From the NCBI RefSeq assembly GCF_020010925.1, contig NZ_JAGJBZ010000003.1:930001-994000 (forward strand): 64,000 bases of DNA. Reading direction: 5' to 3'. Source of the stretch: Streptomyces griseiscabiei. Its GTDB lineage: Bacteria > Actinomycetota > Actinomycetes > Streptomycetales > Streptomycetaceae. The notes below the pieces were generated by a model, which saw only the letters and a program-made list of their open reading frames with translations, was not told the DNA's origin and did not search any database. Below, piece after piece: positions 1 through 64,000 of this stretch. The position numbers and the translations under genes are program-made. Position 1 is the first letter of the stretch; the number at the start of each line of letters is the position of its first letter.

Positions 1-521
<521 letters not shown>

Positions 522-530
522 GAGTGGTTC

Positions 531-573
531 CGAAGGGCGGTCACCTCGCTTCGCGCGGGGTGACCGCCCTTCG
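531..573 (+). terminator. rpoBC terminator hairpin
   Basis: A 15-bp perfect inverted repeat (531-545 pairing with 559-573) begins 10 bases after the rpoC stop, with a GC-rich loop. There is no long T-run, which is normal for Streptomyces terminators. It probably ends the rpoBC transcript. Confidence 0.8.
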
Positions 574-681
574 GCGTGTCAGGCGGTAGCAGAACCGCAA
601 CACAACCGGTGCGGGAACCGGTGCTGTGAGTTGCGCGTTGGAGCATCATGGAGGAACAACCAGTCCGGGGGAGTGTTTCTC

Positions 682-1230
682 GTGTCGAACCCGTCGTGGC
701 AGCCGATCCCTTGGCAGCAGCAGGCGCAGGGCAGCAGCCCCTCGATGCTCGCCGCCCATGCCGACCGTGAGCGTGCCGTCGATGTCCTCAAGGCCGGCTT
801 CAGTGAGGGCCGCATGCCGCAGGACGAGTACGAGCGGCGTGTGGAGCGCGCCTATCAGGCGCGCACCGTGGGGGAGCTGTCCCTGCTCGTCGCCGATCTG
901 CCGCAGGGCCCCATGGGGATGCAGCCGACCGCGATGACGGGCGCCCCGGTGCCCAGGACGTTCATGCCGGCCCCGCTGCCGCCGCCGGTCACCAACGGCA
1001 AGGCCGTGGGCGCCATGGTGTGCGGGGTCCTCACGACCATGACGATGGGGCTCACCGGCATTCCGGCGGTCATCCTCGGCCACACCGCCCGCTCCGAGAT
1101 CAAGCGCACGGGCGAGGGCGGCGACGGCTTCGCCCTGGCCGGGATCATCCTCGGCTGGCTCTCCGTGGCCGGCTGGGCCGCCTTCCTCGCCCTCATCATG
1201 CTGCTGGAGGTGTCGTCGAGCGGCGTCTGA
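682..1230 (+). CDS. DUF1707 and DUF4190-like small membrane protein
   Basis: A protein of 182 residues starting at GTG 682, with GGGGGA at 667-672 as ribosome binding site. In-frame starts at 631 (TTG) and 673 (GTG) are possible but less well placed. Residues near 22-75 form a DUF1707 domain: a DRERAVDVLKAGFSEGRMPQDEYERRVERA pattern ending in LVADLP. A proline-rich linker follows. The C-terminal third has two hydrophobic segments around a GHxARSEIKR loop, the pattern of DUF4190. DUF1707 occurs widely in actinobacterial membrane and sensory proteins, but its function is not established. The gene sits alone between the rpoC terminator and the rpsL promoter. Confidence 0.8.
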   Translation: MSNPSWQPIPWQQQAQGSSPSMLAAHADRERAVDVLKAGFSEGRMPQDEYERRVERAYQARTVGELSLLVADLPQGPMGMQPTAMTGAPVPRTFMPAPLPPPVTNGKAVGAMVCGVLTTMTMGLTGIPAVILGHTARSEIKRTGEGGDGFALAGIILGWLSVAGWAAFLALIMLLEVSSSGV

Positions 1231-1445
1231 CGGCCCGCAGGCGGCCCGGGGGGCCCCGTGGCCCGGGAGGGCCCGGGAGTGATCGTGCGGCGGCGGGCGC
1301 GGCTCCGGCGGCGCTTCTCGCGGGGTTCCCCGCGCGGCTGAAGGAGCGGGCGGCGCCGGGGAGTTCGTAGGGGCGTGCGGCTGTGTTGTTGCGCACTCCC
1401 GCCGTGCGGGCGCCCCGTGTCCAAACCCCCGCCCGCCCATTTGTT

Positions 1446-1474
1446 TTGACCGTAGCGAATGAGGTAGGTACGCT
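1446..1474 (+). promoter_or_regulatory. rpsL (str operon) promoter
   Basis: TTGACC (1446-1451), a 17-base spacer and TACGCT (1469-1474) match the consensus of the principal Streptomyces sigma factor HrdB. Transcription would start near 1481, giving a leader of about 190 bases before rpsL. Confidence 0.8.
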
Positions 1475-1593
1475 CAGACCTTGTGCCTGGGGTGTGCCCT
1501 GGCTCTCGTGCGTGCCTTCAACCGCACAGGGGGAGCCGTAAGCGGCCGCCGTACTCTGCGCCCTTTCTGCCTTGCGGCGGGAGTCAGCAGTTT

Positions 1594-1618
1594 CGACACA
1601 CCCGACCGCGTGGGTCGG
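1594..1618 (+). promoter_or_regulatory. Leader hairpin shared with the rpsJ leader
   Basis: A 25-base element whose core CCGACC-GCGTG-GGTCGG can form a hairpin. It matches 23132-23156 in the rpsJ leader at 24 of 25 positions. In both leaders a GTTCCAG and then a GTTA lie a short way downstream, before the ribosome binding site. The conservation suggests an RNA-level control element or a protein binding site common to the two ribosomal operons. That function is inferred. Confidence 0.6.
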
Positions 1619-1669
1619 CGAATGTTCCAGGTTAGCTTCACCATTCGGCACACAGAAACCGGAGAAGTA

Positions 1670-2041
1670 GTGCCTACGATCCAGCAGCTGGTCCGGAAGG
1701 GCCGGCAGGACAAGGTCGAGAAGAACAAGACGCCCGCACTCGAGGGTTCGCCCCAGCGTCGCGGCGTCTGCACGCGTGTGTTCACGACCACCCCGAAGAA
1801 GCCGAACTCGGCCCTGCGTAAGGTCGCGCGTGTGCGTCTGACCAGCGGGATCGAGGTCACTGCTTACATTCCGGGTGAGGGACACAACCTGCAGGAGCAC
1901 TCCATCGTGCTCGTGCGCGGCGGCCGTGTGAAGGACCTGCCCGGTGTTCGCTACAAGATCATCCGCGGTTCGCTCGACACCCAGGGTGTCAAGAACCGCA
2001 AGCAGGCCCGCAGCCGCTACGGCGCCAAGAAGGAGAAGTAA
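1670..2041 (+). CDS. rpsL: 30S ribosomal protein S12
   Basis: S12 lies at the decoding centre of the small subunit and affects translational accuracy. The GTG start at 1670 is preceded by GGAG at 1661-1664 and gives the family-typical 123 residues beginning [13 protein letters not shown]. The open frame extends upstream to 1481 but that part has no S12 similarity. The accuracy loop [13 protein letters not shown] and the [14 protein letters not shown] segment are intact. Lys43 and Lys88, the classic sites of streptomycin-resistance mutations, are both wild type. It is the first gene of rpsL-rpsG-fusA-tuf, with rpsG starting 3 bases after its stop. Confidence 0.98.
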
Positions 2042-2043
2042 GA

Positions 2044-2514
2044 ATGCCTCGTAAGGGCCCCGCCCCGAAGCGCCCGGTCATCATCGACCCGGTCTACGGT
2101 TCTCCTCTTGTCACGTCGCTGATCAACAAGGTGCTGCTGAACGGCAAGCGCTCCACCGCCGAGCGCATCGTGTACGGCGCCATGGAGGGCCTGCGCGAGA
2201 AGACCAGCAATGACCCGGTCATCACGCTGAAGCGCGCGCTGGAGAACATCAAGCCGACCCTCGAGGTCAAGTCCCGCCGTGTCGGTGGTGCGACGTACCA
2301 GGTTCCGATCGAGGTCAAGCCCGGTCGCGCCAACACGCTCGCGCTGCGCTGGCTGGTCGGTTACTCCCGCGCCCGTCGCGAGAAGACCATGACCGAGCGT
2401 CTGCTCAACGAGCTTCTCGACGCCTCCAACGGCCTCGGTGCCGCTGTGAAGAAGCGCGAGGACACCCACAAGATGGCCGAGTCCAACAAGGCCTTCGCGC
2501 ACTACCGCTGGTAG
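2044..2514 (+). CDS. rpsG: 30S ribosomal protein S7
   Basis: S7 is a primary 16S rRNA binder that nucleates assembly of the 30S head and lines the E site. The protein has 156 residues, the normal length, beginning [13 protein letters not shown] and ending KAFAHYRW. The start ATG lies 3 bases after rpsL, and the purine-rich 3' end of rpsL (AAGGAGAAG) serves as its ribosome binding site, so the two are translationally coupled. In other bacteria S7 can repress its own operon. Nothing in the 3-base gap shows this here. Confidence 0.98.
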
Positions 2515-2553
2515 TCGCAACCCACATCGAGACCGAGAGAAGACTGAAGCCTT

Positions 2554-4683
2554 ATGGCTACCACTTCACTTGACCTGGCCAGGGTCCGCAACATCGGGAT
2601 CATGGCCCACATCGACGCGGGCAAGACGACCACCACCGAGCGGATCCTCTTCTACACCGGCGTCAGCTACAAGATCGGTGAGGTCCACGACGGCGCCGCC
2701 ACCATGGACTGGATGGAGCAGGAGCAGGAGCGTGGCATCACGATCACCTCTGCTGCCACCACCTGTCACTGGCCGCTCGAGGACAACGACTACACGATCA
2801 ACATCATCGACACCCCGGGTCACGTGGACTTCACGGTCGAGGTGGAGCGTTCGCTCCGCGTCCTCGACGGTGCCGTCACCGTGTTCGACGGTGTCGCGGG
2901 TGTCGAGCCGCAGTCCGAGACGGTGTGGCGTCAGGCCGACCGTTACGGCGTGCCGCGTATCTGCTTCGTCAACAAGCTCGACCGGACCGGCGCGGAGTTC
3001 CACCGCTGCGTGGACATGATCAAGGACCGCCTCGGCGCCGTCCCGATCATCATGCAGCTGCCGATCGGTGCCGAGATGGACTTCAAGGGCGTTGTGGACC
3101 TGGTCCGCATGAAGGCGCTCGTGTGGTCCGCCGAAGCGGCCAAGGGCGAGATGTACGACGTCGTCGACATCCCGGCCACGCACGCCGAGGCCGCCGAGGA
3201 GTACCGCGGTCGCCTGGTCGAGACCGTCGCGGAGAACGACGACGAGATCATGGAGCTGTTCCTGGAGGGCCAGGAGCCCACCGAGGAGCAGCTGTACGCC
3301 GCGATCCGTCGCATCACCATCGCGTCCGGCAAGTCCGACGGCGTCACGGTCACCCCGGTGTTCTGTGGCACCGCGTTCAAGAACAAGGGCGTCCAGCCCC
3401 TGCTCGACGCGGTCGTGCGCTACCTGCCGACCCCGCTCGACGTCGAGGCCATCGAGGGTCACGACGTCAAGGACCCCGAGGTCGTCGTCAAGCGCAAGCC
3501 CTCCGACGAGGAGCCGCTGTCCGCGCTGGCGTTCAAGATCATGAGCGACCCGCACCTCGGCAAGCTCACCTTCGTCCGGGTCTACTCGGGCCGCCTGGAG
3601 TCCGGCACCGCCGTGCTGAACTCCGTCAAGGGCAAGAAGGAGCGCATCGGCAAGATCTACCGTATGCACGCGAACAAGCGTGAGGAGATCGAGTCGGTGG
3701 GCGCCGGCGACATCATCGCCGTCATGGGTCTGAAGCAGACCACGACCGGTGAGACGCTGTGCGACGACAAGCAGCCGGTGATCCTGGAGTCCATGGACTT
3801 CCCGGCGCCGGTCATCCAGGTCGCCATCGAGCCCAAGTCCAAGGGTGACCAGGAGAAGCTGGGTGTCGCCATCCAGCGTCTCGCGGAGGAGGACCCCTCC
3901 TTCCAGGTCCACTCGGACGAGGAGACCGGCCAGACCATCATCGGTGGTATGGGCGAGCTGCACCTCGAGGTGCTGGTCGACCGTATGCGCCGTGAGTTCA
4001 AGGTCGAGGCCAACGTCGGCAAGCCTCAGGTCGCGTACCGTGAGACGATCCGCAAGGCCGTCGAGCGCGTGGACTACACCCACAAGAAGCAGACCGGTGG
4101 TACCGGTCAGTTCGCCAAGGTGCAGATCGCGATCGAGCCGATCACCGAGTCCGACGGGCCGGCGTACGAGTTCGTCAACAAGGTCACCGGTGGCCGTATC
4201 CCGCGGGAGTACATCCCGTCGGTGGACGCCGGTGCGCAGGAGGCCATGCAGTTCGGCATCCTCGCGGGCTACGAGATGACGGGCGTCCGCGTCACGCTCA
4301 TCGACGGTGGCTACCACGAGGTCGACTCCTCCGAGCTGGCGTTCAAGATCGCCGGTTCGCAGGCCTTCAAGGAGGCCGCGCGCAAGGCTTCTCCCGTTCT
4401 TCTTGAGCCGATGATGGCCGTCGAGGTCACCACGCCCGAGGAGTCCATGGGCGACGTCATCGGCGACCTCAACTCCCGCCGTGGCCAGATCCAGGCCATG
4501 GAGGAGCGCAGCGGCGCCCGCGTCGTGAAGGGCCTCGTGCCTCTTTCGGAGATGTTCGGCTACGTCGGAGACCTCCGCAGCAAGACCTCGGGTCGCGCAA
4601 GCTACTCGATGCAGTTCGACTCCTACGCCGAGGTTCCGCGGAACGTCGCCGAGGAGATCATCGCGAAGGCCAAGGGCGAGTAA
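2554..4683 (+). CDS. fusA: Elongation factor G
   Basis: EF-G is the GTPase that drives translocation of tRNA and mRNA on the ribosome. The protein has 709 residues, the usual length. The P-loop AHIDAGKT is at residues 18-25, the switch I region has [11 protein letters not shown], and DTPGH and NKLD follow as the G3 and G4 motifs. Domains II-V complete the protein, with the domain IV segment [23 protein letters not shown]. It lies 39 bases after rpsG in the str operon and is separated from tuf by a 182-base gap containing a hairpin and possible promoter sequences. Confidence 0.98.
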
Positions 4684-4705
4684 CGCACAGCGCTGAACCA
4701 CCGCG

Positions 4706-4736
4706 TTCAACGCACCGCGTACACACGCTTTAGGCT
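4706..4736 (+). promoter_or_regulatory. Possible internal promoter for tuf
   Basis: TAGGCT at 4731-4736 resembles a -10 box, with TTCAAC 19 bases upstream at 4706-4711. An overlapping TTGACT (4736-4741) could instead be a -35 box, but only with a poor -10 (CAAACA). An extra tuf promoter in the fusA-tuf gap is known from Streptomyces, but I cannot tell which of these boxes is used. Confidence 0.4.
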
Positions 4737-4753
4737 TGACTCCGGAGCCTCGT

Positions 4754-4787
4754 GGGGCAAACAGCCGCAAACACGGTTGTTTGCCCC
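4754..4787 (+). promoter_or_regulatory. fusA-tuf intergenic hairpin
   Basis: A perfect 10-bp inverted repeat, GGGGCAAACA (4754-4763) against TGTTTGCCCC (4778-4787), with a 14-base loop. It lies about 80 bases before the tuf start. It could be an mRNA processing site, an attenuator or a stability element that separates tuf expression from fusA. Confidence 0.55.
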
Positions 4788-4865
4788 GGGACCCGGACTT
4801 TCCAGCAAAGATCACCTGGCGCCGATGAAGCAAGGCGTTCAGAACCACTCCACAGGAGGACCCCA

Positions 4866-6059
<1,194 letters not shown>

Positions 6060-6104
6060 TCTTGGCGGTCTGACCTGGTAGCTCCAGCATCAGCTGAGCT
6101 CCTG

Positions 6105-6141
6105 AAGGGGCCCGTACGACTTCGGTCGTACGGGCCTCTTC
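6105..6141 (+). terminator. str operon terminator
   Basis: GGCCCGTACGAC (6109-6120) pairs perfectly with GTCGTACGGGCC (6125-6136) around a TTCG tetraloop, with a purine flank on the left and CTCTT on the right. This is a strong intrinsic terminator shape about 45 bases after tuf. Confidence 0.88.
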
Positions 6142-6250
6142 GTCGTTCCCGGCGGGCCCACCGGGGCCGTCTCGTAACGCTTTTCGCTCCCGGTCCCAAG
6201 TAGTAGTGACAGCAGGAGCGCAGGCAGGACGGACAACGGGAGGTTCACCC

Positions 6251-6847
6251 TTGGCATCCGAGAGCAGAAACCGGGGCGGTCCACCGGGGGAGATGTACGA
6301 CCCGGTGGCCTTCGAGGTCTTCTACCGCCGCCATGTCGACACCGTCACCCGCTTCATGGCCCGGCGGGTCACCGATCCGCACACCGTCGCCGATCTCACC
6401 GCCGAGACCTTCCTCGCGGTGATCGACTCGGCCCGCGCGTACCGGCCCGAGCTGGGCAGTGAGACGGCCTGGCTGTTCGGCATCGCGCGCAACGTGGTGG
6501 CGGCGGAGTCGCGGCGCAGTGCCCGGCAGAGCGCGCTCGGCGGGCGGATCGCCGGCCGGCGGCTGCTGGAGGCCGACGACATCGACCGGCTGGAGGAGAA
6601 GCTCGACGCGGAGGGGGCCGGGCGGCGGGCGCTGGCCGCGCTGGACGGGCTCCCCGAGGGCGAGCGGGCCGTGATCGAACTCGTCGCCGTGGATCAGCTG
6701 AGCGTGACCGAGGCCGCCACGGCACTGGGGATACGCAAGGTCACGGCACGCGTACGGCTCCACCGGGCGAGGCGGGCGCTGCGCTCGGCCGCCGTGGGGA
6801 GCGGCGAACAGGCGGCGGCACTCACATACGCAGGGGGAGAGGCATGA
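6251..6847 (+). CDS. ECF-type RNA polymerase sigma factor
   Basis: An extracytoplasmic-function sigma factor of about 198 residues from a TTG start at 6251, which has GGGAGG 7 bases upstream. A GTG at 6206 would add 15 residues. Region 2 is visible in FEVFYRRHVDTVTRFMARRVTDP followed by TAETFLAVIDSARAYRPE and the WLFGIARNVVAAESRR segment. Region 4 is LPEGERAVIELVAVDQLSVTEAA with the helix-turn-helix TALGIRKVTARVRLHRARRAL. Its stop overlaps the start of the next gene, which encodes a single-pass membrane protein, a common arrangement for sigma factors with a membrane-linked regulator. The regulon is unknown. Confidence 0.85.
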   Translation: MASESRNRGGPPGEMYDPVAFEVFYRRHVDTVTRFMARRVTDPHTVADLTAETFLAVIDSARAYRPELGSETAWLFGIARNVVAAESRRSARQSALGGRIAGRRLLEADDIDRLEEKLDAEGAGRRALAALDGLPEGERAVIELVAVDQLSVTEAATALGIRKVTARVRLHRARRALRSAAVGSGEQAAALTYAGGEA

Positions 6848-7437
6848 GCACGAGGACGACGCGGACCTTCGAGGACCGGCTGCTGGGCGAACTCCAGCGG
6901 GAGATCGCGCTGCGGGCGGAGGAGCGGGCCGAGCCCGAGCCCGTGCTTCGGCGCCGCGCGATCACGACCCGGCGTGCGCTGGTCGCCCTCGCGGCGTGTG
7001 TCGCGGCGGCGGGGGTGGTGGTGGCGCTGCCGTCGTCGACAGGAGGGGCGCGGGCGTACGCCATGGAGCGGCACAAGGACGGCAGTGTCACCCTCACCTT
7101 CGATGAGATCGCCCTGGGCTGGGACGACAAGACGGAGCTGACCGAGCGGCTGCGTGCGGAGGGCATCTTCGTCAGTGTCGACAAGCCCAGGAGCGGCTAC
7201 GTCTGTGAGCAGCCGCGCGGTGAGCTGCCGCCGCCGCGCACGAGGAGCTACGACGTGAAGAAGGGCGTCTGGAGTGAACCCTTGACGTACACCCTGCACC
7301 CTGGGGACACCCTGGCCTTCGAGGAGCCGGAGAGGGTGAAGGACGACGTCAGCCCTGCCTGGAGCATGTACGTGGTCGAGGGACGGATCGAGCCCTGCAA
7401 AGAAGTGCCCTTCGAAGGGCTTGTGGGGGAGGACTGA
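6844..7437 (+). CDS. Single-pass membrane protein paired with the ECF sigma factor
   Basis: A protein of 197 residues whose ATG overlaps the sigma-factor stop codon (ATGA), so translation is probably coupled. A charged N-terminal region of about 43 residues is followed by one hydrophobic segment (about 44-62) and an extracytoplasmic part of about 135 residues with two cysteines. The layout is that of an anti-sigma factor or sigma-linked membrane protein. I do not see a clear zinc anti-sigma HxxxCxxC motif in the cytoplasmic part, so an anti-sigma role is inferred only from gene order and topology. Confidence 0.65.
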   Translation: MSTRTTRTFEDRLLGELQREIALRAEERAEPEPVLRRRAITTRRALVALAACVAAAGVVVALPSSTGGARAYAMERHKDGSVTLTFDEIALGWDDKTELTERLRAEGIFVSVDKPRSGYVCEQPRGELPPPRTRSYDVKKGVWSEPLTYTLHPGDTLAFEEPERVKDDVSPAWSMYVVEGRIEPCKEVPFEGLVGED

Positions 7438-7474
7438 CCGGGCGGGCCTTCCCGTCTTCGAGGCTGTTCGTCTT

Positions 7475-7486
7475 CGAAACTATTCG
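7475..7486 (+). promoter_or_regulatory. Candidate xylan-regulator operator
   Basis: CGAAACTATTCG is an inverted repeat (CGAA-N4-TTCG) about 85 bases before the GH115 gene. It is one base longer than the CGAAACTTTCG-type palindromes reported near xylanase genes of actinomycetes, which are bound by LacI-type repressors. Assignment is by resemblance only. Confidence 0.4.
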
Positions 7487-7570
7487 ACGCTGACGACCCG
7501 TTGTCCCCTCGTCCCCCTCCCTTCACCATTTGTCATGCCGCTGACCAAATAGGGGATCGAGGGGTGTGGC

Positions 7571-10500
7571 ATGTCTGGGTACGTCAGCCGTAGGGGTGTG
7601 CTCGGAGCGGGGATCGGTGCTGTGCCGGTGCTGTCGATGGGGGTCGGGGGCGCGTGGGCGGAGGGGGACGGTGGGGCCCCGGGGGTGACGGACCCGGGGG
7701 CGTACCTCTCCTTCGCGCCCGTCGCGCGTGGGTTCGCTCTGGTCGGGGTCCCGGTGGTGGTCGACCCCGAGGATCACCCCGGAGTCGTACGGGTCGCGGG
7801 GGACCTGCGGGAGGACATCGCGCGGGTGACGGGGGTGCGGCCGGGGAGTGAGGTCGCGCGGGAGGTGGTCCTGGTGGGGACCATCGGGCTCAGTCCGCTG
7901 ATCGACGGGCTGATCGCCGCAGGGAAGCTGGACGTCGGCGGGGTGCGGGGGAAGTGGGAGACCTCGTTGCAGACGGTGGTCGAGCGGCCGATGCCCGGGG
8001 TGGAGCGGGCCTTCGTGGTCGCGGGCAGCGATCCGCGCGGCACGATCTTCGGGGCGTACGACGTCTCGTACGGCCTCGGTGTCTCGCCCTGGTACTGGTG
8101 GGACGATGTGCCGCCGGTCCGGCGGAAGGCGGTGTACGTGCGCCCCGGCCGCTTCAGCCAGGGGACGCCGGCCGTGAAGTACCGGGGGATCTTCATCAAC
8201 GACGAGAACCCGGCGCTCGGGACGTGGGCGCCGGCGTACTTCGGGCCCGGCAAGGCCCCCGGGCATCCCGGGGGCTTCACCGCGGACTTCTGGGCGAAGG
8301 TCTTCGAGGCCCTGCTGCGGCTGAAGGGGAACTACGTCTGGCCGGCGGTGTGGGGGCGGGCCTTCGCCGAGGACGACCCCGAGAACCACGCGCGCGCCAA
8401 GGAGTACGGGATTGTCATGGGCACGTCTCATGAGGCGCCCATGATGCGGGGGATCGAGGAGTGGAACCGCCATGCCGTACCGGCGGTCAGGGACGCGGCC
8501 GGGAACGTCGTGACCCCCGGGCGGGACCCCTACGGGGGCACCGGGGAGTGGTCGTACCGCCGGAACGCCGAGGCGATCCGGGCCTACTGGCGGGACGGCG
8601 TCCGGCGGATGGTGGAGCAGGACTTCGAGGGTGTCGTCACGCTCGGGATGCGGGGGAACGGCGACACGAGCCTCCCCGACGGCGACGGCATCGAGCTGAT
8701 GCAGGAGATCATCGCGGCGCAGCGGCGGATCATCGAGGAGGAGACGGGGCGGCCCGCGTCCCAGACCCCGCAGGTGTGGACGCTCTACAAGGAGGTCCAG
8801 CGGTACTGGGACCGCGGGCTGCGGGCGCCGGACGATGTCACGGTGGTCCTCACGGACGACAACTGGGGGAACATCCGTAAGCATCCGGACCCGGGGGAGC
8901 CCGTACGGCCTGGGGGTTACGGGTTGTACTACCACTTCGACTACGTCGGGGTCGGGCGCAACTACAAGTGGGTCGACACGGCGAACCTGGCCAATCTGTG
9001 GGAGCAGCTGCACGAGGCCGACGCCTATGGCAACCACGGGCTGTGGGTGGTGAACGTCGGCGATCTGAAGGGGAACGAGCTGCCGACCGAGTTCTTTCTG
9101 AACTACGCCTGGAACCCGGGGCGTTGGGGTCTGGAGGAGCTGGGGGAGTGGGAGCGCGGGTTCGCCCGGCAGAACTTCGGGGAGGCCGTCGCCGGGGAGA
9201 TCGCCGAGGTGCTGAGCGCGTACGGGCAGTTGCAGGCCCGCCGCAAGCCGGAGCTGCTGAACCGGCGGATCACGGTGGACGGCGCGGGGACGGGCGAGCG
9301 CGCGATCGTCTACGACGACCGGCAGACGCCCTTCCACTTCGGCCACCGCGAGCTGGAGCGGGTCACGGAGGAGTGGCGGGCGCTGGCGAAGCGGGCCGAG
9401 CGGGTGGGCAGGCGGCTGCCCGCCGCCGTTCAGGACGCGTGGTTCGAGCTGGTCGGGTACGCGGTGGCGGCGACGGCGAACCTCTACGGGCTGCGCGCGG
9501 CCGAGTTCGAGAACCTGCTGTACGCGCGGCAGGGCCGGGCGGCGACGAACGGCCGGGCGGCGGAGGCCGAGGCGGGCCTCCGTCGGGACTTCGCGCTGGC
9601 CGACCGCTTCAACTCCCAGGTGGCGGGCGGGAAATGGCGGGGTTTCCAGACCCAGCCGCACATCGGGTACGGCGATGTGGAGCGCTACGGCCCCAACGCC
9701 GGATGGCAGCAGCCGGAGAAGGACAACGTGGCCCTCCCGGACGAGATCTTCCCCAAGGTGCGGCGGATCGAGGTGCCGGAGGCGGCGGGGCTGGGGGTGG
9801 CGGTCGACGGTTCCGAGGACTCCGGGCAGTGGTGGCCGGACTCGGCTGAGGAGGCCGTGCTGCCGGTGTTCAGCCCCTACCAGACCCGGCCCCGGCAGTA
9901 TGTGGAGATCTTCAACCGGGGGCGTACGCCCTTCCCGTACCGGATCGAGTCGTCGGTGCCGTGGCTGGTGGTGGAGCGGTCGCGCGGGCGGGTCGAGGAG
10001 CAGGTGCGGGTGGGGGTCCGGGTGGACTGGGGGCGGGTGCCGGCGGGGGGTGTCACGGGGTCGGGGCGGGTCTCGGGTGCGTTGACGGTGACCGGGGCCG
10101 GGGCCTCGGTCACCGTGCGGGCCGTCGCGGAGAAGCCGTCGGTGCGGGAGACGCGCGGGCTGCGGGGGTTCGTCGAGGCGGGCGGGTACGTGGCGATCGA
10201 CGCGGAGCACCACACGCGAGCGGTGGGGTCGCGCGACGGGCGCGTGCGCTGGCGCCGGATCGAGCGGATCGGGCGTACGGGGGCGGGGGTCACGCCGTGG
10301 CCGGTGACGGCGGCGCGGCAGACGCCGGGCGGGGCCGGGGGCGGGACGGGCCCGCGCCTGGAGTACGAGGTGGGTGTCCTGTCGGCGGTGGACGAGGTGA
10401 CGGTCTGGGCGTACGTCTCGCCCCGGAACCCGGCGCTCGCGACGGGCGGGCTGCGGTACGCGGTGTCCTTCGGCGACGGGGAGCCACGGGTGGTCGACAT

Positions 10501-10726
10501 CCATGCCGTCACCGGGGCCGACGACGGGCTCATGAACAAGCAGTGGGCCCGCAACACCTCGGACAACGTGAACGTGACGGCGACCCGGCACACGGTGTCC
10601 GGGCCCGGGACGCACCGGCTGACGTTCTGGATGGTCGACCCGACGGTGGTGCTGCAGCGGCTGGTGGTCGACATGGGCGGGCTGACGCCGACGTATCTGG
10701 GGCCGTTGGAGAGCCGCAGGGTCTGA
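7571..10726 (+). CDS. Secreted GH115 xylan alpha-glucuronidase
   Basis: A protein of 1051 residues. The N-terminus has the twin-arginine motif SRRGVLG followed by a hydrophobic stretch, so export by the Tat system is likely. From about residue 70 the sequence matches glycoside hydrolase family 115, with landmark stretches KYRGIFINDENPAL, GGFTADFWAKVFEALLRLKGNYVWPAVWGRAF and GTSHEAPMMRG. Family members remove alpha-1,2-linked (4-O-methyl)glucuronic acid side chains from xylan, including internal ones. The C-terminal third is predicted beta-sandwich, as in known structures. The GH10 xylanase gene follows after 26 bases, so the pair probably forms a xylan-degrading operon. A candidate operator lies at 7475-7486 and an imperfect inverted repeat at 7528-7550. 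Confidence 0.9.
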   Translation: MSGYVSRRGVLGAGIGAVPVLSMGVGGAWAEGDGGAPGVTDPGAYLSFAPVARGFALVGVPVVVDPEDHPGVVRVAGDLREDIARVTGVRPGSEVAREVVLVGTIGLSPLIDGLIAAGKLDVGGVRGKWETSLQTVVERPMPGVERAFVVAGSDPRGTIFGAYDVSYGLGVSPWYWWDDVPPVRRKAVYVRPGRFSQGTPAVKYRGIFINDENPALGTWAPAYFGPGKAPGHPGGFTADFWAKVFEALLRLKGNYVWPAVWGRAFAEDDPENHARAKEYGIVMGTSHEAPMMRGIEEWNRHAVPAVRDAAGNVVTPGRDPYGGTGEWSYRRNAEAIRAYWRDGVRRMVEQDFEGVVTLGMRGNGDTSLPDGDGIELMQEIIAAQRRIIEEETGRPASQTPQVWTLYKEVQRYWDRGLRAPDDVTVVLTDDNWGNIRKHPDPGEPVRPGGYGLYYHFDYVGVGRNYKWVDTANLANLWEQLHEADAYGNHGLWVVNVGDLKGNELPTEFFLNYAWNPGRWGLEELGEWERGFARQNFGEAVAGEIAEVLSAYGQLQARRKPELLNRRITVDGAGTGERAIVYDDRQTPFHFGHRELERVTEEWRALAKRAERVGRRLPAAVQDAWFELVGYAVAATANLYGLRAAEFENLLYARQGRAATNGRAAEAEAGLRRDFALADRFNSQVAGGKWRGFQTQPHIGYGDVERYGPNAGWQQPEKDNVALPDEIFPKVRRIEVPEAAGLGVAVDGSEDSGQWWPDSAEEAVLPVFSPYQTRPRQYVEIFNRGRTPFPYRIESSVPWLVVERSRGRVEEQVRVGVRVDWGRVPAGGVTGSGRVSGALTVTGAGASVTVRAVAEKPSVRETRGLRGFVEAGGYVAIDAEHHTRAVGSRDGRVRWRRIERIGRTGAGVTPWPVTAARQTPGGAGGGTGPRLEYEVGVLSAVDEVTVWAYVSPRNPALATGGLRYAVSFGDGEPRVVDIHAVTGADDGLMNKQWARNTSDNVNVTATRHTVSGPGTHRLTFWMVDPTVVLQRLVVDMGGLTPTYLGPLESRRV

Positions 10727-10752
10727 AGACCGGATCTGAGAGAGGACCACAG

Positions 10753-11829
10753 ATGGGGAACGTGAACCGCTTTCGCATGCCTGTGCTCGCGCTGGTCGCC
10801 GGGGCGCTGCTGTCCACGGCGGTGGCCGTGGAACCGGCGGCGGCCCGTACTCCGCCGCCCCTGCGGGTGCTGGCCGACCGGGCGGACGTACGCATCGGCA
10901 CGGCCGTGGACATGAGCGCGCTGGCCGAGGACCGGACGTATCGCAGAACCGTGGACCGTGAGTTCGACTCGGTGACCGCCGAGAACGTCATGAAGTGGGA
11001 GTCGGTCGAGCCGCGGCGTGGGGTCTACGACTGGGAGGCGGCCGACGACCTGGTCCGTCACGCCCGCGCCCACGGCCAGGTGGTGCGCGGCCACACCCTG
11101 GTCTGGCACAGCCAGCTGCCGGGGTGGCTGACGGCCGGGGTCGAGGACGGCTCGATCGGCTCGGCGGAGCTGCGCGGAATCCTCCGCAAGCACATCACCA
11201 CCGAGGTGAAGCGGTACAAGGGGAGGATCCAGCAGTGGGACGTGGTGAACGAGGTCTTCGAGGAGGACGGCAGCCTGCGGAACTCGATCTGGCTGCGTGA
11301 GCTGGGCCCGTCGTACATCGCGGACGCCTTCCGCTGGGCGCACGCGGCCGACCCGAAGGCGAAGCTCTTCCTCAACGACTACAACGTGGAGGGCGTCAAC
11401 GCGAAGTCCACGGCGTACTACGAACTGGCGAAGCGGTTGCGTGCGCGGGGCGTGCCGGTGCAGGGCTTCGGCGCTCAGGGACACCTCGCGATCCAGTACG
11501 GCTTCCCGGGGCAGGTCGCGGAGAACCTCGCCCGGTTCGAGGCGCTGGGGATGCGGACGGCGTTCACGGAGGTGGACGTGCGGATGATCCTGCCGGCCGA
11601 CCCCGACAAGCTGGCGACCCAGGCGTCGTACTTCCGGAGGCTGCTCGATGCCTGTCTGGGGGCGCGGAGCTGCACGTCGTTCACGGTGTGGGGGTTCACG
11701 GACCGGTACTCGTGGGTGCCGGGGGTGTTCGTCGGACAGGGCGCGGCCACGCCGCTGGACGAGGAGTACGGGCGGAAGGCGGCGTACGGGGCGTTGCGGG
11801 ACGGGCTGGCGGAGGGGCGGGGGGACTGA
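10753..11829 (+). CDS. Secreted GH10 endo-1,4-beta-xylanase
   Basis: This enzyme cuts internal beta-1,4 linkages of xylan. The ATG at 10753 follows a GAGAGAGGA ribosome binding site and gives 358 residues. Residues 1-30 form a Sec signal peptide ending near AAA-RT. The catalytic domain contains ENVMKWE, GHTLVWHSQLPGW, the acid/base Glu167 in WDVVNEVFEEDG and the nucleophile Glu273 in AFTEVDVRM. WGFTDRYSWVPG near the end is also typical of GH10. There is no carbohydrate-binding module, unlike the larger two-domain Streptomyces xylanases. It lies 26 bases after the GH115 gene. Confidence 0.95.
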   Translation: MGNVNRFRMPVLALVAGALLSTAVAVEPAAARTPPPLRVLADRADVRIGTAVDMSALAEDRTYRRTVDREFDSVTAENVMKWESVEPRRGVYDWEAADDLVRHARAHGQVVRGHTLVWHSQLPGWLTAGVEDGSIGSAELRGILRKHITTEVKRYKGRIQQWDVVNEVFEEDGSLRNSIWLRELGPSYIADAFRWAHAADPKAKLFLNDYNVEGVNAKSTAYYELAKRLRARGVPVQGFGAQGHLAIQYGFPGQVAENLARFEALGMRTAFTEVDVRMILPADPDKLATQASYFRRLLDACLGARSCTSFTVWGFTDRYSWVPGVFVGQGAATPLDEEYGRKAAYGALRDGLAEGRGD

Positions 11830-11855
11830 CGGTAGGACGGGCGGCGGGACGGACG

Positions 11856-12587
11856 TCAGTAGCGGCTTCTGAACAGGGCCCGGTCGCCGATGAACTGGCC
11901 GGTCATGGCCGCGGTGGCGAGGCGGTCGGCGAAGCGGGTGTAGGCCGTGTACTCGTCGGTGGAGAGGGTGATGTGCCGGGCGCCCTCGGCGAAGCGGTCG
12001 GGGGCGAGGGCGGCGGCGAGGGTCTCGACGTCCTCGTCGGGGGCGAGGGTGAGGACCGCGACGGTCCGGTCGACCGTGCCGACGTATTCGCCGGGGCTCG
12101 CCACGCTCTCGATGTCCGCCGAGCCGTCGGGGTGGTGGGTGACGAGGAGCGAGGGGTTGGCCTTCGCTCCGGCGCGCAGGGCGCGTCGGACGCGCTTGAG
12201 GGCGCGCAGGTCGTCCTCGGCCACGGTGACGGGGTGGAGCGGGACGAGCGGGGTGCCGTCCGGGGCGTGCAGTGCGCTGCGGCGGGTGGGGTCCGCGGTG
12301 GCGTCCTTGATCGAACGGCGGCTGCGCAGCGCGGGTGGGAACGCGCGGTGAATGTCGCCCCAGGCGTCGAGCGCCTTCGGCGCGTCCAGGCCGGTCAGGT
12401 TCTCCAGCCCCGGCGGGTAGGCGGGTGCGATGTGCTCGCCCACGCCGTTCTCCCGGGCGGCCCAGGCCGCGTGGTACGGGGCGAGGAGGAGGTCGTTGGT
12501 CATGTAGAAGTCATGCAGCCACTGGGGGTCCTGGGGGAGGAGGCGGACGGTGGTGGTGGCCGGGCGTCTTGTGCGTACGGGGGTCAT
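11856..12587 (-). CDS. Conserved hypothetical protein
   Basis: A protein of 243 residues with no domain I recognise. It starts at ATG 12587 with a GAGAGG ribosome binding site. It has no signal peptide or membrane segment and looks soluble and cytoplasmic. The C-terminal half reads like an alpha/beta domain (TVAVLTLAPDEDVETLAAALAPDRFAEGARHITLSTDEY). A pair of direct repeats lies 53-91 bases upstream of the start and suggests dedicated regulation. It is convergent with the xylanase gene and downstream of the HTH protein gene. Confidence 0.6.
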   Translation of the reverse strand: MTPVRTRRPATTTVRLLPQDPQWLHDFYMTNDLLLAPYHAAWAARENGVGEHIAPAYPPGLENLTGLDAPKALDAWGDIHRAFPPALRSRRSIKDATADPTRRSALHAPDGTPLVPLHPVTVAEDDLRALKRVRRALRAGAKANPSLLVTHHPDGSADIESVASPGEYVGTVDRTVAVLTLAPDEDVETLAAALAPDRFAEGARHITLSTDEYTAYTRFADRLATAAMTGQFIGDRALFRSRY

Positions 12588-12639
12588 CGGAGTGCCTCTC
12601 GTCGGCAGCGCATCGGTGGGCGTCGGTGGTCGTCGACCG

Positions 12640-12678
12640 ATATCGTCATCTCGACGAGATCATATCGTCAGATCGACG
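12640..12678. promoter_or_regulatory. Direct-repeat operator candidate
   Basis: Two 17-base copies of ATATCGTCA-NN-TCGACG (12640-12656 and 12662-12678) differ only at the two central bases and are spaced 22 bases apart, about two helical turns. The first overlaps a 13-base palindrome ATCTCGACGAGAT (12648-12660). The site lies upstream of the leftward hypothetical gene ending at 12587 and looks like a regulator binding site. Confidence 0.55.
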
Positions 12679-12704
12679 CAATGCCTAGCGGCATCTGGCA
12701 GCGC

Positions 12705-13598
12705 CTACCGGTCTGCCGCTCGGAAGCTGGGCTCCGCCGCCTTCTCGCAGTCGCGGCAGCGGCTCCCCCTCGGGCCCCGGAAGCCGCGGTCGCAGCCGTC
12801 GCAGTTGGTCATCTCGTAGTGGACGGGTGGCGGGGACGCCGGGGCCCGGAACGGCGGCGGGGGCGGCAGCCGGTCCGTGAGCCGGTGGGCCAGCAGGGCG
12901 GCCGGGCGGTGCAGGGGCTCGTTCGGGAGATCGCCGGTCAGGGCGTGGCGTACGGCGGTGGCGGCGATGTCGCGCTCCAGCCAGGCGGCCACGCCCGGGG
13001 CGAGGTGCGCGGTGTCGCAGGCCGAGAGCAGCAGGCGGGGGTCCGTGCGGCGCAGGTCGGCGAGGAGCTCGGTGGCGGTCCGCAGAAGGGCGGGGGAGGG
13101 GCAGGCGGGGTGGGGGACGGCGGGAAGGGGCTTGCGGGGCGCCTTTTGCCTGGGGTCCTTCCGGGGCGCGTGCGCCGGGCGTACGGGCTCGCTCTCCGTG
13201 TGGCCCTTGCCCCGGCCGGGCTGGTTGCAGGAGATCGTGCGGGTGATGATCCGGCCGCCGGGGACGCGCGCGCGTTCGCGGCGGAGGTAGCCGTGGGCCT
13301 CCAGCTCCCGCAGGGCGGCGGCGATACGGGTCGTGCCCTCCTGGAAGCGGCCGGCGAGCGTCTTGATGTCGACGCGGGCGCCCTTGGGGAGCGACTGGAT
13401 GTGCGCGGCGAGCCCGATCGCGACGAGGGACAGCTTCGGGTGCTGGGCGAGGTGGTTGCCGATCACCGTGAAGCGGGCGGTGTGGCGGGTGTGGTCGTGG
13501 AGCAGACCACCGCCGCCCGAGTGAGGCCGGTCCGGGTGGTTGTTGGCCGGAGGCCGGGCGTGGGCGCGCGCGGGCGCGCTAGGGTGCTGCGTATCCAT
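12705..13598 (-). CDS. Helix-turn-helix protein with C-terminal zinc ribbon
   Basis: A protein of 297 residues starting at ATG 13598, with AGGAAGAGA about 10 bases upstream. Residues about 45-110 look like a winged helix: a LAQHPKLSLVAIGLAAHIQSLPKG start, a recognition region KTLAGRFQEGTTRIAAALRELEAHGYL and a basic wing RRERARVPGGRIITRT. A low-complexity proline- and basic-rich linker follows, then a helical part, and near the end CDGCDRGFRGPRGSRCRDC, a CxxC/CxxC zinc ribbon. Similar proteins are common in Streptomyces and are annotated as helix-turn-helix proteins of unknown role. The wing and ribbon suggest DNA binding. Confidence 0.7.
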   Translation of the reverse strand: MDTQHPSAPARAHARPPANNHPDRPHSGGGGLLHDHTRHTARFTVIGNHLAQHPKLSLVAIGLAAHIQSLPKGARVDIKTLAGRFQEGTTRIAAALRELEAHGYLRRERARVPGGRIITRTISCNQPGRGKGHTESEPVRPAHAPRKDPRQKAPRKPLPAVPHPACPSPALLRTATELLADLRRTDPRLLLSACDTAHLAPGVAAWLERDIAATAVRHALTGDLPNEPLHRPAALLAHRLTDRLPPPPPFRAPASPPPVHYEMTNCDGCDRGFRGPRGSRCRDCEKAAEPSFRAADR

Positions 13599-13801
13599 CG
13601 GGAAGCTGTTCTCTTCCTGGGTGGTCAGGCCCTCGCACTGGGATTGCCGTCCCGGCGGGGGCCGTCGTATGTCTGCGGTTGTTGTGCTCGCCGAGCGTAG
13701 GGCAGGTGACCGCTCCCGAATCCAGCCAAGCGGGCGATGTTCACCCGCGAGGGTGAGGCGACCGCTGAGCGGGAGGAGGGGTGGGGTTTGGTGGGGTTCT
13801 T

Positions 13802-14170
13802 TCACCCATGAGTTCTTTGGTGGTGACAGCCCGTGGCACCGGAGCGCGAATTTCCGGGTGCCGGTGGGAGGCCGATCTCGGCCCAGACGGTCTTGCGCGG
13901 CGGGCGCCCGGGAGTGGTCCCCCAGCGGTCGGCGAGGGCCGCGACGACGAGCAGCCCCCGGCCTGACTCGGACTCCGCGCCGGGGGCGGGGTGTTGGGCG
14001 CGGGGGAGTCGTTCGGCGCGGGTGTCCGTGACCTCGATACGGAGGGTGCGGCCGACCACGTAGAACGTGAGGTCGAAGTCGCGGTCTGTCAGCCGCTCCG
14101 ACGGTGCGTTCAACGGTCGGGCGACCCATGATCCCCAACAACTGCGCGTCCTTGAGCTGCGGTACGGCAC
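13802..14170 (-). pseudogene. 5'-truncated HATPase (RsbW-like anti-sigma/ATP-binding) remnant
   Basis: A frame of 122 codons whose middle part reads as the C-terminal half of the short Streptomyces RsbW-like histidine-kinase-type ATPases: DFDLTFYVVGRTLRIEVTDT, then SGRGLLVVAALADRWG and KTVWAEIGLP. The first half of that family, including the ELVTNAVxHG N-box, is missing or degenerate; only LNAPSERLTDRDF resembles what should follow it. The upstream DNA belongs to the end of the GHKL-nuclease gene, whose stop is 40 bases away. I read this as a gene truncated by a rearrangement. A functional short protein is possible but would probably not bind ATP. Confidence 0.55.
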
Positions 14171-14209
14171 CGTCCGGGCTCAGGCGTGCTCGCCCCGGGA
14201 GTCGCCCCC

Positions 14210-16234
14210 TCAGCTCACGCTGACGTCGTCCGCCTGGGCGGACTTCGTGGCGTACGCGGCCGGGGGCTGACCGTCCCGGCGAGGTGGGGGAACCGTCGCG
14301 TCGGCGACCAGCTCCGCCACCGCGTCGCCGTGGTTGCGGACCAGGTAGTCCATGGCGTGTTCGGTGGAGGACTGGTACTCCAGTTGTTGGCCGTAGAAGC
14401 GGAGCCGGGTCTCGCAGTCCTGGACGAGTTCGCCCCAGGTGCGTACCCAGATCCGGTACGTCGGCTGGTTGAGGGCGCAGCCGGGGGGATTGTGGGGCTG
14501 GTGGGACAGCTCGCGGAGCGTGTCCGTCATGTCGTTGCCGACCAGCCAGAAGTCCCACGTCGTACGGGTGTCACGGAACCGGTCGTCCTTCCGGACGGCC
14601 TGTGCGTAGCTGCTGAGCTGCTCGAACTCGCCCAGTCCCAGGGTGAGGCGAGGGCGTTTGAGTTCGACCACCAGATGGTGCCGCTCGTCATGGCGGTGAC
14701 GGGAGGCTCGCGACAGCATGAGGTCGACGATGGCCTGGCGTCCGTCCGGCCGGAGCACCGCAGGGCCCGTCGGTTCCTCGCGGCCCAGCAGGTGGCAGTG
14801 CTGTCGCAGCACCTCGGTGAGACTTCGATCGCTCACATGCAGGCCGTACTCCTCGCCGAAGACCCAGCACTCGTTCTCCAGGATTCGGTGGAGTTCGGTG
14901 CGCTCCTTGACGCGGTTCTTGGCCTCGGGGTCGAAGACGAGGTGTTCCAGAGCCGCCAGGAAGTCCAGCCGACTGGTCGCGGCCGTCGAGGCCTTGACCA
15001 GAGCTGAAAGGGGAGTGCGGTCGAGGAGCCGGTTGAGTTGTTCCCGTTCCTGCTTGGAGAGGCTGAACAGTTCCTCGGCGATCCGCAGCACGTCCGAGGG
15101 CTCGTGCGCGAGCACGGACCGGAGCAGGGCGAACGTGGTCCTGCGCGTGCCGGTGGATTTGGGCAGGTGGCGGAAGACGGTCGTGGCCACCGCGTCGAAC
15201 GTCTCGCGTTCGGTGCGTTCGCGTGCGCCGGCGGGCTGCCCCGCGTACGGGTAGATGCCTTCCCGGCGCCATTCGGCGACCTGTTCCCGCCGCCGTTCGT
15301 CCACGCGGGCGCGGAAGTGGGCCTTGAGCTGGTCACGGGCCGTCGTGAGCACTTCGGCCAGCGGCCCGTGCGACGCCCAGTCGGTGAAGGCGAGATCCTC
15401 GGAGTCGACCTCGTCGAAGCCGGACCAGCTGAGATGCGCCGTGAACTCGAAGCCCGGGGCCTGGATGCCAGGCTTGAGCTGCGCTCGCGACATGCCTTCG
15501 CCGTCGCACAGGAAGAGCGCGCGGGTGACCGGCCTGCGCCACTCGACGACCTTCAGCTTCGCGGGGTCGCCGTCCCAGCCGACGGGGGAGGGAAGCACGT
15601 AGTCGCACATGTGCGCCTGCTCGGCGGCCGGGTCGAGGTCCTGGCCGTCGTACTCGATGCGTACGTCCGGGTACTTCTCCAGGTACGTGGCGAACGCCGT
15701 GGTGAGCGATGACCTGGCGCGTTCGTCGGCCAGGACACTCAGCTGCTCGTCCCCGCCGAACGCCTCGAACAGCGTGCCGATGGGGTCGTCGGCGGGTTCC
15801 GGGTCGCCGATGTCGAACTCGTCCATCGAGCGCCGGTCCGCCTCTATCACCAGCTGCTGCCGGCCCCCTGGCGCGTCGCTGACGCTGGTCCAGCGCACCT
15901 GGGTGCCGAGTGCGAAGGCGCGCACCCGGCCGCGTCCGTTCTTGCCGTGCAGAGCGCGCTTCTTGACCGGGCTGCCCTGCGCACGCTTCTTCCAGGAGGC
16001 GCCGATCGGCCGGAAGTACTCCTCGCAGTGCTCGGCCGACATCCCGCTGCCGTCGTCCTGGACGCGGACCCGGTCCACGCCGCCCAGGTCGTTGCGCTCC
16101 AGCGTGACGACGACGTGCCCGGCGTCGGCGTCGACGGCGTTCCAGATCAGCTCCTCGACCGCGCCGATCGGATCGCGCAGCCGCGCCAGCTCGGCGACGT
16201 GCTCCCGGCTGGTCTCCAGCCGCACCTTCACCAT
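14210..16234 (-). CDS. GHKL ATPase fused to a Shedu-like (DUF4263) nuclease domain
   Basis: A protein of 674 residues from ATG 16234; an in-frame GTG at 16414 would overlap the divergent gene and adds no similarity. Residues 1-180 form a GHKL (Hsp90/MutL/MORC-type) ATPase: Glu28-Leu-Ile-Trp-Asn32-Ala-Val-Asp35, DDGSG at 60-64 and the lid GKNGRG at 97-102. The middle part is helical. The C-terminal part has LENECWVFGEEYGL and a PD-(D/E)XK pattern with Asp504 in AIVDLML and Glu524-Leu-Lys526 in HLVVELKRP, then FEQLSSYAQAV. This is characteristic of Shedu/DUF4263 nucleases, which act in phage defence. Expression is divergent from the secreted-protein gene at 16380. A conflict-related nuclease gated by ATP is inferred, not demonstrated. 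Confidence 0.75.
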   Translation of the reverse strand: MVKVRLETSREHVAELARLRDPIGAVEELIWNAVDADAGHVVVTLERNDLGGVDRVRVQDDGSGMSAEHCEEYFRPIGASWKKRAQGSPVKKRALHGKNGRGRVRAFALGTQVRWTSVSDAPGGRQQLVIEADRRSMDEFDIGDPEPADDPIGTLFEAFGGDEQLSVLADERARSSLTTAFATYLEKYPDVRIEYDGQDLDPAAEQAHMCDYVLPSPVGWDGDPAKLKVVEWRRPVTRALFLCDGEGMSRAQLKPGIQAPGFEFTAHLSWSGFDEVDSEDLAFTDWASHGPLAEVLTTARDQLKAHFRARVDERRREQVAEWRREGIYPYAGQPAGARERTERETFDAVATTVFRHLPKSTGTRRTTFALLRSVLAHEPSDVLRIAEELFSLSKQEREQLNRLLDRTPLSALVKASTAATSRLDFLAALEHLVFDPEAKNRVKERTELHRILENECWVFGEEYGLHVSDRSLTEVLRQHCHLLGREEPTGPAVLRPDGRQAIVDLMLSRASRHRHDERHHLVVELKRPRLTLGLGEFEQLSSYAQAVRKDDRFRDTRTTWDFWLVGNDMTDTLRELSHQPHNPPGCALNQPTYRIWVRTWGELVQDCETRLRFYGQQLEYQSSTEHAMDYLVRNHGDAVAELVADATVPPPRRDGQPPAAYATKSAQADDVSVS

Positions 16235-16379
16235 GATGTGGGTTTCTCCGGTTCTGTCACACGCCCCTGAACGAGAGCAAAGTCTGCCCCCTCCGGTGGG
16301 TTTGACGTGGGGAATCGCCGCGAGATCACTCTTGGTACTCTGCCGCCTCCCGTATGGACATCCATTCGAAGAGGTGTAA

Positions 16380-17207
16380 ATGAAGTCAGGCAGACGAACC
16401 GTCGCGGCGGCCACGCTCGTGGGGGCGCTCGGGCTCTCGGTGCTGAACGCGCCGGCGGCTCAGGCGGCGGACACCGGTATCACCGTGTCGGACATCGTCA
16501 TCAACAAGGGCAAGCCGATCGTGGTCGGCACGACGAAGGAAGTGGCGCCGCCGATCTCCTTCAACATCGCCCTGCCGTCCGGGCAGAGCACCGCGAAGCC
16601 CTCCGGTTACACCGCGCACCCCTTCATCTACCGGGGTAGCAGGAGCAAGGCCGTCGACACCGGCGACGGCTACATCGGGCCGGGTATCTACACCTGTTTC
16701 GAGATCGACGCCAAGCATGCCCGCTGCGAGGGCGAGTTCCACATCGACCCGCACTGGAGCCGGAAGCAGGTCGACACCAACGCGGCGGCGACCACCTGGA
16801 AGACCGCTGTCGCGCTGCGCCTGTGGAAGTCCGGCGGCGGTCTCAAGACCGAGGAGTACGAGACCCGGTCCAAGACCGTGCAGCTCAAGCGCGCGGCCAG
16901 GGCCACCGTCGGGGCCACGCCGGAGACGGTCACCAAGGGCAAGAAGATCACCGTCACGGGCAAGCTGACCCGGGCGAACTGGAGCACCAAGAAGTACGGC
17001 GGCTACAGCGGCCGTACGGTCAGCCTCCAGTACCGCGCCTCGGACGCCACCTCGTTCAAGACGGTCAAGAAGGTCACCACCAGCTCCACCGGTGCCCTGA
17101 AGACCACGGTGAACGCCTCCGCCGACGGCTTCTACCGCTGGGTGTACTACGGCAACACCACGACCGACACCGCCACCAGCCCGGCGGCCTACGTCGACGT
17201 GCGCTGA
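16380..17207 (+). CDS. Secreted protein of unknown function
   Basis: A protein of 275 residues with a clear Sec signal peptide (about 1-29, ending AAQA-AD). The mature part has about 130 residues with two cysteines (CFEIDAKHARCEG), followed by a segment (about 178-275) that resembles an Ig-like or bacterial surface beta-sandwich repeat: VGATPETVTKGKKITVTGKL and, at the end, DGFYRWVYYGNT. Such secreted proteins are common in Streptomyces and their role is unknown. It is divergent from the GHKL-nuclease gene and convergent with the RNA-repair operon. Confidence 0.7.
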   Translation: MKSGRRTVAAATLVGALGLSVLNAPAAQAADTGITVSDIVINKGKPIVVGTTKEVAPPISFNIALPSGQSTAKPSGYTAHPFIYRGSRSKAVDTGDGYIGPGIYTCFEIDAKHARCEGEFHIDPHWSRKQVDTNAAATTWKTAVALRLWKSGGGLKTEEYETRSKTVQLKRAARATVGATPETVTKGKKITVTGKLTRANWSTKKYGGYSGRTVSLQYRASDATSFKTVKKVTTSSTGALKTTVNASADGFYRWVYYGNTTTDTATSPAAYVDVR

Positions 17208-17224
17208 CCCCCTCAAGAGACCCC

Positions 17225-20005
17225 TCAGGACAGGGTCGGCACCTCGCCGCCCTCCGCCCGCGTCAGTGTGACCCCCGCCAAGCCGCGTAGCCGGCGGTCC
17301 GCCACGGCGGCCAACTCGTCGGCGGTCGGCGGGGAGTGGCCCAGGCCGATCGCGTAACGGGCGGGGGCCGTGGTGAAGGGGCGGGGCCAGGCGTGGCAGT
17401 CGGGGGCGAGGTCGGCGAGGTCCGTGATCAGGGCCCGCATCCTGCCCCGTACCCGGCCCTCGTCCGTGCTCCCGCCCCGGCCCCCCTCCACCGTCACGAC
17501 CGCCCACGCGGCGTGGCGGCGGTGGAGCGGGGGAGGGGTGAGGAGGGCGGACAGGGGGCTGCCCTCCTCCAGCGACTCCCAGGCCCGGAACAGCTCTTGG
17601 GTGATCAGATCGCGCATGCCCGCCGTGACCTGGTCCGTGCAGGGACGGACCGGGGCCGAGGGGGTCGCGATCATGAGGGGGAGCGCGCACCGCTCGACCG
17701 CACCCACCGGCTCGCGCCAGTCCCACGCCGCCCAGGTCGCGAAGAAGTGCCGGAGGAGATCGGCGGGTGACCGCTCGCCGGCCTCGCGCGCGGTGCGGGC
17801 CGCCAGCACCGACCACGCCAGGCCCGGCAGCCCGCCGAACGGTGCCGAGTCCAGGCCCCGCGCCCTCGCCCATGCCTTGACCTGCCTGGCCAGCCCGGCG
17901 AAGGCCGGACCGTGGGCGCCCGCCGAGGCGAGTACCGCCTCCGCGTCGCTCACCGCGCTGAGCGCGATCGCCGCCGCCTCGCCCAGCTCGGTCCGTCGCG
18001 CCACCGCCTCCGCCGGGTCCATGGAACCCGTGGCCACGACCGCCAGATCCACCGCCAGCCCGTCGAGCCGCAGCCGCAGACCGGGTACGCGTGCCCCGAC
18101 CACCTCCCGCACCTCGGCGGTCGCCCGGATCGACTCCTTCAACTTCCCTTCCACAGTCGCCAGTTCGGCCCTGCCCGGCAGCGCCGCCACCAGGTCCAGA
18201 TCCGCGCCGGGCAGCGCGCAGCCCATGCGCCGGGAGCCGACCACATGCACGACACCGGAGGGGAACGCGTCGGTGAGGAGGCGGGTGACCCGGTCGGCCA
18301 CGGCGGAGCCGGCGGCCTCGTCCCGGTACGGGGTCGGCGTCGGCTCCTCCCGCCAGCGCACCTCTCCCGTCCCCAGGCTCACCGTCGCCCGCACCCGCAT
18401 CGGCTCGTCCCCGCGCCGCGACAGCAGCGCCAGCTCGCCGACCCCGGCCGACAGGGGGGTGAGCCGGGTCGCACACGCTGCGGCCAGGGCGTTCGGGTCG
18501 GTGGTGCGGCCCAGGCTCAGATGCGGGGTGAAGCCCTCCTGGCGCCCCCGGCAGCGCGGGAAGTGGCGTACGAGGGTGCTGTGCAGCTCGGCCCAGGGCT
18601 CCGCGCCCGCCGCCGCCGGGTCCAGCCACACCGTCGCGTCGTCCCGGTGCCCGAACCAGTGCACGCCCTCCAGCCGGGCGTCGAACGGCGAGGTCGTGGC
18701 CGTCGCGAGGACCGAGGCCGCCTCCTCGAAGGCGTGTTCCGGTACGAAGCCGAAGAGGACGTTCACATGCGGGGGCCAGCGGTGGATCTGCGGGTCGTTC
18801 CTCCGGCGGATCTCCTGGAGCGGCGGCCACAGCTCCTCGGGAGGCAGCCACGCCAGCGCCGTGCGGGCCGTCGGCCGGAGGTCGAGACGGGCGAGGCCGC
18901 TGTGCGGGGCCTCGGGCGCCACCTCCGCCCGGACCCCGTAGTGGTCCGAGACGAACAGCCCCTCCGCCGTGGGCGTGTCCCCGTACAGCTCGGCCGAGCG
19001 CACCCCCAGGCCCGCGCCGCGCAGCAGGACCCGGTCCAGCCGGGACGCCCGTCCGGACAGCGACGAGACCGCGGCCAGCGGGTTGGCGGTCGGGTCGAAG
19101 GTCGGTGTCGTGTCCGCCCGGCCGTGCGTCTCGCTCCACGCGTCCCGCATGCCCAGGGCCGACTGCGGGGTGTCGCCGCCGTCGTTGAAGTCGCCGAGGA
19201 GCAGCAGATCGGCGTCCAGGCCCGCCAACCCCTCGGCGAGACGGGCCAGTTCGGCGGTACGGCGACCGGCGCCGTCGGCCGAGTGGTCGCTGCTCAGATG
19301 CGTCGCCGCCACGACCAGGGGGTGCGCGCCCGTCTCCACCACCACGGCCGTCACCGCCTTGTGCGGGCCCAGCGCGTGGAACGCGGCCTCGCGCACCGGC
19401 AGCCGGCTCAGCAACAGCAGCCCGCACTCCGCCACGTCCCGCCCGGACGGGGCCGTGCCCAGGGTCCAGCCCTCCCGCAGCCAGGGCTCGCGCAGCAGCA
19501 GGGCCAACAGCTCCGCCTCGACCTCCTGCAACGCGATCACGTCCGCGTCCGCGTCCCGCAGGGCCCGCAGCAGCAGCGGTCTGCGCCGGGCGGTGTCGAT
19601 GAGATCGGCGTCGTAGCGGTCCCAGAGGGTGTTCCAGGTCAGCACCCGGACGGAGGAGGCGGCAGCCTCTCGCGGTGAGCCGGTCGCGGGCGCCCAGCGC
19701 TCGCCGTCCCACGCGTGCGGTGTGCGCGCCGTGAAGAACGGCGCCCGGAGCAGCCGCGCCTCCCGTACGCGCCCCGCGTCCGTCGCGTCCATCCGGTCCA
19801 CACCCGTGGCCCGGTCCCAGACCACCTCGCCGTCCGCCTCGAAGAACAGCACCCGGTGCCACGGGATCTCCCCGCCGGGCACGAACGCGGGCAGCGGGAC
19901 CCGCTTGGGCGCGGCGTTGCGCTGCAGCACGCCGAGCACGAAACGGGCCGGGTCGAAGCGCGCGTCCCAGCGCACCCGGTGATAGATCTCCTCGCTCGTC
20001 CGCAC
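17225..20005 (-). CDS. MJ1316-EEP-2H-poly(A) polymerase-like RNA repair polyprotein
   Basis: A protein of 926 residues with four recognisable parts. Residues 1-70 form an MJ1316 (DUF504) domain, [18 protein letters not shown] with [19 protein letters not shown], predicted to recognise RNA cyclic-phosphate ends. Residues 118-362 form an endonuclease/exonuclease/phosphatase domain with Asn125, Glu161, GDFND at 271-275 and SDH at 353-355. Residues about 370-550 form a 2H phosphoesterase domain with HVN at 413-415 and HLS at 495-497. From about 570 a nucleotidyltransferase domain has Gly590-Ser591 and Asp602/Asp604, followed by a poly(A)-polymerase-like helical part ([11 protein letters not shown]). 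The GTG start at 20005 lies 19 bases after the RNA ligase-kinase gene, so the two form an operon. It should process RNA ends; substrates are unknown. Confidence 0.85.
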
Positions 20006-20024
20006 GGTTCCTCAGACCTCTTTC

Positions 20025-21698
20025 TCAGATCTCGTCCTCTATGGTCCCGCTCGCCCCGACGTACCAGGTGCGGTGCGCGTCGCCCGGATAGGGCGGGGCG
20101 AAGCGGCGCAGCTGGCCGGTGAGCACCCCGGGCGGCACCGGATGCCGGCGCCGGGTGTCGCGTCGTACGAGTTCGTCCTCGTCGACCAGCACCACGGCGT
20201 GCGTGATCAGCGCGTCGCGGCGGTGCGCGACCGTGTGCACCAGCGAGCGCTGCTGATGGGTGAGCGAGGTGGCGTCCCACACCGTCGTCCCGCCGCCGGC
20301 CAGTGCCTCGTCCAGCCGGTCGAGCCCGGCGCGCAGGACGTCCGCGTTGGCGCGCTGATCGGCGCGCGCGCCGCGCGCCTCGCGCAGATCGTCCAGCGAT
20401 ATGTACGTGTCGACGCCCCCGAGAGCTCTCGCGAACGTGCTCTTGCCGCTGCCCGCCGGCCCGACCAGCTGGACCAGCCCCGGGAAGGCCCCCGACCGCC
20501 ATCGCCAGGTCGCGGCGACGGCTCCCTCGACATCGCCGACGCGCCCCCGCGCGTACGCCTCCCGCGCCTCGGCCCGGCAGCGCAGAGCCGCCTCGGGCGG
20601 CAGCCCGGCGAACGCGTCCCGCAGGGCGGCCTCGTCCAGGGGCGCCACCTCTTCCGCGTGCAGCGCCGACCACTCCACCTGCTCCCGCGCCTCGTCCGTC
20701 ACCGCCGTGGCCCGCGCGACCGCGTGCAGCGGCCCGAGGCCGGCGGCCAGGGACAGCCGGGCCAGGCCGGTGCGGCGGTCCTCGTCGGGATACGGCCGGT
20801 GCAGCGCGGGGTGCAGCCCCACCAGGTCCGCGACCCGGCGCGCGAGCGGCATGCCCACGACCCCGGCGAGCCGCGCCGCGACCCGGGCCCGCCGGCCGCC
20901 CCCTCCCTGGCGGTTCAGCACGGCGGCCAGGACGCCGGCGAGCCGGTCGTCCCCGGTCGCCTCCGCCGGTTCGAAGCGGGCGGCGGCCTCCTGGTCCCCC
21001 TCCCCGGGCAGCCCCACCGCCTCCGCCAGCGCCTCCGCGTCGGCGGGCGCGCCGGAGCGCACGGCCCACAGCGGCGCCCGCGCGCCCAGTCCGTTCTCCA
21101 CGACCGCCGCGTGCATCCAGTGCGTGTCCGTCCGTACGTGCCCGGCCCGCACCCACTTCGCGACCCGCGCGCCGAACTCCTCCGCGCCGAAGCCGTCCAC
21201 GACCCGGACGACGTACCCCTCCTGCCGTCCGAGGTCCAGCCGCAGCGCGCGCAGCGCCCGCTCGTCGAACACGCCCCGCCACAGCACGCGCGGCACGGGC
21301 ACCCCGAGGCCGTGCAGGAAGGCCACCGTCCGGTCCCAGTCCAGGCAGCGCCCGTCCCCGTCCCACACCGAGAAGCCGTAGAACCAGCTGTCCAGGTCGT
21401 CGTAGGCGAGCGAATGCCGGGCGAACATGTTCTCGCCGCACACCCGCCAGCCCGCCGGGACGGCGTGGCCGATCCGGGCCTGGAGCGCCTTGACCCAGGT
21501 ACGGGAGGGGTGGTGAGCGGAGTCGAGTGAGCGGGCGTGCACGCCGTCGCGGTACAGCGTCGTGTTCTCGCCGTCGAGCTTCTCCGTCACCACGACCTCG
21601 TGGCCGCGCAGCCCGGACAGGTCGGCGACCCGCAGATCGTCGGCGGTGGCGCCGGGGGACCAGGGCAGATGCCGGGTCCGTGGATAGTGCGTGCGCAT
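20025..21698 (-). CDS. RNA ligase fused to polynucleotide kinase
   Basis: A protein of 557 residues from ATG 21698. The N-terminal half is an RNA ligase of the Rnl2-like nucleotidyltransferase type: motif I EKLDGEN with adenylylated Lys40, ENMFARHS around Glu89, FYGF at 106-109, EGYVVRV around Glu160 and motif V VAKWVR with Lys181. The C-terminal part is a P-loop kinase with GPAGSGKST at 413-421 and a Walker-B-like segment, resembling 5'-OH polynucleotide kinases. Together these activities would phosphorylate a 5' end and reseal broken RNA. It is the first gene of a two-gene operon with the MJ1316 polyprotein. The divergent DUF1275 gene starts 104 bases upstream. Confidence 0.88.
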   Translation of the reverse strand: MRTHYPRTRHLPWSPGATADDLRVADLSGLRGHEVVVTEKLDGENTTLYRDGVHARSLDSAHHPSRTWVKALQARIGHAVPAGWRVCGENMFARHSLAYDDLDSWFYGFSVWDGDGRCLDWDRTVAFLHGLGVPVPRVLWRGVFDERALRALRLDLGRQEGYVVRVVDGFGAEEFGARVAKWVRAGHVRTDTHWMHAAVVENGLGARAPLWAVRSGAPADAEALAEAVGLPGEGDQEAAARFEPAEATGDDRLAGVLAAVLNRQGGGGRRARVAARLAGVVGMPLARRVADLVGLHPALHRPYPDEDRRTGLARLSLAAGLGPLHAVARATAVTDEAREQVEWSALHAEEVAPLDEAALRDAFAGLPPEAALRCRAEAREAYARGRVGDVEGAVAATWRWRSGAFPGLVQLVGPAGSGKSTFARALGGVDTYISLDDLREARGARADQRANADVLRAGLDRLDEALAGGGTTVWDATSLTHQQRSLVHTVAHRRDALITHAVVLVDEDELVRRDTRRRHPVPPGVLTGQLRRFAPPYPGDAHRTWYVGASGTIEDEI

Positions 21699-21790
21699 GA
21701 TGGATGTTCCCCGGTTCCCCCGTGCCGGCCGACTTACCTGATCAGCGTAGGAGCGCGGCTCGTGGGCGGGCGAGCGGATTATGCGGGCCC

Positions 21791-21803
21791 TAGGGTCCGG
21801 GTA
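21791..21803 (+). promoter_or_regulatory. -10 box for a leaderless DUF1275 transcript
   Basis: TAGGGT at 21791-21796 ends 6 bases before the ATG at 21803 and there is no ribosome binding site. This spacing is typical of leaderless Streptomyces mRNAs starting at the A of ATG. No good -35 box is visible. Confidence 0.5.
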
Positions 21804-22531
21804 TGAAGCCCAGTGCGGGCGTCGGGCTCACATCGGCCATGGTGGCGCTCACGGTGACGACCGGCATGATCGAGGCCGTCAGCTTTCTCGTGCTCGGACC
21901 GGTGTTCACGGCCGTGCAGACCGGGAACCTGCTCTTCCTCTCCTTCGCGCTCACCGGTGCCGCCGGGCTGTCCCCGGCCGCCTCGGGCGTCTCGTTCGCC
22001 GGGTTCGTGGTCGGCGCGGTGCTCGGTTCCCGGTTCGAGTCCGGTGTGGACGCGCACGGCCGACGCTGGTTCGGGCCCGCGCTGGTCGTCGAGGCCGTGC
22101 TGCTGGGACTGGGTGGACTGGTCGCCTGGCGCACCGGCCTCGATGTGACGGGCGGTCCGGCGCAGGACCCCCACTACACCGTCGTCGCCCTGGTTGCCGT
22201 GGCCATGGGTGTCCGCAACGTCACCACCCTGCGGGCGCGGGTCGCGGACGTCCCCACCACGGTCTCCACCCGCGCCCTGACCGCGCTCCTCAGCGGTCTG
22301 CCGCCGCACCCCGACAGCCACGTCGGGGCGGGCGCCAGGAACGAGGGCCGCCGTCTCGCCTCGGTCGCCGCGATGTTCGGCGGCGGCCTGCTGGGCGCGT
22401 GGCTGCTGCTGCGAGTAGAAGTGCATCCGGCGCTGGTCCTGCTGATCCCCGCCGCGCTGGTCCTCGCCCTGGGCGCGGGCTACTGGGCGATGCGGCGGGG
22501 GCGTGCGCCGGAGCCGTCGGAGTCCGGCTGA
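21803..22531 (+). CDS. DUF1275 (YoaK-family) membrane protein
   Basis: A protein of 242 residues with about six hydrophobic segments. It has the DUF1275 hallmarks: MIEAVSFLVLGPVFTAVQTGNLLFL near the start (TGN motif), then AMGVRNVTTLRARVADVPTTVSTRALTALL. The family comprises integral membrane proteins of unknown function; a transporter role is often suggested. Translation probably starts directly at ATG 21803 on a leaderless message. It is divergent from the RNA-repair operon. Confidence 0.85.
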   Translation: MKPSAGVGLTSAMVALTVTTGMIEAVSFLVLGPVFTAVQTGNLLFLSFALTGAAGLSPAASGVSFAGFVVGAVLGSRFESGVDAHGRRWFGPALVVEAVLLGLGGLVAWRTGLDVTGGPAQDPHYTVVALVAVAMGVRNVTTLRARVADVPTTVSTRALTALLSGLPPHPDSHVGAGARNEGRRLASVAAMFGGGLLGAWLLLRVEVHPALVLLIPAALVLALGAGYWAMRRGRAPEPSESG

Positions 22532-22571
22532 ATCGGGGCGCCCCCGCGAAGTCGCTGTGGATCATGGACGC

Positions 22572-22811
22572 ATGAGTCTTCCAGTGAGCCGCCTCATCGG
22601 CGCCGTTCTCGTACTCGCCGGAATCAGCGGCGCCCTCTGGGCGGCCCTCGGCGTACCCCAGGACTGGACCGGGGGGATGCGGTGGATGCGGACCGTGCTG
22701 GCGCTGACGTCCTTGGGGGCGATCGGCCTGGCGGCCCGCCTCATATATCCCGATCGCGCGGCGGACGCCCCGGACGACGCCCCGGACCGTGTCGACGGCA
22801 CCCGGGTTTGA
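22572..22811 (+). CDS. Small two-segment membrane protein
   Basis: A 79-residue protein starting at ATG 22572. It has two hydrophobic segments (about 7-27 and 39-57) separated by a short loop with WTGGMRW, and a charged, acidic tail. I do not recognise a family. Its stop codon (22809-22811) overlaps the -35 box of the rpsJ promoter, so it directly precedes the S10 operon. It may be a real small gene, since GC periodicity and topology are good, but no function can be assigned. Confidence 0.55.
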   Translation: MSLPVSRLIGAVLVLAGISGALWAALGVPQDWTGGMRWMRTVLALTSLGAIGLAARLIYPDRAADAPDDAPDRVDGTRV

Positions 22812-22835
22812 CGTCCGTCACTCTCGGGGTAATCT
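22808..22835 (+). promoter_or_regulatory. rpsJ (S10 operon) promoter
   Basis: TTGACG (22808-22813), a 16-base spacer and TAATCT (22830-22835) form a good HrdB-type promoter. The -35 box overlaps the stop codon of the preceding small gene. The resulting leader is close to 380 bases long. A weaker second candidate, TTGGCG (22847-22852) with CAGACT (22872-22877), lies just downstream. Confidence 0.7.
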
Positions 22836-23221
22836 CTCCGGCTCGATTGGCGGAGCCGGTGGGCCGTATGGCAGACTAGCGGGGTTGCTCGGTCGAGTGT
22901 TGATGCTGCGCGCCTCCCGCCGGGAGGACCGGAAGCGAGTCCCACAGTACTCGTCGCCCCAACTGCCTTACGGCAGCGCTGGAGCGGACGTACGGGAATC
23001 TTTCGGGAAGTGTCAGTGCGGCGCCGGCCAGGCACCCGGTGGGCTTCTGCCCCCGGCCCGCGGCTGAAGGTGGGGCCGTGTTTCCCGGACAGGGGATGCT
23101 CGAACAAGGGGCATCTGTGTCAGCGGAAGCGCGACACGCCCGACCGCGTGGGTCGGAGGGGCGGGTGAACGGAACACCGGGTTCCAGAGCGTTAAACGAG
23201 ACAAAGGACTACTGAGTAGCC
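22812..23221 (+). other. Long rpsJ leader region
   Basis: This 410-base gap contains no convincing gene. A hairpin CCGGCTC (22838-22844)/GAGCCGG (22853-22859) lies close to the expected transcription start, and several more GC-rich inverted repeats follow. The element shared with the rpsL leader is at 23132-23156. A purine-rich ribosome binding site near 23203-23208 precedes rpsJ. Confidence 0.7.
23132..23156 (+). promoter_or_regulatory. Leader hairpin shared with the rpsL leader
   Basis: Second copy of the 25-base element, differing from 1594-1618 at one position. The core CCGACC-GCGTG-GGTCGG forms a hairpin 65 bases before rpsJ. GTTCCAG and GTTAA follow downstream, as in the rpsL leader. 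Confidence 0.6.
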
Positions 23222-23530
23222 ATGGCGGGACAGAAGATCCGCATCCGGCTCAAGGCCTACGACCACGAGGTCATCGACTCCTCGGCGAAGAAGATCGTCG
23301 AGACGGTGACCCGCACTGGTGCGTCGGTCGCGGGCCCGGTGCCGCTGCCCACTGAGAAGAACGTGTACTGCGTCATCAAGTCGCCGCACAAGTACAAGGA
23401 CTCGCGCGAGCACTTCGAGATGCGCACGCACAAGCGCCTGATCGACATCCTCGACCCGACGCCCAAGACCGTTGACTCTCTGATGCGACTCGACCTTCCG
23501 GCCGGTGTCGACATCGAGATCAAGCTCTAG
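23222..23530 (+). CDS. rpsJ: 30S ribosomal protein S10
   Basis: S10 belongs to the 30S head and, as NusE, also takes part in transcription antitermination. The protein has 102 residues, normal for the family, beginning [19 protein letters not shown] and ending DIEIKL. The flexible-loop segment [31 protein letters not shown] is intact. It is the first gene of the S10 operon, behind a long structured leader. rplC follows 17 bases later. Confidence 0.98.
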
Positions 23531-23547
23531 GGATCGGTGATCTGAGA

Positions 23548-24192
23548 ATGGCTAAGCAGATCAAGGGAATCCTGGGCGAGAAGCTCGGCATGACGCAGGT
23601 GTGGGACGAGAACAACCGTGTTGTTCCGGTCACCGTCGTCAAGGCCAGCCCCAACGTCGTGACCCAGGTCCGTACGAACGATGTCGACGGCTACGAGTCG
23701 GTCCAGATCGCCTTCGGCGAGATCGACCCGCGCAAGGTGAACAAGCCCCTCAAGGGTCACTTCGCCAAGGCCGACGTCACCCCCCGCCGTCACCTCGTCG
23801 AGATCCGCACCGCGGACGCCTCCGAGTACACGCTGGGCCAGGAGATCTCCGCCGAGGTCTTCGAGGCCGGCGTCAAGGTGGACGTGACCGGCAAGAGCAA
23901 GGGCAAGGGCTTCGCCGGTGTCATGAAGCGTCACAACTTCAAGGGCCTCGGCGCCGGTCACGGCACCCAGCGCAAGCACCGCTCTCCCGGCTCCATCGGT
24001 GGCTGCGCCACCCCGGGCCGTGTGTTCAAGGGCCTCCGCATGGCGGGTCGCATGGGCAACGAGCGGGTCACCACCCAGAACCTGACCGTCCACGCCGTTG
24101 ACGCGGAGAAGGGTCTGCTGCTCATCAAGGGCGCGGTTCCCGGTCCGAACGGCGGCCTCGTCCTGGTCCGCACCGCGGCCAAGGGGGCCTGA
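23548..24192 (+). CDS. rplC: 50S ribosomal protein L3
   Basis: L3 is an early-assembling 23S rRNA binder whose extension reaches near the peptidyl-transferase centre. The protein has 214 residues beginning [21 protein letters not shown]. The loop segment [20 protein letters not shown] with [19 protein letters not shown] is the conserved central extension. It lies 17 bases after rpsJ and 7 bases before rplD. Confidence 0.98.
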
Positions 24193-24199
24193 GGTACCG

Positions 24200-24859
24200 A
24201 TGAGCACTGTTGACATCCTTTCGCCTGCCGGCGAGAAGACCGGAAGCGTCGAACTCCCCGCGGAGATCTTCGGCGTGGAGAAGGTCAGCATCCCGCTGAT
24301 CCACCAGGTCGTCGTCGCGCAGAACGCGGCTGCCCGTCAGGGCACGCACAAGACGAAGACCCGTGGCGAGGTCCGTGGTGGCGGCAAGAAGCCGTACCGC
24401 CAGAAGGGCACCGGCCGCGCCCGTCAGGGCTCGACCCGCGCGCCGCAGTTCGCCGGTGGTGGCGTCGTCCACGGCCCGCAGCCGCGTGACTACTCGCAGC
24501 GGACGCCCAAGAAGATGAAGGCCGCGGCCCTGCGCCACGCCCTCACCGACCGGGCCCGCCACAACCGCATCCACGTCGTCTCCGGCGTGATCGAGGGCGA
24601 GAACCCCTCCACGAAGGCCGCCAAGTCGCTGTTCGGCAAGATCTCGGAGCGCAAGAACCTGCTCCTGGTCGTCGAGCGCGCCGACGAGGCCGCGTGGCTC
24701 TCCGCCCGCAACCTGCCCCAGGTGCACATCCTGGAGCCGGGCCAGCTGAACACGTACGACGTGATCGTCTCCGACGATGTGGTCTTCACCCAGGGTGCCC
24801 TGGAGTCCTTCGTGTCCGGCCCGAACAAGGCCAACGACACCGAAGGGACTGAGGTCTGA
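24200..24859 (+). CDS. rplD: 50S ribosomal protein L4
   Basis: L4 lines the peptide exit tunnel; in E. coli it also represses the S10 operon. The ATG at 24200 follows a GAGG ribosome binding site and gives 219 residues beginning [20 protein letters not shown]. The tunnel loop [25 protein letters not shown] is present. An upstream in-frame start inside rplC is not used. Its TGA overlaps the ATG of rplW (ATGA-type overlap), so the pair is translationally coupled. Confidence 0.97.
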
Positions 24860-25278
24860 TGGCTATCCGTCACCCCTCTATCGCCTCCAAGGCGGCCAAG
24901 GCCGCCAAGGTCGCTCGCGTCGCCAAGGCGAAGCGCCACGCCACCGAGGGCAAGAACACCGTCGTCACCGCGCCCAGCAAGGCGTTCACGGACCACCGTG
25001 ACGTGCTGCTGAAGCCGGTCGTGTCGGAGAAGAGCTACGCGCTCCTCGACGAGGGCAAGTACACGTTCATCGTGGCCCCCAACGCCAACAAGACCCAGAT
25101 CAAGCAGGCCGTCCAGGCGGTCTTCTCGGTCAAGGTCACCGGCGTGAACACGCTCAACCGCCAGGGCAAGCGCAAGCGCACGAAGACCGGTTTCGGTCAG
25201 CGTGCGGGCAGCAAGCGCGCGATCGTGACCCTTGCCGAGGGCGACCGTATCGACATCTTCGGCGGTCCGACCGCTTAA
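24859..25278 (+). CDS. rplW: 50S ribosomal protein L23
   Basis: L23 sits at the tunnel exit and is the docking site for trigger factor and SRP. The protein has 139 residues, longer than the usual 95-105 because of an alanine- and lysine-rich N-terminal extension of about 40 residues ([21 protein letters not shown]). The core runs [28 protein letters not shown] to the [20 protein letters not shown] end. The start overlaps the rplD stop. Confidence 0.97.
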
Positions 25279-25316
25279 GCGGGTCGGATCGTCCGATATC
25301 GGACGAGGACTGAGAA

Positions 25317-26153
25317 ATGGGAATCCGCAAGTACAAGCCGACTACGCCGGGCCGTCGCGGCTCCAGCGTCGCCGACTTCGTCGAGATCACGCGGTCCACG
25401 CCGGAGAAGTCGCTGGTCCGCCCCCTGCACAGCAAGGGCGGCCGTAACAACGCCGGTCGTGTGACCGTTCGTCACCAGGGTGGCGGACACAAGCGCGCCT
25501 ACCGTGTCATCGACTTCCGTCGGCACGACAAGGACGGCGTGCCGGCGAAGGTCGCGCACATCGAGTACGACCCCAACCGCACCGCGCGCATCGCGCTGCT
25601 GCACTACGCGGACGGCGAGAAGCGCTACATCCTCGCCCCCCGCAACCTGTCGCAGGGCGACCGCGTCGAGAACGGTCCCGGGGCCGACATCAAGCCGGGC
25701 AACAACCTGGCGCTCCGCAACATCCCGGTCGGTACCACGATCCACGCGATCGAGCTCCGTCCCGGTGGCGGCGCCAAGTTCGCCCGCTCCGCCGGTACCT
25801 CCGTGCAGCTGCTCGCGAAGGAGGGCGCCTACGCCCACCTCCGCATGCCGTCCGGTGAGATCCGCCTGGTCGACGTGCGCTGCCGCGCCACCGTCGGCGA
25901 GGTCGGCAACGCCGAGCAGAGCAACATCAACTGGGGCAAGGCCGGCCGCAAGCGCTGGCTGGGCGTCCGCCCGACCGTTCGCGGTGTGGCGATGAACCCG
26001 GTTGACCACCCCCACGGTGGTGGTGAGGGCAAGACCTCCGGTGGTCGCCACCCGGTCAGCCCCTGGGGTCAGAAGGAGGGTCGTACTCGCTCGCCGAAGA
26101 AGGCTTCGAGCAAGTACATCGTCCGCCGCCGCAAGACGAACAAGAAGCGCTAG
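25317..26153 (+). CDS. rplB: 50S ribosomal protein L2
   Basis: L2 is essential for subunit association and peptidyl transfer. The protein has 278 residues, the family length, beginning [21 protein letters not shown]. The conserved [29 protein letters not shown] loop, with the functionally important His in [10 protein letters not shown], is present. A short 38-base gap separates it from rplW, and rpsS follows after 12 bases. Confidence 0.98.
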
Positions 26154-26165
26154 GAGCGGGTTTAG

Positions 26166-26447
26166 ATGCCGCGCAGTCTCAAGAAGGGGCCCTTCGTCGA
26201 CGGACACCTCATCAAGAAGGTGGACGTACAGAACGAAGCCGGCACCAAGAACGTCATCAAGACCTGGTCCCGTCGCTCGATGATCATCCCGGCCATGCTC
26301 GGCCACACGATCGCGGTGCACAACGGCAAGACCCACATTCCGGTGTTCGTCACCGAGTCGATGGTCGGCCACAAGCTCGGCGAGTTCTCGCCGACGCGCA
26401 CCTTCCGGGGTCACGTCAAGGACGACCGGAAGTCGAAGCGCCGCTAA
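26166..26447 (+). CDS. rpsS: 30S ribosomal protein S19
   Basis: S19 binds the 30S head with S13 and contacts the A-site tRNA. The protein has 93 residues beginning [19 protein letters not shown], with [32 protein letters not shown] and the [11 protein letters not shown] segment. All are typical. Confidence 0.98.
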
Positions 26448-26489
26448 CGCGGGGTGGAATCGACCATGACAGACACTGGAAGGACAACC

Positions 26490-26837
26490 ATGGAAGCCAG
26501 GGCCCAGGCGCGGTACATCCGCGTCACGCCCATGAAGGCCCGCCGCGTGGTGGACCTCATCCGTGGCATGGACGCCACGGAGGCTCAGGCGGTCCTGCGT
26601 TTCGCCCCGCAGGCCGCGAGCGTGCCGGTCGGCAAGGTGCTGGACAGCGCCATTGCCAACGCCGCACACAACTACGACCACACGGACGCCTCTTCGCTGG
26701 TCATCAGCGAGGCGTACGTGGACGAGGGCCCGACCCTGAAGCGGTTCCGTCCGCGTGCCCAGGGCCGTGCCTACCGGATCCGCAAGCGGACCAGCCACAT
26801 CACCGTGGTCGTCAGCAGCAAGGAAGGAACCCGGTAA
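26490..26837 (+). CDS. rplV: 50S ribosomal protein L22
   Basis: L22 reaches into the exit tunnel and contacts all 23S domains; its loop is a macrolide-resistance site. ATG 26490 is chosen because GGAAGGA precedes it and it yields 115 residues beginning [18 protein letters not shown]. An ATG at 26466 and a start at 26454 are in frame but add unrelated residues. The loop [20 protein letters not shown] is intact. The stop overlaps the rpsC start (TAATG). Confidence 0.95.
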
Positions 26838-27670
26838 TGGGCCAGAAGGTAAACCCGCATGGGTTCCGGCTCGGTGTCACGACCGACTTCAAGTCGCGTT
26901 GGTACGCCGACAAGCTGTACAAGGACTACGTCAAGGAAGACGTCGCCATCCGTCGGATGATGACGTCCGGCATGGAGCGCGCCGGCATCTCGAAGGTGGA
27001 GATCGAGCGCACCCGTGACCGCGTCCGCGTCGACATCCACACCGCGCGTCCGGGCATCGTCATCGGCCGCCGCGGCGCCGAGGCCGACCGTATCCGCGGC
27101 GACCTCGAGAAGCTGACCGGCAAGCAGGTCCAGCTGAACATCCTCGAGGTCAAGAGCCCGGAGACGGACGCTCAGCTGGTGGCCCAGGCCGTCGCCGAGC
27201 AGCTGTCCTCCCGCGTCTCCTTCCGTCGCGCCATGCGTAAGAGCATGCAGGGCACGATGAAGGCCGGCGCCAAGGGCATCAAGATCCAGTGCGGTGGCCG
27301 CCTCGGTGGCGCCGAGATGTCCCGCTCGGAGTTCTACCGCGAGGGCCGTGTGCCCCTGCACACGCTCCGCGCGAACGTGGACTACGGCTTCTTCGAGGCC
27401 AAGACGACCTTCGGCCGCATCGGTGTGAAGGTCTGGATCTACAAGGGCGACGTCAAGAACATCGCCGAGGTCCGCGCCGAGAACGCCGCTGCCCGCGCCG
27501 GCAACCGCCCGGCCCGTGGCGGCGCTGACCGCCCCGCCGGCCGTGGTGGCCGCGGTGGCGAGCGTGGCGGTCGCGGTCGTAAGCCGCAGCAGGCTGCCGG
27601 CGCCGAGGCCCCCAAGGCCGAGGCTCCCGCCGCCGCCGCTCCGGCTGAGAGCACCGGAACGGAGGCCTGA
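26837..27670 (+). CDS. rpsC: 30S ribosomal protein S3
   Basis: S3 forms part of the mRNA entry tunnel and helicase. It has 277 residues beginning [20 protein letters not shown], with the KH domain ([23 protein letters not shown]) and the C-terminal S3 domain ([36 protein letters not shown]). The last 60 residues are an actinobacterial extension: a Gly/Arg-rich stretch ([14 protein letters not shown]) and then an Ala/Glu-rich tail. The start overlaps the rplV stop. Confidence 0.98.
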
Positions 27671-27675
27671 GGGAC

Positions 27676-28095
27676 ATGCTGATCCCCCGTAGGGTCAAGC
27701 ACCGCAAGCAGCACCACCCGAAGCGCCGTGGCCAGGCCAAGGGCGGTACGACGGTCGCGTTCGGCGAGTACGGCATTCAGGCCCTCACGCCGGCGTACGT
27801 GACCAACCGCCAGATCGAGGCGGCCCGTATCGCCATGACCCGCCACATCAAGCGTGGTGGCAAGGTCTGGATCAACATCTACCCGGACCGCCCGCTCACG
27901 AAGAAGCCTGCCGAGACCCGCATGGGTTCCGGTAAGGGTTCGCCGGAGTGGTGGATCGCGAACGTGCACCCGGGCCGGGTCATGTTCGAGCTGTCCTACC
28001 CCAACGAGAAGATCGCCCGTGAGGCCCTGACTCGCGCAGCCCACAAGCTGCCGATGAAGTGCCGGATCGTCAAGCGCGAGGCAGGTGAAGCGTGA
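27676..28095 (+). CDS. rplP: 50S ribosomal protein L16
   Basis: L16 helps position A- and P-site tRNAs. The protein has 139 residues beginning [20 protein letters not shown], with the arginine that is the hydroxylation site region in [20 protein letters not shown]. It lies 5 bases after rpsC. Its TGA overlaps the ATG of rpmC. Confidence 0.98.
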
Positions 28096-28319
28096 TGTCG
28101 GCCGGTACCAAGGCGTCCGAGCTGCGCGAACTGGGTGACGAGGAGCTTCTGGGCAAGCTCCGCGAAGCCAAGGAAGAGCTGTTCAACCTCCGCTTCCAGG
28201 CGGCGACCGGTCAGCTCGAGAACCACGGTCGGCTCAAGGCCGTCCGCAAGGACATCGCGCGGATCTACACCCTGATGCGTGAGCGCGAGCTGGGCATCGA
28301 GACGGTGGAGAGCGCCTGA
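28095..28319 (+). CDS. rpmC: 50S ribosomal protein L29
   Basis: L29 lies beside L23 at the tunnel exit. ATG 28095 is used, giving 74 residues ([20 protein letters not shown]); a GTG three bases upstream is the alternative. The [34 protein letters not shown] signature is complete. It is coupled by overlap to rplP and to rpsQ. Confidence 0.97.
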
Positions 28320-28606
28320 TGAGCGAGAGCAATGTGACTGAGACGAACACCGAGTCGCGCGGATTCCGCAAGACCCGTGAGGGCATCGTCGTCAGCGACA
28401 AGATGGACAAGACCGTCGTCGTCGCTGTCGAGGACCGCAAGAAGCACGCCCTGTACGGCAAGGTCATCCGCAGCACGAGCAAGCTCAAGGCGCACGACGA
28501 GCAGAACGCCGCCGGCGTCGGCGACCGTGTCCTCCTCATGGAGACCCGGCCGCTGTCCGCCACGAAGCACTGGCGTGTCGTCGAGATCCTCGAGAAGGCC
28601 AAGTAA
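28319..28606 (+). CDS. rpsQ: 30S ribosomal protein S17
   Basis: S17 is a primary 16S rRNA binder. The protein has 95 residues beginning [22 protein letters not shown], with [27 protein letters not shown] and [23 protein letters not shown]. The N-terminal 15 residues are an acidic extension common in actinobacteria. A 99-base gap with a hairpin separates it from rplN. Confidence 0.97.
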
Positions 28607-28645
28607 TTCCTGCGGCCAACCCCGCAGGTCAGTTCCGCCAGGCTC

Positions 28646-28676
28646 GGCAGGGGTCCTCGTGACTGAGGCCCCTGCC
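28646..28676 (+). promoter_or_regulatory. rpsQ-rplN intergenic hairpin
   Basis: An 11-bp stem with one bulged T (28646-28657 against 28666-28676) and a short loop lies between rpsQ and rplN, where the S10 and spc operons of other bacteria meet. It may attenuate or process the transcript. There is no T-run. Confidence 0.5.
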
Positions 28677-28705
28677 GGGAACCGGCAGACAATCAGGAGA
28701 TAGAC

Positions 28706-29074
28706 GTGATCCAGCAGGAGTCGCGACTGCGTGTCGCCGACAACACTGGTGCGAAGGAGATCCTTTGCATCCGTGTGCTCGGTGGCTCCGGTCGCCGCTA
28801 CGCGGGCATCGGTGACGTCATCGTCGCCACCGTCAAGGACGCGATCCCCGGCGGCAACGTGAAGAAGGGTGACGTCATCAAGGCGGTCATCGTTCGCACC
28901 GTCAAGGAGCGCCGCCGTCCGGACGGCTCGTACATCCGCTTCGACGAGAACGCCGCTGTCATTCTCAAGAACGACGGCGACCCTCGTGGCACCCGTATCT
29001 TCGGCCCGGTCGGCCGGGAGCTGCGCGAGAAGAAGTTCATGAAGATCATCTCGCTCGCGCCGGAGGTGCTGTAA
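28706..29074 (+). CDS. rplN: 50S ribosomal protein L14
   Basis: L14 forms an intersubunit bridge. The protein has 122 residues from GTG 28706 with AGGAG upstream, beginning [24 protein letters not shown]. The [14 protein letters not shown] and [15 protein letters not shown] segments are typical. It starts the spc-type gene block. Confidence 0.98.
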
Positions 29075-29076
29075 GC

Positions 29077-29400
29077 ATGAAGATCAAGAAGGGCGACCTG
29101 GTCCAGGTCATCACCGGTAAGGACAAGGGCAAGCAGGGCAAGGTCATCGCGGCCTTCCCCCGCGAGGACCGCGTCCTGGTCGAGGGTGTCAACCGGGTCA
29201 AGAAGCACACCAAGGCCGGCCCCACCGCCAAGGGTTCGCAGGCCGGCGGCATCGTCACGGTCGAGGCGTCGATCCACGTCTCCAACGTCCAGCTGGTCGT
29301 GGAGAAGGACGGCAAGAAGGTCGTCACGCGTGTCGGTTACCGCTTCGACGACGAGGGCAACAAGGTTCGCGTTGCCAAGCGGACGGGTGAGGACATCTGA
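29077..29400 (+). CDS. rplX: 50S ribosomal protein L24
   Basis: L24 is an assembly-initiating 23S rRNA binder with a KOW motif, seen here as [20 protein letters not shown]. The protein has 107 residues. It starts 2 bases after rplN and its stop overlaps the start of rplE. Confidence 0.98.
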
Positions 29401-29957
29401 TGGCTACCACCACCACTCCGCGTCTCAAGACGAAGTACCGCGAGGAGATCGCGGGCAAGCTGCAGGAAGAGTTCTCCTACGAGAACGTCATGCAGACCCC
29501 GGGCCTCGTCAAGATCGTGGTCAACATGGGTGTGGGCGACGCCGCCCGCGACTCCAAGCTGATCGAGGGCGCCATCCGCGACCTCACCACGATCACCGGG
29601 CAGAAGCCGGCCGTCACCAAGGCCCGCAAGTCCATCGCGCAGTTCAAGCTGCGTGAGGGCCAGCCGATCGGTGCCCACGTCACGCTCCGTGGCGACCGCA
29701 TGTGGGAGTTCCTGGACCGCACCCTGTCGCTCGCGCTCCCGCGCATCCGCGACTTCCGTGGTCTGTCCCCCAAGCAGTTCGACGGCCGTGGCAACTACAC
29801 CTTCGGTCTCACCGAGCAGGTCATGTTCCACGAGATCGACCAGGACAAGATCGACCGTACCCGGGGTATGGACATCACCGTGGTGACCACGGCGACCAAC
29901 GACGCTGAGGGCCGCGCCCTCCTTCGTCACCTCGGCTTCCCCTTCAAGGAGGCGTGA
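29400..29957 (+). CDS. rplE: 50S ribosomal protein L5
   Basis: L5 binds 5S rRNA in the central protuberance. The protein has 185 residues beginning [63 protein letters not shown] and [21 protein letters not shown] are family signatures. The start overlaps rplX; rpsN follows after 5 bases. Confidence 0.98.
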
Positions 29958-29962
29958 GCGAG

Positions 29963-30148
29963 ATGGCGAAGAAGGCTCTGATCGCGAAGGCTGCTCGCAA
30001 GCCCAAGTTCGGCGTGCGTGGCTACACGCGCTGCCAGCGCTGCGGCCGTCCCCACTCCGTGTACCGCAAGTTCGGCCTGTGCCGCGTGTGCCTCCGTGAG
30101 ATGGCTCACCGTGGCGAGCTGCCGGGCGTGACCAAGAGCTCCTGGTAG
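29963..30148 (+). CDS. rpsN: 30S ribosomal protein S14 type Z
   Basis: The short zinc-binding form of S14, 61 residues from ATG 29963, with AAGGAGG at 29946-29952. An in-frame GTG at 29954 would add three residues. Cys24-xx-Cys27 and Cys40-xx-Cys43 make the zinc site (C+ form). Streptomyces commonly also has a zinc-independent C- copy elsewhere, induced under zinc limitation. The sequence [30 protein letters not shown] is typical. Confidence 0.97.
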
Positions 30149-30195
30149 TCCCTGCTTTTCAGGGATTCCCGAAGCTCTCGGTAAGCACTGGGCGT

Positions 30196-30246
30196 GTCAG
30201 GCGCCCTCCCTTCCATGGCTTAGGCTTGGAGGGTTGGGCGCCTGAC
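30196..30246 (+). promoter_or_regulatory. rpsN-rpsH intergenic long hairpin
   Basis: GTCAGGCGCC (30196-30205) pairs perfectly with GGCGCCTGAC (30237-30246), and CTCCC (30206-30210) can pair with GGAGGG near 30228 to extend the stem. It sits in a 216-base gap ahead of rpsH. A control element, processing site or terminator is possible. Overlapping boxes TTGGGC (30234-30239) and TACGAC (30257-30262), 17 bases apart, could be a promoter. Confidence 0.5.
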
Positions 30247-30364
30247 GGTCGCCCGATACGACTTACTACGCCGTAGGTCCCCGCACCGCACCCGTCCCGC
30301 CACCGAGTGGGGAGAGGGATGGCGCATACAGGAAACCCCGGCGAGAGAGGCCGAAGGCCAATTC

Positions 30365-30763
30365 ATGACCATGACTGATCCGATCGCAGACATGCTTACG
30401 CGTCTGCGGAACGCGAACTCGGCATACCACGACTCCGTGACGATGCCGGCATCGAAGATCAAGTCTCACATCGCGGAGATCCTCCAGCAGGAGGGCTTCA
30501 TCACGGGCTGGAAGGTCGAGGACGCCGAGGTCGGCAAGAACCTCGTCCTGGAGCTGAAGTTCGGCCCCAACCGTGAGCGCTCCATCGCGGGCATCAAGCG
30601 GATCTCCAAGCCCGGTCTCCGGGTTTACGCGAAGTCCACCTCCCTGCCCAAGGTGCTGGGCGGCCTCGGCGTGGCGATCATCTCCACGTCGCACGGGCTC
30701 CTCACCGACAAGCAGGCCGGCAAGAAGGGCGTAGGCGGAGAAGTTCTCGCCTACGTCTGGTAG
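30365..30763 (+). CDS. rpsH: 30S ribosomal protein S8
   Basis: S8 is a central 16S rRNA organiser and, in E. coli, represses the spc operon. The protein has 132 residues beginning [22 protein letters not shown] and ending with the [26 protein letters not shown] signature. ATG 30371 (MTDPIADML) is an alternative start. The 216-base leader contains a long hairpin. Confidence 0.97.
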
Positions 30764-30788
30764 CGGAAAGGAATCGGAGGAAAAAGCT

Positions 30789-31328
30789 ATGTCGCGTATT
30801 GGCAAGCTCCCCATCACGGTTCCCGCCGGCGTGGACGTCACCATCGACGGCCGTACGGTCTCGGTCAAGGGCCCCAAGGGCTCGCTGACCCACACCGTCG
30901 CTTCGCCGATCGACATCGCCAAGGGTGAGGACGGCGTTCTCAACGTCACCCGCCCCAACGACGAGCGTCAGAACAAGGCCCTGCACGGCCTGTCCCGCAC
31001 GCTGGTGGCGAACATGATCACCGGCGTGACCACGGGTTACGTGAAGAAGCTCGAAATCAGCGGTGTCGGTTACCGAGTGCAGGCCAAGGGTTCGAACCTC
31101 GAGTTCGCGCTCGGCTACAGCCACCCGATCACCGTCGAGGCGCCCGAGGGCATCACCTTCAAGGTGGAGAACCCCACCCGGTTCTCGGTCGAGGGCATCG
31201 ACAAGCAGAAGGTCGGCGAGGTTGCGGCCAACATCCGCAAGCTGCGCAAGCCCGACCCGTACAAGGCCAAGGGCGTCAAGTACGAGGGCGAAGTCATCCG
31301 CCGCAAGGTCGGAAAGGCGGGTAAGTAA
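30789..31328 (+). CDS. rplF: 50S ribosomal protein L6
   Basis: L6 lies near the factor-binding site next to the sarcin-ricin loop. The protein has 179 residues beginning [19 protein letters not shown], with GVSRT-like [13 protein letters not shown] and the C-terminal [29 protein letters not shown] signature. A GGAGG ribosome binding site precedes the start. Confidence 0.98.
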
Positions 31329-31331
31329 GCC

Positions 31332-31715
31332 ATGGCATACGGTACGAAGATCGCTAAGGGCGACGCTTACAAGCGTGCAGCCATCAAGCGGCGCCACATC
31401 CGGATCCGTAAGAAGGTCAACGGTACGGCTGAGCGTCCCCGCCTGGTCGTGACCCGCTCGAACCGCCACATCGTGGCCCAGGTGATCGACGACCTCAAGG
31501 GTCACACCCTTGCGTCGGCGTCCACCCTGGACTCGTCGATCCGCGGTGCGTCCGAGGACAAGTCGGCGCAGGCCGGCAAGGTCGGCGCCCTGGTCGCCGA
31601 GCGTGCCAAGGCCGCCGGTGTCGAGGCCGTTGTGTTCGACCGAGGTGGTAACCGGTATGCGGGTCGCATCGCGGCCCTGGCCGACGCCGCCCGCGAGGCC
31701 GGGCTCAAGTTCTGA
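31332..31715 (+). CDS. rplR: 50S ribosomal protein L18
   Basis: L18 binds 5S rRNA with L5. The protein has 127 residues, with [34 protein letters not shown] and the C-terminal [28 protein letters not shown]. It starts 3 bases after rplF. Confidence 0.98.
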
Positions 31716-31754
31716 GCTCGCTGCGTAGCTAGCGGAAAGAGAGAGGTAAATCCA

Positions 31755-32363
31755 ATGGCTGGACCCCAGCGCCGCGGTGGCGGTGCCGGTGGCGGCGAGC
31801 GGCGGGACCGGAAGGGCCGTGACGGCGGCGCAGCTGCCGCCGAGAAGACCGCGTACGTTGAGCGCGTTGTCGCGATCAACCGCGTCGCCAAGGTTGTGAA
31901 GGGTGGTCGTCGCTTCAGCTTCACTGCGCTCGTCGTAGTGGGCGACGGTGACGGCACCGTGGGTGTCGGTTACGGCAAGGCCAAGGAGGTGCCGGCCGCC
32001 ATCGCCAAGGGTGTTGAGGAGGCCAAGAAGCACTTCTTCAAGGTCCCCCGTATCCAGGGCACCATCCCGCACCCGATCACGGGCGAGAAGGCCGCGGGCG
32101 TCGTCCTGCTCAAGCCTGCTTCCCCCGGTACCGGCGTCATCGCCGGTGGCCCGGTGCGTGCCGTGCTCGAGTGCGCCGGTGTGCACGACATCCTGTCGAA
32201 GTCGCTCGGTTCGTCGAACGCGATCAACATCGTGCACGCGACCGTGGAGGCCCTGAAGGGTCTGCAGCGTCCCGAGGAGATCGCGGCCCGCCGCGGTCTG
32301 CCCCTCGAGGACGTCGCTCCCGCGGCCCTGCTGCGTGCGCGTGCCGGGGCCGGTGCTGCGTGA
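31755..32363 (+). CDS. rpsE: 30S ribosomal protein S5
   Basis: S5 contributes to translational fidelity and mRNA unwinding. The protein has 202 residues with a Gly/Arg-rich N-terminal extension ([21 protein letters not shown]), then [28 protein letters not shown] and the [27 protein letters not shown] signature. Its TGA overlaps the start of rpmD. Confidence 0.98.
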
Positions 32364-32545
32364 TGGCACAGCTCAAGATCACGCAGACGAAGTCGTACAT
32401 CGGCAGCAAGCAGAACCACCGTGACACCCTGCGTTCCCTTGGTCTCAAGGGCATCAACACGCAGGTCGTCAAGGAGGACCGCCCCGAGTTCCGCGGCATG
32501 GTGCACACCGTCCGCCACCTCGTGACGGTCGAGGAGGTCGACTGA
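32363..32545 (+). CDS. rpmD: 50S ribosomal protein L30
   Basis: A 60-residue protein from ATG 32363, which overlaps the rpsE stop. [28 protein letters not shown] and [10 protein letters not shown] are the L30 pattern. In-frame starts farther upstream lie inside rpsE and are not used. rplO follows after 2 bases. Confidence 0.97.
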
Positions 32546-32547
32546 TC

Positions 32548-33003
32548 ATGGCGGAGAACAACCCGCTCAAGATCCACAACCTCCGTCCCGCCCCCGGCGC
32601 CAAGACCGCCAAGACCCGTGTCGGTCGTGGTGAGGCGTCGAAGGGTAAGACGGCCGGTCGTGGTACCAAGGGCACGAAGGCCCGTTACCAGGTTCCGGAG
32701 CGCTTCGAGGGTGGCCAGATGCCCCTCCACATGCGTCTCCCGAAGCTGAAGGGCTTCAAGAACCCGTTCAAGACGGAGTTCCAGGTCGTGAACCTGGACA
32801 AGCTCGCCGCCCTCTACCCCGAGGGTGGGGAGGTCACCGTTGCCGACCTGGTCGACAAGGGTGCCGTCCGCAAGAACAGCCTCGTCAAGGTCCTCGGACA
32901 GGGCGAGATCTCCGTGGCGCTGCAGGTGACGGTCGACGCCGTCTCCGGCTCCGCCAAGGAGAAGATCACCGCCGCCGGCGGTACCGTCACCGAGCTCGTC
33001 TGA
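32548..33003 (+). CDS. rplO: 50S ribosomal protein L15
   Basis: L15 is a late-assembly protein that contacts many 23S domains. The protein has 151 residues with the N-terminal glycine-rich region [31 protein letters not shown]. It is the last gene before the terminator at 33039. Confidence 0.98.
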
Positions 33004-33038
33004 ACACAACAGGCGTCTCGATGACTTGAGCGATCCCG

Positions 33039-33072
33039 ACCGGGGATACCCCACAAATGGGGTATCCCCGGT
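33039..33072 (+). terminator. spc-block terminator between rplO and secY
   Basis: A perfect 15-bp inverted repeat (33039-33053 against 33058-33072) around a CAAA loop, followed by GTCGTTCCT. It separates the ribosomal genes from secY, which lies 173 bases further on and so probably has its own promoter. TAAGGT at 33103-33108 is a possible -10 box. Confidence 0.85.
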
Positions 33073-33245
33073 TGGTCGTTCCTAGGGAGGCGGTCCCGCC
33101 GGTAAGGTGGCCTGCACTGTGCGTTTTCACAGGGGACCCCTCACCGGGCACTCGCCGCGGCAGTTAAACGTTACGTAAGTCGTCCTCATCAGAATCTCAA
33201 AACAGTCACCCTTGACGCAGTAGCGCGGGGGTCGCAGGAGGCACC

Positions 33246-34559
33246 GTGCTCACCGCGTTCGCCCGGGCGTTCAAGACGCCCGACCTGCGCAAGAAGCTGC
33301 TCTTCACGCTCGGCATCATCGTGATCTACCGGATCGGCACGCACATCCCGATCCCGGGTGTCGACTACCGCGCCGTCCAGTTCTGCATCGACCAGGCCCA
33401 GACCAACTCGGGTCTGTTCGGTCTGGTGAACATGTTCAGCGGTGGCGCGCTGCTGCAGATCACGATCTTCGCGCTCGGCATCATGCCGTACATCACGGCG
33501 AGCATCATTCTGCAGCTGCTGACCGTGGTGATCCCGCGTCTGGAAGCCCTGAAGAAGGAGGGGCAGGCCGGTACCGCGAAGATCACGCAGTACACGCGTT
33601 ATCTGACGGTGGCCCTGGCGGTCCTCCAGGGCACCGGCCTCGTCGCCACCGCCCGCAGTGGCTCGCTGTTCAGCGGCTGTGCGCAGGCCAGCGGGATCGT
33701 ACCCGACCCTTCGATCTTCACCACCATGGTCATGGTGATCACCATGACCGCCGGTACGGCCGTCGTCATGTGGCTCGGTGAGCTGATCACCGACCGCGGC
33801 ATCGGCAACGGCATGTCGATCCTGATGTTCATCTCGATCGCCGCCACCTTCCCGTCCGCCCTGTGGGCCATCAAGGAGCAGGGCGACCTGGCGGGCGGCT
33901 GGATCGAGTTCGGCATCGTCATCGCCGTCGGCCTCGTCATGGTCGCGCTCGTCGTCTTCGTCGAGCAGGCCCAGCGCCGTGTCCCGGTCCAGTACGCGAA
34001 GCGCATGATCGGCCGCCGTTCCTACGGCGGTACATCGACCTACATTCCGTTGAAGGTCAACCAGGCGGGCATCATCCCTGTGATTTTCGCCTCGTCGCTG
34101 CTCTATATTCCGGCGCTCATCGTGCAGTTCTCGAACTCCACGGCGGGCTGGGCGACTTGGGTCCAGAAGAATCTCGCGGACACCGCAGCTCCGGCGCACA
34201 TCACGATCTACTTCTTCCTCATCATCTTCTTCGCCTTCTTCTACGTGGCCATCTCGTTCAACCCCGAGGAAGTCGCGGACAACATGAAGAAGTATGGTGG
34301 CTTCATCCCGGGCATCCGGGCTGGCCGACCGACCGCTGAGTACCTGAGTTACGTACTCAACCGGATCACCTGGCCGGGTTCGCTGTACTTGGGTCTGATC
34401 GCTCTCGTGCCGACAATGGCGTTGGCGCCGCTCGGGGCAAACCAGAACTTCCCGTTCGGCGGTACCAGCATCCTGATCATCGTGGGTGTGGGTCTGGAGA
34501 CGGTGAAGCAGATCGAGAGCCAGCTCCAGCAGCGCAATTACGAAGGGTTCCTCCGCTGA
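33246..34559 (+). CDS. secY: Preprotein translocase subunit SecY
   Basis: SecY is the channel of the Sec translocon in the cytoplasmic membrane. The protein has 437 residues from GTG 33246, preceded by CAGGAGG, with about ten hydrophobic segments. Landmarks: FTLGIIVIYRIGTHIPIPGV near the start, LGIMPYITASIILQLL, the plug and pore-ring region and RRVPVQYAKRMIGRRSYGGTSTYIPLKVN in a cytoplasmic loop. Its TGA overlaps the ATG of adk. secY-adk-map-infA order is classic for Gram-positive bacteria. Confidence 0.98.
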   Translation: MLTAFARAFKTPDLRKKLLFTLGIIVIYRIGTHIPIPGVDYRAVQFCIDQAQTNSGLFGLVNMFSGGALLQITIFALGIMPYITASIILQLLTVVIPRLEALKKEGQAGTAKITQYTRYLTVALAVLQGTGLVATARSGSLFSGCAQASGIVPDPSIFTTMVMVITMTAGTAVVMWLGELITDRGIGNGMSILMFISIAATFPSALWAIKEQGDLAGGWIEFGIVIAVGLVMVALVVFVEQAQRRVPVQYAKRMIGRRSYGGTSTYIPLKVNQAGIIPVIFASSLLYIPALIVQFSNSTAGWATWVQKNLADTAAPAHITIYFFLIIFFAFFYVAISFNPEEVADNMKKYGGFIPGIRAGRPTAEYLSYVLNRITWPGSLYLGLIALVPTMALAPLGANQNFPFGGTSILIIVGVGLETVKQIESQLQQRNYEGFLR

Positions 34560-35221
34560 TGCGTATCGTCCTCGTCGGGCCGCCTGGTGCCGGTAAGGGA
34601 ACGCAGGCCGCGTTCCTCGCCCAGAACCTGTCGATCCCGCACATCTCCACGGGCGACCTGTTCCGGGCCAACATCAGCAAGCAGACGGAGCTCGGCAAAC
34701 TCGCGAAGTCCTACATGGACAAGGGCGAGCTGGTGCCGGACGAGGTCACCATCGCGATGGCCAAGGACCGCATGGAGCAGCCGGACGCCGAGCACGGCTT
34801 CCTGCTCGACGGCTTCCCGCGCAACGTCTCGCAGGCCGAGGCGCTGGACGTGACGCTCCAGGAAGAGTCCATGAACCTGGACGCGGTGCTGGACCTGGAG
34901 GTCCCCGAGGAGGAGGTCGTCAAGCGGATCGCCGGCCGGCGCATCTGCCGCAACGACTCCGCCCACGTCTTCCACGTCACGTACAAGAAGCCGAAGCAGG
35001 AAGGCGTCTGCGACGTCTGCGGCGGCGAGCTGTACCAGCGTGACGACGACTCCGAGGAGACCGTCCGCAAGCGCCTGGAGGTCTACCACACCCAGACCGA
35101 GCCGATCATCGACTACTACAAGGCCCAGGGCCTCGTGGTGACGATCTCGGCGCTCGGCCCGGTGGAGGAAGTCACCACGCGCGCCATGGAGGCGCTCAAG
35201 CGCGAGGACGGCGGCCAGTAA
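34559..35221 (+). CDS. adk: Adenylate kinase
   Basis: Adk interconverts ATP and AMP with two ADP. The protein has 220 residues, the long-lid form, with P-loop GPPGAGKGTQ at residues 7-16 and DGFPRNVSQAE. The lid has cysteines in RRICRNDS and VCDVCGGELYQRDDD, which suggests a zinc-binding lid as in Gram-positive enzymes. The start overlaps the secY stop. Confidence 0.98.
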   Translation: MRIVLVGPPGAGKGTQAAFLAQNLSIPHISTGDLFRANISKQTELGKLAKSYMDKGELVPDEVTIAMAKDRMEQPDAEHGFLLDGFPRNVSQAEALDVTLQEESMNLDAVLDLEVPEEEVVKRIAGRRICRNDSAHVFHVTYKKPKQEGVCDVCGGELYQRDDDSEETVRKRLEVYHTQTEPIIDYYKAQGLVVTISALGPVEEVTTRAMEALKREDGGQ

Positions 35222-35334
35222 GGTCGTCGGTCGGTACATAGGCCGCGGTGCCCGGGAAGGGTGCCGCGGCCGTACTGTTGTGTAGGCAGTTTTCATCGGT
35301 ACGCAGTCACGGAAGACGGAGAGCGCAGGCCCCC

Positions 35335-36171
35335 ATGGTGCAGATCAAGAGCCCCGAGCAGATCGCCAAGATGCGCGAGGCGGGGCTGGTCGTCGCCGCG
35401 ATCCACGCGGCCACCCGGGAGGCCGCCGTGCCGGGCGCCTCCACGAAGGACCTCGACGAGGTCGCCCGCAAGGTGCTCGCGGAGCACGGGGCGAAGTCGA
35501 ACTTCCTCGGGTACGGCGGCTTCCCGGCGACGATCTGCACGTCGGTGAACGAGGTCGTCGTGCACGGCATCCCGAGCGACGAGGTCGTCCTGAAGGACGG
35601 CGACATCATCTCGATCGACTGCGGCGCGATCGTCGACGGCTGGCACGGGGACGCCGCCTACACCGCCTTCGTGGGTTCCGGTCACGCCCCGGAGCTGATC
35701 GAGCTCTCCCGGGTGACCGAGGAGTCCATGTGGGCCGGCATCGCCGCGATGAAGGTGGGCAACCGGCTGGTCGACGTCTCGCGCGCCATCGAGACGTACA
35801 TCCGCCGGCAGCCGAAGCCGGGCGGCGGGAAGTACGGGATCGTCGAGGACTACGGCGGCCACGGCATCGGCACCGAGATGCACATGGACCCGCATCTGCT
35901 GAACTACGTCGAGCGGCGCCGGGGCAAGGGGCCGAAGCTGGTGCCCGGGTTCTGTCTCGCGATCGAGCCGATGGTGGCGCTGGGGACGCCGAAGACCAAG
36001 GTCCTGGCGGACGACTGGACCGTGGTGTCCACGGACGGGACGTGGTCGTCGCACTGGGAGCACTCGGTGGCGCTCACGGCGGAGGGGCCGCTGGTGCTCA
36101 CCGCCCCCGACGGCGGCAAGGCGAAGCTGGCGGAGTTCGGGATCGTCGCGGCTCCTGACCCGGTGGGCTGA
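35335..36171 (+). CDS. map: Methionine aminopeptidase, type I
   Basis: This enzyme removes the initiator methionine from nascent proteins. ATG 35335 gives 278 residues beginning MVQIKSPEQIAKMREAGLV; frames extending upstream to 35248 have no similarity. Metal ligands are visible as Asp95 and Asp106 (SIDCGAIVDGWHGDAAYT), His in GGHGIGTEMH, Glu in AIEPM and Glu in WEHSVALT. It follows adk by 113 bases. Streptomyces often has more than one map paralogue. Confidence 0.97.
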   Translation: MVQIKSPEQIAKMREAGLVVAAIHAATREAAVPGASTKDLDEVARKVLAEHGAKSNFLGYGGFPATICTSVNEVVVHGIPSDEVVLKDGDIISIDCGAIVDGWHGDAAYTAFVGSGHAPELIELSRVTEESMWAGIAAMKVGNRLVDVSRAIETYIRRQPKPGGGKYGIVEDYGGHGIGTEMHMDPHLLNYVERRRGKGPKLVPGFCLAIEPMVALGTPKTKVLADDWTVVSTDGTWSSHWEHSVALTAEGPLVLTAPDGGKAKLAEFGIVAAPDPVG

Positions 36172-36180
36172 GGGTCCGTC

Positions 36181-36235
36181 GCGGGGCGCGGGGCGTGGGG
36201 CTTCTCGCGCGGTTCCCCGCCCCCCTTTCAAGGGC
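36181..36235 (+). repeat. Divergent copy of the dispersed GC-rich 3'-flank repeat
   Basis: Downstream of map, a GGGGCTTCTCGCGCGGTTCCCCGC-like stretch resembles the dispersed element at 39035, 44991 and 49050, but with several changes. Confidence 0.35.
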
Positions 36236-36285
36236 GCTTCCGCGGGGCGGCGTAAGGATCTTCAGCCTTGGGCATGCATACCGAA

Positions 36286-36315
36286 TTCGTGTTTCTGGAG
36301 GCCCTGGCGTAGACT
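36286..36315 (+). promoter_or_regulatory. Probable infA promoter
   Basis: TTCGTG (36286-36291), an 18-base spacer and TAGACT (36310-36315) lie about 80 bases before infA. The -10 is good and the -35 moderate. Confidence 0.5.
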
Positions 36316-36396
36316 GACTCGTCGGCTCTCGTGTTCCCGTGTGTCCTCATTCGGTTACGCGGAGTCGATCAAGGTAGTCGATTCGAAGGGCGAAGC

Positions 36397-36618
36397 GTGG
36401 CCAAGAAGCAAGGTGCCATCGAGATCGAGGGCACTGTCGTCGAGTCTCTTCCGAACGCCATGTTCAAGGTCGAGCTCCAGAACGGCCACCAGGTCCTGGC
36501 ACACATCAGCGGCAAGATGCGTATGCACTACATCCGCATCCTCCCTGACGACCGGGTCGTGGTGGAGCTGTCTCCGTACGACCTGACGCGTGGCCGGATC
36601 GTCTACCGCTACAAGTAG
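36397..36618 (+). CDS. infA: Translation initiation factor IF-1
   Basis: IF-1 occupies the A site during initiation. GTG 36397 gives the standard 73 residues, [20 protein letters not shown] and then the OB-fold segment [46 protein letters not shown]. The frame is open upstream to 36331 but without similarity. Confidence 0.97.
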
Positions 36619-36647
36619 ATCCCTCTGACTCGGAGAACCTCGATCCC

Positions 36648-36761
36648 ATGAAGGTCAAGCCGAGCGTCAAGAAGATCTGCGACAAGTGCAGGGTGATCCG
36701 CCGTCACGGTCGGGTCATGGTCATCTGCGAGAACCCGCGCCACAAGCAGCGCCAGGGCTGA
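36648..36761 (+). CDS. rpmJ: 50S ribosomal protein L36
   Basis: A very short protein of 37 residues, ATG 36648 to TGA 36761, beginning [19 protein letters not shown]. Cys11, Cys14, Cys27 and His32 form the zinc site, so this is the zinc-binding form. It lies 29 bases after infA, as in many bacteria. Confidence 0.97.
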
Positions 36762-36840
36762 CGCACGTTCGACCACTCCCTCTGCATCTACATCGCAGGG
36801 ATTCGCGCGACGCGAGCTGAATTTGTTCATATGCAGGACC

Positions 36841-36889
36841 CAGACACGGCTCTACGACGTGTCTGACACCCCCGGCTCGGAGGCCGGGG
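36841..36889 (+). promoter_or_regulatory. Tandem hairpins in the rpsM leader
   Basis: CAGACACG (36841-36848) pairs with CGTGTCTG (36858-36865), and just downstream CCCCGGC (36870-36876) pairs with GCCGGGG (36883-36889). The two stems lie in the 220-base gap between rpmJ and rpsM and may terminate or regulate transcription. Confidence 0.5.
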
Positions 36890-36981
36890 ACCCAGTCCGT
36901 ACCTAATCCTCACGACAGAGGAGGCCGGCGGCTGGGGTTCGGTTCTGTGGAAGACCTCCGACAATCACCAGGAGCCATTGA

Positions 36982-37362
36982 ATGGCACGCGTTTCCGGTG
37001 TTGACATCCCGCGCGACAAGCGCGTGGAGGTCGCCCTCACCTACGTGTTCGGCATCGGCCGGACCCTCTCCCAGGAGACGCTGGCAGCGACCGGCGTCAA
37101 CCCGAACACCCGCGTTCGCGACCTCTCCGAGGAGCAGCTCGTCGCGATCCGCGAGTACGTGGACAACAACATCAAGACCGAGGGTGACCTCCGTCGCGAG
37201 GTCCAGGCCGACATCCGCCGCAAGGTCGAGATCGGTTGCTACCAGGGCCTCCGTCACCGTCGTGGTCTGCCCGTCCGCGGTCAGCGCACCAGCACGAACG
37301 CCCGCACCCGCAAGGGCCCGCGTCGCGCCATCGCCGGTAAGAAGAAGCCGGGCAAGAAGTAG
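36982..37362 (+). CDS. rpsM: 30S ribosomal protein S13
   Basis: S13 bridges the 30S head to the 50S and contacts the P-site tRNA. The protein has 126 residues: [26 protein letters not shown] and the C-terminal [25 protein letters not shown] tail that reaches the P site. It starts the alpha-type block rpsM-rpsK-rpoA-rplQ. Confidence 0.98.
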
Positions 37363-37432
37363 TCCTCAGCGGACAACGCTTCATCAGCGGTCTTCGCTGT
37401 AGGACCGACCACCTCCCCGTAGGAGTTTGTAG

Positions 37433-37837
37433 ATGCCCCCCAAGGGTCGTCAGGGCGCTGCCAAGAAGGTGCGCCGCAAGGAAAAGAAGAACGTCGCTCA
37501 CGGCCACGCGCACATCAAGAGCACGTTCAACAACACGATCGTCTCGATCACGGACCCCTCGGGCAACGTGATCTCCTGGGCCTCCGCCGGCCACGTCGGC
37601 TTCAAGGGCTCCCGGAAGTCCACGCCGTTCGCCGCGCAGATGGCCGCCGAGTCGGCCGCCCGTCGCGCGCAGGAGCACGGCATGCGCAAGGTCGACGTGT
37701 TCGTCAAGGGCCCGGGTTCGGGTCGTGAGACGGCCATCCGTTCGCTGCAGGCGACCGGTCTCGAGGTCGGCTCCATCCAGGACGTCACGCCCACCCCGCA
37801 CAACGGCTGCCGTCCCCCCAAGCGCCGCCGCGTCTGA
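37433..37837 (+). CDS. rpsK: 30S ribosomal protein S11
   Basis: S11 lies on the platform near the E site. The protein has 134 residues, with [20 protein letters not shown] and [20 protein letters not shown] and the [15 protein letters not shown] end. A GTAGGAG ribosome binding site precedes the start. rpsD, which follows rpsK in many bacteria, is absent here. Confidence 0.98.
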
Positions 37838-37877
37838 CCCTTCGGGTCGGTCGTACGACTGCTTGGTCTGAGGTTTT

Positions 37878-37911
37878 CGGGCGGTACGGCTCTTACGGGG
37901 CGTACCGCCCG
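37878..37911 (+). terminator. Hairpin between rpsK and rpoA
   Basis: A perfect 11-bp inverted repeat (37878-37888 against 37901-37911). A second small stem, CCCTTG/CAAGGG, follows near 37914-37932. It could terminate or attenuate transcription before rpoA. Confidence 0.55.
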
Positions 37912-37971
37912 TACCCTTGTAGTACTCAAGGGCATCAAATAGTGGGTGCCCATGACTGAAGGACTCACCAC

Positions 37972-38994
37972 ATGCTGATCGCTCAGCGTCCCTCGTTGAC
38001 CGAAGAGGTCGTCGACGAATTCCGCTCCCGGTTCGTGATCGAGCCGCTGGAGCCGGGCTTCGGCTACACCCTCGGCAACAGCCTCCGCCGTACGCTCCTG
38101 TCGTCGATCCCCGGTGCCGCTGTCACCAGCATCCGGATCGACGGTGTCCTGCACGAGTTCACCACCGTGCCGGGCGTCAAGGAGGACGTCACCGACCTGA
38201 TCCTCAACATCAAGCAGCTGGTCGTCTCCTCGGAGCACGACGAGCCGGTCGTGATGTACCTGCGCAAGCAGGGCCCGGGTCTGGTCACCGCCGCCGACAT
38301 CGCGCCCCCGGCCGGTGTCGAGGTGCACAACCCCGACCTGGTCCTCGCCACGCTCAACGGCAAGGGCAAGCTGGAGATGGAGCTGACGGTCGAGCGTGGC
38401 CGCGGTTATGTCTCCGCCGTGCAGAACAAGCAGGTGGGCCAGGAGATCGGCCGTATCCCGGTCGACTCCATCTACTCGCCGGTTCTCAAGGTCACGTACA
38501 AGGTCGAGGCGACTCGTGTCGAGCAGCGCACCGACTTCGACAAGCTGATCGTCGACGTCGAGACCAAGCAGGCGATGCGTCCCCGTGACGCCATGGCCTC
38601 CGCCGGCAAGACCCTGGTCGAGCTGTTCGGTCTCGCCCGCGAGCTGAACATCGACGCCGAGGGCATCGACATGGGTCCGTCCCCGACGGACGCCGCGCTC
38701 GCCGCCGATCTGGCGCTGCCGATCGAGGAGCTGGAGCTCACCGTTCGGTCGTACAACTGCCTCAAGCGTGAGGGCATCCACTCCGTGGGTGAGCTGGTCG
38801 CGCGCAGCGAGGCGGACCTGCTCGACATCCGCAACTTCGGTGCGAAGTCGATCGACGAGGTCAAGGCGAAGCTGGCGGGCATGGGTCTGGCGCTCAAGGA
38901 CTCGCCTCCCGGGTTCGACCCGACCGCCGCCGCGGACGCCTTCGGCGCCGACGACGACGCGGACGCCGGGTTCGTGGAGACCGAGCAGTACTAG
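37972..38994 (+). CDS. rpoA: RNA polymerase alpha subunit
   Basis: RpoA dimerises to start RNA polymerase assembly, and its C-terminal domain binds UP elements and activators. The protein has 340 residues beginning [43 protein letters not shown]. The C-terminal domain shows [40 protein letters not shown]. An acidic tail ends the protein. Confidence 0.98.
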
Positions 38995-39034
38995 TCGCTC
39001 CGCGAGACGGCCGGATTCCGACTGCGGGTCCGTA

Positions 39035-39104
39035 GTGGCTGGTCGCGCAGTTCCCCGCGCCCCTTACGGGGCGCGGACCCTCCGGAGTCGAAAAGGACTC
39101 CGGA
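39035..39104 (+). repeat. Dispersed 3'-flank repeat with tandem hairpins
   Basis: The stretch GTGGCTGGTCGCGCAG plus TTCCCCGCGCCCC lies 40 bases after rpoA. It includes a perfect 9-bp stem (39055-39063 against 39068-39076, TTAC loop), followed by a second 9-bp stem (39081-39089 against 39096-39104). The same sequence recurs in this window near 44991, 49050 (minus strand) and 54952. It may act as a terminator between rpoA and rplQ. Confidence 0.65.
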
Positions 39105-39182
39105 TCTTCGACGGGCATCCGCCCGCTCGGATACTGACCCCGGTACCTGATACGGCCGGGGCAGACACCTAGGAGAAACACC

Positions 39183-39689
39183 ATGCCGAAGCCCACCAAG
39201 GGTGCCCGTCTGGGCGGCAGTGCCGCGCACGAGAAGCTGCTGCTCGCGAACCTCGCGAAGTCGCTCTTCGAGCACGGCCGCATCACCACCACCGAGGCGA
39301 AGGCCCGCCGTCTGCGGCCGTACGCCGAGCGCCTGATCACCAAGGGCAAGAAGGGCGACCTTCACAACCGCCGCCAGGTGCTCCAGGTCATCACGGACAA
39401 GAGCGTCGTGCACACGCTCTTCACCGAGATCGGCCCGCGGTACGAGAACCGTCCGGGTGGCTACACCCGTATCACCAAGATCGGTAACCGCCGTGGCGAC
39501 AACGCGCCCATGGCCGTCATCGAGCTGGTCGAGGCGCTGACGGTCGCGCAGGAGGCCACCGGTGAGGCCGAGGCCGCCACCAAGCGTGCGGCCAAGGACG
39601 CGGAGACCACCGAGGCCGTCGAGACCAAGGTGGACACCACCAAGGCCGACGACGCCGACGAGGCCGCCGAGGAGTCGAAGGACGCGTAA
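39183..39689 (+). CDS. rplQ: 50S ribosomal protein L17
   Basis: L17 lies at the tunnel exit region. The protein has 168 residues, with the core [41 protein letters not shown] and an extra C-terminal tail of about 45 acidic and alanine-rich residues seen in actinobacteria. A strong terminator follows. Confidence 0.98.
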
Positions 39690-39698
39690 GCGTTCTGC

Positions 39699-39737
39699 AG
39701 CGGGCCCGTTCCTTTCACAGGAGCGGGCCCGCTTTTT
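39699..39737 (+). terminator. rplQ terminator
   Basis: AGCGGGCCCG (39699-39708) pairs perfectly with CGGGCCCGCT (39724-39733), followed by a T-run. It is one of the few classical rho-independent terminators in the window, placed between rplQ and truA. Confidence 0.9.
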
Positions 39738-39758
39738 CGTACCTGAGAGGATCTGTAC

Positions 39759-40622
39759 GTGAGTGATGAAGCGGCGCCCGGTCATGTGCGCGTCCGGCTG
39801 GACCTGTCGTACGACGGGAGCGAGTTCTCCGGGTGGGCCAAGCAGGCCGGGGGGCGGCGGACCGTGCAGGGGGAGATCGAGGACGCGCTGCGGACGGTCA
39901 CCCGGTCCCGGGAGACGTACGAGCTGACCGTGGCCGGGCGGACGGACGCCGGGGTGCACGCGCGGGGGCAGGTGGCGCATGTGGATCTGCCGGAGACGGT
40001 CTGGCGTGAACACCACGAGAAGCTGCTGAAGCGGCTCGCGGGGCGGTTGCCGAGGGATGTGCGGGTGTGGGCCCTCAGGGAGGCGCCCAGCGGCTTCAAC
40101 GCGCGGTTCTCGGCCGTCTGGCGGCGGTACGCGTACCGGGTGACGGACAACCCCGGCGGTGTCGATCCGTTGCTGCGGAACCACGTGCTGTGGCACGACT
40201 GGCCGCTGGACGTGGACGCCATGAACGAGGCGGCGGCGCGGTTGCTGGGGGAGCACGACTTCGCGGCGTACTGCAAGCGGCGGGAGGGGGCGACCACCAT
40301 CCGTACGCTGCAGCGGCTGAGCCTGGTGCGGGGGGACGACGGGGTGATCACCGCGACCGTGCGGGCCGACGCGTTCTGCCACAACATGGTGCGGTCGCTG
40401 ATCGGGGCGCTGCTCTTCGTGGGCGACGGGCACCGCGGACCCGAGTGGCCCGGGAAGGTGCTGGCCGCCGGGGTGCGGGACTCCGCCGTGCACGTCGTAC
40501 GGCCGCACGGGCTGACCCTGGAGGAGGTCGGGTACCCGGCCGACGAGCTGCTGGCCGCGCGGAGCAGGGAGGCGCGCAACCGGCGGAGCCTGCCGGGGGC
40601 ACCCGGGGCCGGCTGCTGCTGA
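39759..40622 (+). CDS. truA: tRNA pseudouridine(38-40) synthase TruA
   Basis: TruA converts uridines 38-40 of the anticodon arm to pseudouridine. The protein has 287 residues from GTG 39759. The catalytic Asp63 lies in [17 protein letters not shown], and [20 protein letters not shown] and [19 protein letters not shown] are conserved. It lies directly after the rplQ terminator, as usual in actinobacteria. Confidence 0.96.
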
Positions 40623-40645
40623 CCCCGGGGCGGAGGGGATGGGGG

Positions 40646-41530
40646 CTACTGGCCGTTGGCCGCCGCGGCGGCCTGGGTCTGGCCCCGGCGGTGGATCTGG
40701 TCGAAGGTGGACTTGCCGAGGCCGTCGCCGGCCGCGAAGACGGCCTTGTCCTTCTCCGTCACGTCCTTGCCGTCGGTGAAGCCGGAGAGGGTGAAGTAGG
40801 CGTAGCGGCCGTAGGAGTTGGCGGTGGTCCGGCACACCGTCGTCCGGCAGAAGGCGGGGACGTCCTCACCGGAGAGGGAGACGATGGTGCTCTTCTTGTC
40901 CCAGTCGTCCTTGACCTTGGTCGCCTTCGCCTCGGTGTCGAACAGCGCGACGCCGATCGTGACCGCGATCTTCTCCCGGAAGTAGGTCACGCGCAGGAAG
41001 CGAGTGCAGTCGTTGCTGGTCAGCAGGGTGTCGAGGGTGCCCTGGACGACCGCGGCGCAGTCCTTCGTCGAGGCCGTGGGGCCCTTGCGGTAGACGAGGT
41101 TGTCGCGTGTGGTCAGCTGCGAGCCCGGGAAGAGGATGTCCGGGCTGATCGGCGCCTTGTCCTTGCCCGAGCTGGAGATGAACTCCTTCGGGTCCAGCGG
41201 CGGCGGGGCCGAGGTCGGGGCGAACGACGGGTCCGTCTTGGCGCTGGCGCTCGGGATGTCCGCGGCGGTCGGGAGGTCGTTCGGACCGTTCGCCGTGGTG
41301 CTGCCGCCGTCGGTGTTGACGACGGCGACGGCCACGGCGACGCCTATGCCGACCGTGGCGAGGGCGCCGCCGACGATCAGCAGGAGTCTGCGGCGCCTGT
41401 TGCGTGTTTCGGACTGCTCGGCGAGTGACGCCCAGTCCGGGGTCTGGTTACTGGAGGAACTCCACTGACTGTCCCACGGATTGTGGGAACCCCCGGGGCT
41501 CCACTGAGACCCCCCCTGCCCAAAGCTCAT
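40646..41530 (-). CDS. Membrane-anchored protein of unknown function
   Basis: A 294-residue protein with a Ser/Gly/Trp-rich cytoplasmic N-terminus, a basic RNRRRR stop-transfer side, one membrane segment (about 49-71), a Pro/Ser/Thr-rich linker and an extracellular domain of about 180 residues with four cysteines (KDCAAVV, SNDCTRF, PAFCRTTVCRTT). The last could form disulphides. The topology is cytoplasm-in. I do not recognise the domain. It is convergent with truA. Confidence 0.65.
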   Translation of the reverse strand: MSFGQGGSQWSPGGSHNPWDSQWSSSSNQTPDWASLAEQSETRNRRRRLLLIVGGALATVGIGVAVAVAVVNTDGGSTTANGPNDLPTAADIPSASAKTDPSFAPTSAPPPLDPKEFISSSGKDKAPISPDILFPGSQLTTRDNLVYRKGPTASTKDCAAVVQGTLDTLLTSNDCTRFLRVTYFREKIAVTIGVALFDTEAKATKVKDDWDKKSTIVSLSGEDVPAFCRTTVCRTTANSYGRYAYFTLSGFTDGKDVTEKDKAVFAAGDGLGKSTFDQIHRRGQTQAAAAANGQ

Positions 41531-41619
41531 GGGGCGCAGTTTAGACGGGCGGGGGAAGGCCTTCTTCAGTTATGGGTCACGCCGACGGCCGCCCGGGGAC
41601 GGCTTGTCCCGGTTGTGGC

Positions 41620-41994
41620 TTACGCCTTGTCCTTCCAGCTGGCGACGAGCTTGCGCGTGCTGTGGTCGCTGAGCGTCTTGTACGAGAAGACGTCGATCTG
41701 CAGCTTGTGCCCGTTGGTGAACTTCATGTCGCAGGTCTTGGTCTTGCCCTTGCCCTTGACGTTGCACTTGTCCATCGTCGGGTTCTTCGCGGACAGGTCG
41801 TCCACGATGACGAGGATGCCGGTGTTGCCCGCCTTGGTGTCCCAGACCTTGAGGATCTCGCCCTTGGACGTGAACTTCACCTGGCCGCCGGGCACCGAGT
41901 AGTGGCTCGACGCGGACGCCGTCCCGGCGCTGCCCAGCGTCAGCGCGACTCCGGCCGCGACGATCGCGGCGGCAACGTTCTTGCGGAACTTCAT
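41620..41994 (-). CDS. Small secreted protein of unknown function
   Basis: A 124-residue protein with a clear signal peptide (residues 1-29, ending ASA-SS). The mature part has about 95 residues, is basic and has two cysteines (DKCNVKGKGKTKTCDM) that could form a disulphide. No family recognised. It is transcribed leftward and its start lies 340 bases from rplM. Confidence 0.6.
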   Translation of the reverse strand: MKFRKNVAAAIVAAGVALTLGSAGTASASSHYSVPGGQVKFTSKGEILKVWDTKAGNTGILVIVDDLSAKNPTMDKCNVKGKGKTKTCDMKFTNGHKLQIDVFSYKTLSDHSTRKLVASWKDKA

Positions 41995-42333
41995 GTGTGA
42001 ACCCCGTTGTTTGCAGCTTGCATGACAGAATCACGTACCTCGCGGCACGTGGTGCGGGATCGTATCGAACCCGAGGGCGAAGTCGATCAACGGGTGTCGT
42101 GGTCCCCCTCCGGAGGTCGTTTTGACCCGCCAGGGGCCGCCCGAGTACTCTTGCGGATTGTTATGCGTACTGGCTTGGTCGCTCTCAGGCGAGAAGCCCT
42201 TACGTAGGTTCCCTGGAGCAGTTACCAGTGGGCGGCATACGGGCAGCGTTCCCGGCACTGTCGTCCCCAGCTGCACGATCGCTTCAGTGATGCCATGTGT
42301 CAGCACCCATCCACTGAAGAAGAAGGCTGCGAA
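41995..42333. other. Gap between the secreted-protein gene and rplM
   Basis: No convincing gene is seen. Bases 42122-42151 hold a strong rightward promoter, and about 175 bases of leader with short inverted repeats precede rplM. Control sequences for the leftward gene should lie in the left part, but I cannot place them. Confidence 0.6.
42122..42151 (+). promoter_or_regulatory. rplM-rpsI promoter
   Basis: TTGACC (42122-42127), an 18-base spacer and TACTCT (42146-42151) match the HrdB consensus. The leader to rplM is about 175 bases. Confidence 0.75.
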
Positions 42334-42777
42334 GTGCGTACGTACAGCCCCAAGCCCGGCGATGTGACTCGCCAGTGGCACGTCATCGACGCACAGGACA
42401 TCGTCCTGGGCCGTCTGGCTACCACTGCCGCGAACCTCCTCCGCGGCAAGCACAAGCCGACCTATGCCCCGCACATGGACATGGGCGACTTCGTCATCAT
42501 CATCAACGCCGACAAGGTTCACCTGTCCGGCAACAAGAAGACCCAGAAGCTGGCGTACCGCCACTCCGGCTACCCCGGTGGTCTGCGCTCCGTCCGTTAC
42601 GACGAGCTGCTGGCGAAGAACCCCGAGAAGGCCGTCGAGAAGGCCATCAAGGGCATGATCCCCAAGAACACCCTGGGCCGTCAGATGCTCTCGAAGCTGA
42701 AGGTCTACTCGGGCGACCAGCACCCGCACGCTGCGCAGCAGCCGGTGCCGTTCGAGATCACCCAGGTCGCGCAGTAG
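42334..42777 (+). CDS. rplM: 50S ribosomal protein L13
   Basis: L13 is an early 50S assembly protein. GTG 42334 gives 147 residues, [30 protein letters not shown], with [26 protein letters not shown] frame extends upstream to 42295 without similarity. It forms an operon with rpsI, which follows after 41 bases. Confidence 0.97.
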
Positions 42778-42818
42778 TTCCGGCCACACCACCAAACAGA
42801 AAAGATCTGAGGAGCATC

Positions 42819-43346
42819 GTGGCCGAGACCACCGCTGAGCAGCCGGTCGAAGAGACCGAGACCGAGCTTGTCGACATCGACAGCTACACCACGGAGTCGG
42901 ACGTCCCCGTCGAGGGCGAGTACACCTCCGAGTCCATGGCGTCCCGCTTCGGCGACCCGCAGCCGGCCGCTGGCCTGGGCCGTCGCAAGAACGCCATCGC
43001 CCGCGTCCGGATCGTCCCGGGCACCGGCAAGTGGAAGATCAACGGCCGCACCCTTGAGGACTACTTCCCCAACAAGGTGCACCAGCAGGAGGTCAACGAG
43101 CCGTTCAAGGTTCTTGAGCTCGAAGGCCGTTACGACGTCATCGCCCGTATCTCCGGTGGCGGTGTCTCCGGCCAGGCCGGTGCGCTCCGTCTCGGTGTCG
43201 CCCGCGCGCTGAACGAGGCCGACGTCGACAACAACCGTGGCGCCCTCAAGAAGGCCGGCTTCCTCCGCCGCGACGACCGTGCGGTCGAGCGCAAGAAGGC
43301 CGGTCTGAAGAAGGCCCGTAAGGCCCCGCAGTACAGCAAGCGCTAA
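42819..43346 (+). CDS. rpsI: 30S ribosomal protein S9
   Basis: S9 has a C-terminal tail that touches the P-site tRNA anticodon, here ending [14 protein letters not shown] 42819 with GAGGA upstream gives 175 residues. About 50 residues at the N-terminus are an acidic extension ([13 protein letters not shown] and onward) absent from most bacterial S9 proteins but common in actinobacteria. The core starts at [14 protein letters not shown]. Confidence 0.97.
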
Positions 43347-43373
43347 ATCTCGCGCTCGCAGCACCACGCGCAT

Positions 43374-43407
43374 CGCCCCGGCGGCACGTTCCCGTGCCGC
43401 CGGGGCG
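43374..43407 (+). terminator. rplM-rpsI terminator
   Basis: A perfect 15-bp inverted repeat (43374-43388 against 43393-43407) around a TTCC loop, followed by GTTTGCTT. It ends the rplM-rpsI operon before glmM. Confidence 0.88.
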
Positions 43408-43576
43408 GTTTGCTTAGCAGGATCTATCGCTTATCGCAGGCTTACGCACAGAGTGTCGGTACAACCCCTACAGGGGGAGGACAGTCTCAGGGGATGTACT
43501 TGGTCCAGGGAGTGCCGGGACACTCGTGGACACCTGGTACGAGCCGCACATTCTCAGCAATTCGGAGGACACCACT

Positions 43577-44935
43577 GTGGGACGACTCTTCGGCACGGAC
43601 GGCGTGCGCGGTGTCGCCAACGCGGATCTGACGGCCGAGCTCGCGCTCGGACTCTCCGTCGCGGCGGCACATGTACTCGCCGAGGCGGGAACCTTCGAGG
43701 GCCACAAGCCGGTGGCGGTGGTCGGGCGGGATCCGCGGGCGTCCGGAGAGTTCCTGGAGGCCGCCGTCGTGGCCGGTCTCGCCAGCGCGGGCGTCGACGT
43801 GCTGCGCGTCGGTGTGCTGCCCACCCCCGCGGTGGCGTTCCTCACCGGTGAGCTGGGCGCCGACCTCGGTGTGATGCTCTCCGCCAGCCACAACGCCATG
43901 CCCGACAACGGCGTCAAGTTCTTCGCCCGCGGCGGCCACAAGCTCGCCGACGATCTGGAGGACCGGATCGAGGGCGTGTACGAGGAGCACCGCACCGGCG
44001 CCCCCTGGGACCGGCCGACGGGTGCGGGCGTCGGGCGTATCCGGTCGTACGACGAGGGCTTCGAGCGGTACGTCGAGCATCTGCTCGCGGCGCTGCCCAA
44101 CCGGCTCGACGGGCTGAAGGTCGTCCTCGACGAGGCGCACGGTGCCGCCTCCGGGGTCTCGCCCGAGGTGTTCACCCGGGCCGGCGCCGAGATCGTCACG
44201 ATCGGGGCCGAGCCGGACGGGCTCAACATCAACGACGGCTGCGGGTCGACGCACCTGGGCAAGCTGAAGGCCGCCGTCGTCGAGCACGGGGCGCACCTCG
44301 GCATCGCGCACGACGGTGACGCGGACCGGTGCCTCGCCGTGGACCACCAGGGCGACGAGGTGGACGGCGACCAGATCCTCGCCGTGCTGGCGCTGGCCCT
44401 GCGGGAGCGCGGGCAGCTTCCCGCGGACACCGTGGTCGCCACCGTGATGTCCAACCTCGGCTTCAAGCTGGCGCTGGAGCGCGAGGGGCTCAAGCTGGTG
44501 CAGACCGCGGTCGGGGACCGGTATGTGCTGGAGGAGATGAAGGAGCACGGGTACGCCCTCGGGGGCGAGCAGTCCGGGCATGTGATCATCTCCGACCACG
44601 CGACGACGGGTGACGGCACGCTGACGGGGCTGCTGCTGGCGGCCCGGCTCGCGCAGACCGGGCGTACGCTGCGGGATCTCGCCGGGGTGATGGAGCGGTT
44701 GCCGCAGGTGCTCGTCAATGTGCCGGACGTGGATCGGTCGCGGGTGTCCACGTCGGCGGAGCTGGCGGCGGCGGTTGCCGAGGCCGAGGGGGAACTGGGC
44801 TCCACGGGGCGGGTGTTGTTGCGGCCTTCCGGGACCGAGCCGCTGGTTCGGGTGATGGTGGAGGCGGCGGACATCGAGCAGGCTCGGGCGGTTGCCGGGC
44901 GGCTCGCCGATGTGGTGAAGTCCGCGCTCGGGTGA
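43577..44935 (+). CDS. glmM: Phosphoglucosamine mutase
   Basis: GlmM interconverts glucosamine-6-phosphate and glucosamine-1-phosphate for UDP-GlcNAc and cell-wall synthesis. GTG 43577, with GGAGGA at 43564-43569, gives 452 residues beginning [15 protein letters not shown]. The phosphoserine is Ser104 in MLSASHNAM. The metal loop is DGDADR and the sugar-binding loop [18 protein letters not shown] binds phosphate. glmS lies about 5 kb away on the opposite strand. Confidence 0.97.
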
Positions 44936-44990
44936 GTTGACGGCCGGGTAGCGGTGTGGGGTTCTGTGTGTTGCGGGCTGCGGGTTCGTC

Positions 44991-45060
44991 GTGGCTTGTC
45001 GCGCAGTTCCCCGCGCCCCTGAAAAGCAGGGGCTGCGCCCCCTGCTTTTCAGGGGCGCGG
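44991..45060 (+). repeat. Dispersed 3'-flank repeat with 22-bp bidirectional terminator stem
   Basis: A GTGGCTTGTCGCGCAGTTCC copy of the dispersed element leads into a perfect 22-bp inverted repeat (45011-45032 against 45039-45060) with a 6-base loop. It ends one base before the stop of the convergent DUF389 gene, so it can serve both glmM and that gene. Confidence 0.8.
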
Positions 45061-45981
45061 TCAGCGGGGCTTCGACCACAGCCACTTCTGCAGGAGCAGG
45101 GTGAGGGTGCCTGCCAGGATGATGCCCAGCAGGTTCAGGAGCAGTTGCTCCGTGGAGCCCACCGTCTGCTTGGTGTCTCCGTAGGCCAGGGCGACCGCCG
45201 CGTTCGCCGCCGCCGGGACCGTGGTGACCGAGATGGCGACGCCTACCAGGGCCCCGGACTTGGCCGAGGTCAGGGAGAGGGTTCCGGCGATGCCCGCCAG
45301 GACCGCCACGATGAACGAGAAGGCGTCGGGGGCGTAGACGAAGGCGGTGTTGGGGCGGTCGGCCTCCAGCTTGGCTTCCGTGAAGTAGCCGAGCGCGTCC
45401 ATGAAGAGGCTGAAGCCCACCGTCACCGCCATCGCCACGGCGAAGCCCACCAACAGGGCGACGAGTGACCGTACGGCCAGCCGCGGGTGGCGCTGGACGA
45501 TGGACGTGCTGATGCCGGCCAGCGGGCCGAACTCCGGGCCCACCGCCATCGCGCCCACGATCAGGACCGCGTTGTCGAGGACCACACCGCAGGCCGCGAT
45601 CATCGTGGCGAGGGTGATGAAGGCGATGTAGGTGAGGGAGAGCGTCGACTCCTCGTGCGTCGCGTCCGTCAGATGTTCCCAGAGGACCGCGTCGGCGCCC
45701 TCGCCCGGCGCCTCCTTCTCCGCCTTGTCGGCGCGCTTCGACAGCGACAGGTCGATGTTCTCGACCGCGATCGAACCGGTCTCGTCCAGGCCCGACGCCC
45801 TGAGCGCGGCGATGAGTTCGTCGCCCGCCTCGCGGGCCACGTCGCACATCACGACGTCTCCGGCGGGGTTGCGGGCGGTGCCGGGCAGGACGACGAGATG
45901 GGTGGTCCCGACCGTCCCCTCGATCAGACGCACCACCTCGTCCGTCTTCTCGGACGGGGAGATCAGACGGAGATGCAGCAT
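45061..45981 (-). CDS. DUF389 integral membrane protein
   Basis: A 306-residue protein. The N-terminal 110 residues are soluble, and about six hydrophobic segments follow. The stretch LDNAVLIVGAMAVGPEFGPLAGISTSIVQ with LAGIAGTLSLTSAKSGALVGVAISVTTVPAAANAAVALA is the signature of the DUF389 family. The family has no firmly established function. It is convergent with glmM and divided from it by a long terminator stem. Confidence 0.85.
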   Translation of the reverse strand: MLHLRLISPSEKTDEVVRLIEGTVGTTHLVVLPGTARNPAGDVVMCDVAREAGDELIAALRASGLDETGSIAVENIDLSLSKRADKAEKEAPGEGADAVLWEHLTDATHEESTLSLTYIAFITLATMIAACGVVLDNAVLIVGAMAVGPEFGPLAGISTSIVQRHPRLAVRSLVALLVGFAVAMAVTVGFSLFMDALGYFTEAKLEADRPNTAFVYAPDAFSFIVAVLAGIAGTLSLTSAKSGALVGVAISVTTVPAAANAAVALAYGDTKQTVGSTEQLLLNLLGIILAGTLTLLLQKWLWSKPR

Positions 45982-46009
45982 GCCCGCAGGGTAACCGGCC
46001 CGGTCGCGG

Positions 46010-46999
46010 CTACAGCTTGCGCAGGCTGAGACGGCGCACCTTGTGGTCGGCGCCCTTGCGGATGATGAGGGTGGCGCGGCCCCGGGTGGGGGCGATGTTC
46101 TCGACCAGGTTGGGCTTGTTGATGGTGCGCCAGAGGCCGCGGGCGTAGTCGACGGCGTCGTCCTCGGAGACCTGGGTGTACTTGCGGAAGTACGAGTCGG
46201 GCTTCTGGAAGGCGGTCTGACGGAGCTTCTTGAAGCGGTTGAGGTACCAGCGCTCGATGTCGTCGGCGCCGGCGTCGACGTACACGCTGAAGTCGAAGTA
46301 GTCGGCGAGACCGACGCGGGTGCGGCCGTCGCTGCCCGGCAGGGCGGGCTGCAGGACGTTGAGGCCCTCGACGATGAGGATGTCGGGGCGGCGGACCGTG
46401 AGCCGCTGGTCGGGGACGATGTCGTAGATCAGGTGGGAGTAGACGGGGGCCGTCACCTCGTCCTTGCCTGCCTTGATGTCGGCGACGAAACGGGTCAGGG
46501 CCCGGCGGTCGTACGACTCGGGGAAGCCCTTGCGGGAGACCAGGCCGCGTTCCTGCAGGTCCTTCATGGGGAGCAGGAAGCCGTCGGTGGTGACCAGTTC
46601 GACGCGCGGGTGTTCGGGCCAGCGGGCCAGCAGCGCCTGGAGGAGACGGGCGACGGTCGACTTGCCTACGGCCACGGAGCCGGCGACGCCTATCACGAAC
46701 GGGGTGCCGGACTGGGAACCCTGTTCGCCCAGGAAGGTGTTCAGGGCGCCGCGCAGGCCGTCGGTGGCGCCCACATAGAGGTTGAGGAGCCGGGACAGCG
46801 GGAGGTAGATGTCCCGTACCTCGTCGAGGTCGATGACATCGCCCAGGCCGCGCAGCTTCTCGACCTCCTCGGCGTTCAGCGGGAGCGGCGTCTTTTCGCG
46901 CAGCGCGCTCCACTCGGCACGGGTGAGGTCGACGTAGGGAGTCGCCTCCGGCCTGGGCCGGTGGGCGCTCCGCGGCAACGAGGAGACCGGTGAGATCAC
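46010..46999 (-). CDS. coaA: Pantothenate kinase, type I
   Basis: CoaA phosphorylates pantothenate, the first and regulated step of coenzyme A synthesis. The protein has 329 residues from GTG 46999. The P-loop [12 protein letters not shown] is at residues 104-115. [28 protein letters not shown] and the [10 protein letters not shown] segment are characteristic of the bacterial CoaA family. It precedes the DUF389 gene by 28 bases in the same direction. Confidence 0.97.
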
Positions 47000-47204
47000 A
47001 GTCCATTGTTAACGGAGTTTGAACGGGGTGGCGGCGTGGGGGCCGGTGGGTTCCGTCACGCCGGGCGGGGCACGGTACGGGGTTCTCCCTTCGCTGTGCG
47101 TGAACTGTGGCGAAGGTATGGACCTGAGGTGAGGGGAGGACTAGCGTCCGGGCGGTCGGGAGGGAGCCGCCTCCCGGTCTGCCAGGGGGAGATGGGGGAA
47201 CGAG

Positions 47205-47447
47205 ATGGCTTTCGGAGTACGTCTGACGTTACGGGGCACCGTTCGGCGGGGGTCTACGCGCGGTGACGCGGATCTTGCCGGGCGGGTGTGCAGCGAGCTC
47301 TCGGCGGACCTGCCGGACGAGGATCTGGGCGAGCACCTGGATGACGCGATTGACATGTACCGGATGGGGAGTAAGCCGCGGTGCGAGGAGGTCGAGTATC
47401 TGGGGATGGTGCGGGAGGCCATCGACCGGATCGAGGAGGGGGAGTGA
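47205..47447 (+). CDS. Small conserved protein of unknown function
   Basis: An 80-residue protein from ATG 47205, with a GGGGGAGATGGGGGA purine-rich upstream region. It is acidic and soluble, with two cysteines (GRVCSEL, KPRCEEVEYL). No domain recognised. It is divergent from coaA and convergent with nnr. Confidence 0.6.
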   Translation: MAFGVRLTLRGTVRRGSTRGDADLAGRVCSELSADLPDEDLGEHLDDAIDMYRMGSKPRCEEVEYLGMVREAIDRIEEGE

Positions 47448-47496
47448 GGTCGTCGGCCCGGTGCGGCCCGGCCCGGTCCGGGCCGGTGCGATTCGG

Positions 47497-48948
47497 TCAG
47501 GTGCGCCCCGGTGAGGTGATGTCGCGCCAGGCCGCCGGGATCGCGTCCGCCACGTCGTGGGCGCCCGCCGGGGCGCCGTCGGCGGCGTAGCGGCCCGCCA
47601 GACCGTGGAGGTACGCCGCCACGCTCGCCGCGTCCGGCGGGGCGAGGCCGGCCGCCAGCAGGGAGCCCGCCAGGCCCGAGAGGACGTCGCCGCTGCCGGC
47701 CGTCGCCAGCCAGGGGGTGCCGGTGGCGTTGACACGCACCGGGGCGTCGGGGTCCGGGCCGGCGATCAGGGTGGTGGAGCCCTTGAGGAGGACGGTGGCG
47801 TCGTAGGCGCGGGCCAGCGCGTGTACGGCGGTGAGACGGGCCGACTCGACCTCCTCCCGGGAGATGCCCAGCAGGGCCGCCGCCTCCCCGGCGTGCGGGG
47901 TGAGGAGGGTGGGGGCCGTACGCGTGCGGACCGTGTCGCGGTCGGCGAGGCGGAGGCCGTCGGCGTCCAGGAGGACGGGGACGTCGGTGGCGAGGGCCTC
48001 GGCGACGGGGGCCGGGTCGTCGCCCGCGCCCGGGCCCGCGACCCAGGCCTGGACCCGGCCCGCCTTCTTCGGGCCCGCGTCCGAGACCAGGGTCTCCGGG
48101 AAGCGGGCCAGGACGGCGTCGCCTGCCGCGCCCACGTAGCGGATCGCGCCCGCGCCGCCGCGCAGGGCGCCCGCGACCGCGAGGACCGCCGCGCCCGGGT
48201 AGCGGGCGGAGCCCGCCGCGATGCCCACGACGCCCCGGCGGTACTTGTCGCTCTCGCCGGTGGGGCGGGGGAGGAGGGCGGCCACGTCGGCGTGCTGGAG
48301 GGACTCCAGCGCGGGGGTGGCGGGGAGGGTCTCGTCGAGGCCGATGTCGATCAGGCGTACGGAACCGGCGTACGCGCGGGCGGGGTCGACGAGGAGGCCC
48401 GGCTTGTGGGTGCCGAAGGTGACGGTGAGGTCGGCGCGGACGGCCGCGCCGTGCACCTCGCCGGTGTCCGCTTCGATGCCGCTCGGCAGGTCCACGGCGA
48501 TGACCGTGGCGGGGGAGGCGGTGAGGAGGCCCGCGAGGTGGGCGGCCTCGGGGCGGAGCCCGCCCCTGCCGCCGATGCCGACGATGCCGTCCAGGACGAG
48601 GTCGGCGCGGTGGAGCAGGGGGGCCGCGTCGGTGGGGGTGGCCGTGGTGCCGCCCGCCCGGAGGAGGGCTGCGAGGGCCTCGGGGTGGGTGCGGTCGGGG
48701 GCGAGGAGTACGGCGGTCACGCCCGCGCCCCGCCTTGCCAGGCGGGCGCCGGCGTAGAGGGTGTCGCCGCCGTTGTCGCCGCTGCCGGTGAGGAGGACGA
48801 CGCGGCTGCCGTAGACGCGGGGCAGGGCGTCCGCGCAGGCCGCGGCCAGGCCCGCGGCGGCGCGTTGCATCAGGGCGCCGTCCGGGAGGCGGGCCATCAG
48901 GGCGTGTTCGGCTGTGCGGACGGTTTCCACGCGGTGGGCTGAGCGCAT
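47497..48948 (-). CDS. nnr: Bifunctional NAD(P)H-hydrate epimerase/dehydratase
   Basis: This enzyme repairs hydrated NAD(P)H. ATG 48948 gives 483 residues; the open frame reaches 49050 but the added residues come from the repeat region. The N-terminal YjeF_N (epimerase) domain has GSGDNGGDTLYAGARL and the Asp in LVLDGIVG. The C-terminal ADP/ATP-dependent dehydratase domain has LLTPHAGEAAALLG and the GSGDVLSGLAGSLLAAG loop. It follows acpS in the leftward group, as in many actinobacteria. Confidence 0.95.
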   Translation of the reverse strand: MRSAHRVETVRTAEHALMARLPDGALMQRAAAGLAAACADALPRVYGSRVVLLTGSGDNGGDTLYAGARLARRGAGVTAVLLAPDRTHPEALAALLRAGGTTATPTDAAPLLHRADLVLDGIVGIGGRGGLRPEAAHLAGLLTASPATVIAVDLPSGIEADTGEVHGAAVRADLTVTFGTHKPGLLVDPARAYAGSVRLIDIGLDETLPATPALESLQHADVAALLPRPTGESDKYRRGVVGIAAGSARYPGAAVLAVAGALRGGAGAIRYVGAAGDAVLARFPETLVSDAGPKKAGRVQAWVAGPGAGDDPAPVAEALATDVPVLLDADGLRLADRDTVRTRTAPTLLTPHAGEAAALLGISREEVESARLTAVHALARAYDATVLLKGSTTLIAGPDPDAPVRVNATGTPWLATAGSGDVLSGLAGSLLAAGLAPPDAASVAAYLHGLAGRYAADGAPAGAHDVADAIPAAWRDITSPGRT

Positions 48949-48996
48949 GGGACGAGTCTGCCTCGGGTCGGGTGCGGGTGGGAGGTGGGGTGGGAG

Positions 48997-49050
48997 GGCA
49001 GGGGCGCAGCCCCTGCCTTTAGGGGCGCGGGGAACTGCGCGACCAGCCAC
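48997..49050 (-). repeat. Dispersed 3'-flank repeat (minus-strand copy)
   Basis: Read on the minus strand, this is the GTGGCTGGTCGCGCAGTTCC element followed by CCGCGCCCC and a perfect 9-bp hairpin (49009-49017 against 48997-49005). It lies between acpS and nnr, downstream of acpS, and is the same element as at 39035 and 44991. Confidence 0.65.
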
Positions 49051-49106
49051 GTACGGTCCGCACTCGCCCTACGACCCGCACCCCCGAGCCATGAGGCGCC
49101 GCGCCC

Positions 49107-49478
49107 TCACCCCTCCGCGATCACCACCGCCGACGCCACCCCCGCGTCGTGGCTCAGGGAGATGTGCCAGGACTTGACGCCCAGCTCGGAGGCGCGGGAC
49201 GCCACCGTGCCGGTCACCCGGAGGCGGGGCTGCCCGGACGGCTCGACATACACCTCCGCGTCCGTCCAGCGGAGGCCGCTGGGTGCGCCGAGGGCCTTGG
49301 CGAGAGCCTCCTTCGCGGCGAAGCGGGCCGCGAGGGAGGCGACGCCCCGGCGTTCCCCGCTGGGGAGGCACAGCTCGCTGGGGAGGAAGAGACGGTCGGC
49401 CATGCTGGGCGTACGTTCCAGCGAGGCACGGAAGCGGTCGATCTCGGCGACGTCGATGCCGACTCCGATGATGGGCAT
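49107..49478 (-). CDS. acpS: Holo-[acyl-carrier-protein] synthase
   Basis: AcpS transfers 4'-phosphopantetheine to acyl carrier proteins. ATG 49478 gives 123 residues ([16 protein letters not shown]); a start at 49487 is possible. The magnesium ligands are Asp9 in GVGIDVAEI and Glu57 in [14 protein letters not shown], as in the family. It lies 38 bases after glmS and is followed by the repeat and nnr. Confidence 0.96.
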
Positions 49479-49516
49479 GATCCGCACCCTAGCCCCAGAG
49501 ATCCGGCTCCATCAGT

Positions 49517-51364
49517 TCACTCCACCGTCACCGACTTCGCCAGGTTCCGCGGCTGGTCCACCTCGTTGCCCCGGGCCGTGGCCAGTTCGCAGGCGAAGAC
49601 CTGGAGGGGGACCGTGGCGACCAGGGGCTGGAGGAGGGTCGGGGTGGCCGGGATGCGGATGAGGTGGTCGGCGTAGGGGACCACCGCCTCGTCGCCCTCC
49701 TCCGCGATGACGATCGTGCGGGCACCGCGCGCGCGGATCTCCTGGATGTTGGAGACGATCTTGTCGTGGAGGAGGGAGCGCCCGGCAGGGGAGGGCACCA
49801 CGACCACCACCGGGAGGTCCTCCTCGATCAGGGCGATCGGGCCGTGCTTCAGCTCGCCCGCCGCGAAGCCCTCCGCGTGCATGTAGGCCAACTCCTTGAG
49901 TTTCAGGGCGCCTTCCAGGGCGACGGGGTAGCCCACGTGGCGGCCCAGGAACAGCACCGTGTTCTTGTCGGCCAGCGTGCGCGCCAACTCCCGTACCGGC
50001 TCCATCGTTTCGAGGACCCGCTCCACCTCGCACGAGATCCGGGAGAGGTCGCGGACCACGGCCCGGATCTCGTCGCCCCACTTGGTGCCGCGCACCTGGC
50101 CGAGGTACAGGGCGACCAGGTAGCAGGCCACCAGCTGCGTCAGGAACGCCTTCGTCGAGGCGACCGCGACCTCCGGGCCCGCGTGGGTGTAGAGGACCGC
50201 GTCGGACTCGCGGGGGATCGTCGAGCCGTTGGTGTTGCAGATCGCGAGGACCCGGGCGCCCTGCTCGCGGGCGTGCCGCAGCGCCATCAGCGTGTCCATG
50301 GTCTCGCCGGACTGGGAGATGGCGACGACCAGGGTGTGCGGGCCGAGGATCGGGTCCCGGTAGCGGAACTCGCTGGCCAGCTCCACCTCGCAGGGGATGC
50401 GGGTCCAGTGCTCGATGGCGTACTTGGCGATCAGGCCCGCGTGGAACGCCGTACCGCACGCGACGATGACCACCTTGTCCAGCTCGCGCAGCTCGGAGTC
50501 GGGGATGCGGACCTCGTCCAGGGAGAGCGTGCCCGCCGCGTCGATCCGGCCGAGGAGTGTGTCCGCGACCGCTTTCGGCTGCTCGGCGATCTCCTTGAGC
50601 ATGAAGTAGTCGTAGCCGCCCTTCTCCGCCGCCGACGCGTCCCAGTCGACGTGGTACGAGCGGACCTCGGCGGGGCGGCCGTCGAACGTCGTCACCGTCA
50701 CGCCGTCGCGGCGCAGTTCGACCACCTGGTCCTGGCCCAGCTCGATCGCCGAGCGGGTGTGCGCGATGAACGCGGCGACGTCCGAGGCGAGGAAGGACTC
50801 GCCCTCGCCGACGCCGACCACCAGCGGGGAGTTGCGGCGGGCGCCCACGACCACGTCCGGCGCGTCCGCGTGCACCGCGACCAGGGTGAAGGCGCCCTCC
50901 AGCCGGCGGCACACCAGCCGCATCGCCTCGGCGAGGTCGTCGCACGAGGAGAACTCCTCGGCGAGGAGGTGGGCGACGACCTCGGTGTCCGTCTCGGAGG
51001 TCAGTTCGTGGCCCCGCTCGGTCAGTTCGGCGCGCAGCGCGGCGAAGTTCTCGATGATGCCGTTGTGGACGACGGCGACCCGGCCCGCGTTGTCGAGGTG
51101 CGGGTGGGCGTTGGTGTCGGTGGGGCCGCCGTGGGTGGCCCAGCGGGTGTGGCCGACACCCGTCGAGCCGGTCGGCAGCGGACGGCCGACCAGCTCCTTC
51201 TCCAGGTTCACCAGTTTCCCGGCCTTCCTGGCGGCGGCGAGGCCCCCGTCGGCCAGCACCGCCACGCCCGCGGAGTCGTACCCCCGGTACTCCAGCCGCT
51301 TCAGACCGGCGAGGACCACGTCGAGCGCGGACTGCGAGCCGACGTATCCCACGATTCCGCACAT
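49517..51364 (-). CDS. glmS: Glutamine-fructose-6-phosphate aminotransferase
   Basis: GlmS makes glucosamine-6-phosphate from fructose-6-phosphate and glutamine, the entry step to UDP-GlcNAc. ATG 51364 gives 615 residues beginning MCGIVGYVGSQ; Cys2 is the glutaminase nucleophile after Met removal. The glutaminase domain has GVGHTRWATHGGPTDTNAHPH. Two SIS domains follow (ISQSGETMDTLMALR and LGRHVGYPVALEGALKLKE), and the end is NLAKSVTVE. Longer in-frame starts overlap alr and are rejected. It is the first gene of the leftward glmS-acpS-nnr group. Confidence 0.97.
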   Translation of the reverse strand: MCGIVGYVGSQSALDVVLAGLKRLEYRGYDSAGVAVLADGGLAAARKAGKLVNLEKELVGRPLPTGSTGVGHTRWATHGGPTDTNAHPHLDNAGRVAVVHNGIIENFAALRAELTERGHELTSETDTEVVAHLLAEEFSSCDDLAEAMRLVCRRLEGAFTLVAVHADAPDVVVGARRNSPLVVGVGEGESFLASDVAAFIAHTRSAIELGQDQVVELRRDGVTVTTFDGRPAEVRSYHVDWDASAAEKGGYDYFMLKEIAEQPKAVADTLLGRIDAAGTLSLDEVRIPDSELRELDKVVIVACGTAFHAGLIAKYAIEHWTRIPCEVELASEFRYRDPILGPHTLVVAISQSGETMDTLMALRHAREQGARVLAICNTNGSTIPRESDAVLYTHAGPEVAVASTKAFLTQLVACYLVALYLGQVRGTKWGDEIRAVVRDLSRISCEVERVLETMEPVRELARTLADKNTVLFLGRHVGYPVALEGALKLKELAYMHAEGFAAGELKHGPIALIEEDLPVVVVVPSPAGRSLLHDKIVSNIQEIRARGARTIVIAEEGDEAVVPYADHLIRIPATPTLLQPLVATVPLQVFACELATARGNEVDQPRNLAKSVTVE

Positions 51365-51497
51365 ATCAACCCCTGTGTCGAGCCGTTCGCGACCTGTCGT
51401 GTGCCGAGTGTGACTGTACGTGACAGGGTGGCGTTCCGTGAGCCCCGTCAGGCTCCATGGCTCCGCGCGGGCGGCCCTCTGAGAGACTGGGGCGGAC

Positions 51498-52685
51498 ATG
51501 AGTGAGACAGCACCTGTGCGGAGCGCGCCCCTTCGGGCCCGTGCCGAGATCGATCTGGATGCCCTGCGGGCCAATGTGCGGACCCTGCGCGCCCTGGCGC
51601 CGGGTGCCGAGCTGATGGCCGTGGTCAAGTCGGACGCGTACGGCCACGGGGCGGTGCGGTGTGCGCGGGCCGCGGTCGAGGCGGGGGCGACCTGGCTGGG
51701 GACGGCCACGCCCGAGGAGGCGCTGGCGCTGCGCGCGGCGGGGCTCACCGGGCGGCTGATGTGCTGGCTGTGGGCGCCGGGCGGGCCCTGGCGCGAGGCG
51801 GTCGAGGCCGATCTCGATGTCGCGGTCAGCGGGATGTGGGCGCTGCGCGAGGTCACCGACGCCGCCCGTGCGGCCGGGGCACGCGCGCGGGTGCAGCTGA
51901 AGGCCGACACCGGGCTCGGGCGCAACGGCTGCCAGCCCGAGGACTGGCCGGAACTCGTCGCCGAGGCGCTGCGCGCGGAGGCCGAGGGGCTGGTGAAGGT
52001 CACCGGGCTCTGGTCGCACCTCGCGTGCGCCGACGAGCCGGGGCACCCCTCCGTCGACGCCCAGCTCACCCGCTTCCGGGACATGGCCGCGTACGCCGAG
52101 GACCGGGGCGTCCGCCCCGAGGTACGGCACATCGCCAACTCACCGGCCACCCTCACCCGCCCGGACGCGCACCTCGACCTCGTCCGGACGGGCATCGCGG
52201 TCTACGGCATCTCGCCCAGCCCCGAGCTGGGCAGCCCGGCCGATCTCGGACTGCGGCCCGTGATGCGGCTCAGCGCCTCGCTCGCGCTGGTCAAGCATGT
52301 CTCCGGGGGCCACGGCGTCAGCTACGGCCATCACTACGTCACCCCCGGCGCCACCACGCTCGGCCTGGTGCCCGTCGGCTACGCGGACGGTATCCCCCGG
52401 CACGCCTCCGGCACCGGGCCCGTCCTGGTCGGCGGGAAGTGGCGGACGGTCGCGGGCCGGGTCGCCATGGACCAGTTCGTCGTCGACCTCGGCGGTGACG
52501 AACCGGCCGCCGGGGACGAGGTCGTGCTGTTCGGCGCCGGTACCGGGGGCGAGCCGACCGCCGAGGACTGGGCGCAGGCGGCCGGAACCATCGCGTACGA
52601 GATCGTGACGCGCATCGGAACCCGCGTTCCGCGCGTCTACGTCGACAAGGGCGACGCGGACGGCGAGGGCGACACGGGCGAGTGA
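51498..52685 (+). CDS. alr: Alanine racemase
   Basis: Alr converts L-alanine to D-alanine for peptidoglycan. The protein has 395 residues from ATG 51498. The PLP-binding lysine is Lys44 in AVVKSDAYGHG, and the catalytic tyrosine lies in GHGVSYGHHYVT. WSHLACADEPGHPSVDAQL and RPGIAVYG-like VRTGIAVYGISPS are conserved. It is divergent from glmS and starts a rightward gene group that runs through tsaD. Confidence 0.97.
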   Translation: MSETAPVRSAPLRARAEIDLDALRANVRTLRALAPGAELMAVVKSDAYGHGAVRCARAAVEAGATWLGTATPEEALALRAAGLTGRLMCWLWAPGGPWREAVEADLDVAVSGMWALREVTDAARAAGARARVQLKADTGLGRNGCQPEDWPELVAEALRAEAEGLVKVTGLWSHLACADEPGHPSVDAQLTRFRDMAAYAEDRGVRPEVRHIANSPATLTRPDAHLDLVRTGIAVYGISPSPELGSPADLGLRPVMRLSASLALVKHVSGGHGVSYGHHYVTPGATTLGLVPVGYADGIPRHASGTGPVLVGGKWRTVAGRVAMDQFVVDLGGDEPAAGDEVVLFGAGTGGEPTAEDWAQAAGTIAYEIVTRIGTRVPRVYVDKGDADGEGDTGE

Positions 52686-52841
52686 ACGGGCGCATCCGAC
52701 CGGGGCCCGTGAGGATGTGAACCCGGGCACCCCGATCATGAGGAGGCGCACGAGCAGGTGAAGGACGAACGAGACGGGTAACTCCGTACAGGTGTACGGG
52801 GCGAGAGCGAGACCGGACAGGTCGGCGAAGAGGAGCGGGAC

Positions 52842-54089
52842 GTGAGCGAGAGCAGCGCGGAGGCCGTGGAGGCCGTCGCGAGCGCGGCCGTCGCCTCGGC
52901 CGCGTCCGGTGACGGGATCTGGCGCCGGGCCGGGGTCGCGGGGGCGGCGATAGGCGTCGTCGCGGCGGGCGCGGCGGCCGGTGTCGCCATAGAGCGGCTC
53001 ACCGTCGGGCGCGGCATGCGCAGGAAGGCCCGCCTCGCGCTCGACTCCACCGGTCCGTACGGGGCGCTGCGCGGCACCCCCGCCAAGGCGTACGCCGACG
53101 ACGGCTGCGAGCTGTACTACGAGGTCGACGACGTCGAGCCCGAGGCCGGTCTCTCGCCCCGCAGACGCCGTCTCTTCGGCCGCAAGGCCCCGGCCCCGGT
53201 CACCGTCGTCTTCAGCCACGGCTACTGCCTCAACCAGGACTCCTGGCACTTCCAGCGGGCCGCGCTGCGCGGTGTCGTCCGGACCGTGCACTGGGACCAG
53301 CGCAGCCACGGCCGCTCCGGGCGCGGTGCGGCCCAGGCGCAGGACGGGCTGCCGGTCACCATCGACCAGCTCGGCCGCGACCTCAAGGCCGTCATCGACG
53401 CGGCGGTGCCCGAGGGGCCCATCGTGCTGGTCGGGCACTCCATGGGCGGCATGACCGTGATGGCGCTGGCCGCGCACTTCCCCGAGCTGATCCGTGAGCG
53501 GGTCGTCGCCGTCGCACTGGTCGGTACGTCGTCGGGGCGGCTCGGCGAGGTCAACTTCGGGTTGCCGGTCGCGGGCGTCAACGCGGTGCGGCGGGTGCTG
53601 CCCGGGGTGCTGAAGGCGCTGGGGCAGCAGGCCGCGCTGGTGGAGCGGGGGCGGCGGGCGACCGCCGATCTGTTCGCCGGGATCATCAAGCGGTACTCGT
53701 TCGCGTCGCGGGACGTCGACCCGGCGGTCGCGCGGTTCGCCGAACGGATGATCGAGGGCACGCCGATCGACGTCGTCGCCGAGTTCTATCCGGCCTTCAC
53801 CGAGCACGACAAGACCGAGGCGCTCGCGGAGTTCGCCGAGCTGCCGGTGCTCGTGCTGGCCGGGGTCAAGGACCTCGTCACACCCAGCGAGCACAGCGAG
53901 GCCATCGCCGATCTGCTGCCGGACGCGGAGCTGGTGCTCGTCCCGGACGCGGGGCATCTGGTGATGCTGGAGCACCCCGAGGTGGTGACCGACCGGCTCG
54001 CCGACCTGCTCACCCGGGCGGGGGCCGTGCCGGCGGGGGCTACGGTTAGTGGCTATGGAAGCGCCAGCAGCACCGCACGGCCCGGGTGA
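52842..54089 (+). CDS. Alpha/beta hydrolase
   Basis: A 415-residue protein from GTG 52842. A hydrophobic segment at about residues 30-50 could anchor it in the membrane. The alpha/beta hydrolase core includes VVFSHGYCLNQDSWHFQ (oxyanion region), the nucleophile Ser200 in LVGHSMGGMT, an Asp in GVKDLVTP and the catalytic His in PDAGHLVMLEHP. The substrate is unknown. Its 3' end overlaps the start of tsaE. The pair alr-hydrolase-tsaE is usual in Streptomyces. Confidence 0.88.
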   Translation: MSESSAEAVEAVASAAVASAASGDGIWRRAGVAGAAIGVVAAGAAAGVAIERLTVGRGMRRKARLALDSTGPYGALRGTPAKAYADDGCELYYEVDDVEPEAGLSPRRRRLFGRKAPAPVTVVFSHGYCLNQDSWHFQRAALRGVVRTVHWDQRSHGRSGRGAAQAQDGLPVTIDQLGRDLKAVIDAAVPEGPIVLVGHSMGGMTVMALAAHFPELIRERVVAVALVGTSSGRLGEVNFGLPVAGVNAVRRVLPGVLKALGQQAALVERGRRATADLFAGIIKRYSFASRDVDPAVARFAERMIEGTPIDVVAEFYPAFTEHDKTEALAEFAELPVLVLAGVKDLVTPSEHSEAIADLLPDAELVLVPDAGHLVMLEHPEVVTDRLADLLTRAGAVPAGATVSGYGSASSTARPG

Positions 54090-54588
54090 GTCCGGGTCGT
54101 CCGGGTCGTCTCTTCAGATCACCGTCACCTCGCCCGACCAGATGCTGGAGCTGGGCCGTCGCCTGGCCAAGCTGCTGCGCACGGGTGATCTCGTGATGCT
54201 CAACGGGGAGTTGGGCGCCGGGAAGACGACACTCACCCGGGGGCTCGGGGAGGGGCTGGGGGTGCGGGGCGCGGTCACCTCGCCGACCTTCGTCATCGCC
54301 CGGGTGCATCCCTCACTGGTCCAGGGGCCGCCGCTCGTGCACGTCGACGCGTATCGCCTCGGCGGCGGGCTGGACGAGATGGAGGATCTCGATCTCGATG
54401 TCTCGCTGCCGGACTCGGTGATCGTGGTCGAGTGGGGCGAGGGGAAGGTCGAGGAGCTGACCGACGACCGGCTCGACGTGGTCATCCACCGTGCGGTCGG
54501 GGACACGACGGACGAGGTGCGGCGGGTGACGGTCACCGGGCTGGGGCGGCGGTGGGCCGCCGTGGAGCTGGGGGCGCTGTCGGCCTGA
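54055..54588 (+). CDS. tsaE: tRNA t6A biosynthesis ATPase TsaE
   Basis: TsaE is the ATPase that works with TsaB and TsaD in making N6-threonylcarbamoyladenosine at position 37 of ANN-decoding tRNAs. ATG 54055 gives 177 residues; GTG 54049 is also possible. The Walker A GELGAGKTT is at residues 51-59, and TSPTFVIARVHP and HVDAYRLGG, DSVIVVEWGE are family motifs. The start overlaps the end of the hydrolase gene. TACGGT (54041-54046) may be a local -10 box. Confidence 0.95.
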   Translation: MEAPAAPHGPGESGSSGSSLQITVTSPDQMLELGRRLAKLLRTGDLVMLNGELGAGKTTLTRGLGEGLGVRGAVTSPTFVIARVHPSLVQGPPLVHVDAYRLGGGLDEMEDLDLDVSLPDSVIVVEWGEGKVEELTDDRLDVVIHRAVGDTTDEVRRVTVTGLGRRWAAVELGALSA

Positions 54589-54697
54589 CGCTGTCGGCCT
54601 GGTCCGGCCTTGTCCTGGTTCCGTGTGGGTTCCGACAAGGTGTCGGCAACGTGTTGCGTTCGGCGTTCCGGCGTGGTCACATGGTAACCGGTCCTTG

Positions 54698-54713
54698 GTT
54701 AGGTGTACCTAAC
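54698..54713. promoter_or_regulatory. Palindrome upstream of the 50-residue ORF
   Basis: GTTAGGTGTACCTAAC is a 16-base inverted repeat (7 bp, 2-base centre, 7 bp) that ends 30 bases before the small gene at 54744. It resembles half of the actinobacterial iron-box family (TTAGG and CCTAA arms), but the spacing is different from the full 19-base consensus. It looks like a protein binding site. Confidence 0.45.
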
Positions 54714-54743
54714 TTGGTTCGCCGGGAGCACCAGGAGGCGTCC

Positions 54744-54896
54744 ATGGCGGCAGATGAGCGACGTGAGCGGCAGCCGTCCGGGGTGGCCGGGGTGTCCATG
54801 CGGGACCTGTTGGCGGCGGGGGTCGCGGCGCGGCTGATCTCCACGCCGCCGCGCGCGCCCGAACCGGAGCCGGTGCGTCGCCCCAAGGCCGCGTAG
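54744..54896 (+). CDS. Small protein of 50 residues, unknown function
   Basis: ATG 54744 follows AGGAGG (54733-54738) at a good distance. The product begins MAADERRERQPSGVAG, contains VSMRDLLAAGVAARLIST and ends in a Pro/Glu/Arg-rich tail. The strong ribosome binding site and codon pattern support it. No family recognised. A palindrome lies just upstream. Confidence 0.6.
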   Translation: MAADERRERQPSGVAGVSMRDLLAAGVAARLISTPPRAPEPEPVRRPKAA

Positions 54897-54951
54897 CCGT
54901 TCTGAACGCTCCGGGCGGGGCGTCCGGGTCGTGTCGCGGCCTCGGGTGGGT

Positions 54952-54980
54952 GGGGGCTGGTCGCGCAGTTCCCCGCCCCC
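54952..54980 (+). repeat. Dispersed 3'-flank repeat (short copy)
   Basis: GCTGGTCGCGCAGTTCCCCG with flanking G- and C-runs that can pair (GGGGG against CCCCC). It lies between two convergent genes and matches the core of the elements at 39035 and 44991. Confidence 0.55.
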
Positions 54981-55022
54981 AGAAGGACCGGCGATCCCCT
55001 GCCCGGCGACCAAACAGCGCCC

Positions 55023-55583
55023 TTACTCGACCACGACCACCTTCGTGCCGATGCCCGCGAACTCCCACATGGCCTTGCCGTCCTTGCGGGACTCGCGGAT
55101 GCCGCCGGTCTTGGTGGCGGGGTCGGGCTCGGGGGTGGAGCCGTCGACGGCCGCGCTGAAGCCGACGGAGATGCCGTCGACGGAGGCGAAGCGGACGACG
55201 TTCTCGATGGGGGTGCCGTCGGAGCCGGTGACGGCGGCGGAGCGGGACGAGACCGTGTAGGTGGCGGGCGTCGGGTCGACCGTGCTCGGGGTGACCTCGA
55301 ACGTGCGGGTGACCTTCTCGTTCGCGCCGACCAGCCAGACACGGTCGTCGTCGAGGGAGTACACGACGCGCTCGCCGGTGCCCGAGTCCTCGGGGAGGAC
55401 GTCCTCCGTGTCCTTCTCCCGCTCGGCCGGGGTCTTGGACTGCTTGGCCTTCGGAGACTCCGATGCGGACGGTTTCCCGAGGTCGTCCGGCGCGTTCGCC
55501 GAAGCCTGATAGGTGAGGAAACCGACGGCGGCGATGGCCGCCGCGGTGAGCCCGGCCACGACTACCGAGCTGCTACTGGCCAC
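55023..55583 (-). CDS. Membrane-anchored or secreted protein of unknown function
   Basis: The reading frame continues far upstream, but the likely start is GTG 55583, giving 186 residues beginning MASSSSVVVAGLTAAAIAAVGFLTYQASA, a single membrane segment or uncleaved signal. A Lys/Ser/Glu-rich linker follows, then a domain of about 110 residues rich in beta strands (VVYSLDDDRVWLVGANEKVTRTFEVTP). I do not recognise it. The start is uncertain, because no better ATG or ribosome binding site is visible. It is divergent from tsaB. Confidence 0.55.
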   Translation of the reverse strand: MASSSSVVVAGLTAAAIAAVGFLTYQASANAPDDLGKPSASESPKAKQSKTPAEREKDTEDVLPEDSGTGERVVYSLDDDRVWLVGANEKVTRTFEVTPSTVDPTPATYTVSSRSAAVTGSDGTPIENVVRFASVDGISVGFSAAVDGSTPEPDPATKTGGIRESRKDGKAMWEFAGIGTKVVVVE

Positions 55584-55707
55584 CTTCTGCGCCCACCTCT
55601 CGTACCCATGTACGCCTGTGCAATACGTCTGTGCTGTGACGGTAGCAGCAGAGGCGACGTGCACCGGGTCGGCAGTCTGCCCGCCCGAAGCGCCGTAGGC
55701 TGTTTGC

Positions 55708-56367
55708 GTGCTCTTGCTCGCTCTGGATACCGCCACCCCCGCCGTCACCGTCGCGCTGCACGACGGGAGCGACGTCGTCGCCGCGTCGAGCCAGGTGGAC
55801 GCGCGGCGCCACGGGGAACTGCTGCTGCCCGCCGTCGACCGGGTCCTCGCCGAGGCGGGCACCCGTCTCGACGCCGTCACCGGCATCGTCGTGGGCGTCG
55901 GTCCCGGCCCGTACACCGGGCTGCGCGTCGGCCTCATGACCGCCGACACCTTCGGACTCGCCCTCGGGGTCCCCGTCCACGGCCTGTGCACGCTCGACGG
56001 CCTCGCGTACGAGGCGCAGGGCGCGGTGGAGGGCCCGTTCGTGGTGGCCACCGACGCCCGGCGCAAAGAGGTGTACTGGGCGAGATACGACGGCCCGCGC
56101 GCCCGGGTGAGCGAACCGGCCGTCGACCGGCCCGCCGAGATCGCGGAGCTGGTGGCCGGGCTGCCCGCCGTGGGCGCGGGCGCGCTGCTGTATCCCGACA
56201 CCTTCCCCGACGCCCGCGCGCCCGAGCATGTCTCCGCCGCCGCCCTCGCCGCGCTCGCCGCCGAACGGCTCGCGGCGGGCGAGGAGTTGGAGGCGCCCCG
56301 GCCGCTGTATCTGCGCCGGCCCGACGCGCAGGTGCCCAAGAACTACAAGGTGGTCACCCCGAAGTGA
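55708..56367 (+). CDS. tsaB: tRNA t6A biosynthesis protein TsaB
   Basis: TsaB is the partner of TsaD in t6A synthesis. The protein has 219 residues from GTG 55708, beginning MLLLALDTATPAVTVALHDG, with GIVVGVGPGPYTGLRVGLMTA, the YeaZ-type ASKHA-fold signature. Its stop overlaps the start of rimI by the GTGA pattern. Confidence 0.95.
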   Translation: MLLLALDTATPAVTVALHDGSDVVAASSQVDARRHGELLLPAVDRVLAEAGTRLDAVTGIVVGVGPGPYTGLRVGLMTADTFGLALGVPVHGLCTLDGLAYEAQGAVEGPFVVATDARRKEVYWARYDGPRARVSEPAVDRPAEIAELVAGLPAVGAGALLYPDTFPDARAPEHVSAAALAALAAERLAAGEELEAPRPLYLRRPDAQVPKNYKVVTPK

Positions 56368-56876
56368 CGACCCCGGTGCTGCGCGAGATGCGCTGGTGGG
56401 ACATCGAGCCCGTCCTGGAGCTGGAGAAGGACCTCTTCCCCGAGGATGCCTGGTCCCGGGGCATGTTCTGGTCGGACCTCGCCCACGCGCGGGGGCCGAA
56501 CGCCACCCGCCGCTACTACGTGGCCGAGGACGACGGCGGCGGCGGGCGGATCATCGGCTACGGCGGTCTCGCCTCCGCCGGGGACGTCGCCGACGTACAG
56601 ACCATCGCCGTCGCCCGTGAGCACTGGGGCACCGGCCTCGGCGCCCTGCTCCTCACCGAACTGCTGCGGGCCGCCACCGCCTTCGAGTGCGCCCAGGTGA
56701 TGCTCGAATGCCGGGTGGACAACGTCCGCGCCCAGAAGCTCTACGAACGCTTCGGCTTCGAGGCGATCGGCTTCCGCCGGGGCTACTACCAGCCGGGGAA
56801 CGTGGACGCGCTGGTCATGCGCCTCGACGACCCCTCCACTTCCGTATCCGCACAAGGAACCGAGATCAATGGCTAG
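56364..56876 (+). CDS. rimI: Ribosomal-protein-alanine N-acetyltransferase (GNAT)
   Basis: A GNAT-fold acetyltransferase of 170 residues from GTG 56364. The acetyl-CoA loop region is [24 protein letters not shown], and [30 protein letters not shown] is typical of RimI. The start overlaps tsaB and the stop overlaps tsaD. The family acetylates protein N-termini (S18 in E. coli). The target here may be broader. Confidence 0.9.
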
Positions 56877-58008
56877 GGCAATGGCTGACGAACCTCTGGT
56901 CCTCGGGATCGAGACCTCCTGCGACGAGACCGGGGTCGGTGTCGTGCGCGGGACGACCCTGCTGGCGGACGCCATCGCGTCGAGCGTCGACGAGCACGCC
57001 CGGTTCGGCGGGGTGGTGCCCGAGGTGGCCTCCCGCGCGCATCTGGAGGCGATGGTCCCGACCATCGACCGGGCGCTGAAGGAGGCGGGCGTCAGCGCGA
57101 AGGACCTCGACGGCATCGCGGTCACCGCCGGACCCGGCCTCGCGGGCGCGCTGCTGGTGGGCGTCTCGGCGGCCAAGGCGTACGCGTACGCGCTCGGCAA
57201 GCCGCTCTACGGCGTCAACCACCTCGCCTCCCACATCTGCGTCGACCAGCTGGAGCACGGGGCGCTGCCCGAGCCGACGATGGCGCTGCTGGTGAGCGGC
57301 GGCCACTCGTCGCTGCTCCTGTCGACGGACATCACGTCGGACGTACGGCCCATGGGCGCGACGATCGACGACGCGGCGGGCGAGGCCTTCGACAAGATCG
57401 CCCGCGTGCTGAACCTCGGCTTCCCGGGCGGGCCGGTCATCGACCGGTACGCGAAGGAGGGCGACCCGACGGCCATCGCCTTCCCGCGCGGGCTGACCGG
57501 GCCCCGCGACCCCGCCTACGACTTCTCCTTCTCCGGCCTCAAGACCGCGGTGGCCCGCTGGATCGAGGCCAAGCGGGCGGCCGGGGAGGACGTTCCGGTG
57601 CGGGACGTGGCCGCGTCCTTCCAGGAGGCCGTGGTGGACGTGCTGACGCGCAAGGCGGTGCGGGCCTGCAAGGACCAGGGCGTCGACCATCTGATGATCG
57701 GCGGCGGTGTCGCCGCCAACTCCCGCCTGCGGGTGCTCGCCCAGGAGCGCTGCGAGGCGGCCGGCATCCGGCTCCGGGTGCCCCGGCCCAAGCTGTGCAC
57801 GGACAACGGGGCGATGGTGGCGGCGCTGGGTGCGGAAATGGTCGCGCGGGGGCGCGCCGCGTCCGACTGGGACCTGTCGGCGGACTCGTCGCTGCCGGTG
57901 ACGGACCCGCATGTGCCGGGCAGCGCCGCCGGTCATGCCCACGCCCACGGCCACTCCCACGGTCACGATCACGTCCACGAGGTCAGCAAGGAGAACCTGT
58001 ACTCGTGA
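56869..58008 (+). CDS. tsaD: tRNA t6A37 threonylcarbamoyltransferase TsaD
   Basis: TsaD transfers the threonylcarbamoyl group to A37. The protein has 379 residues from ATG 56869, with AAGGA upstream; ATG 56881 ([16 protein letters not shown]) is an alternative. The metal-binding HxxxH is His118-His122 in [11 protein letters not shown], and [12 protein letters not shown] and [12 protein letters not shown] are conserved. The C-terminal end has a histidine-rich tail, [15 protein letters not shown], which is unusual for the family in general but occurs in related Streptomyces proteins. tsaB-rimI-tsaD are translationally overlapping. Confidence 0.96.
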
Positions 58009-58274
58009 CGGTCGCGCTGATGTGGGAGGCGCGGGCGGTGGCCGGGCGGGGGGAGGAGCTTCTCGCCTGGGCCCGGGATCAGGTCGAGGCCCAGGTGCTT
58101 TCCGTACGGCCGCTGCGGCGGGAGTTGTTCCGGGCGCCGCAGGACCGGGTGCTGGTCATCACGTGGTGGGACGCGGAGTTCGACGCGGAGCTGCCCGAAC
58201 TGCCGGAGCCGGGGCCGGAGTTGGTCTCCAGGGCGGTTCACCGGTGGAGGTTCGAGTCGGCGGGGACGGACTGA
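58005..58274 (+). CDS. Small protein of unknown function downstream of tsaD
   Basis: An 89-residue protein from GTG 58005, which overlaps the tsaD stop (GTGA). The sequence [56 protein letters not shown] could be a small ferredoxin-like or monooxygenase-type (ABM) fold, but I cannot confirm this. Overlap with tsaD suggests it belongs to the same operon. Confidence 0.65.
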
Positions 58275-58334
58275 CCGGCGTGCTCTTTCGGCATGTACGG
58301 ATCACGTGTGCCGTTCGTCTGTGATGCTGTGCGG

Positions 58335-59156
58335 ATGAGCAGATCATGGCAGGGAACCGTCGTGGACGGTTCCGACCTCCTGGTGCCGGCGTCGGGTGTG
58401 ACGCCGAGGCATGTGCTGTGCGTCGTCGGAGTGGGCCTGGACCCCGAGATACTCATCCGGGTGGTCGAGGAGGCGGGCGCGGGGGAGTTCACGGTCGAGG
58501 AATGGGAGCAGGAGCCCGATCCCCGGATGCGGGAGGCGTTCGAGGCCGCGTTGGCCGCCCGCAGCGCCATCCGGGACGACGAGTTCGGTGACGAGGACTG
58601 GGCCGCGGTGGACGCGCACGACTCGGTCGCCTATGTCCTGTCGCCGCCGATCTCCCAGTTCAACGCCCTCGACGTCTCCCGGCAGGCACTGGCTGTCACG
58701 GCCGCTCTGCTGGCCAACGGGGCCACCGCGGTGAAGAACGACTCCAGCGGTGTGGCCTGCGGGCGCGAGCGATGGCTGACTCTGGCGGACAGGGCCGCGG
58801 CCGCCGACAACGTCGACGATCTGGCGATCGCCCTGTGCGACGCATGGGTGGTGCCGGCCATCTTCGACGAGGGCGCCTTCTACAGCGGCGGCATGCATCT
58901 CCTCGGCCAGGCCGACGTGGAGCTGGCCCCCGGACGCGACCCTGAACCGGAGCAGTTGAGCGAGTGGCTGACCACCATGGACGTCGCGCGGTACTACCTG
59001 CTGACGGAGCAGCCCGAAGGCGGGATCGAGGACGGCGAGGGGTTCCGCATCACCCCGGACGCCACCCGCTGGATCATGCACCGGGTCGCGTGCGAGCTCG
59101 ACGAGGACGACTTCTCCCACAACCCCTTCGGCTTCTGGCGTCTGACGCCCGCCTAG
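58335..59156 (+). CDS. Conserved hypothetical protein
   Basis: A protein of 273 residues from ATG 58335. It is acidic and soluble with no signal peptide. The N-terminal part has DGSDLLVPASGVTPRHVLCVVG and the middle part SVAYVLSPPISQFNALDVSRQALAVTAALLANGATAVKNDSSGVACGRERW, which resembles DUF4261-like proteins of unknown role. The function is not assignable. Confidence 0.6.
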   Translation: MSRSWQGTVVDGSDLLVPASGVTPRHVLCVVGVGLDPEILIRVVEEAGAGEFTVEEWEQEPDPRMREAFEAALAARSAIRDDEFGDEDWAAVDAHDSVAYVLSPPISQFNALDVSRQALAVTAALLANGATAVKNDSSGVACGRERWLTLADRAAAADNVDDLAIALCDAWVVPAIFDEGAFYSGGMHLLGQADVELAPGRDPEPEQLSEWLTTMDVARYYLLTEQPEGGIEDGEGFRITPDATRWIMHRVACELDEDDFSHNPFGFWRLTPA

Positions 59157-59245
59157 CGATGCCGGGGCCGCCGTCGCGTGTACTGGAGGGGGAGTACATG
59201 GCTGTTCGGTGGACAGTACGGTGAGCGGACCGTCACTCTGAGTGC

Positions 59246-60094
59246 ATGGTGCACGGTGTGGAGTGGGCTGCGCAGGGGCCGGGTGGTGAGCCCGAGTCGT
59301 CGGACAGCATGAAGGCGTTCGGGGCGGTGGTGCAGGCTCTGCGCGAGCATGCGGGGCTGAGCCGGGAGGAGTTCGGGGCGCGGGTCCATTTGTCCAAGCA
59401 CTCGGTGGCTTCCATCGAGTTGGGGCGACGGCTGGCGGATCAGCGGTTCGTGGAGTTGGCGGAGGAGGCCACGGGGGGCACGGGGGCGGTGCGGGGGGCG
59501 TTTCGGCATATGGCTCGGCAGCCGGGGTTGGCGGCGTGGTTCAGGACGTGGGCGAGGTTGGAGCGGGAGGCCGTCTATCTGGCTACGTACGAGTGCCGCT
59601 TGGTGCCGGGGCTGCTTCAGTCGGAGGGGTACGCGCGGGCGGTGTTCAGCAACAGCATTCCGCCGCTGTCGGACGAGCAGCTGGAGGCGCAGGCCGCTGC
59701 GCGGATGGAACGGCAGAAAATGTTGCGCGACCGACCCAACACCTCGTTCAGCTTCGTCATGGATGAGCACGTTGTCCGGCGTCGGCTGGGCGGCGGTGAG
59801 GTGCTACGGGGTCTGCTCGATCACATGCTGGAGCACGCTCGGCTCCGCAACGTGGAGATCCAGATCATGCCGCTCGAATGCCAGGTGCACGCCGGGCTGG
59901 ACGGCCCGGTGGCGCTGCTGGAAACTCCGGACGGGAGGCATCTTGCCTATGCCGAGGGGCAGGAGACCGGGCGCCTGATTGCCGACGGAAAAGAGGCGGC
60001 CATTCTGCACCGTCGGTATGCGACACTCCGCGCACAGGCTCTCAGCCCCCTGGACTCCGTGAGCCTGTTGGAGCGGATCAGAGGAGCGTTATGA
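59246..60094 (+). CDS. Helix-turn-helix regulator with DUF5753 domain
   Basis: A 282-residue protein of the large Streptomyces XRE/DUF5753 family (WhiJ and related regulators). An HTH at about residues 25-85 reads FGAVVQALREHAGLSREEFGARVHLSKHSVASIELGRR. The DUF5753 part begins near AWFRTWARLEREAVYLATYECRLVPGLLQSEGYARAVF. Starts at 59252 or 59309 are possible. The following two genes encode DUF397 proteins, the usual genetic partner. Its last codons overlap the next start (ATGA). Confidence 0.88.
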   Translation: MVHGVEWAAQGPGGEPESSDSMKAFGAVVQALREHAGLSREEFGARVHLSKHSVASIELGRRLADQRFVELAEEATGGTGAVRGAFRHMARQPGLAAWFRTWARLEREAVYLATYECRLVPGLLQSEGYARAVFSNSIPPLSDEQLEAQAAARMERQKMLRDRPNTSFSFVMDEHVVRRRLGGGEVLRGLLDHMLEHARLRNVEIQIMPLECQVHAGLDGPVALLETPDGRHLAYAEGQETGRLIADGKEAAILHRRYATLRAQALSPLDSVSLLERIRGAL

Positions 60095-60342
60095 GCATCA
60101 CCGAACCGGCGTGGTTCAAGTCCAGCCACAGCACGGATCAAGGTGACAGCTGCGTTGAAGTCGGCCTGGGCTGGCGCAAGTCCAGTTACAGCGGCACCCA
60201 AGGCGACAACTGCATAGAAGTCGCCACCACCCCCGCCACCATCCACGTCCGCGACTCCAAAGACACCACGCGCCCCCACTTCGACTTGGGCCCCTCCGCC
60301 TGGGCCGCCTTCGTCGCGCACGCGGCGGCCCAGGCGGGCTGA
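60091..60342 (+). CDS. Double DUF397 protein
   Basis: An 83-residue protein from ATG 60091 overlapping the upstream stop, with GAGGAG upstream. It has a short N-terminal DUF397-like stretch (AWFKSSHSTDQGDSCVEVG) followed by a full DUF397 (WRKSSYSGTQGDNCIEVA, VRDSKDTTRPHFDLGPSAWAAFVAHA). DUF397 proteins pair with DUF5753 regulators and influence development and antibiotic production in Streptomyces. The C-terminal part is nearly identical to the next gene. Confidence 0.85.
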   Translation: MSITEPAWFKSSHSTDQGDSCVEVGLGWRKSSYSGTQGDNCIEVATTPATIHVRDSKDTTRPHFDLGPSAWAAFVAHAAAQAG

Positions 60343-60540
60343 GGCAGTGTCGTGAGCACCGACCTCACGTGGTTCAAGAGCAGCTACAGCAGCCCCCAGG
60401 GCGACGACTGCATAGAAATCGCCACCACCCCCACCACCATCCACATCCGCGACTCCAAAGACACCACGCGCCCCCACTTCGACCTCGGCCCCTCCGCCTG
60501 GGCCGCGTTCGTCTCGTACGCGGCGGCCCAGGCGGGCTGA
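60202..60540 (+). repeat. Tandem duplication within two DUF397 genes
   Basis: Bases 60202-60342 and 60400-60540 are direct repeats of 141 bases, displaced by 198. By eye they differ at about nine positions. They suggest a recent duplication, with little divergence, inside the DUF397 cluster. Confidence 0.75.
60352..60540 (+). CDS. DUF397 protein
   Basis: A 62-residue protein from GTG 60352: a single DUF397 domain (LTWFKSSYSSPQGDDCIEIA, IRDSKDTTRPHFDLGPSAWAAFVSYA). It follows the first DUF397 gene by 9 bases. Its second half nearly matches that gene, so the two are probably recent paralogues. Confidence 0.85.
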   Translation: MSTDLTWFKSSYSSPQGDDCIEIATTPTTIHIRDSKDTTRPHFDLGPSAWAAFVSYAAAQAG

Positions 60541-60551
60541 CCCTCAGGCCG

Positions 60552-62846
60552 TCAGGGCTCCACCACCCGGACCTCCGTCCCGCAGTGCAGCCGGCGGTCC
60601 GGGCCCACCTCGCGTACCGGCCCCGGCAGCGTCAGCCGTACCCGGTGGTGGATGTCCGCACTCGACGTGCCCAACCGCAGTTCCAGCGCGCCCGGTTCGA
60701 CCACGCGGCGGCCCGAGCGGTCCGGGAAGGACGACACGTCGGGGTGGAAGCGGAAGGTCACCCGCCGGGCCTCGCCCGGGGCCAACTCCAGCCGCTGGTA
60801 GGCGATCAGGCGTACGTCGGGGCGGGTCACCGAGGCCACCGGATCGTGCAGGTACAGCTGGACCACCTCCGCCCCAGCCCGCTCACCCGTGTTGCGGACG
60901 GTCACCGAGACGTCCCCGCCCTCGTCACCCTCGTTCGCGAAGTCCGTCCACGCGAACGTCGTGTACGAGCGGCCGTACCCGAAGGGATACAGCGGGGTCG
61001 GGTCGATGTTGCTCGCTCCGCCCAGCAGGCCCAGCGGGGGCTGGAGGTACGTCCACGGCTGGCCCCCGGGGCGGTGCGGGACGCTCACCGGGAGGCGGCC
61101 GGAGGGGCAGACGCGGCCCGACAGCACTCCCGCCACCGCCGGGCCGCCCTCCTCCCCGGGGAAGAACGCCTGCACCACGCCCGCGAGTCGGCCGTGCCAG
61201 CGGCCGAGCGCGTAGGGGCGCCCGGTGAGCAGCACCGCCACCACCGGCGTCCCCGTGGCGATGAGCGCGTCCAGCAGCTCCGCCTGGACCCCCGGCAACC
61301 GGAGGTCCTCCGCGTCGCAGCCCTCGCCCGAGGTGCCCCGGCCGAAGAGGCCCGCGCGGTCGCCGAGGACCGCCACGCAGACGTCCGCCTCGGAGGCCCG
61401 TGCCACCGCCTCGGGGAAGCCGCCGGTGTCGTCGCCGTCCACGTCGCTGCCCGCCGCGTAGGTGATCTTCGCGTCGGGGAGTTCGTCCCGGACGGACCGG
61501 AGCACGGTCGGGATCTCGATGCCCAGCGGGGTGCCCGGGTGGGCGGGGAGGACGTGGGAGGGGAAGGAGTAGCAGCCGAGCATGGCCAGGGGGTCGTCCG
61601 CGCGGGGGCCCACCACGGCGATACGGATGTCCGGGGCCAGCGGCAGCACCGCGTCCGGGTTGTCCAGGAGCACGATCGACTGCTCGGCCAGGCGGCGGGC
61701 GACCTCGCGGTTCTCACGGGGGTCGAGGTCGATCTCGCCGCCCGCTCCCTCCGGGGTCCAGTCCTCGTCCAGCAGACCCAGCTCGCACTTCTGGAGCAGG
61801 ACCCGGCGGGCGGCCCGGTCCACCAGGGCCTCGGGGATCTCACCCGCGCGGACGGCGGTCACCAGGGGCTCGCCGTAGCAGCGCAGGGTGGGGAGTTCCA
61901 CGTCCACGCCCGCCGCGAGCGCCGCGTGCGCCGCCTCCGCGCGGTTTCCGGCCACGCGGTGGTTGGTCTCCAGGAAGCCGACGCCGAAGTAGTCGGAGAC
62001 GACCGTGCCGGTGAAACCCCAGTCTTCGCGCAGGAGTTCGGTCAGGAGCTGAGGGTCCGCCGAGACCGGGACGCCGTCCGTCTCCGTGTACGCCGCCATC
62101 ACCGAGCGCGCCCCGCCCTCGCGCAGCGCCATCTCGAACGGGGGCAGGGTCACGTCCGCGAGTTCCCGTACCCCCGCCCGTACGGGCGCGTGGTTGCGGG
62201 CGCCGACGGACGCCGCGTACCCGGCGAAGTGCTTCAGTGTGGCCACGATCCCGGCCGACTCCAGGCCGCGCACATACGCCGTACCGACCGTGCCGACGAG
62301 GTACGGGTCCTCGCCGATCGTCTCCTCGACCCGCCCCCAGCGCGGGTCGCGGACCACGTCCAGGACGGGCGACAGACCCTGGTGGATGCCGACGGAGGCC
62401 AGGTCGTGGCCGATGTGCCGGGCCATCTCCTCCACGAGCGCGGGGTCGAAGGTCGCGCCCCAGGCCAGCGGGACGGGGTACGCGGTCGCGCGCCATGCGG
62501 TGAAGCCGGCGAGGCACTCCTCGTGGGCGACGGCCGGGATGCCGAAGCGGTTCGCGGCCATGATGCGGCGCTGGGCGCGGGCCAGGGCGCGCGCGCCGAG
62601 CGCCGGGTCCACGGGGGCCGTACCGAAGGTGCGGGTGAGCTGGCCGAGGCCCCGGGTGATCAGCTCGTCGAAGTCGAAGGACTCCCGCATCTCCTCCTCG
62701 TCGGGGGCGATGTCCTCGCCGTTCGAGTCGGTCTTCACCCACACGCCGTACAACTGGGCGGTCTTCTCCTCCAGGGTCATCCGGGAGAGCAGATCCTCGA
62801 CCCGGGCCGCTGCGGGCAGGGCCGGGTCACGCCAAGGGGTGGTCAT
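60552..62846 (-). CDS. bxlA: GH3 beta-xylosidase/beta-glucosidase
   Basis: A 764-residue protein from ATG 62846, with no signal peptide, so intracellular. The catalytic GH3 domain contains DVVRDPRWGRVEETIGEDPYLVG, KHFAGY around residues 205-210 and the nucleophile Asp285 in GTVVSDYFGVGF. The GH3 C-terminal domain and a FnIII-like end (PLYPFGYGRSYTTFAW) follow. Size, lack of signal and the two ABC permease genes just upstream match the Streptomyces bxlEFGA xylobiose operon, where BxlA is a beta-xylosidase. Substrate (xylose or glucose) is inferred, so the symbol is provisional. Confidence 0.8.
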   Translation of the reverse strand: MTTPWRDPALPAAARVEDLLSRMTLEEKTAQLYGVWVKTDSNGEDIAPDEEEMRESFDFDELITRGLGQLTRTFGTAPVDPALGARALARAQRRIMAANRFGIPAVAHEECLAGFTAWRATAYPVPLAWGATFDPALVEEMARHIGHDLASVGIHQGLSPVLDVVRDPRWGRVEETIGEDPYLVGTVGTAYVRGLESAGIVATLKHFAGYAASVGARNHAPVRAGVRELADVTLPPFEMALREGGARSVMAAYTETDGVPVSADPQLLTELLREDWGFTGTVVSDYFGVGFLETNHRVAGNRAEAAHAALAAGVDVELPTLRCYGEPLVTAVRAGEIPEALVDRAARRVLLQKCELGLLDEDWTPEGAGGEIDLDPRENREVARRLAEQSIVLLDNPDAVLPLAPDIRIAVVGPRADDPLAMLGCYSFPSHVLPAHPGTPLGIEIPTVLRSVRDELPDAKITYAAGSDVDGDDTGGFPEAVARASEADVCVAVLGDRAGLFGRGTSGEGCDAEDLRLPGVQAELLDALIATGTPVVAVLLTGRPYALGRWHGRLAGVVQAFFPGEEGGPAVAGVLSGRVCPSGRLPVSVPHRPGGQPWTYLQPPLGLLGGASNIDPTPLYPFGYGRSYTTFAWTDFANEGDEGGDVSVTVRNTGERAGAEVVQLYLHDPVASVTRPDVRLIAYQRLELAPGEARRVTFRFHPDVSSFPDRSGRRVVEPGALELRLGTSSADIHHRVRLTLPGPVREVGPDRRLHCGTEVRVVEP

Positions 62847-62874
62847 GAAACTCCTTCAGGGGTCGGCGAGTTTC
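62847..62874. promoter_or_regulatory. Inverted repeat upstream of the GH3 gene
   Basis: GAAACTC (62847-62853) and GAGTTTC (62868-62874) form an inverted repeat directly before the GH3 start. A regulator half-site resembling the GAAAC/GTTTC boxes of xylan genes is possible. Confidence 0.35.
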
Positions 62875-62903
62875 AGAAGGTCGCGGGTGCCGGAGCAGGT
62901 GGG

Positions 62904-63806
62904 TCACTTGCCGCCCACACCCATCAGCCCGCCCACCAGCGCCCGGCGCGCCACCAGGTACACGGCGAAGATCGGGATGCCGGAGAGGACGACCGAGGCG
63001 AGCAGGGCGGGGATGTTGACGCCGAACTGGCTGACGTAGTTGAACAGTCCGAGCGTGAGCACCCGGGGGCCGTCGGACTGGGTGAAGATCAGCGGGAAGA
63101 GGAAGCCGTTCCACGCCTGGAGTGCGGAGAAGATGACGACCGTACTGATGCCGCCCTTGGCCAGCGGGATCGTCAGCTGGAAGAGCATGCGCAGGGGTGA
63201 CGCGCCGTCCAGCGCCATCGCCTCGTACAGGTCTTCGGAGACGTCCCGGAGCGTGCCCACCAGGACCAGCACCGAGACCGGCATCGCGAAGGCCGCCGTC
63301 GGGAGGATGACGGCGAGGAGGGTGTCGTAGAGGTCGAGCTTCGCGATGAGGAGATAGAGGGGGACCACGACCGCCTGCGCCGGGATCGCCACGCCCAGGA
63401 GGAAGAGGCGGAAAGCCGCGTTCGACCAGCGGTCGCGGGTGCGGACGGTGACGTACGCCAGCGGGATGGACAGGGCCAGGACGATGCCGACGACCGAGAC
63501 CGCGACGACCGCCGTATTGCTGAGCAGATGGCCGAAGCCGCTGGTCAGGACGGTGTTGTAGTTGTCGAGGGTCGGGTCGGTGGGAGGTTTGAGGGGGTTG
63601 CCGGTGAGGGCCTTGTCCGCGCCCGTGAGGGACGCCGACAGCATCGCGTAGATCGGGATCAGGACGATGACCAGCCAGAGGAACGCGCCCAGGCCCGCGA
63701 CCGGGTTGGCGCGCCGCGTCCAGTGGCGCCGGCGGCGGGGGGCGCGCGACGGCTCGCGCGCGGGCTCGTCGGTCTTCGTGGGGCGCGCCAGTGTGTCGTG
63801 TGACAT
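62904..63806 (-). CDS. bxlG: Carbohydrate ABC transporter permease, MalG type
   Basis: A 300-residue inner-membrane permease from ATG 63806, with about six hydrophobic segments after a basic N-terminus. The EAA motif EDLYEAMALDGASPLRMLFQLTIPLAKG binds the ATPase subunit. It belongs to the CUT1 family of oligosaccharide importers. It follows the other permease by 9 bases and precedes the GH3 gene by 57 bases. In Streptomyces the ATPase MsiK usually serves such systems and is encoded elsewhere. The symbol is provisional, from bxlEFGA resemblance. Confidence 0.8.
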   Translation of the reverse strand: MSHDTLARPTKTDEPAREPSRAPRRRRHWTRRANPVAGLGAFLWLVIVLIPIYAMLSASLTGADKALTGNPLKPPTDPTLDNYNTVLTSGFGHLLSNTAVVAVSVVGIVLALSIPLAYVTVRTRDRWSNAAFRLFLLGVAIPAQAVVVPLYLLIAKLDLYDTLLAVILPTAAFAMPVSVLVLVGTLRDVSEDLYEAMALDGASPLRMLFQLTIPLAKGGISTVVIFSALQAWNGFLFPLIFTQSDGPRVLTLGLFNYVSQFGVNIPALLASVVLSGIPIFAVYLVARRALVGGLMGVGGK

Positions 63807-63815
63807 GCCGCTCCG

Positions 63816-64000
63816 TCACATCCCTTCACGCGTGCTGCGCATGGCGCCGAAGCCCGTCAGCCGGACCAGGACGAGGGAGAGCCCCGTCGCGGCGATGACC
63901 AGGAAGGACGCGATGGCGCTGGCGTAGCCGAAGTCGTACGTCTTGAAGCCCGCCTCGTACATCAGGTACGGCAGGATCGCCGTGTCCGTGCCCGGGCCGC
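63816..64000 (-). CDS. bxlF: Carbohydrate ABC transporter permease, MalF type (partial)
   Basis: Only the last 61 codons lie inside the window (stop 63816-63818). The translated end, with ILPYLMYEAGFKTYDFGYASAIASFLVIAATGLSLVLVRLTGF, is the C-terminal membrane segment of the partner permease. The 5' part and the likely solute-binding protein gene are beyond the right edge. The symbol is provisional. Confidence 0.7.
   Translation of the reverse strand, partial: GPGTDTAILPYLMYEAGFKTYDFGYASAIASFLVIAATGLSLVLVRLTGFGAMRSTREGM

What the first reader, a model, noticed from the sequence alone, without database searches (positions are those of the whole stretch)
17225..21698. Two-gene RNA repair operon (ligase-kinase plus MJ1316-EEP-2H-nucleotidyltransferase)
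Seen: an RNA ligase (Lys40 motif I to Lys181 motif V) fused to a P-loop kinase, and 19 bases later a polyprotein with MJ1316, EEP, 2H and poly(A)-polymerase-like parts. Known: MJ1316 domains and such gene combinations have been predicted by comparative genomics to repair RNA cut by toxins or nucleases. Inferred: the operon can remove cyclic phosphates, trim, extend, phosphorylate and seal RNA ends, perhaps tRNAs. I know of no experimental work on this combination in Streptomyces.
Basis: partly seen in the sequence, partly recalled or inferred. Interest (0 to 1): 0.8.

Follow-up and report, generated by a model that had tools for sequence, protein, structure and literature searches.

The report
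Two-gene RNA break repair cassette
Two adjacent Streptomyces genes encode what looks like a toolkit for cleaning and rejoining broken RNA ends, and its ligase-kinase carries a burnt-out end-cleaning domain whose job the neighbouring gene seems to have taken over.

Summary
Observation confirmed: a ligase-kinase (20025-21698, minus) and, 19 bases on, an MJ1316-EEP-2H-nucleotidyltransferase protein (17225-20005, minus). Catalytic residues are conserved in 70 ligase-kinase and 82 polyprotein orthologues, and the pair travels together at various sites in Actinomycetes. The gene fuses a jumbo-phage/plasmid-type ligase (DRB0100 relative) to HD-Pnk (DRB0098 relative). Of five HD metal-site residues, 117 of 118 HD-Pnks keep all; the 71 fusions keep at most one, while kinase residues stay intact. 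So 3'-end cleaning probably passed to the second gene, where 2H was lost at least twice but EEP was kept in every complete copy examined, making EEP the likeliest core 3'-end enzyme. Caveat: DRB0100 adenylylates on the same Lys40, yet published assays found no RNA or DNA ligation. The operon holds the three Trl1 activities, and Tpt1 is in 32 of 32 Streptomyces with the long polyprotein versus 92 of 118 without. It is thus a testable candidate source of bacterial 2'-phosphate junctions, though two complete genomes have the operon without Tpt1. Nothing has been shown for the Streptomyces proteins themselves.

The parts
20025..21698 (-). Gene 1, ligase - dead HD - kinase fusion, 557 aa
21087..21698 (-). 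RNA ligase (covalent nucleotidyltransferase) domain, residues 1-204, nucleophile Lys40, motif V Lys181; DRB0100 / jumbo-phage small-ligase type
   Evidence: PF09414 3e-34; phrog_34045 (unknown function) 7e-73 and phrog_24030 (RNA ligase) 7e-55; 58% identity to the D. radiodurans MP1 ligase; motifs invariant 70/70
20499..21086 (-). Degenerate HD phosphoesterase domain, residues ~205-400; metal ligands lost
20028..20489 (-). P-loop 5'-polynucleotide kinase domain, residues 404-557
20006..20024 (.). 19-base spacer; operon-type spacing
   Evidence: of 69 loci with both genes complete, 61 are spaced -14 to +20 bases (starts chosen by script)
17225..20005 (-). Gene 2, MJ1316-EEP-2H-nucleotidyltransferase polyprotein, 926 aa
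19811..20005 (-). MJ1316 domain (residues 1-65), predicted RNA cyclic-end recognition
   Evidence: PF04457 5.9e-19; W13, D14, W49, H50, R51, W63, R65 in 82/82, D64 in 81/82
18941..19642 (-). EEP (endonuclease/exonuclease/phosphatase) domain, residues 122-355
   Evidence: PF03372 5.9e-20; N125, E161, D272, N274, D354, H355 in 82/82
18404..18844 (-). 2H phosphoesterase domain, residues 388-534; motifs HxN (H413) and HxS/T (H495)
   Evidence: PF13563 5.8e-32; both His in 71 of 71 proteins that keep the domain, 11 of 82 lack it
17702..18310 (-). Pol-beta/PAP-like nucleotidyltransferase, residues 566-768
   Evidence: phmmer to poly(A) polymerase gamma 4lt6, E=1.4e-14; G590 and S591 82/82, D602 82/82, D604 79/82, D653 81/82
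17228..17701 (-). C-terminal extension of the nucleotidyltransferase, residues 769-926, PAP-like in its first ~75 residues
   Evidence: phmmer match to 4lt6 reaches residue 842; aligned across relatives in A6

Best explanation
A two-protein machine that heals and seals endonuclease-broken RNA with a 2',3'-cyclic-phosphate end and a 5'-OH end. (1) MJ1316 binds the cyclic end (inferred from the family's predicted role). (2) The EEP domain, helped where present by the 2H domain, removes the cyclic/linear phosphate or trims the end, giving a ligatable 3' end; this replaces the HD phosphoesterase that died in the ligase-kinase. (3) The PAP-like nucleotidyltransferase restores lost 3' nucleotides. 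(4) The kinase phosphorylates the 5'-OH. (5) The ligase domain adenylylates itself on Lys40, activates the 5'-phosphate and seals. Shown here by computation: domain make-up, catalytic-residue conservation, gene linkage, loss of the HD metal site. Shown elsewhere for the Deinococcus relatives: Lys40 adenylylation and 5'-kinase activity. Inferred: substrate (most likely tRNA or other RNA cut by toxins or immune RNases), order of steps, transfer of 3'-end healing to gene 2, and that sealing occurs.
For: Domains and motifs. Kinase closest to CthPnkp, then T4 Pnk, in sequence and among the best in fold. Linkage: ligase-kinase beside the polyprotein in 75 of 79 genome loci (one of the 4 misses is a contig end), and polyprotein directly downstream, EEP included, in 17 of 17 ligase-kinase genomes among 394 class genomes. 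Of the other gene families near the 99 loci, the commonest is in 31 and is a ribosomal protein of one insertion site. HD loss: H51, D82 and D173 are 0/71 in fusions, against 118/118, 118/118 and 117/118 in HD-Pnks; H140 1/71 against 118/118; kinase K277, D293, R342, R371 71/71, R375 70/71. In three Deinococcus plasmids the ligase and HD-Pnk are separate genes, the two whose HD-Pnk was scanned hit the Pfam HD model, and no polyprotein is annotated nearby; the plasmid search with P0002 hit no Deinococcus. EEP kept in all 82 complete polyproteins while 2H changed on two branches. Experiments on DRB0100/DRB0098: PMC1997131 (abstract, passages, one section).
Against: DRB0100 did not ligate any RNA or DNA substrate tested. 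Three Streptomyces genomes (ISL-96, -98, -100) carry the polyprotein with no ligase-kinase found in the genome, and the cyanobacterial relative on the Calothrix plasmid has no annotated ligase beside it, so the polyprotein can probably work without this ligase. H81A/D82E in DRB0098 did not reduce the measured (contaminated) 3'-phosphatase activity, so the HD activity is unproven in Deinococcus. One HD residue is often still there: H81 in 57/71 and H139 in 47/71 fusions. The EEP profile is closest to TDP2, not to CCR4 relatives. Six sampled genomes whose operon lacks 2H have other PF13563 genes elsewhere. The window neighbours scanned include no toxin that would point to a substrate.
Confidence: 0.62

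Rival explanations
1. A bacterial Trl1-Tpt1 pathway: the 2H domain opens 2',3'>p to a 2'-phosphate/3'-OH end, the kinase adds the 5'-phosphate, the ligase specifically seals 2'-phosphate ends, and the genome's Tpt1/KptA removes the junction 2'-phosphate using NAD+.
For: Same three activities as fungal Trl1 (ligase, kinase, 2H cyclic phosphodiesterase). Trl1-LIG-KIN (9r3w) is the sixth Foldseek match of the ligase-kinase model, but at TM 0.23/0.21 and rmsd 20.4, so it shows only shared domain types. Tpt1 is in 32 of 32 Streptomyces with the long polyprotein vs 92 of 118 without (Fisher p=0.0013, not corrected for relatedness) and in 15 of 17 ligase-kinase genomes vs 61 of 377 others in the class sample. 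DRB0100 failed on plain 3'-OH ends, as a 2'-phosphate-dependent ligase would; its operon has a macro-type protein for which the paper mentions ADP-ribose binding as unpublished. 10 of the 40 listed plasmids with this ligase (50 in all) also carry Tpt1, against 58 of 72,556 plasmids overall. PMC6333775 (passages) speaks of a longstanding conundrum about Tpt1 in bacteria that lack a yeast-like ligase.
Against: Two complete genomes (G382, G495, one genus) have the whole operon incl. 2H and no Tpt1 even at E<=10. The six sampled Streptomyces whose operon lacks 2H also have Tpt1. Tpt1 is common without the operon. 0 of 18 Deinococcus plasmids with the ligase carry Tpt1, and no phage record appears in both listings (25 of 30 and 40 of 93 listed). 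Confounded by relatedness and by large plasmids. An HD-Pnk ancestor would probably have left plain OH ends (inference).
Confidence: 0.2
2. The polyprotein is mainly an RNA 3'-end processing or tagging enzyme (clean, then tail), and the ligase-kinase is an accessory; the system serves RNA turnover rather than rejoining.
For: Polyprotein without ligase-kinase in 3 Streptomyces genomes; the same four-domain protein recurs in cyanobacteria (162 hits at E<=1e-3 with the Calothrix query, 120 listed, named ones cyanobacterial) and has no annotated ligase neighbour on the one plasmid seen; DRB0100 did not ligate.
Against: 17 of 17 ligase-kinase genomes have the polyprotein directly downstream; the ligase motif residues checked are invariant in 70 of 70, so sealing chemistry is under selection.
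Confidence: 0.1
3. A DNA strand-break end-repair operon, as once proposed for the radiation-induced DRB0098-0100 operon.
For: The DRB operon is described as strongly upregulated by irradiation and DRB0098 phosphorylates DNA 5' ends (PMC1997131); EEP profile closest to TDP2.
Against: No DNA ligation by DRB0100 alone or with its operon partners; MJ1316, 2H and PAP-like parts are RNA-type families; the ligase domain hits RNA ligase families.
Confidence: 0.06

Closest known systems
Deinococcus radiodurans DRB0098-DRB0099-DRB0100 (HD-Pnk, macro-type protein, ligase)
   Same: Related ligase (58% identity over 204 aa, same Lys40) and related HD-kinase (33% identity); adjacent genes
   Different: Separate genes, HD motif present, PARG/macro-type gene (PF10021) between them, no MJ1316-EEP-2H-NT protein annotated nearby; here fused, HD dead, polyprotein added
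Fungal tRNA ligase Trl1 with Tpt1
   Same: Ligase, 5'-kinase and 2H cyclic phosphodiesterase combined; Tpt1 present in the same genome
   Different: In Trl1 the three are one protein; here two, with extra EEP, MJ1316 and nucleotidyltransferase; 2'-phosphate dependence of this ligase unknown
Bacterial Pnkp1-Rnl-Hen1 RNA repair complex
   Same: CthPnkp-type kinase plus ATP-dependent ligase, multi-activity repair (abstract of PMC4411300)
   Different: No Hen1-type methyltransferase and no metallophosphatase domain in either protein
MJ1316-EEP-2H-PAP 'poly(A) polymerase' of cyanobacteria
   Same: Same four domains in the same order; Calothrix protein 30.6% identical over 87%
   Different: No annotated ligase beside it on the Calothrix plasmid; other neighbourhoods not examined
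Jumbo-phage small RNA ligases (XacN1, Caulobacter CcrSC)
   Same: About 50% identical ligase domain, ending at the same point
   Different: Stand-alone in XacN1, fused to HNH in CcrSC; no fusion to a kinase seen

Membership tests
ATP-dependent RNA ligase (PF09414, covalent nucleotidyltransferase) | Motif I K-D-G, motifs Ia, III, IV, V | tested here: met
   K40, D42, G43, R56, E89, E160, K181 in 70/70; PF09414 119 bits, cut-off 27
ATP-dependent RNA ligase (PF09414, covalent nucleotidyltransferase) | Seals RNA ends | not testable with these tools
   Nearest tested relative found, DRB0100, adenylylates but did not ligate (PMC1997131 passages)
HD-Pnk | C-terminal P-loop kinase with its conserved K, D, R residues | tested here: met
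   K277, D293, R342, R371 71/71, R375 70/71
HD-Pnk | N-terminal HD domain with intact metal ligands | tested here: not met
   In fusions H51 0/71, H81 57/71, D82 0/71, H139 47/71, H140 1/71, D173 0/71; 0 of 71 keep more than one of H51/H81/D82/H140/D173, 117 of 118 HD-Pnks keep all five. Descent is supported, but it is not filed as an active HD-Pnk
2H phosphoesterase (PF13563) | Two H-x-T/S motifs | tested here: inconclusive
   Both His 71/71; second motif HxS/T 71/71; first is HxN in 68, HxT in 3; PF13563 111 bits, cut-off 27
EEP, CCR4/ANGEL2-like cyclic phosphatase | EEP catalytic residues | tested here: met
   82/82 for N125, E161, D272, N274, D354, H355
EEP, CCR4/ANGEL2-like cyclic phosphatase | Closer to CCR4/ANGEL than to other EEPs | tested here: inconclusive
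   Profile: TDP2 4e-13, then sphingomyelinase-type chains 1e-7, CNOT6L 2e-4, nocturnin 0.05; the N-terminal 71 aa of the Calothrix EEP rank CNOT6/CNOT6L first, but only at E~0.09
MJ1316 (PF04457) | Domain match over cut-off | tested here: met
   69 bits vs 26.3
MJ1316 (PF04457) | Binds RNA cyclic-phosphate ends | not testable with these tools
   Stated in the literature (PMC6514570 passage)
Trl1-Tpt1 pathway | Ligase + kinase + 2H in one system and Tpt1 in the genome | tested here: met
   (G000:C4:48104-48598)
Trl1-Tpt1 pathway | Ligase needs a 2'-phosphate end | not testable with these tools
Pnkp-Hen1 repair | Hen1 methyltransferase in the operon | tested here: not met
   No methyltransferase domain in either protein; no third gene family recurs in most loci
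RtcB/RtcA repair operon | RtcB in the operon | tested here: not met
   RtcB is elsewhere in G000 (C3:720341-721447) and in 146/150 Streptomyces

The most novel reading that the evidence does not exclude
The DRB0100/jumbo-phage-type ligases, fused here to a kinase, are the missing bacterial 'yeast-like' RNA ligases: they seal only 3'-OH/2'-phosphate ends made by a 2H (or similar) enzyme, and so create the internal RNA 2'-phosphates that bacterial Tpt1 exists to remove. This would explain both DRB0100's failure on ordinary ends and the Tpt1 riddle.
Probability: 0.18. Interest if true: 0.88.

Novelty: new variant of a known kind. Interest (0 to 1): 0.6.

Why it matters
If right, it shows how an RNA repair system swapped its 3'-end enzyme: the HD domain was kept as a fold but lost its metal site when ligase and kinase fused, and a neighbouring multi-domain protein took over. 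It also gives a compact bacterial system holding the full set of Trl1 activities in a genome that has Tpt1. The long-open question of what bacterial Tpt1 is for then becomes directly testable. It also offers a reason to retest the DRB0100 ligase with 2'-phosphate substrates.

Tried and rejected
Ordinary RtcB or Pnkp-Hen1 operon: rejected, see the membership test. Defence island: PADLOC gave no match at E<=0.01 for the polyprotein and only weak P-loop matches for the ligase-kinase. tRNA beside the operon: none in the window; Rfam at E<=0.1 over 11000-23600 found only scr4677. Phage origin of the polyprotein: no match in 50,697 phage records at E<=1e-5. Solved relatives of the ligase by sequence: only chance hits (fatty-acid-binding proteins); of MJ1316: none at E<=1. 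The structure search of the whole ligase-kinase model tests the kinase well and the other parts poorly, so the HD identity rests on sequence profiles. The first structure job, single-sequence, was useless (pLDDT 41.7). Neighbourhoods of cyanobacterial relatives could not be fetched beyond one plasmid. The Tpt1 association was not corrected for phylogeny. The GTDB scan used patterns from the EEP, 2H and nucleotidyltransferase parts, so polyproteins without EEP could be under-sampled there; the ligase-first survey is free of that bias and shows EEP in 17 of 17. The MJ1316-2H proteins that lack EEP were looked at in four places (L153, L154, L163, L164) without a ligase-kinase being seen in the gene lists.


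Full report
WHAT IS THERE. The window lies in a Streptomyces genome (G000, contig 3, 930001-994000; the genus is read from named relatives such as a 97% identical protein of S. brasiliscabiei), between the tuf and rpsJ genes of the ribosomal-protein region (gene names from my reading of the translations). Two minus-strand genes, 20025-21698 and 17225-20005, are separated by 19 bases. Pfam finds RNA_ligase and AAA_33 in the first, and MJ1316, EEP, 2H and PAP-type parts in the second, all above cut-off except the palm of the nucleotidyltransferase, which is just under. The nucleotidyltransferase is nearest to eukaryotic poly(A) polymerases among solved structures. The kinase is nearest to Clostridium thermocellum Pnkp, then T4 Pnk. 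The 2H domain is nearest to 2d4g (BSU11850; YjcG as I recall) at 2e-5. The EEP domain is nearest to TDP2, with CCR4-type CNOT6L far behind. A search with only the N-terminal 71 residues of the Calothrix EEP ranks CNOT6/CNOT6L first, but at E of about 0.09, so the EEP subfamily is open.

CONSERVATION. In 70 complete ligase-kinase orthologues every ligase motif residue checked and the kinase P-loop and catalytic residues checked are invariant. Two lid positions in that script were one residue off; the true lid arginines are 71/71 and 70/71. In 82 complete polyproteins the EEP residues N, E, D, N, D, H are 82/82, the nucleotidyltransferase aspartates 82, 79 and 81 of 82, and the 2H histidines 71 of the 71 that keep the domain. 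The first 2H motif is HxN in 68 and HxT in 3.

LINKAGE AND SPREAD. Of 79 loci found with the polyprotein in GTDB contigs, 75 have ligase-kinase sequence beside it. Of the four without, one is cut by a contig end and three are Streptomyces ISL-96, -98 and -100, in whose genomes only weak kinase-type matches were found. Starting from the ligase-kinase, 17 of 394 Actinomycetes-class genomes have it (an eighteenth hit is a kinase domain alone; one of the 17, G519, keeps only fragments of it), and 17 of 17 have the polyprotein, EEP included, directly downstream. Of 69 loci with both genes complete, 61 have them within -14 to +20 bases (starts chosen by script). About 30 loci sit beside the S10 ribosomal operon, others elsewhere; the next commonest neighbour family is in 31 of 99 loci and is ribosomal protein L3 of that site. 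In 150 Streptomyces genomes, 32 have the long protein with MJ1316 and EEP. Of these, 20 gave loci, and 19 of the 20 show the ligase-kinase beside it, the other being cut by a contig end. The other 24 matching genomes hit mainly through the 2H part, some with MJ1316. An MJ1316-2H two-domain protein without the rest was confirmed on a Streptomyces plasmid. PF04457 itself is in 2 of 296 genomes sampled across the phylum. A full MJ1316-EEP-2H-PAP protein is also found in cyanobacteria.

THE HIDDEN THIRD DOMAIN. The ligase domain ends near residue 204. It is about 50% identical to ~200-residue ligases of jumbo phages and 58% to a ligase of the Deinococcus radiodurans MP1 plasmid. There the next genes are a PARG/macro-type protein (PF10021) and a 413-residue protein with an HD domain (PF01966, E=3.9e-13) and a kinase. 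I identify these with DRB0100, DRB0099 and DRB0098 of PMC1997131 by product, order, Lys40, H81/D82 and R371 in its passages. Residues from about 190 of the Streptomyces protein to its end align with DRB0098 (33% identity). Against 118 HD-Pnks, H51 is 118/118 there and 0/71 in the fusions, D82 118/118 and 0/71, H140 118/118 and 1/71, D173 117/118 and 0/71. H81 survives in 57/71 and H139 in 47/71. Of the five residues H51, H81, D82, H140, D173, 117 of 118 HD-Pnks keep all and no fusion keeps more than one. The kinase residues stay. All 71 middle segments match an HMM of the HD part (E 7e-19 to 0.0027; window 0.0021), with reversed controls at E 1 or worse, and profile-profile comparison gives 99.2% probability. 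AlphaFold models this part as helical with pLDDT mostly near 90. So the ligase-kinase is a fusion of ligase and HD-Pnk whose phosphoesterase site is gone but whose fold is kept.

WHAT REPLACED IT. In Deinococcus, where the HD motif is present, no polyprotein is annotated near the three loci read, and the polyprotein search hit no Deinococcus plasmid. In Actinomycetes, where the HD site is gone, the polyprotein is downstream. This suggests that 3'-end healing moved to the second protein (inference). Within it, 13 of 79 loci have no 2H match; 8 of these 13 were scanned and 0 of 8 has PF13563. On the ligase-kinase tree the label changes twice (L090, and a well-supported clade of 12); I read this as loss because most relatives, and Calothrix, have 2H. 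EEP and MJ1316 are present in all 82 complete polyproteins and in the 17 ligase-first genomes. EEP is thus the best candidate for the core 3'-end enzyme. [quoted passage not shown] A trans-acting 2H cannot be excluded: six sampled genomes with 2H-less operons have 2-4 other PF13563 matches each.

DOES IT SEAL? The only experiments on close relatives that I found cut both ways. DRB0100 forms the AMP adduct on Lys40; DRB0098 phosphorylates 5'-OH ends and its activity falls with R371K. Yet no RNA or DNA ligation by DRB0100 was seen, nor DNA ligation with the operon partners, and the 3'-phosphatase result was inconclusive (PMC1997131, abstract, passages and section 14). Either the substrate or a partner was missing, or the ligase needs an unusual end. 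In yeast, the residual 2'-phosphate left after Trl1 ligation is removed by Tpt1 (passages of PMC6592678). Bacterial Tpt1 has no assigned source of such junctions (passages of PMC6333775). The Streptomyces operon holds the three Trl1 activities, and Tpt1 is in 32 of 32 genomes with the long polyprotein against 92 of 118 others (Fisher p=0.0013). In the class sample it is 15 of 17 against 61 of 377. Against this: G382 and G495 have the full operon and no Tpt1 even at E<=10; the association ignores relatedness; 0 of 18 Deinococcus plasmids and no listed phage share ligase and Tpt1. Among the 40 listed ligase-bearing plasmids, 10 carry Tpt1, against 58 of 72,556 overall, but all ten are very large replicons. 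I therefore keep the Trl1-Tpt1 reading as a rival at 0.2, not as the main claim.

VERDICT. The system is a new variant of known RNA heal-and-seal systems. I found no paper describing the dead HD domain or its apparent replacement in the held library (searches; none asked for exactly that).

Noticed in passing
window 13599-13846 (-): Streptomyces sRNA scr4677 (Rfam RF02673, 201.7 bits) lies about 3.4 kb from the operon.
   Followed up: no
window 6060-23221: The stretch between tuf and rpsJ is a cargo region: ECF-type sigma factor, GH115 glycosidase, HATPase_c_3 protein (14210-16414), DUF1275 membrane protein divergent from the operon.
   Followed up: partly
L148 (D. radiodurans MP1): A second RNA ligase, annotated 'RNA ligase (ATP)' DR_RS15930 (DraRnl as I recall), sits a few kb from the DRB0098-0100 operon.
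   Followed up: no
L046, L054, L076: Three Streptomyces (ISL-96, -100, -98) keep the polyprotein but no ligase-kinase was found in the genome; MFS transporter genes lie upstream in the two looked at.
   Followed up: partly
L154:6001-6900: A separate MJ1316-2H two-domain protein, without an annotated gene at this place, recurs in Streptomyces genomes and plasmids.
   Followed up: partly
L151 and L158 (Vibrio 882-kb plasmid): A large plasmid carries the small ligase, an HD-Pnk relative about 9 kb away and Tpt1 on the same replicon.
   Followed up: partly
L147:4545-5624: The Caulobacter CcrSC homologue of this ligase is fused to an N-terminal HNH-type region.
   Followed up: no
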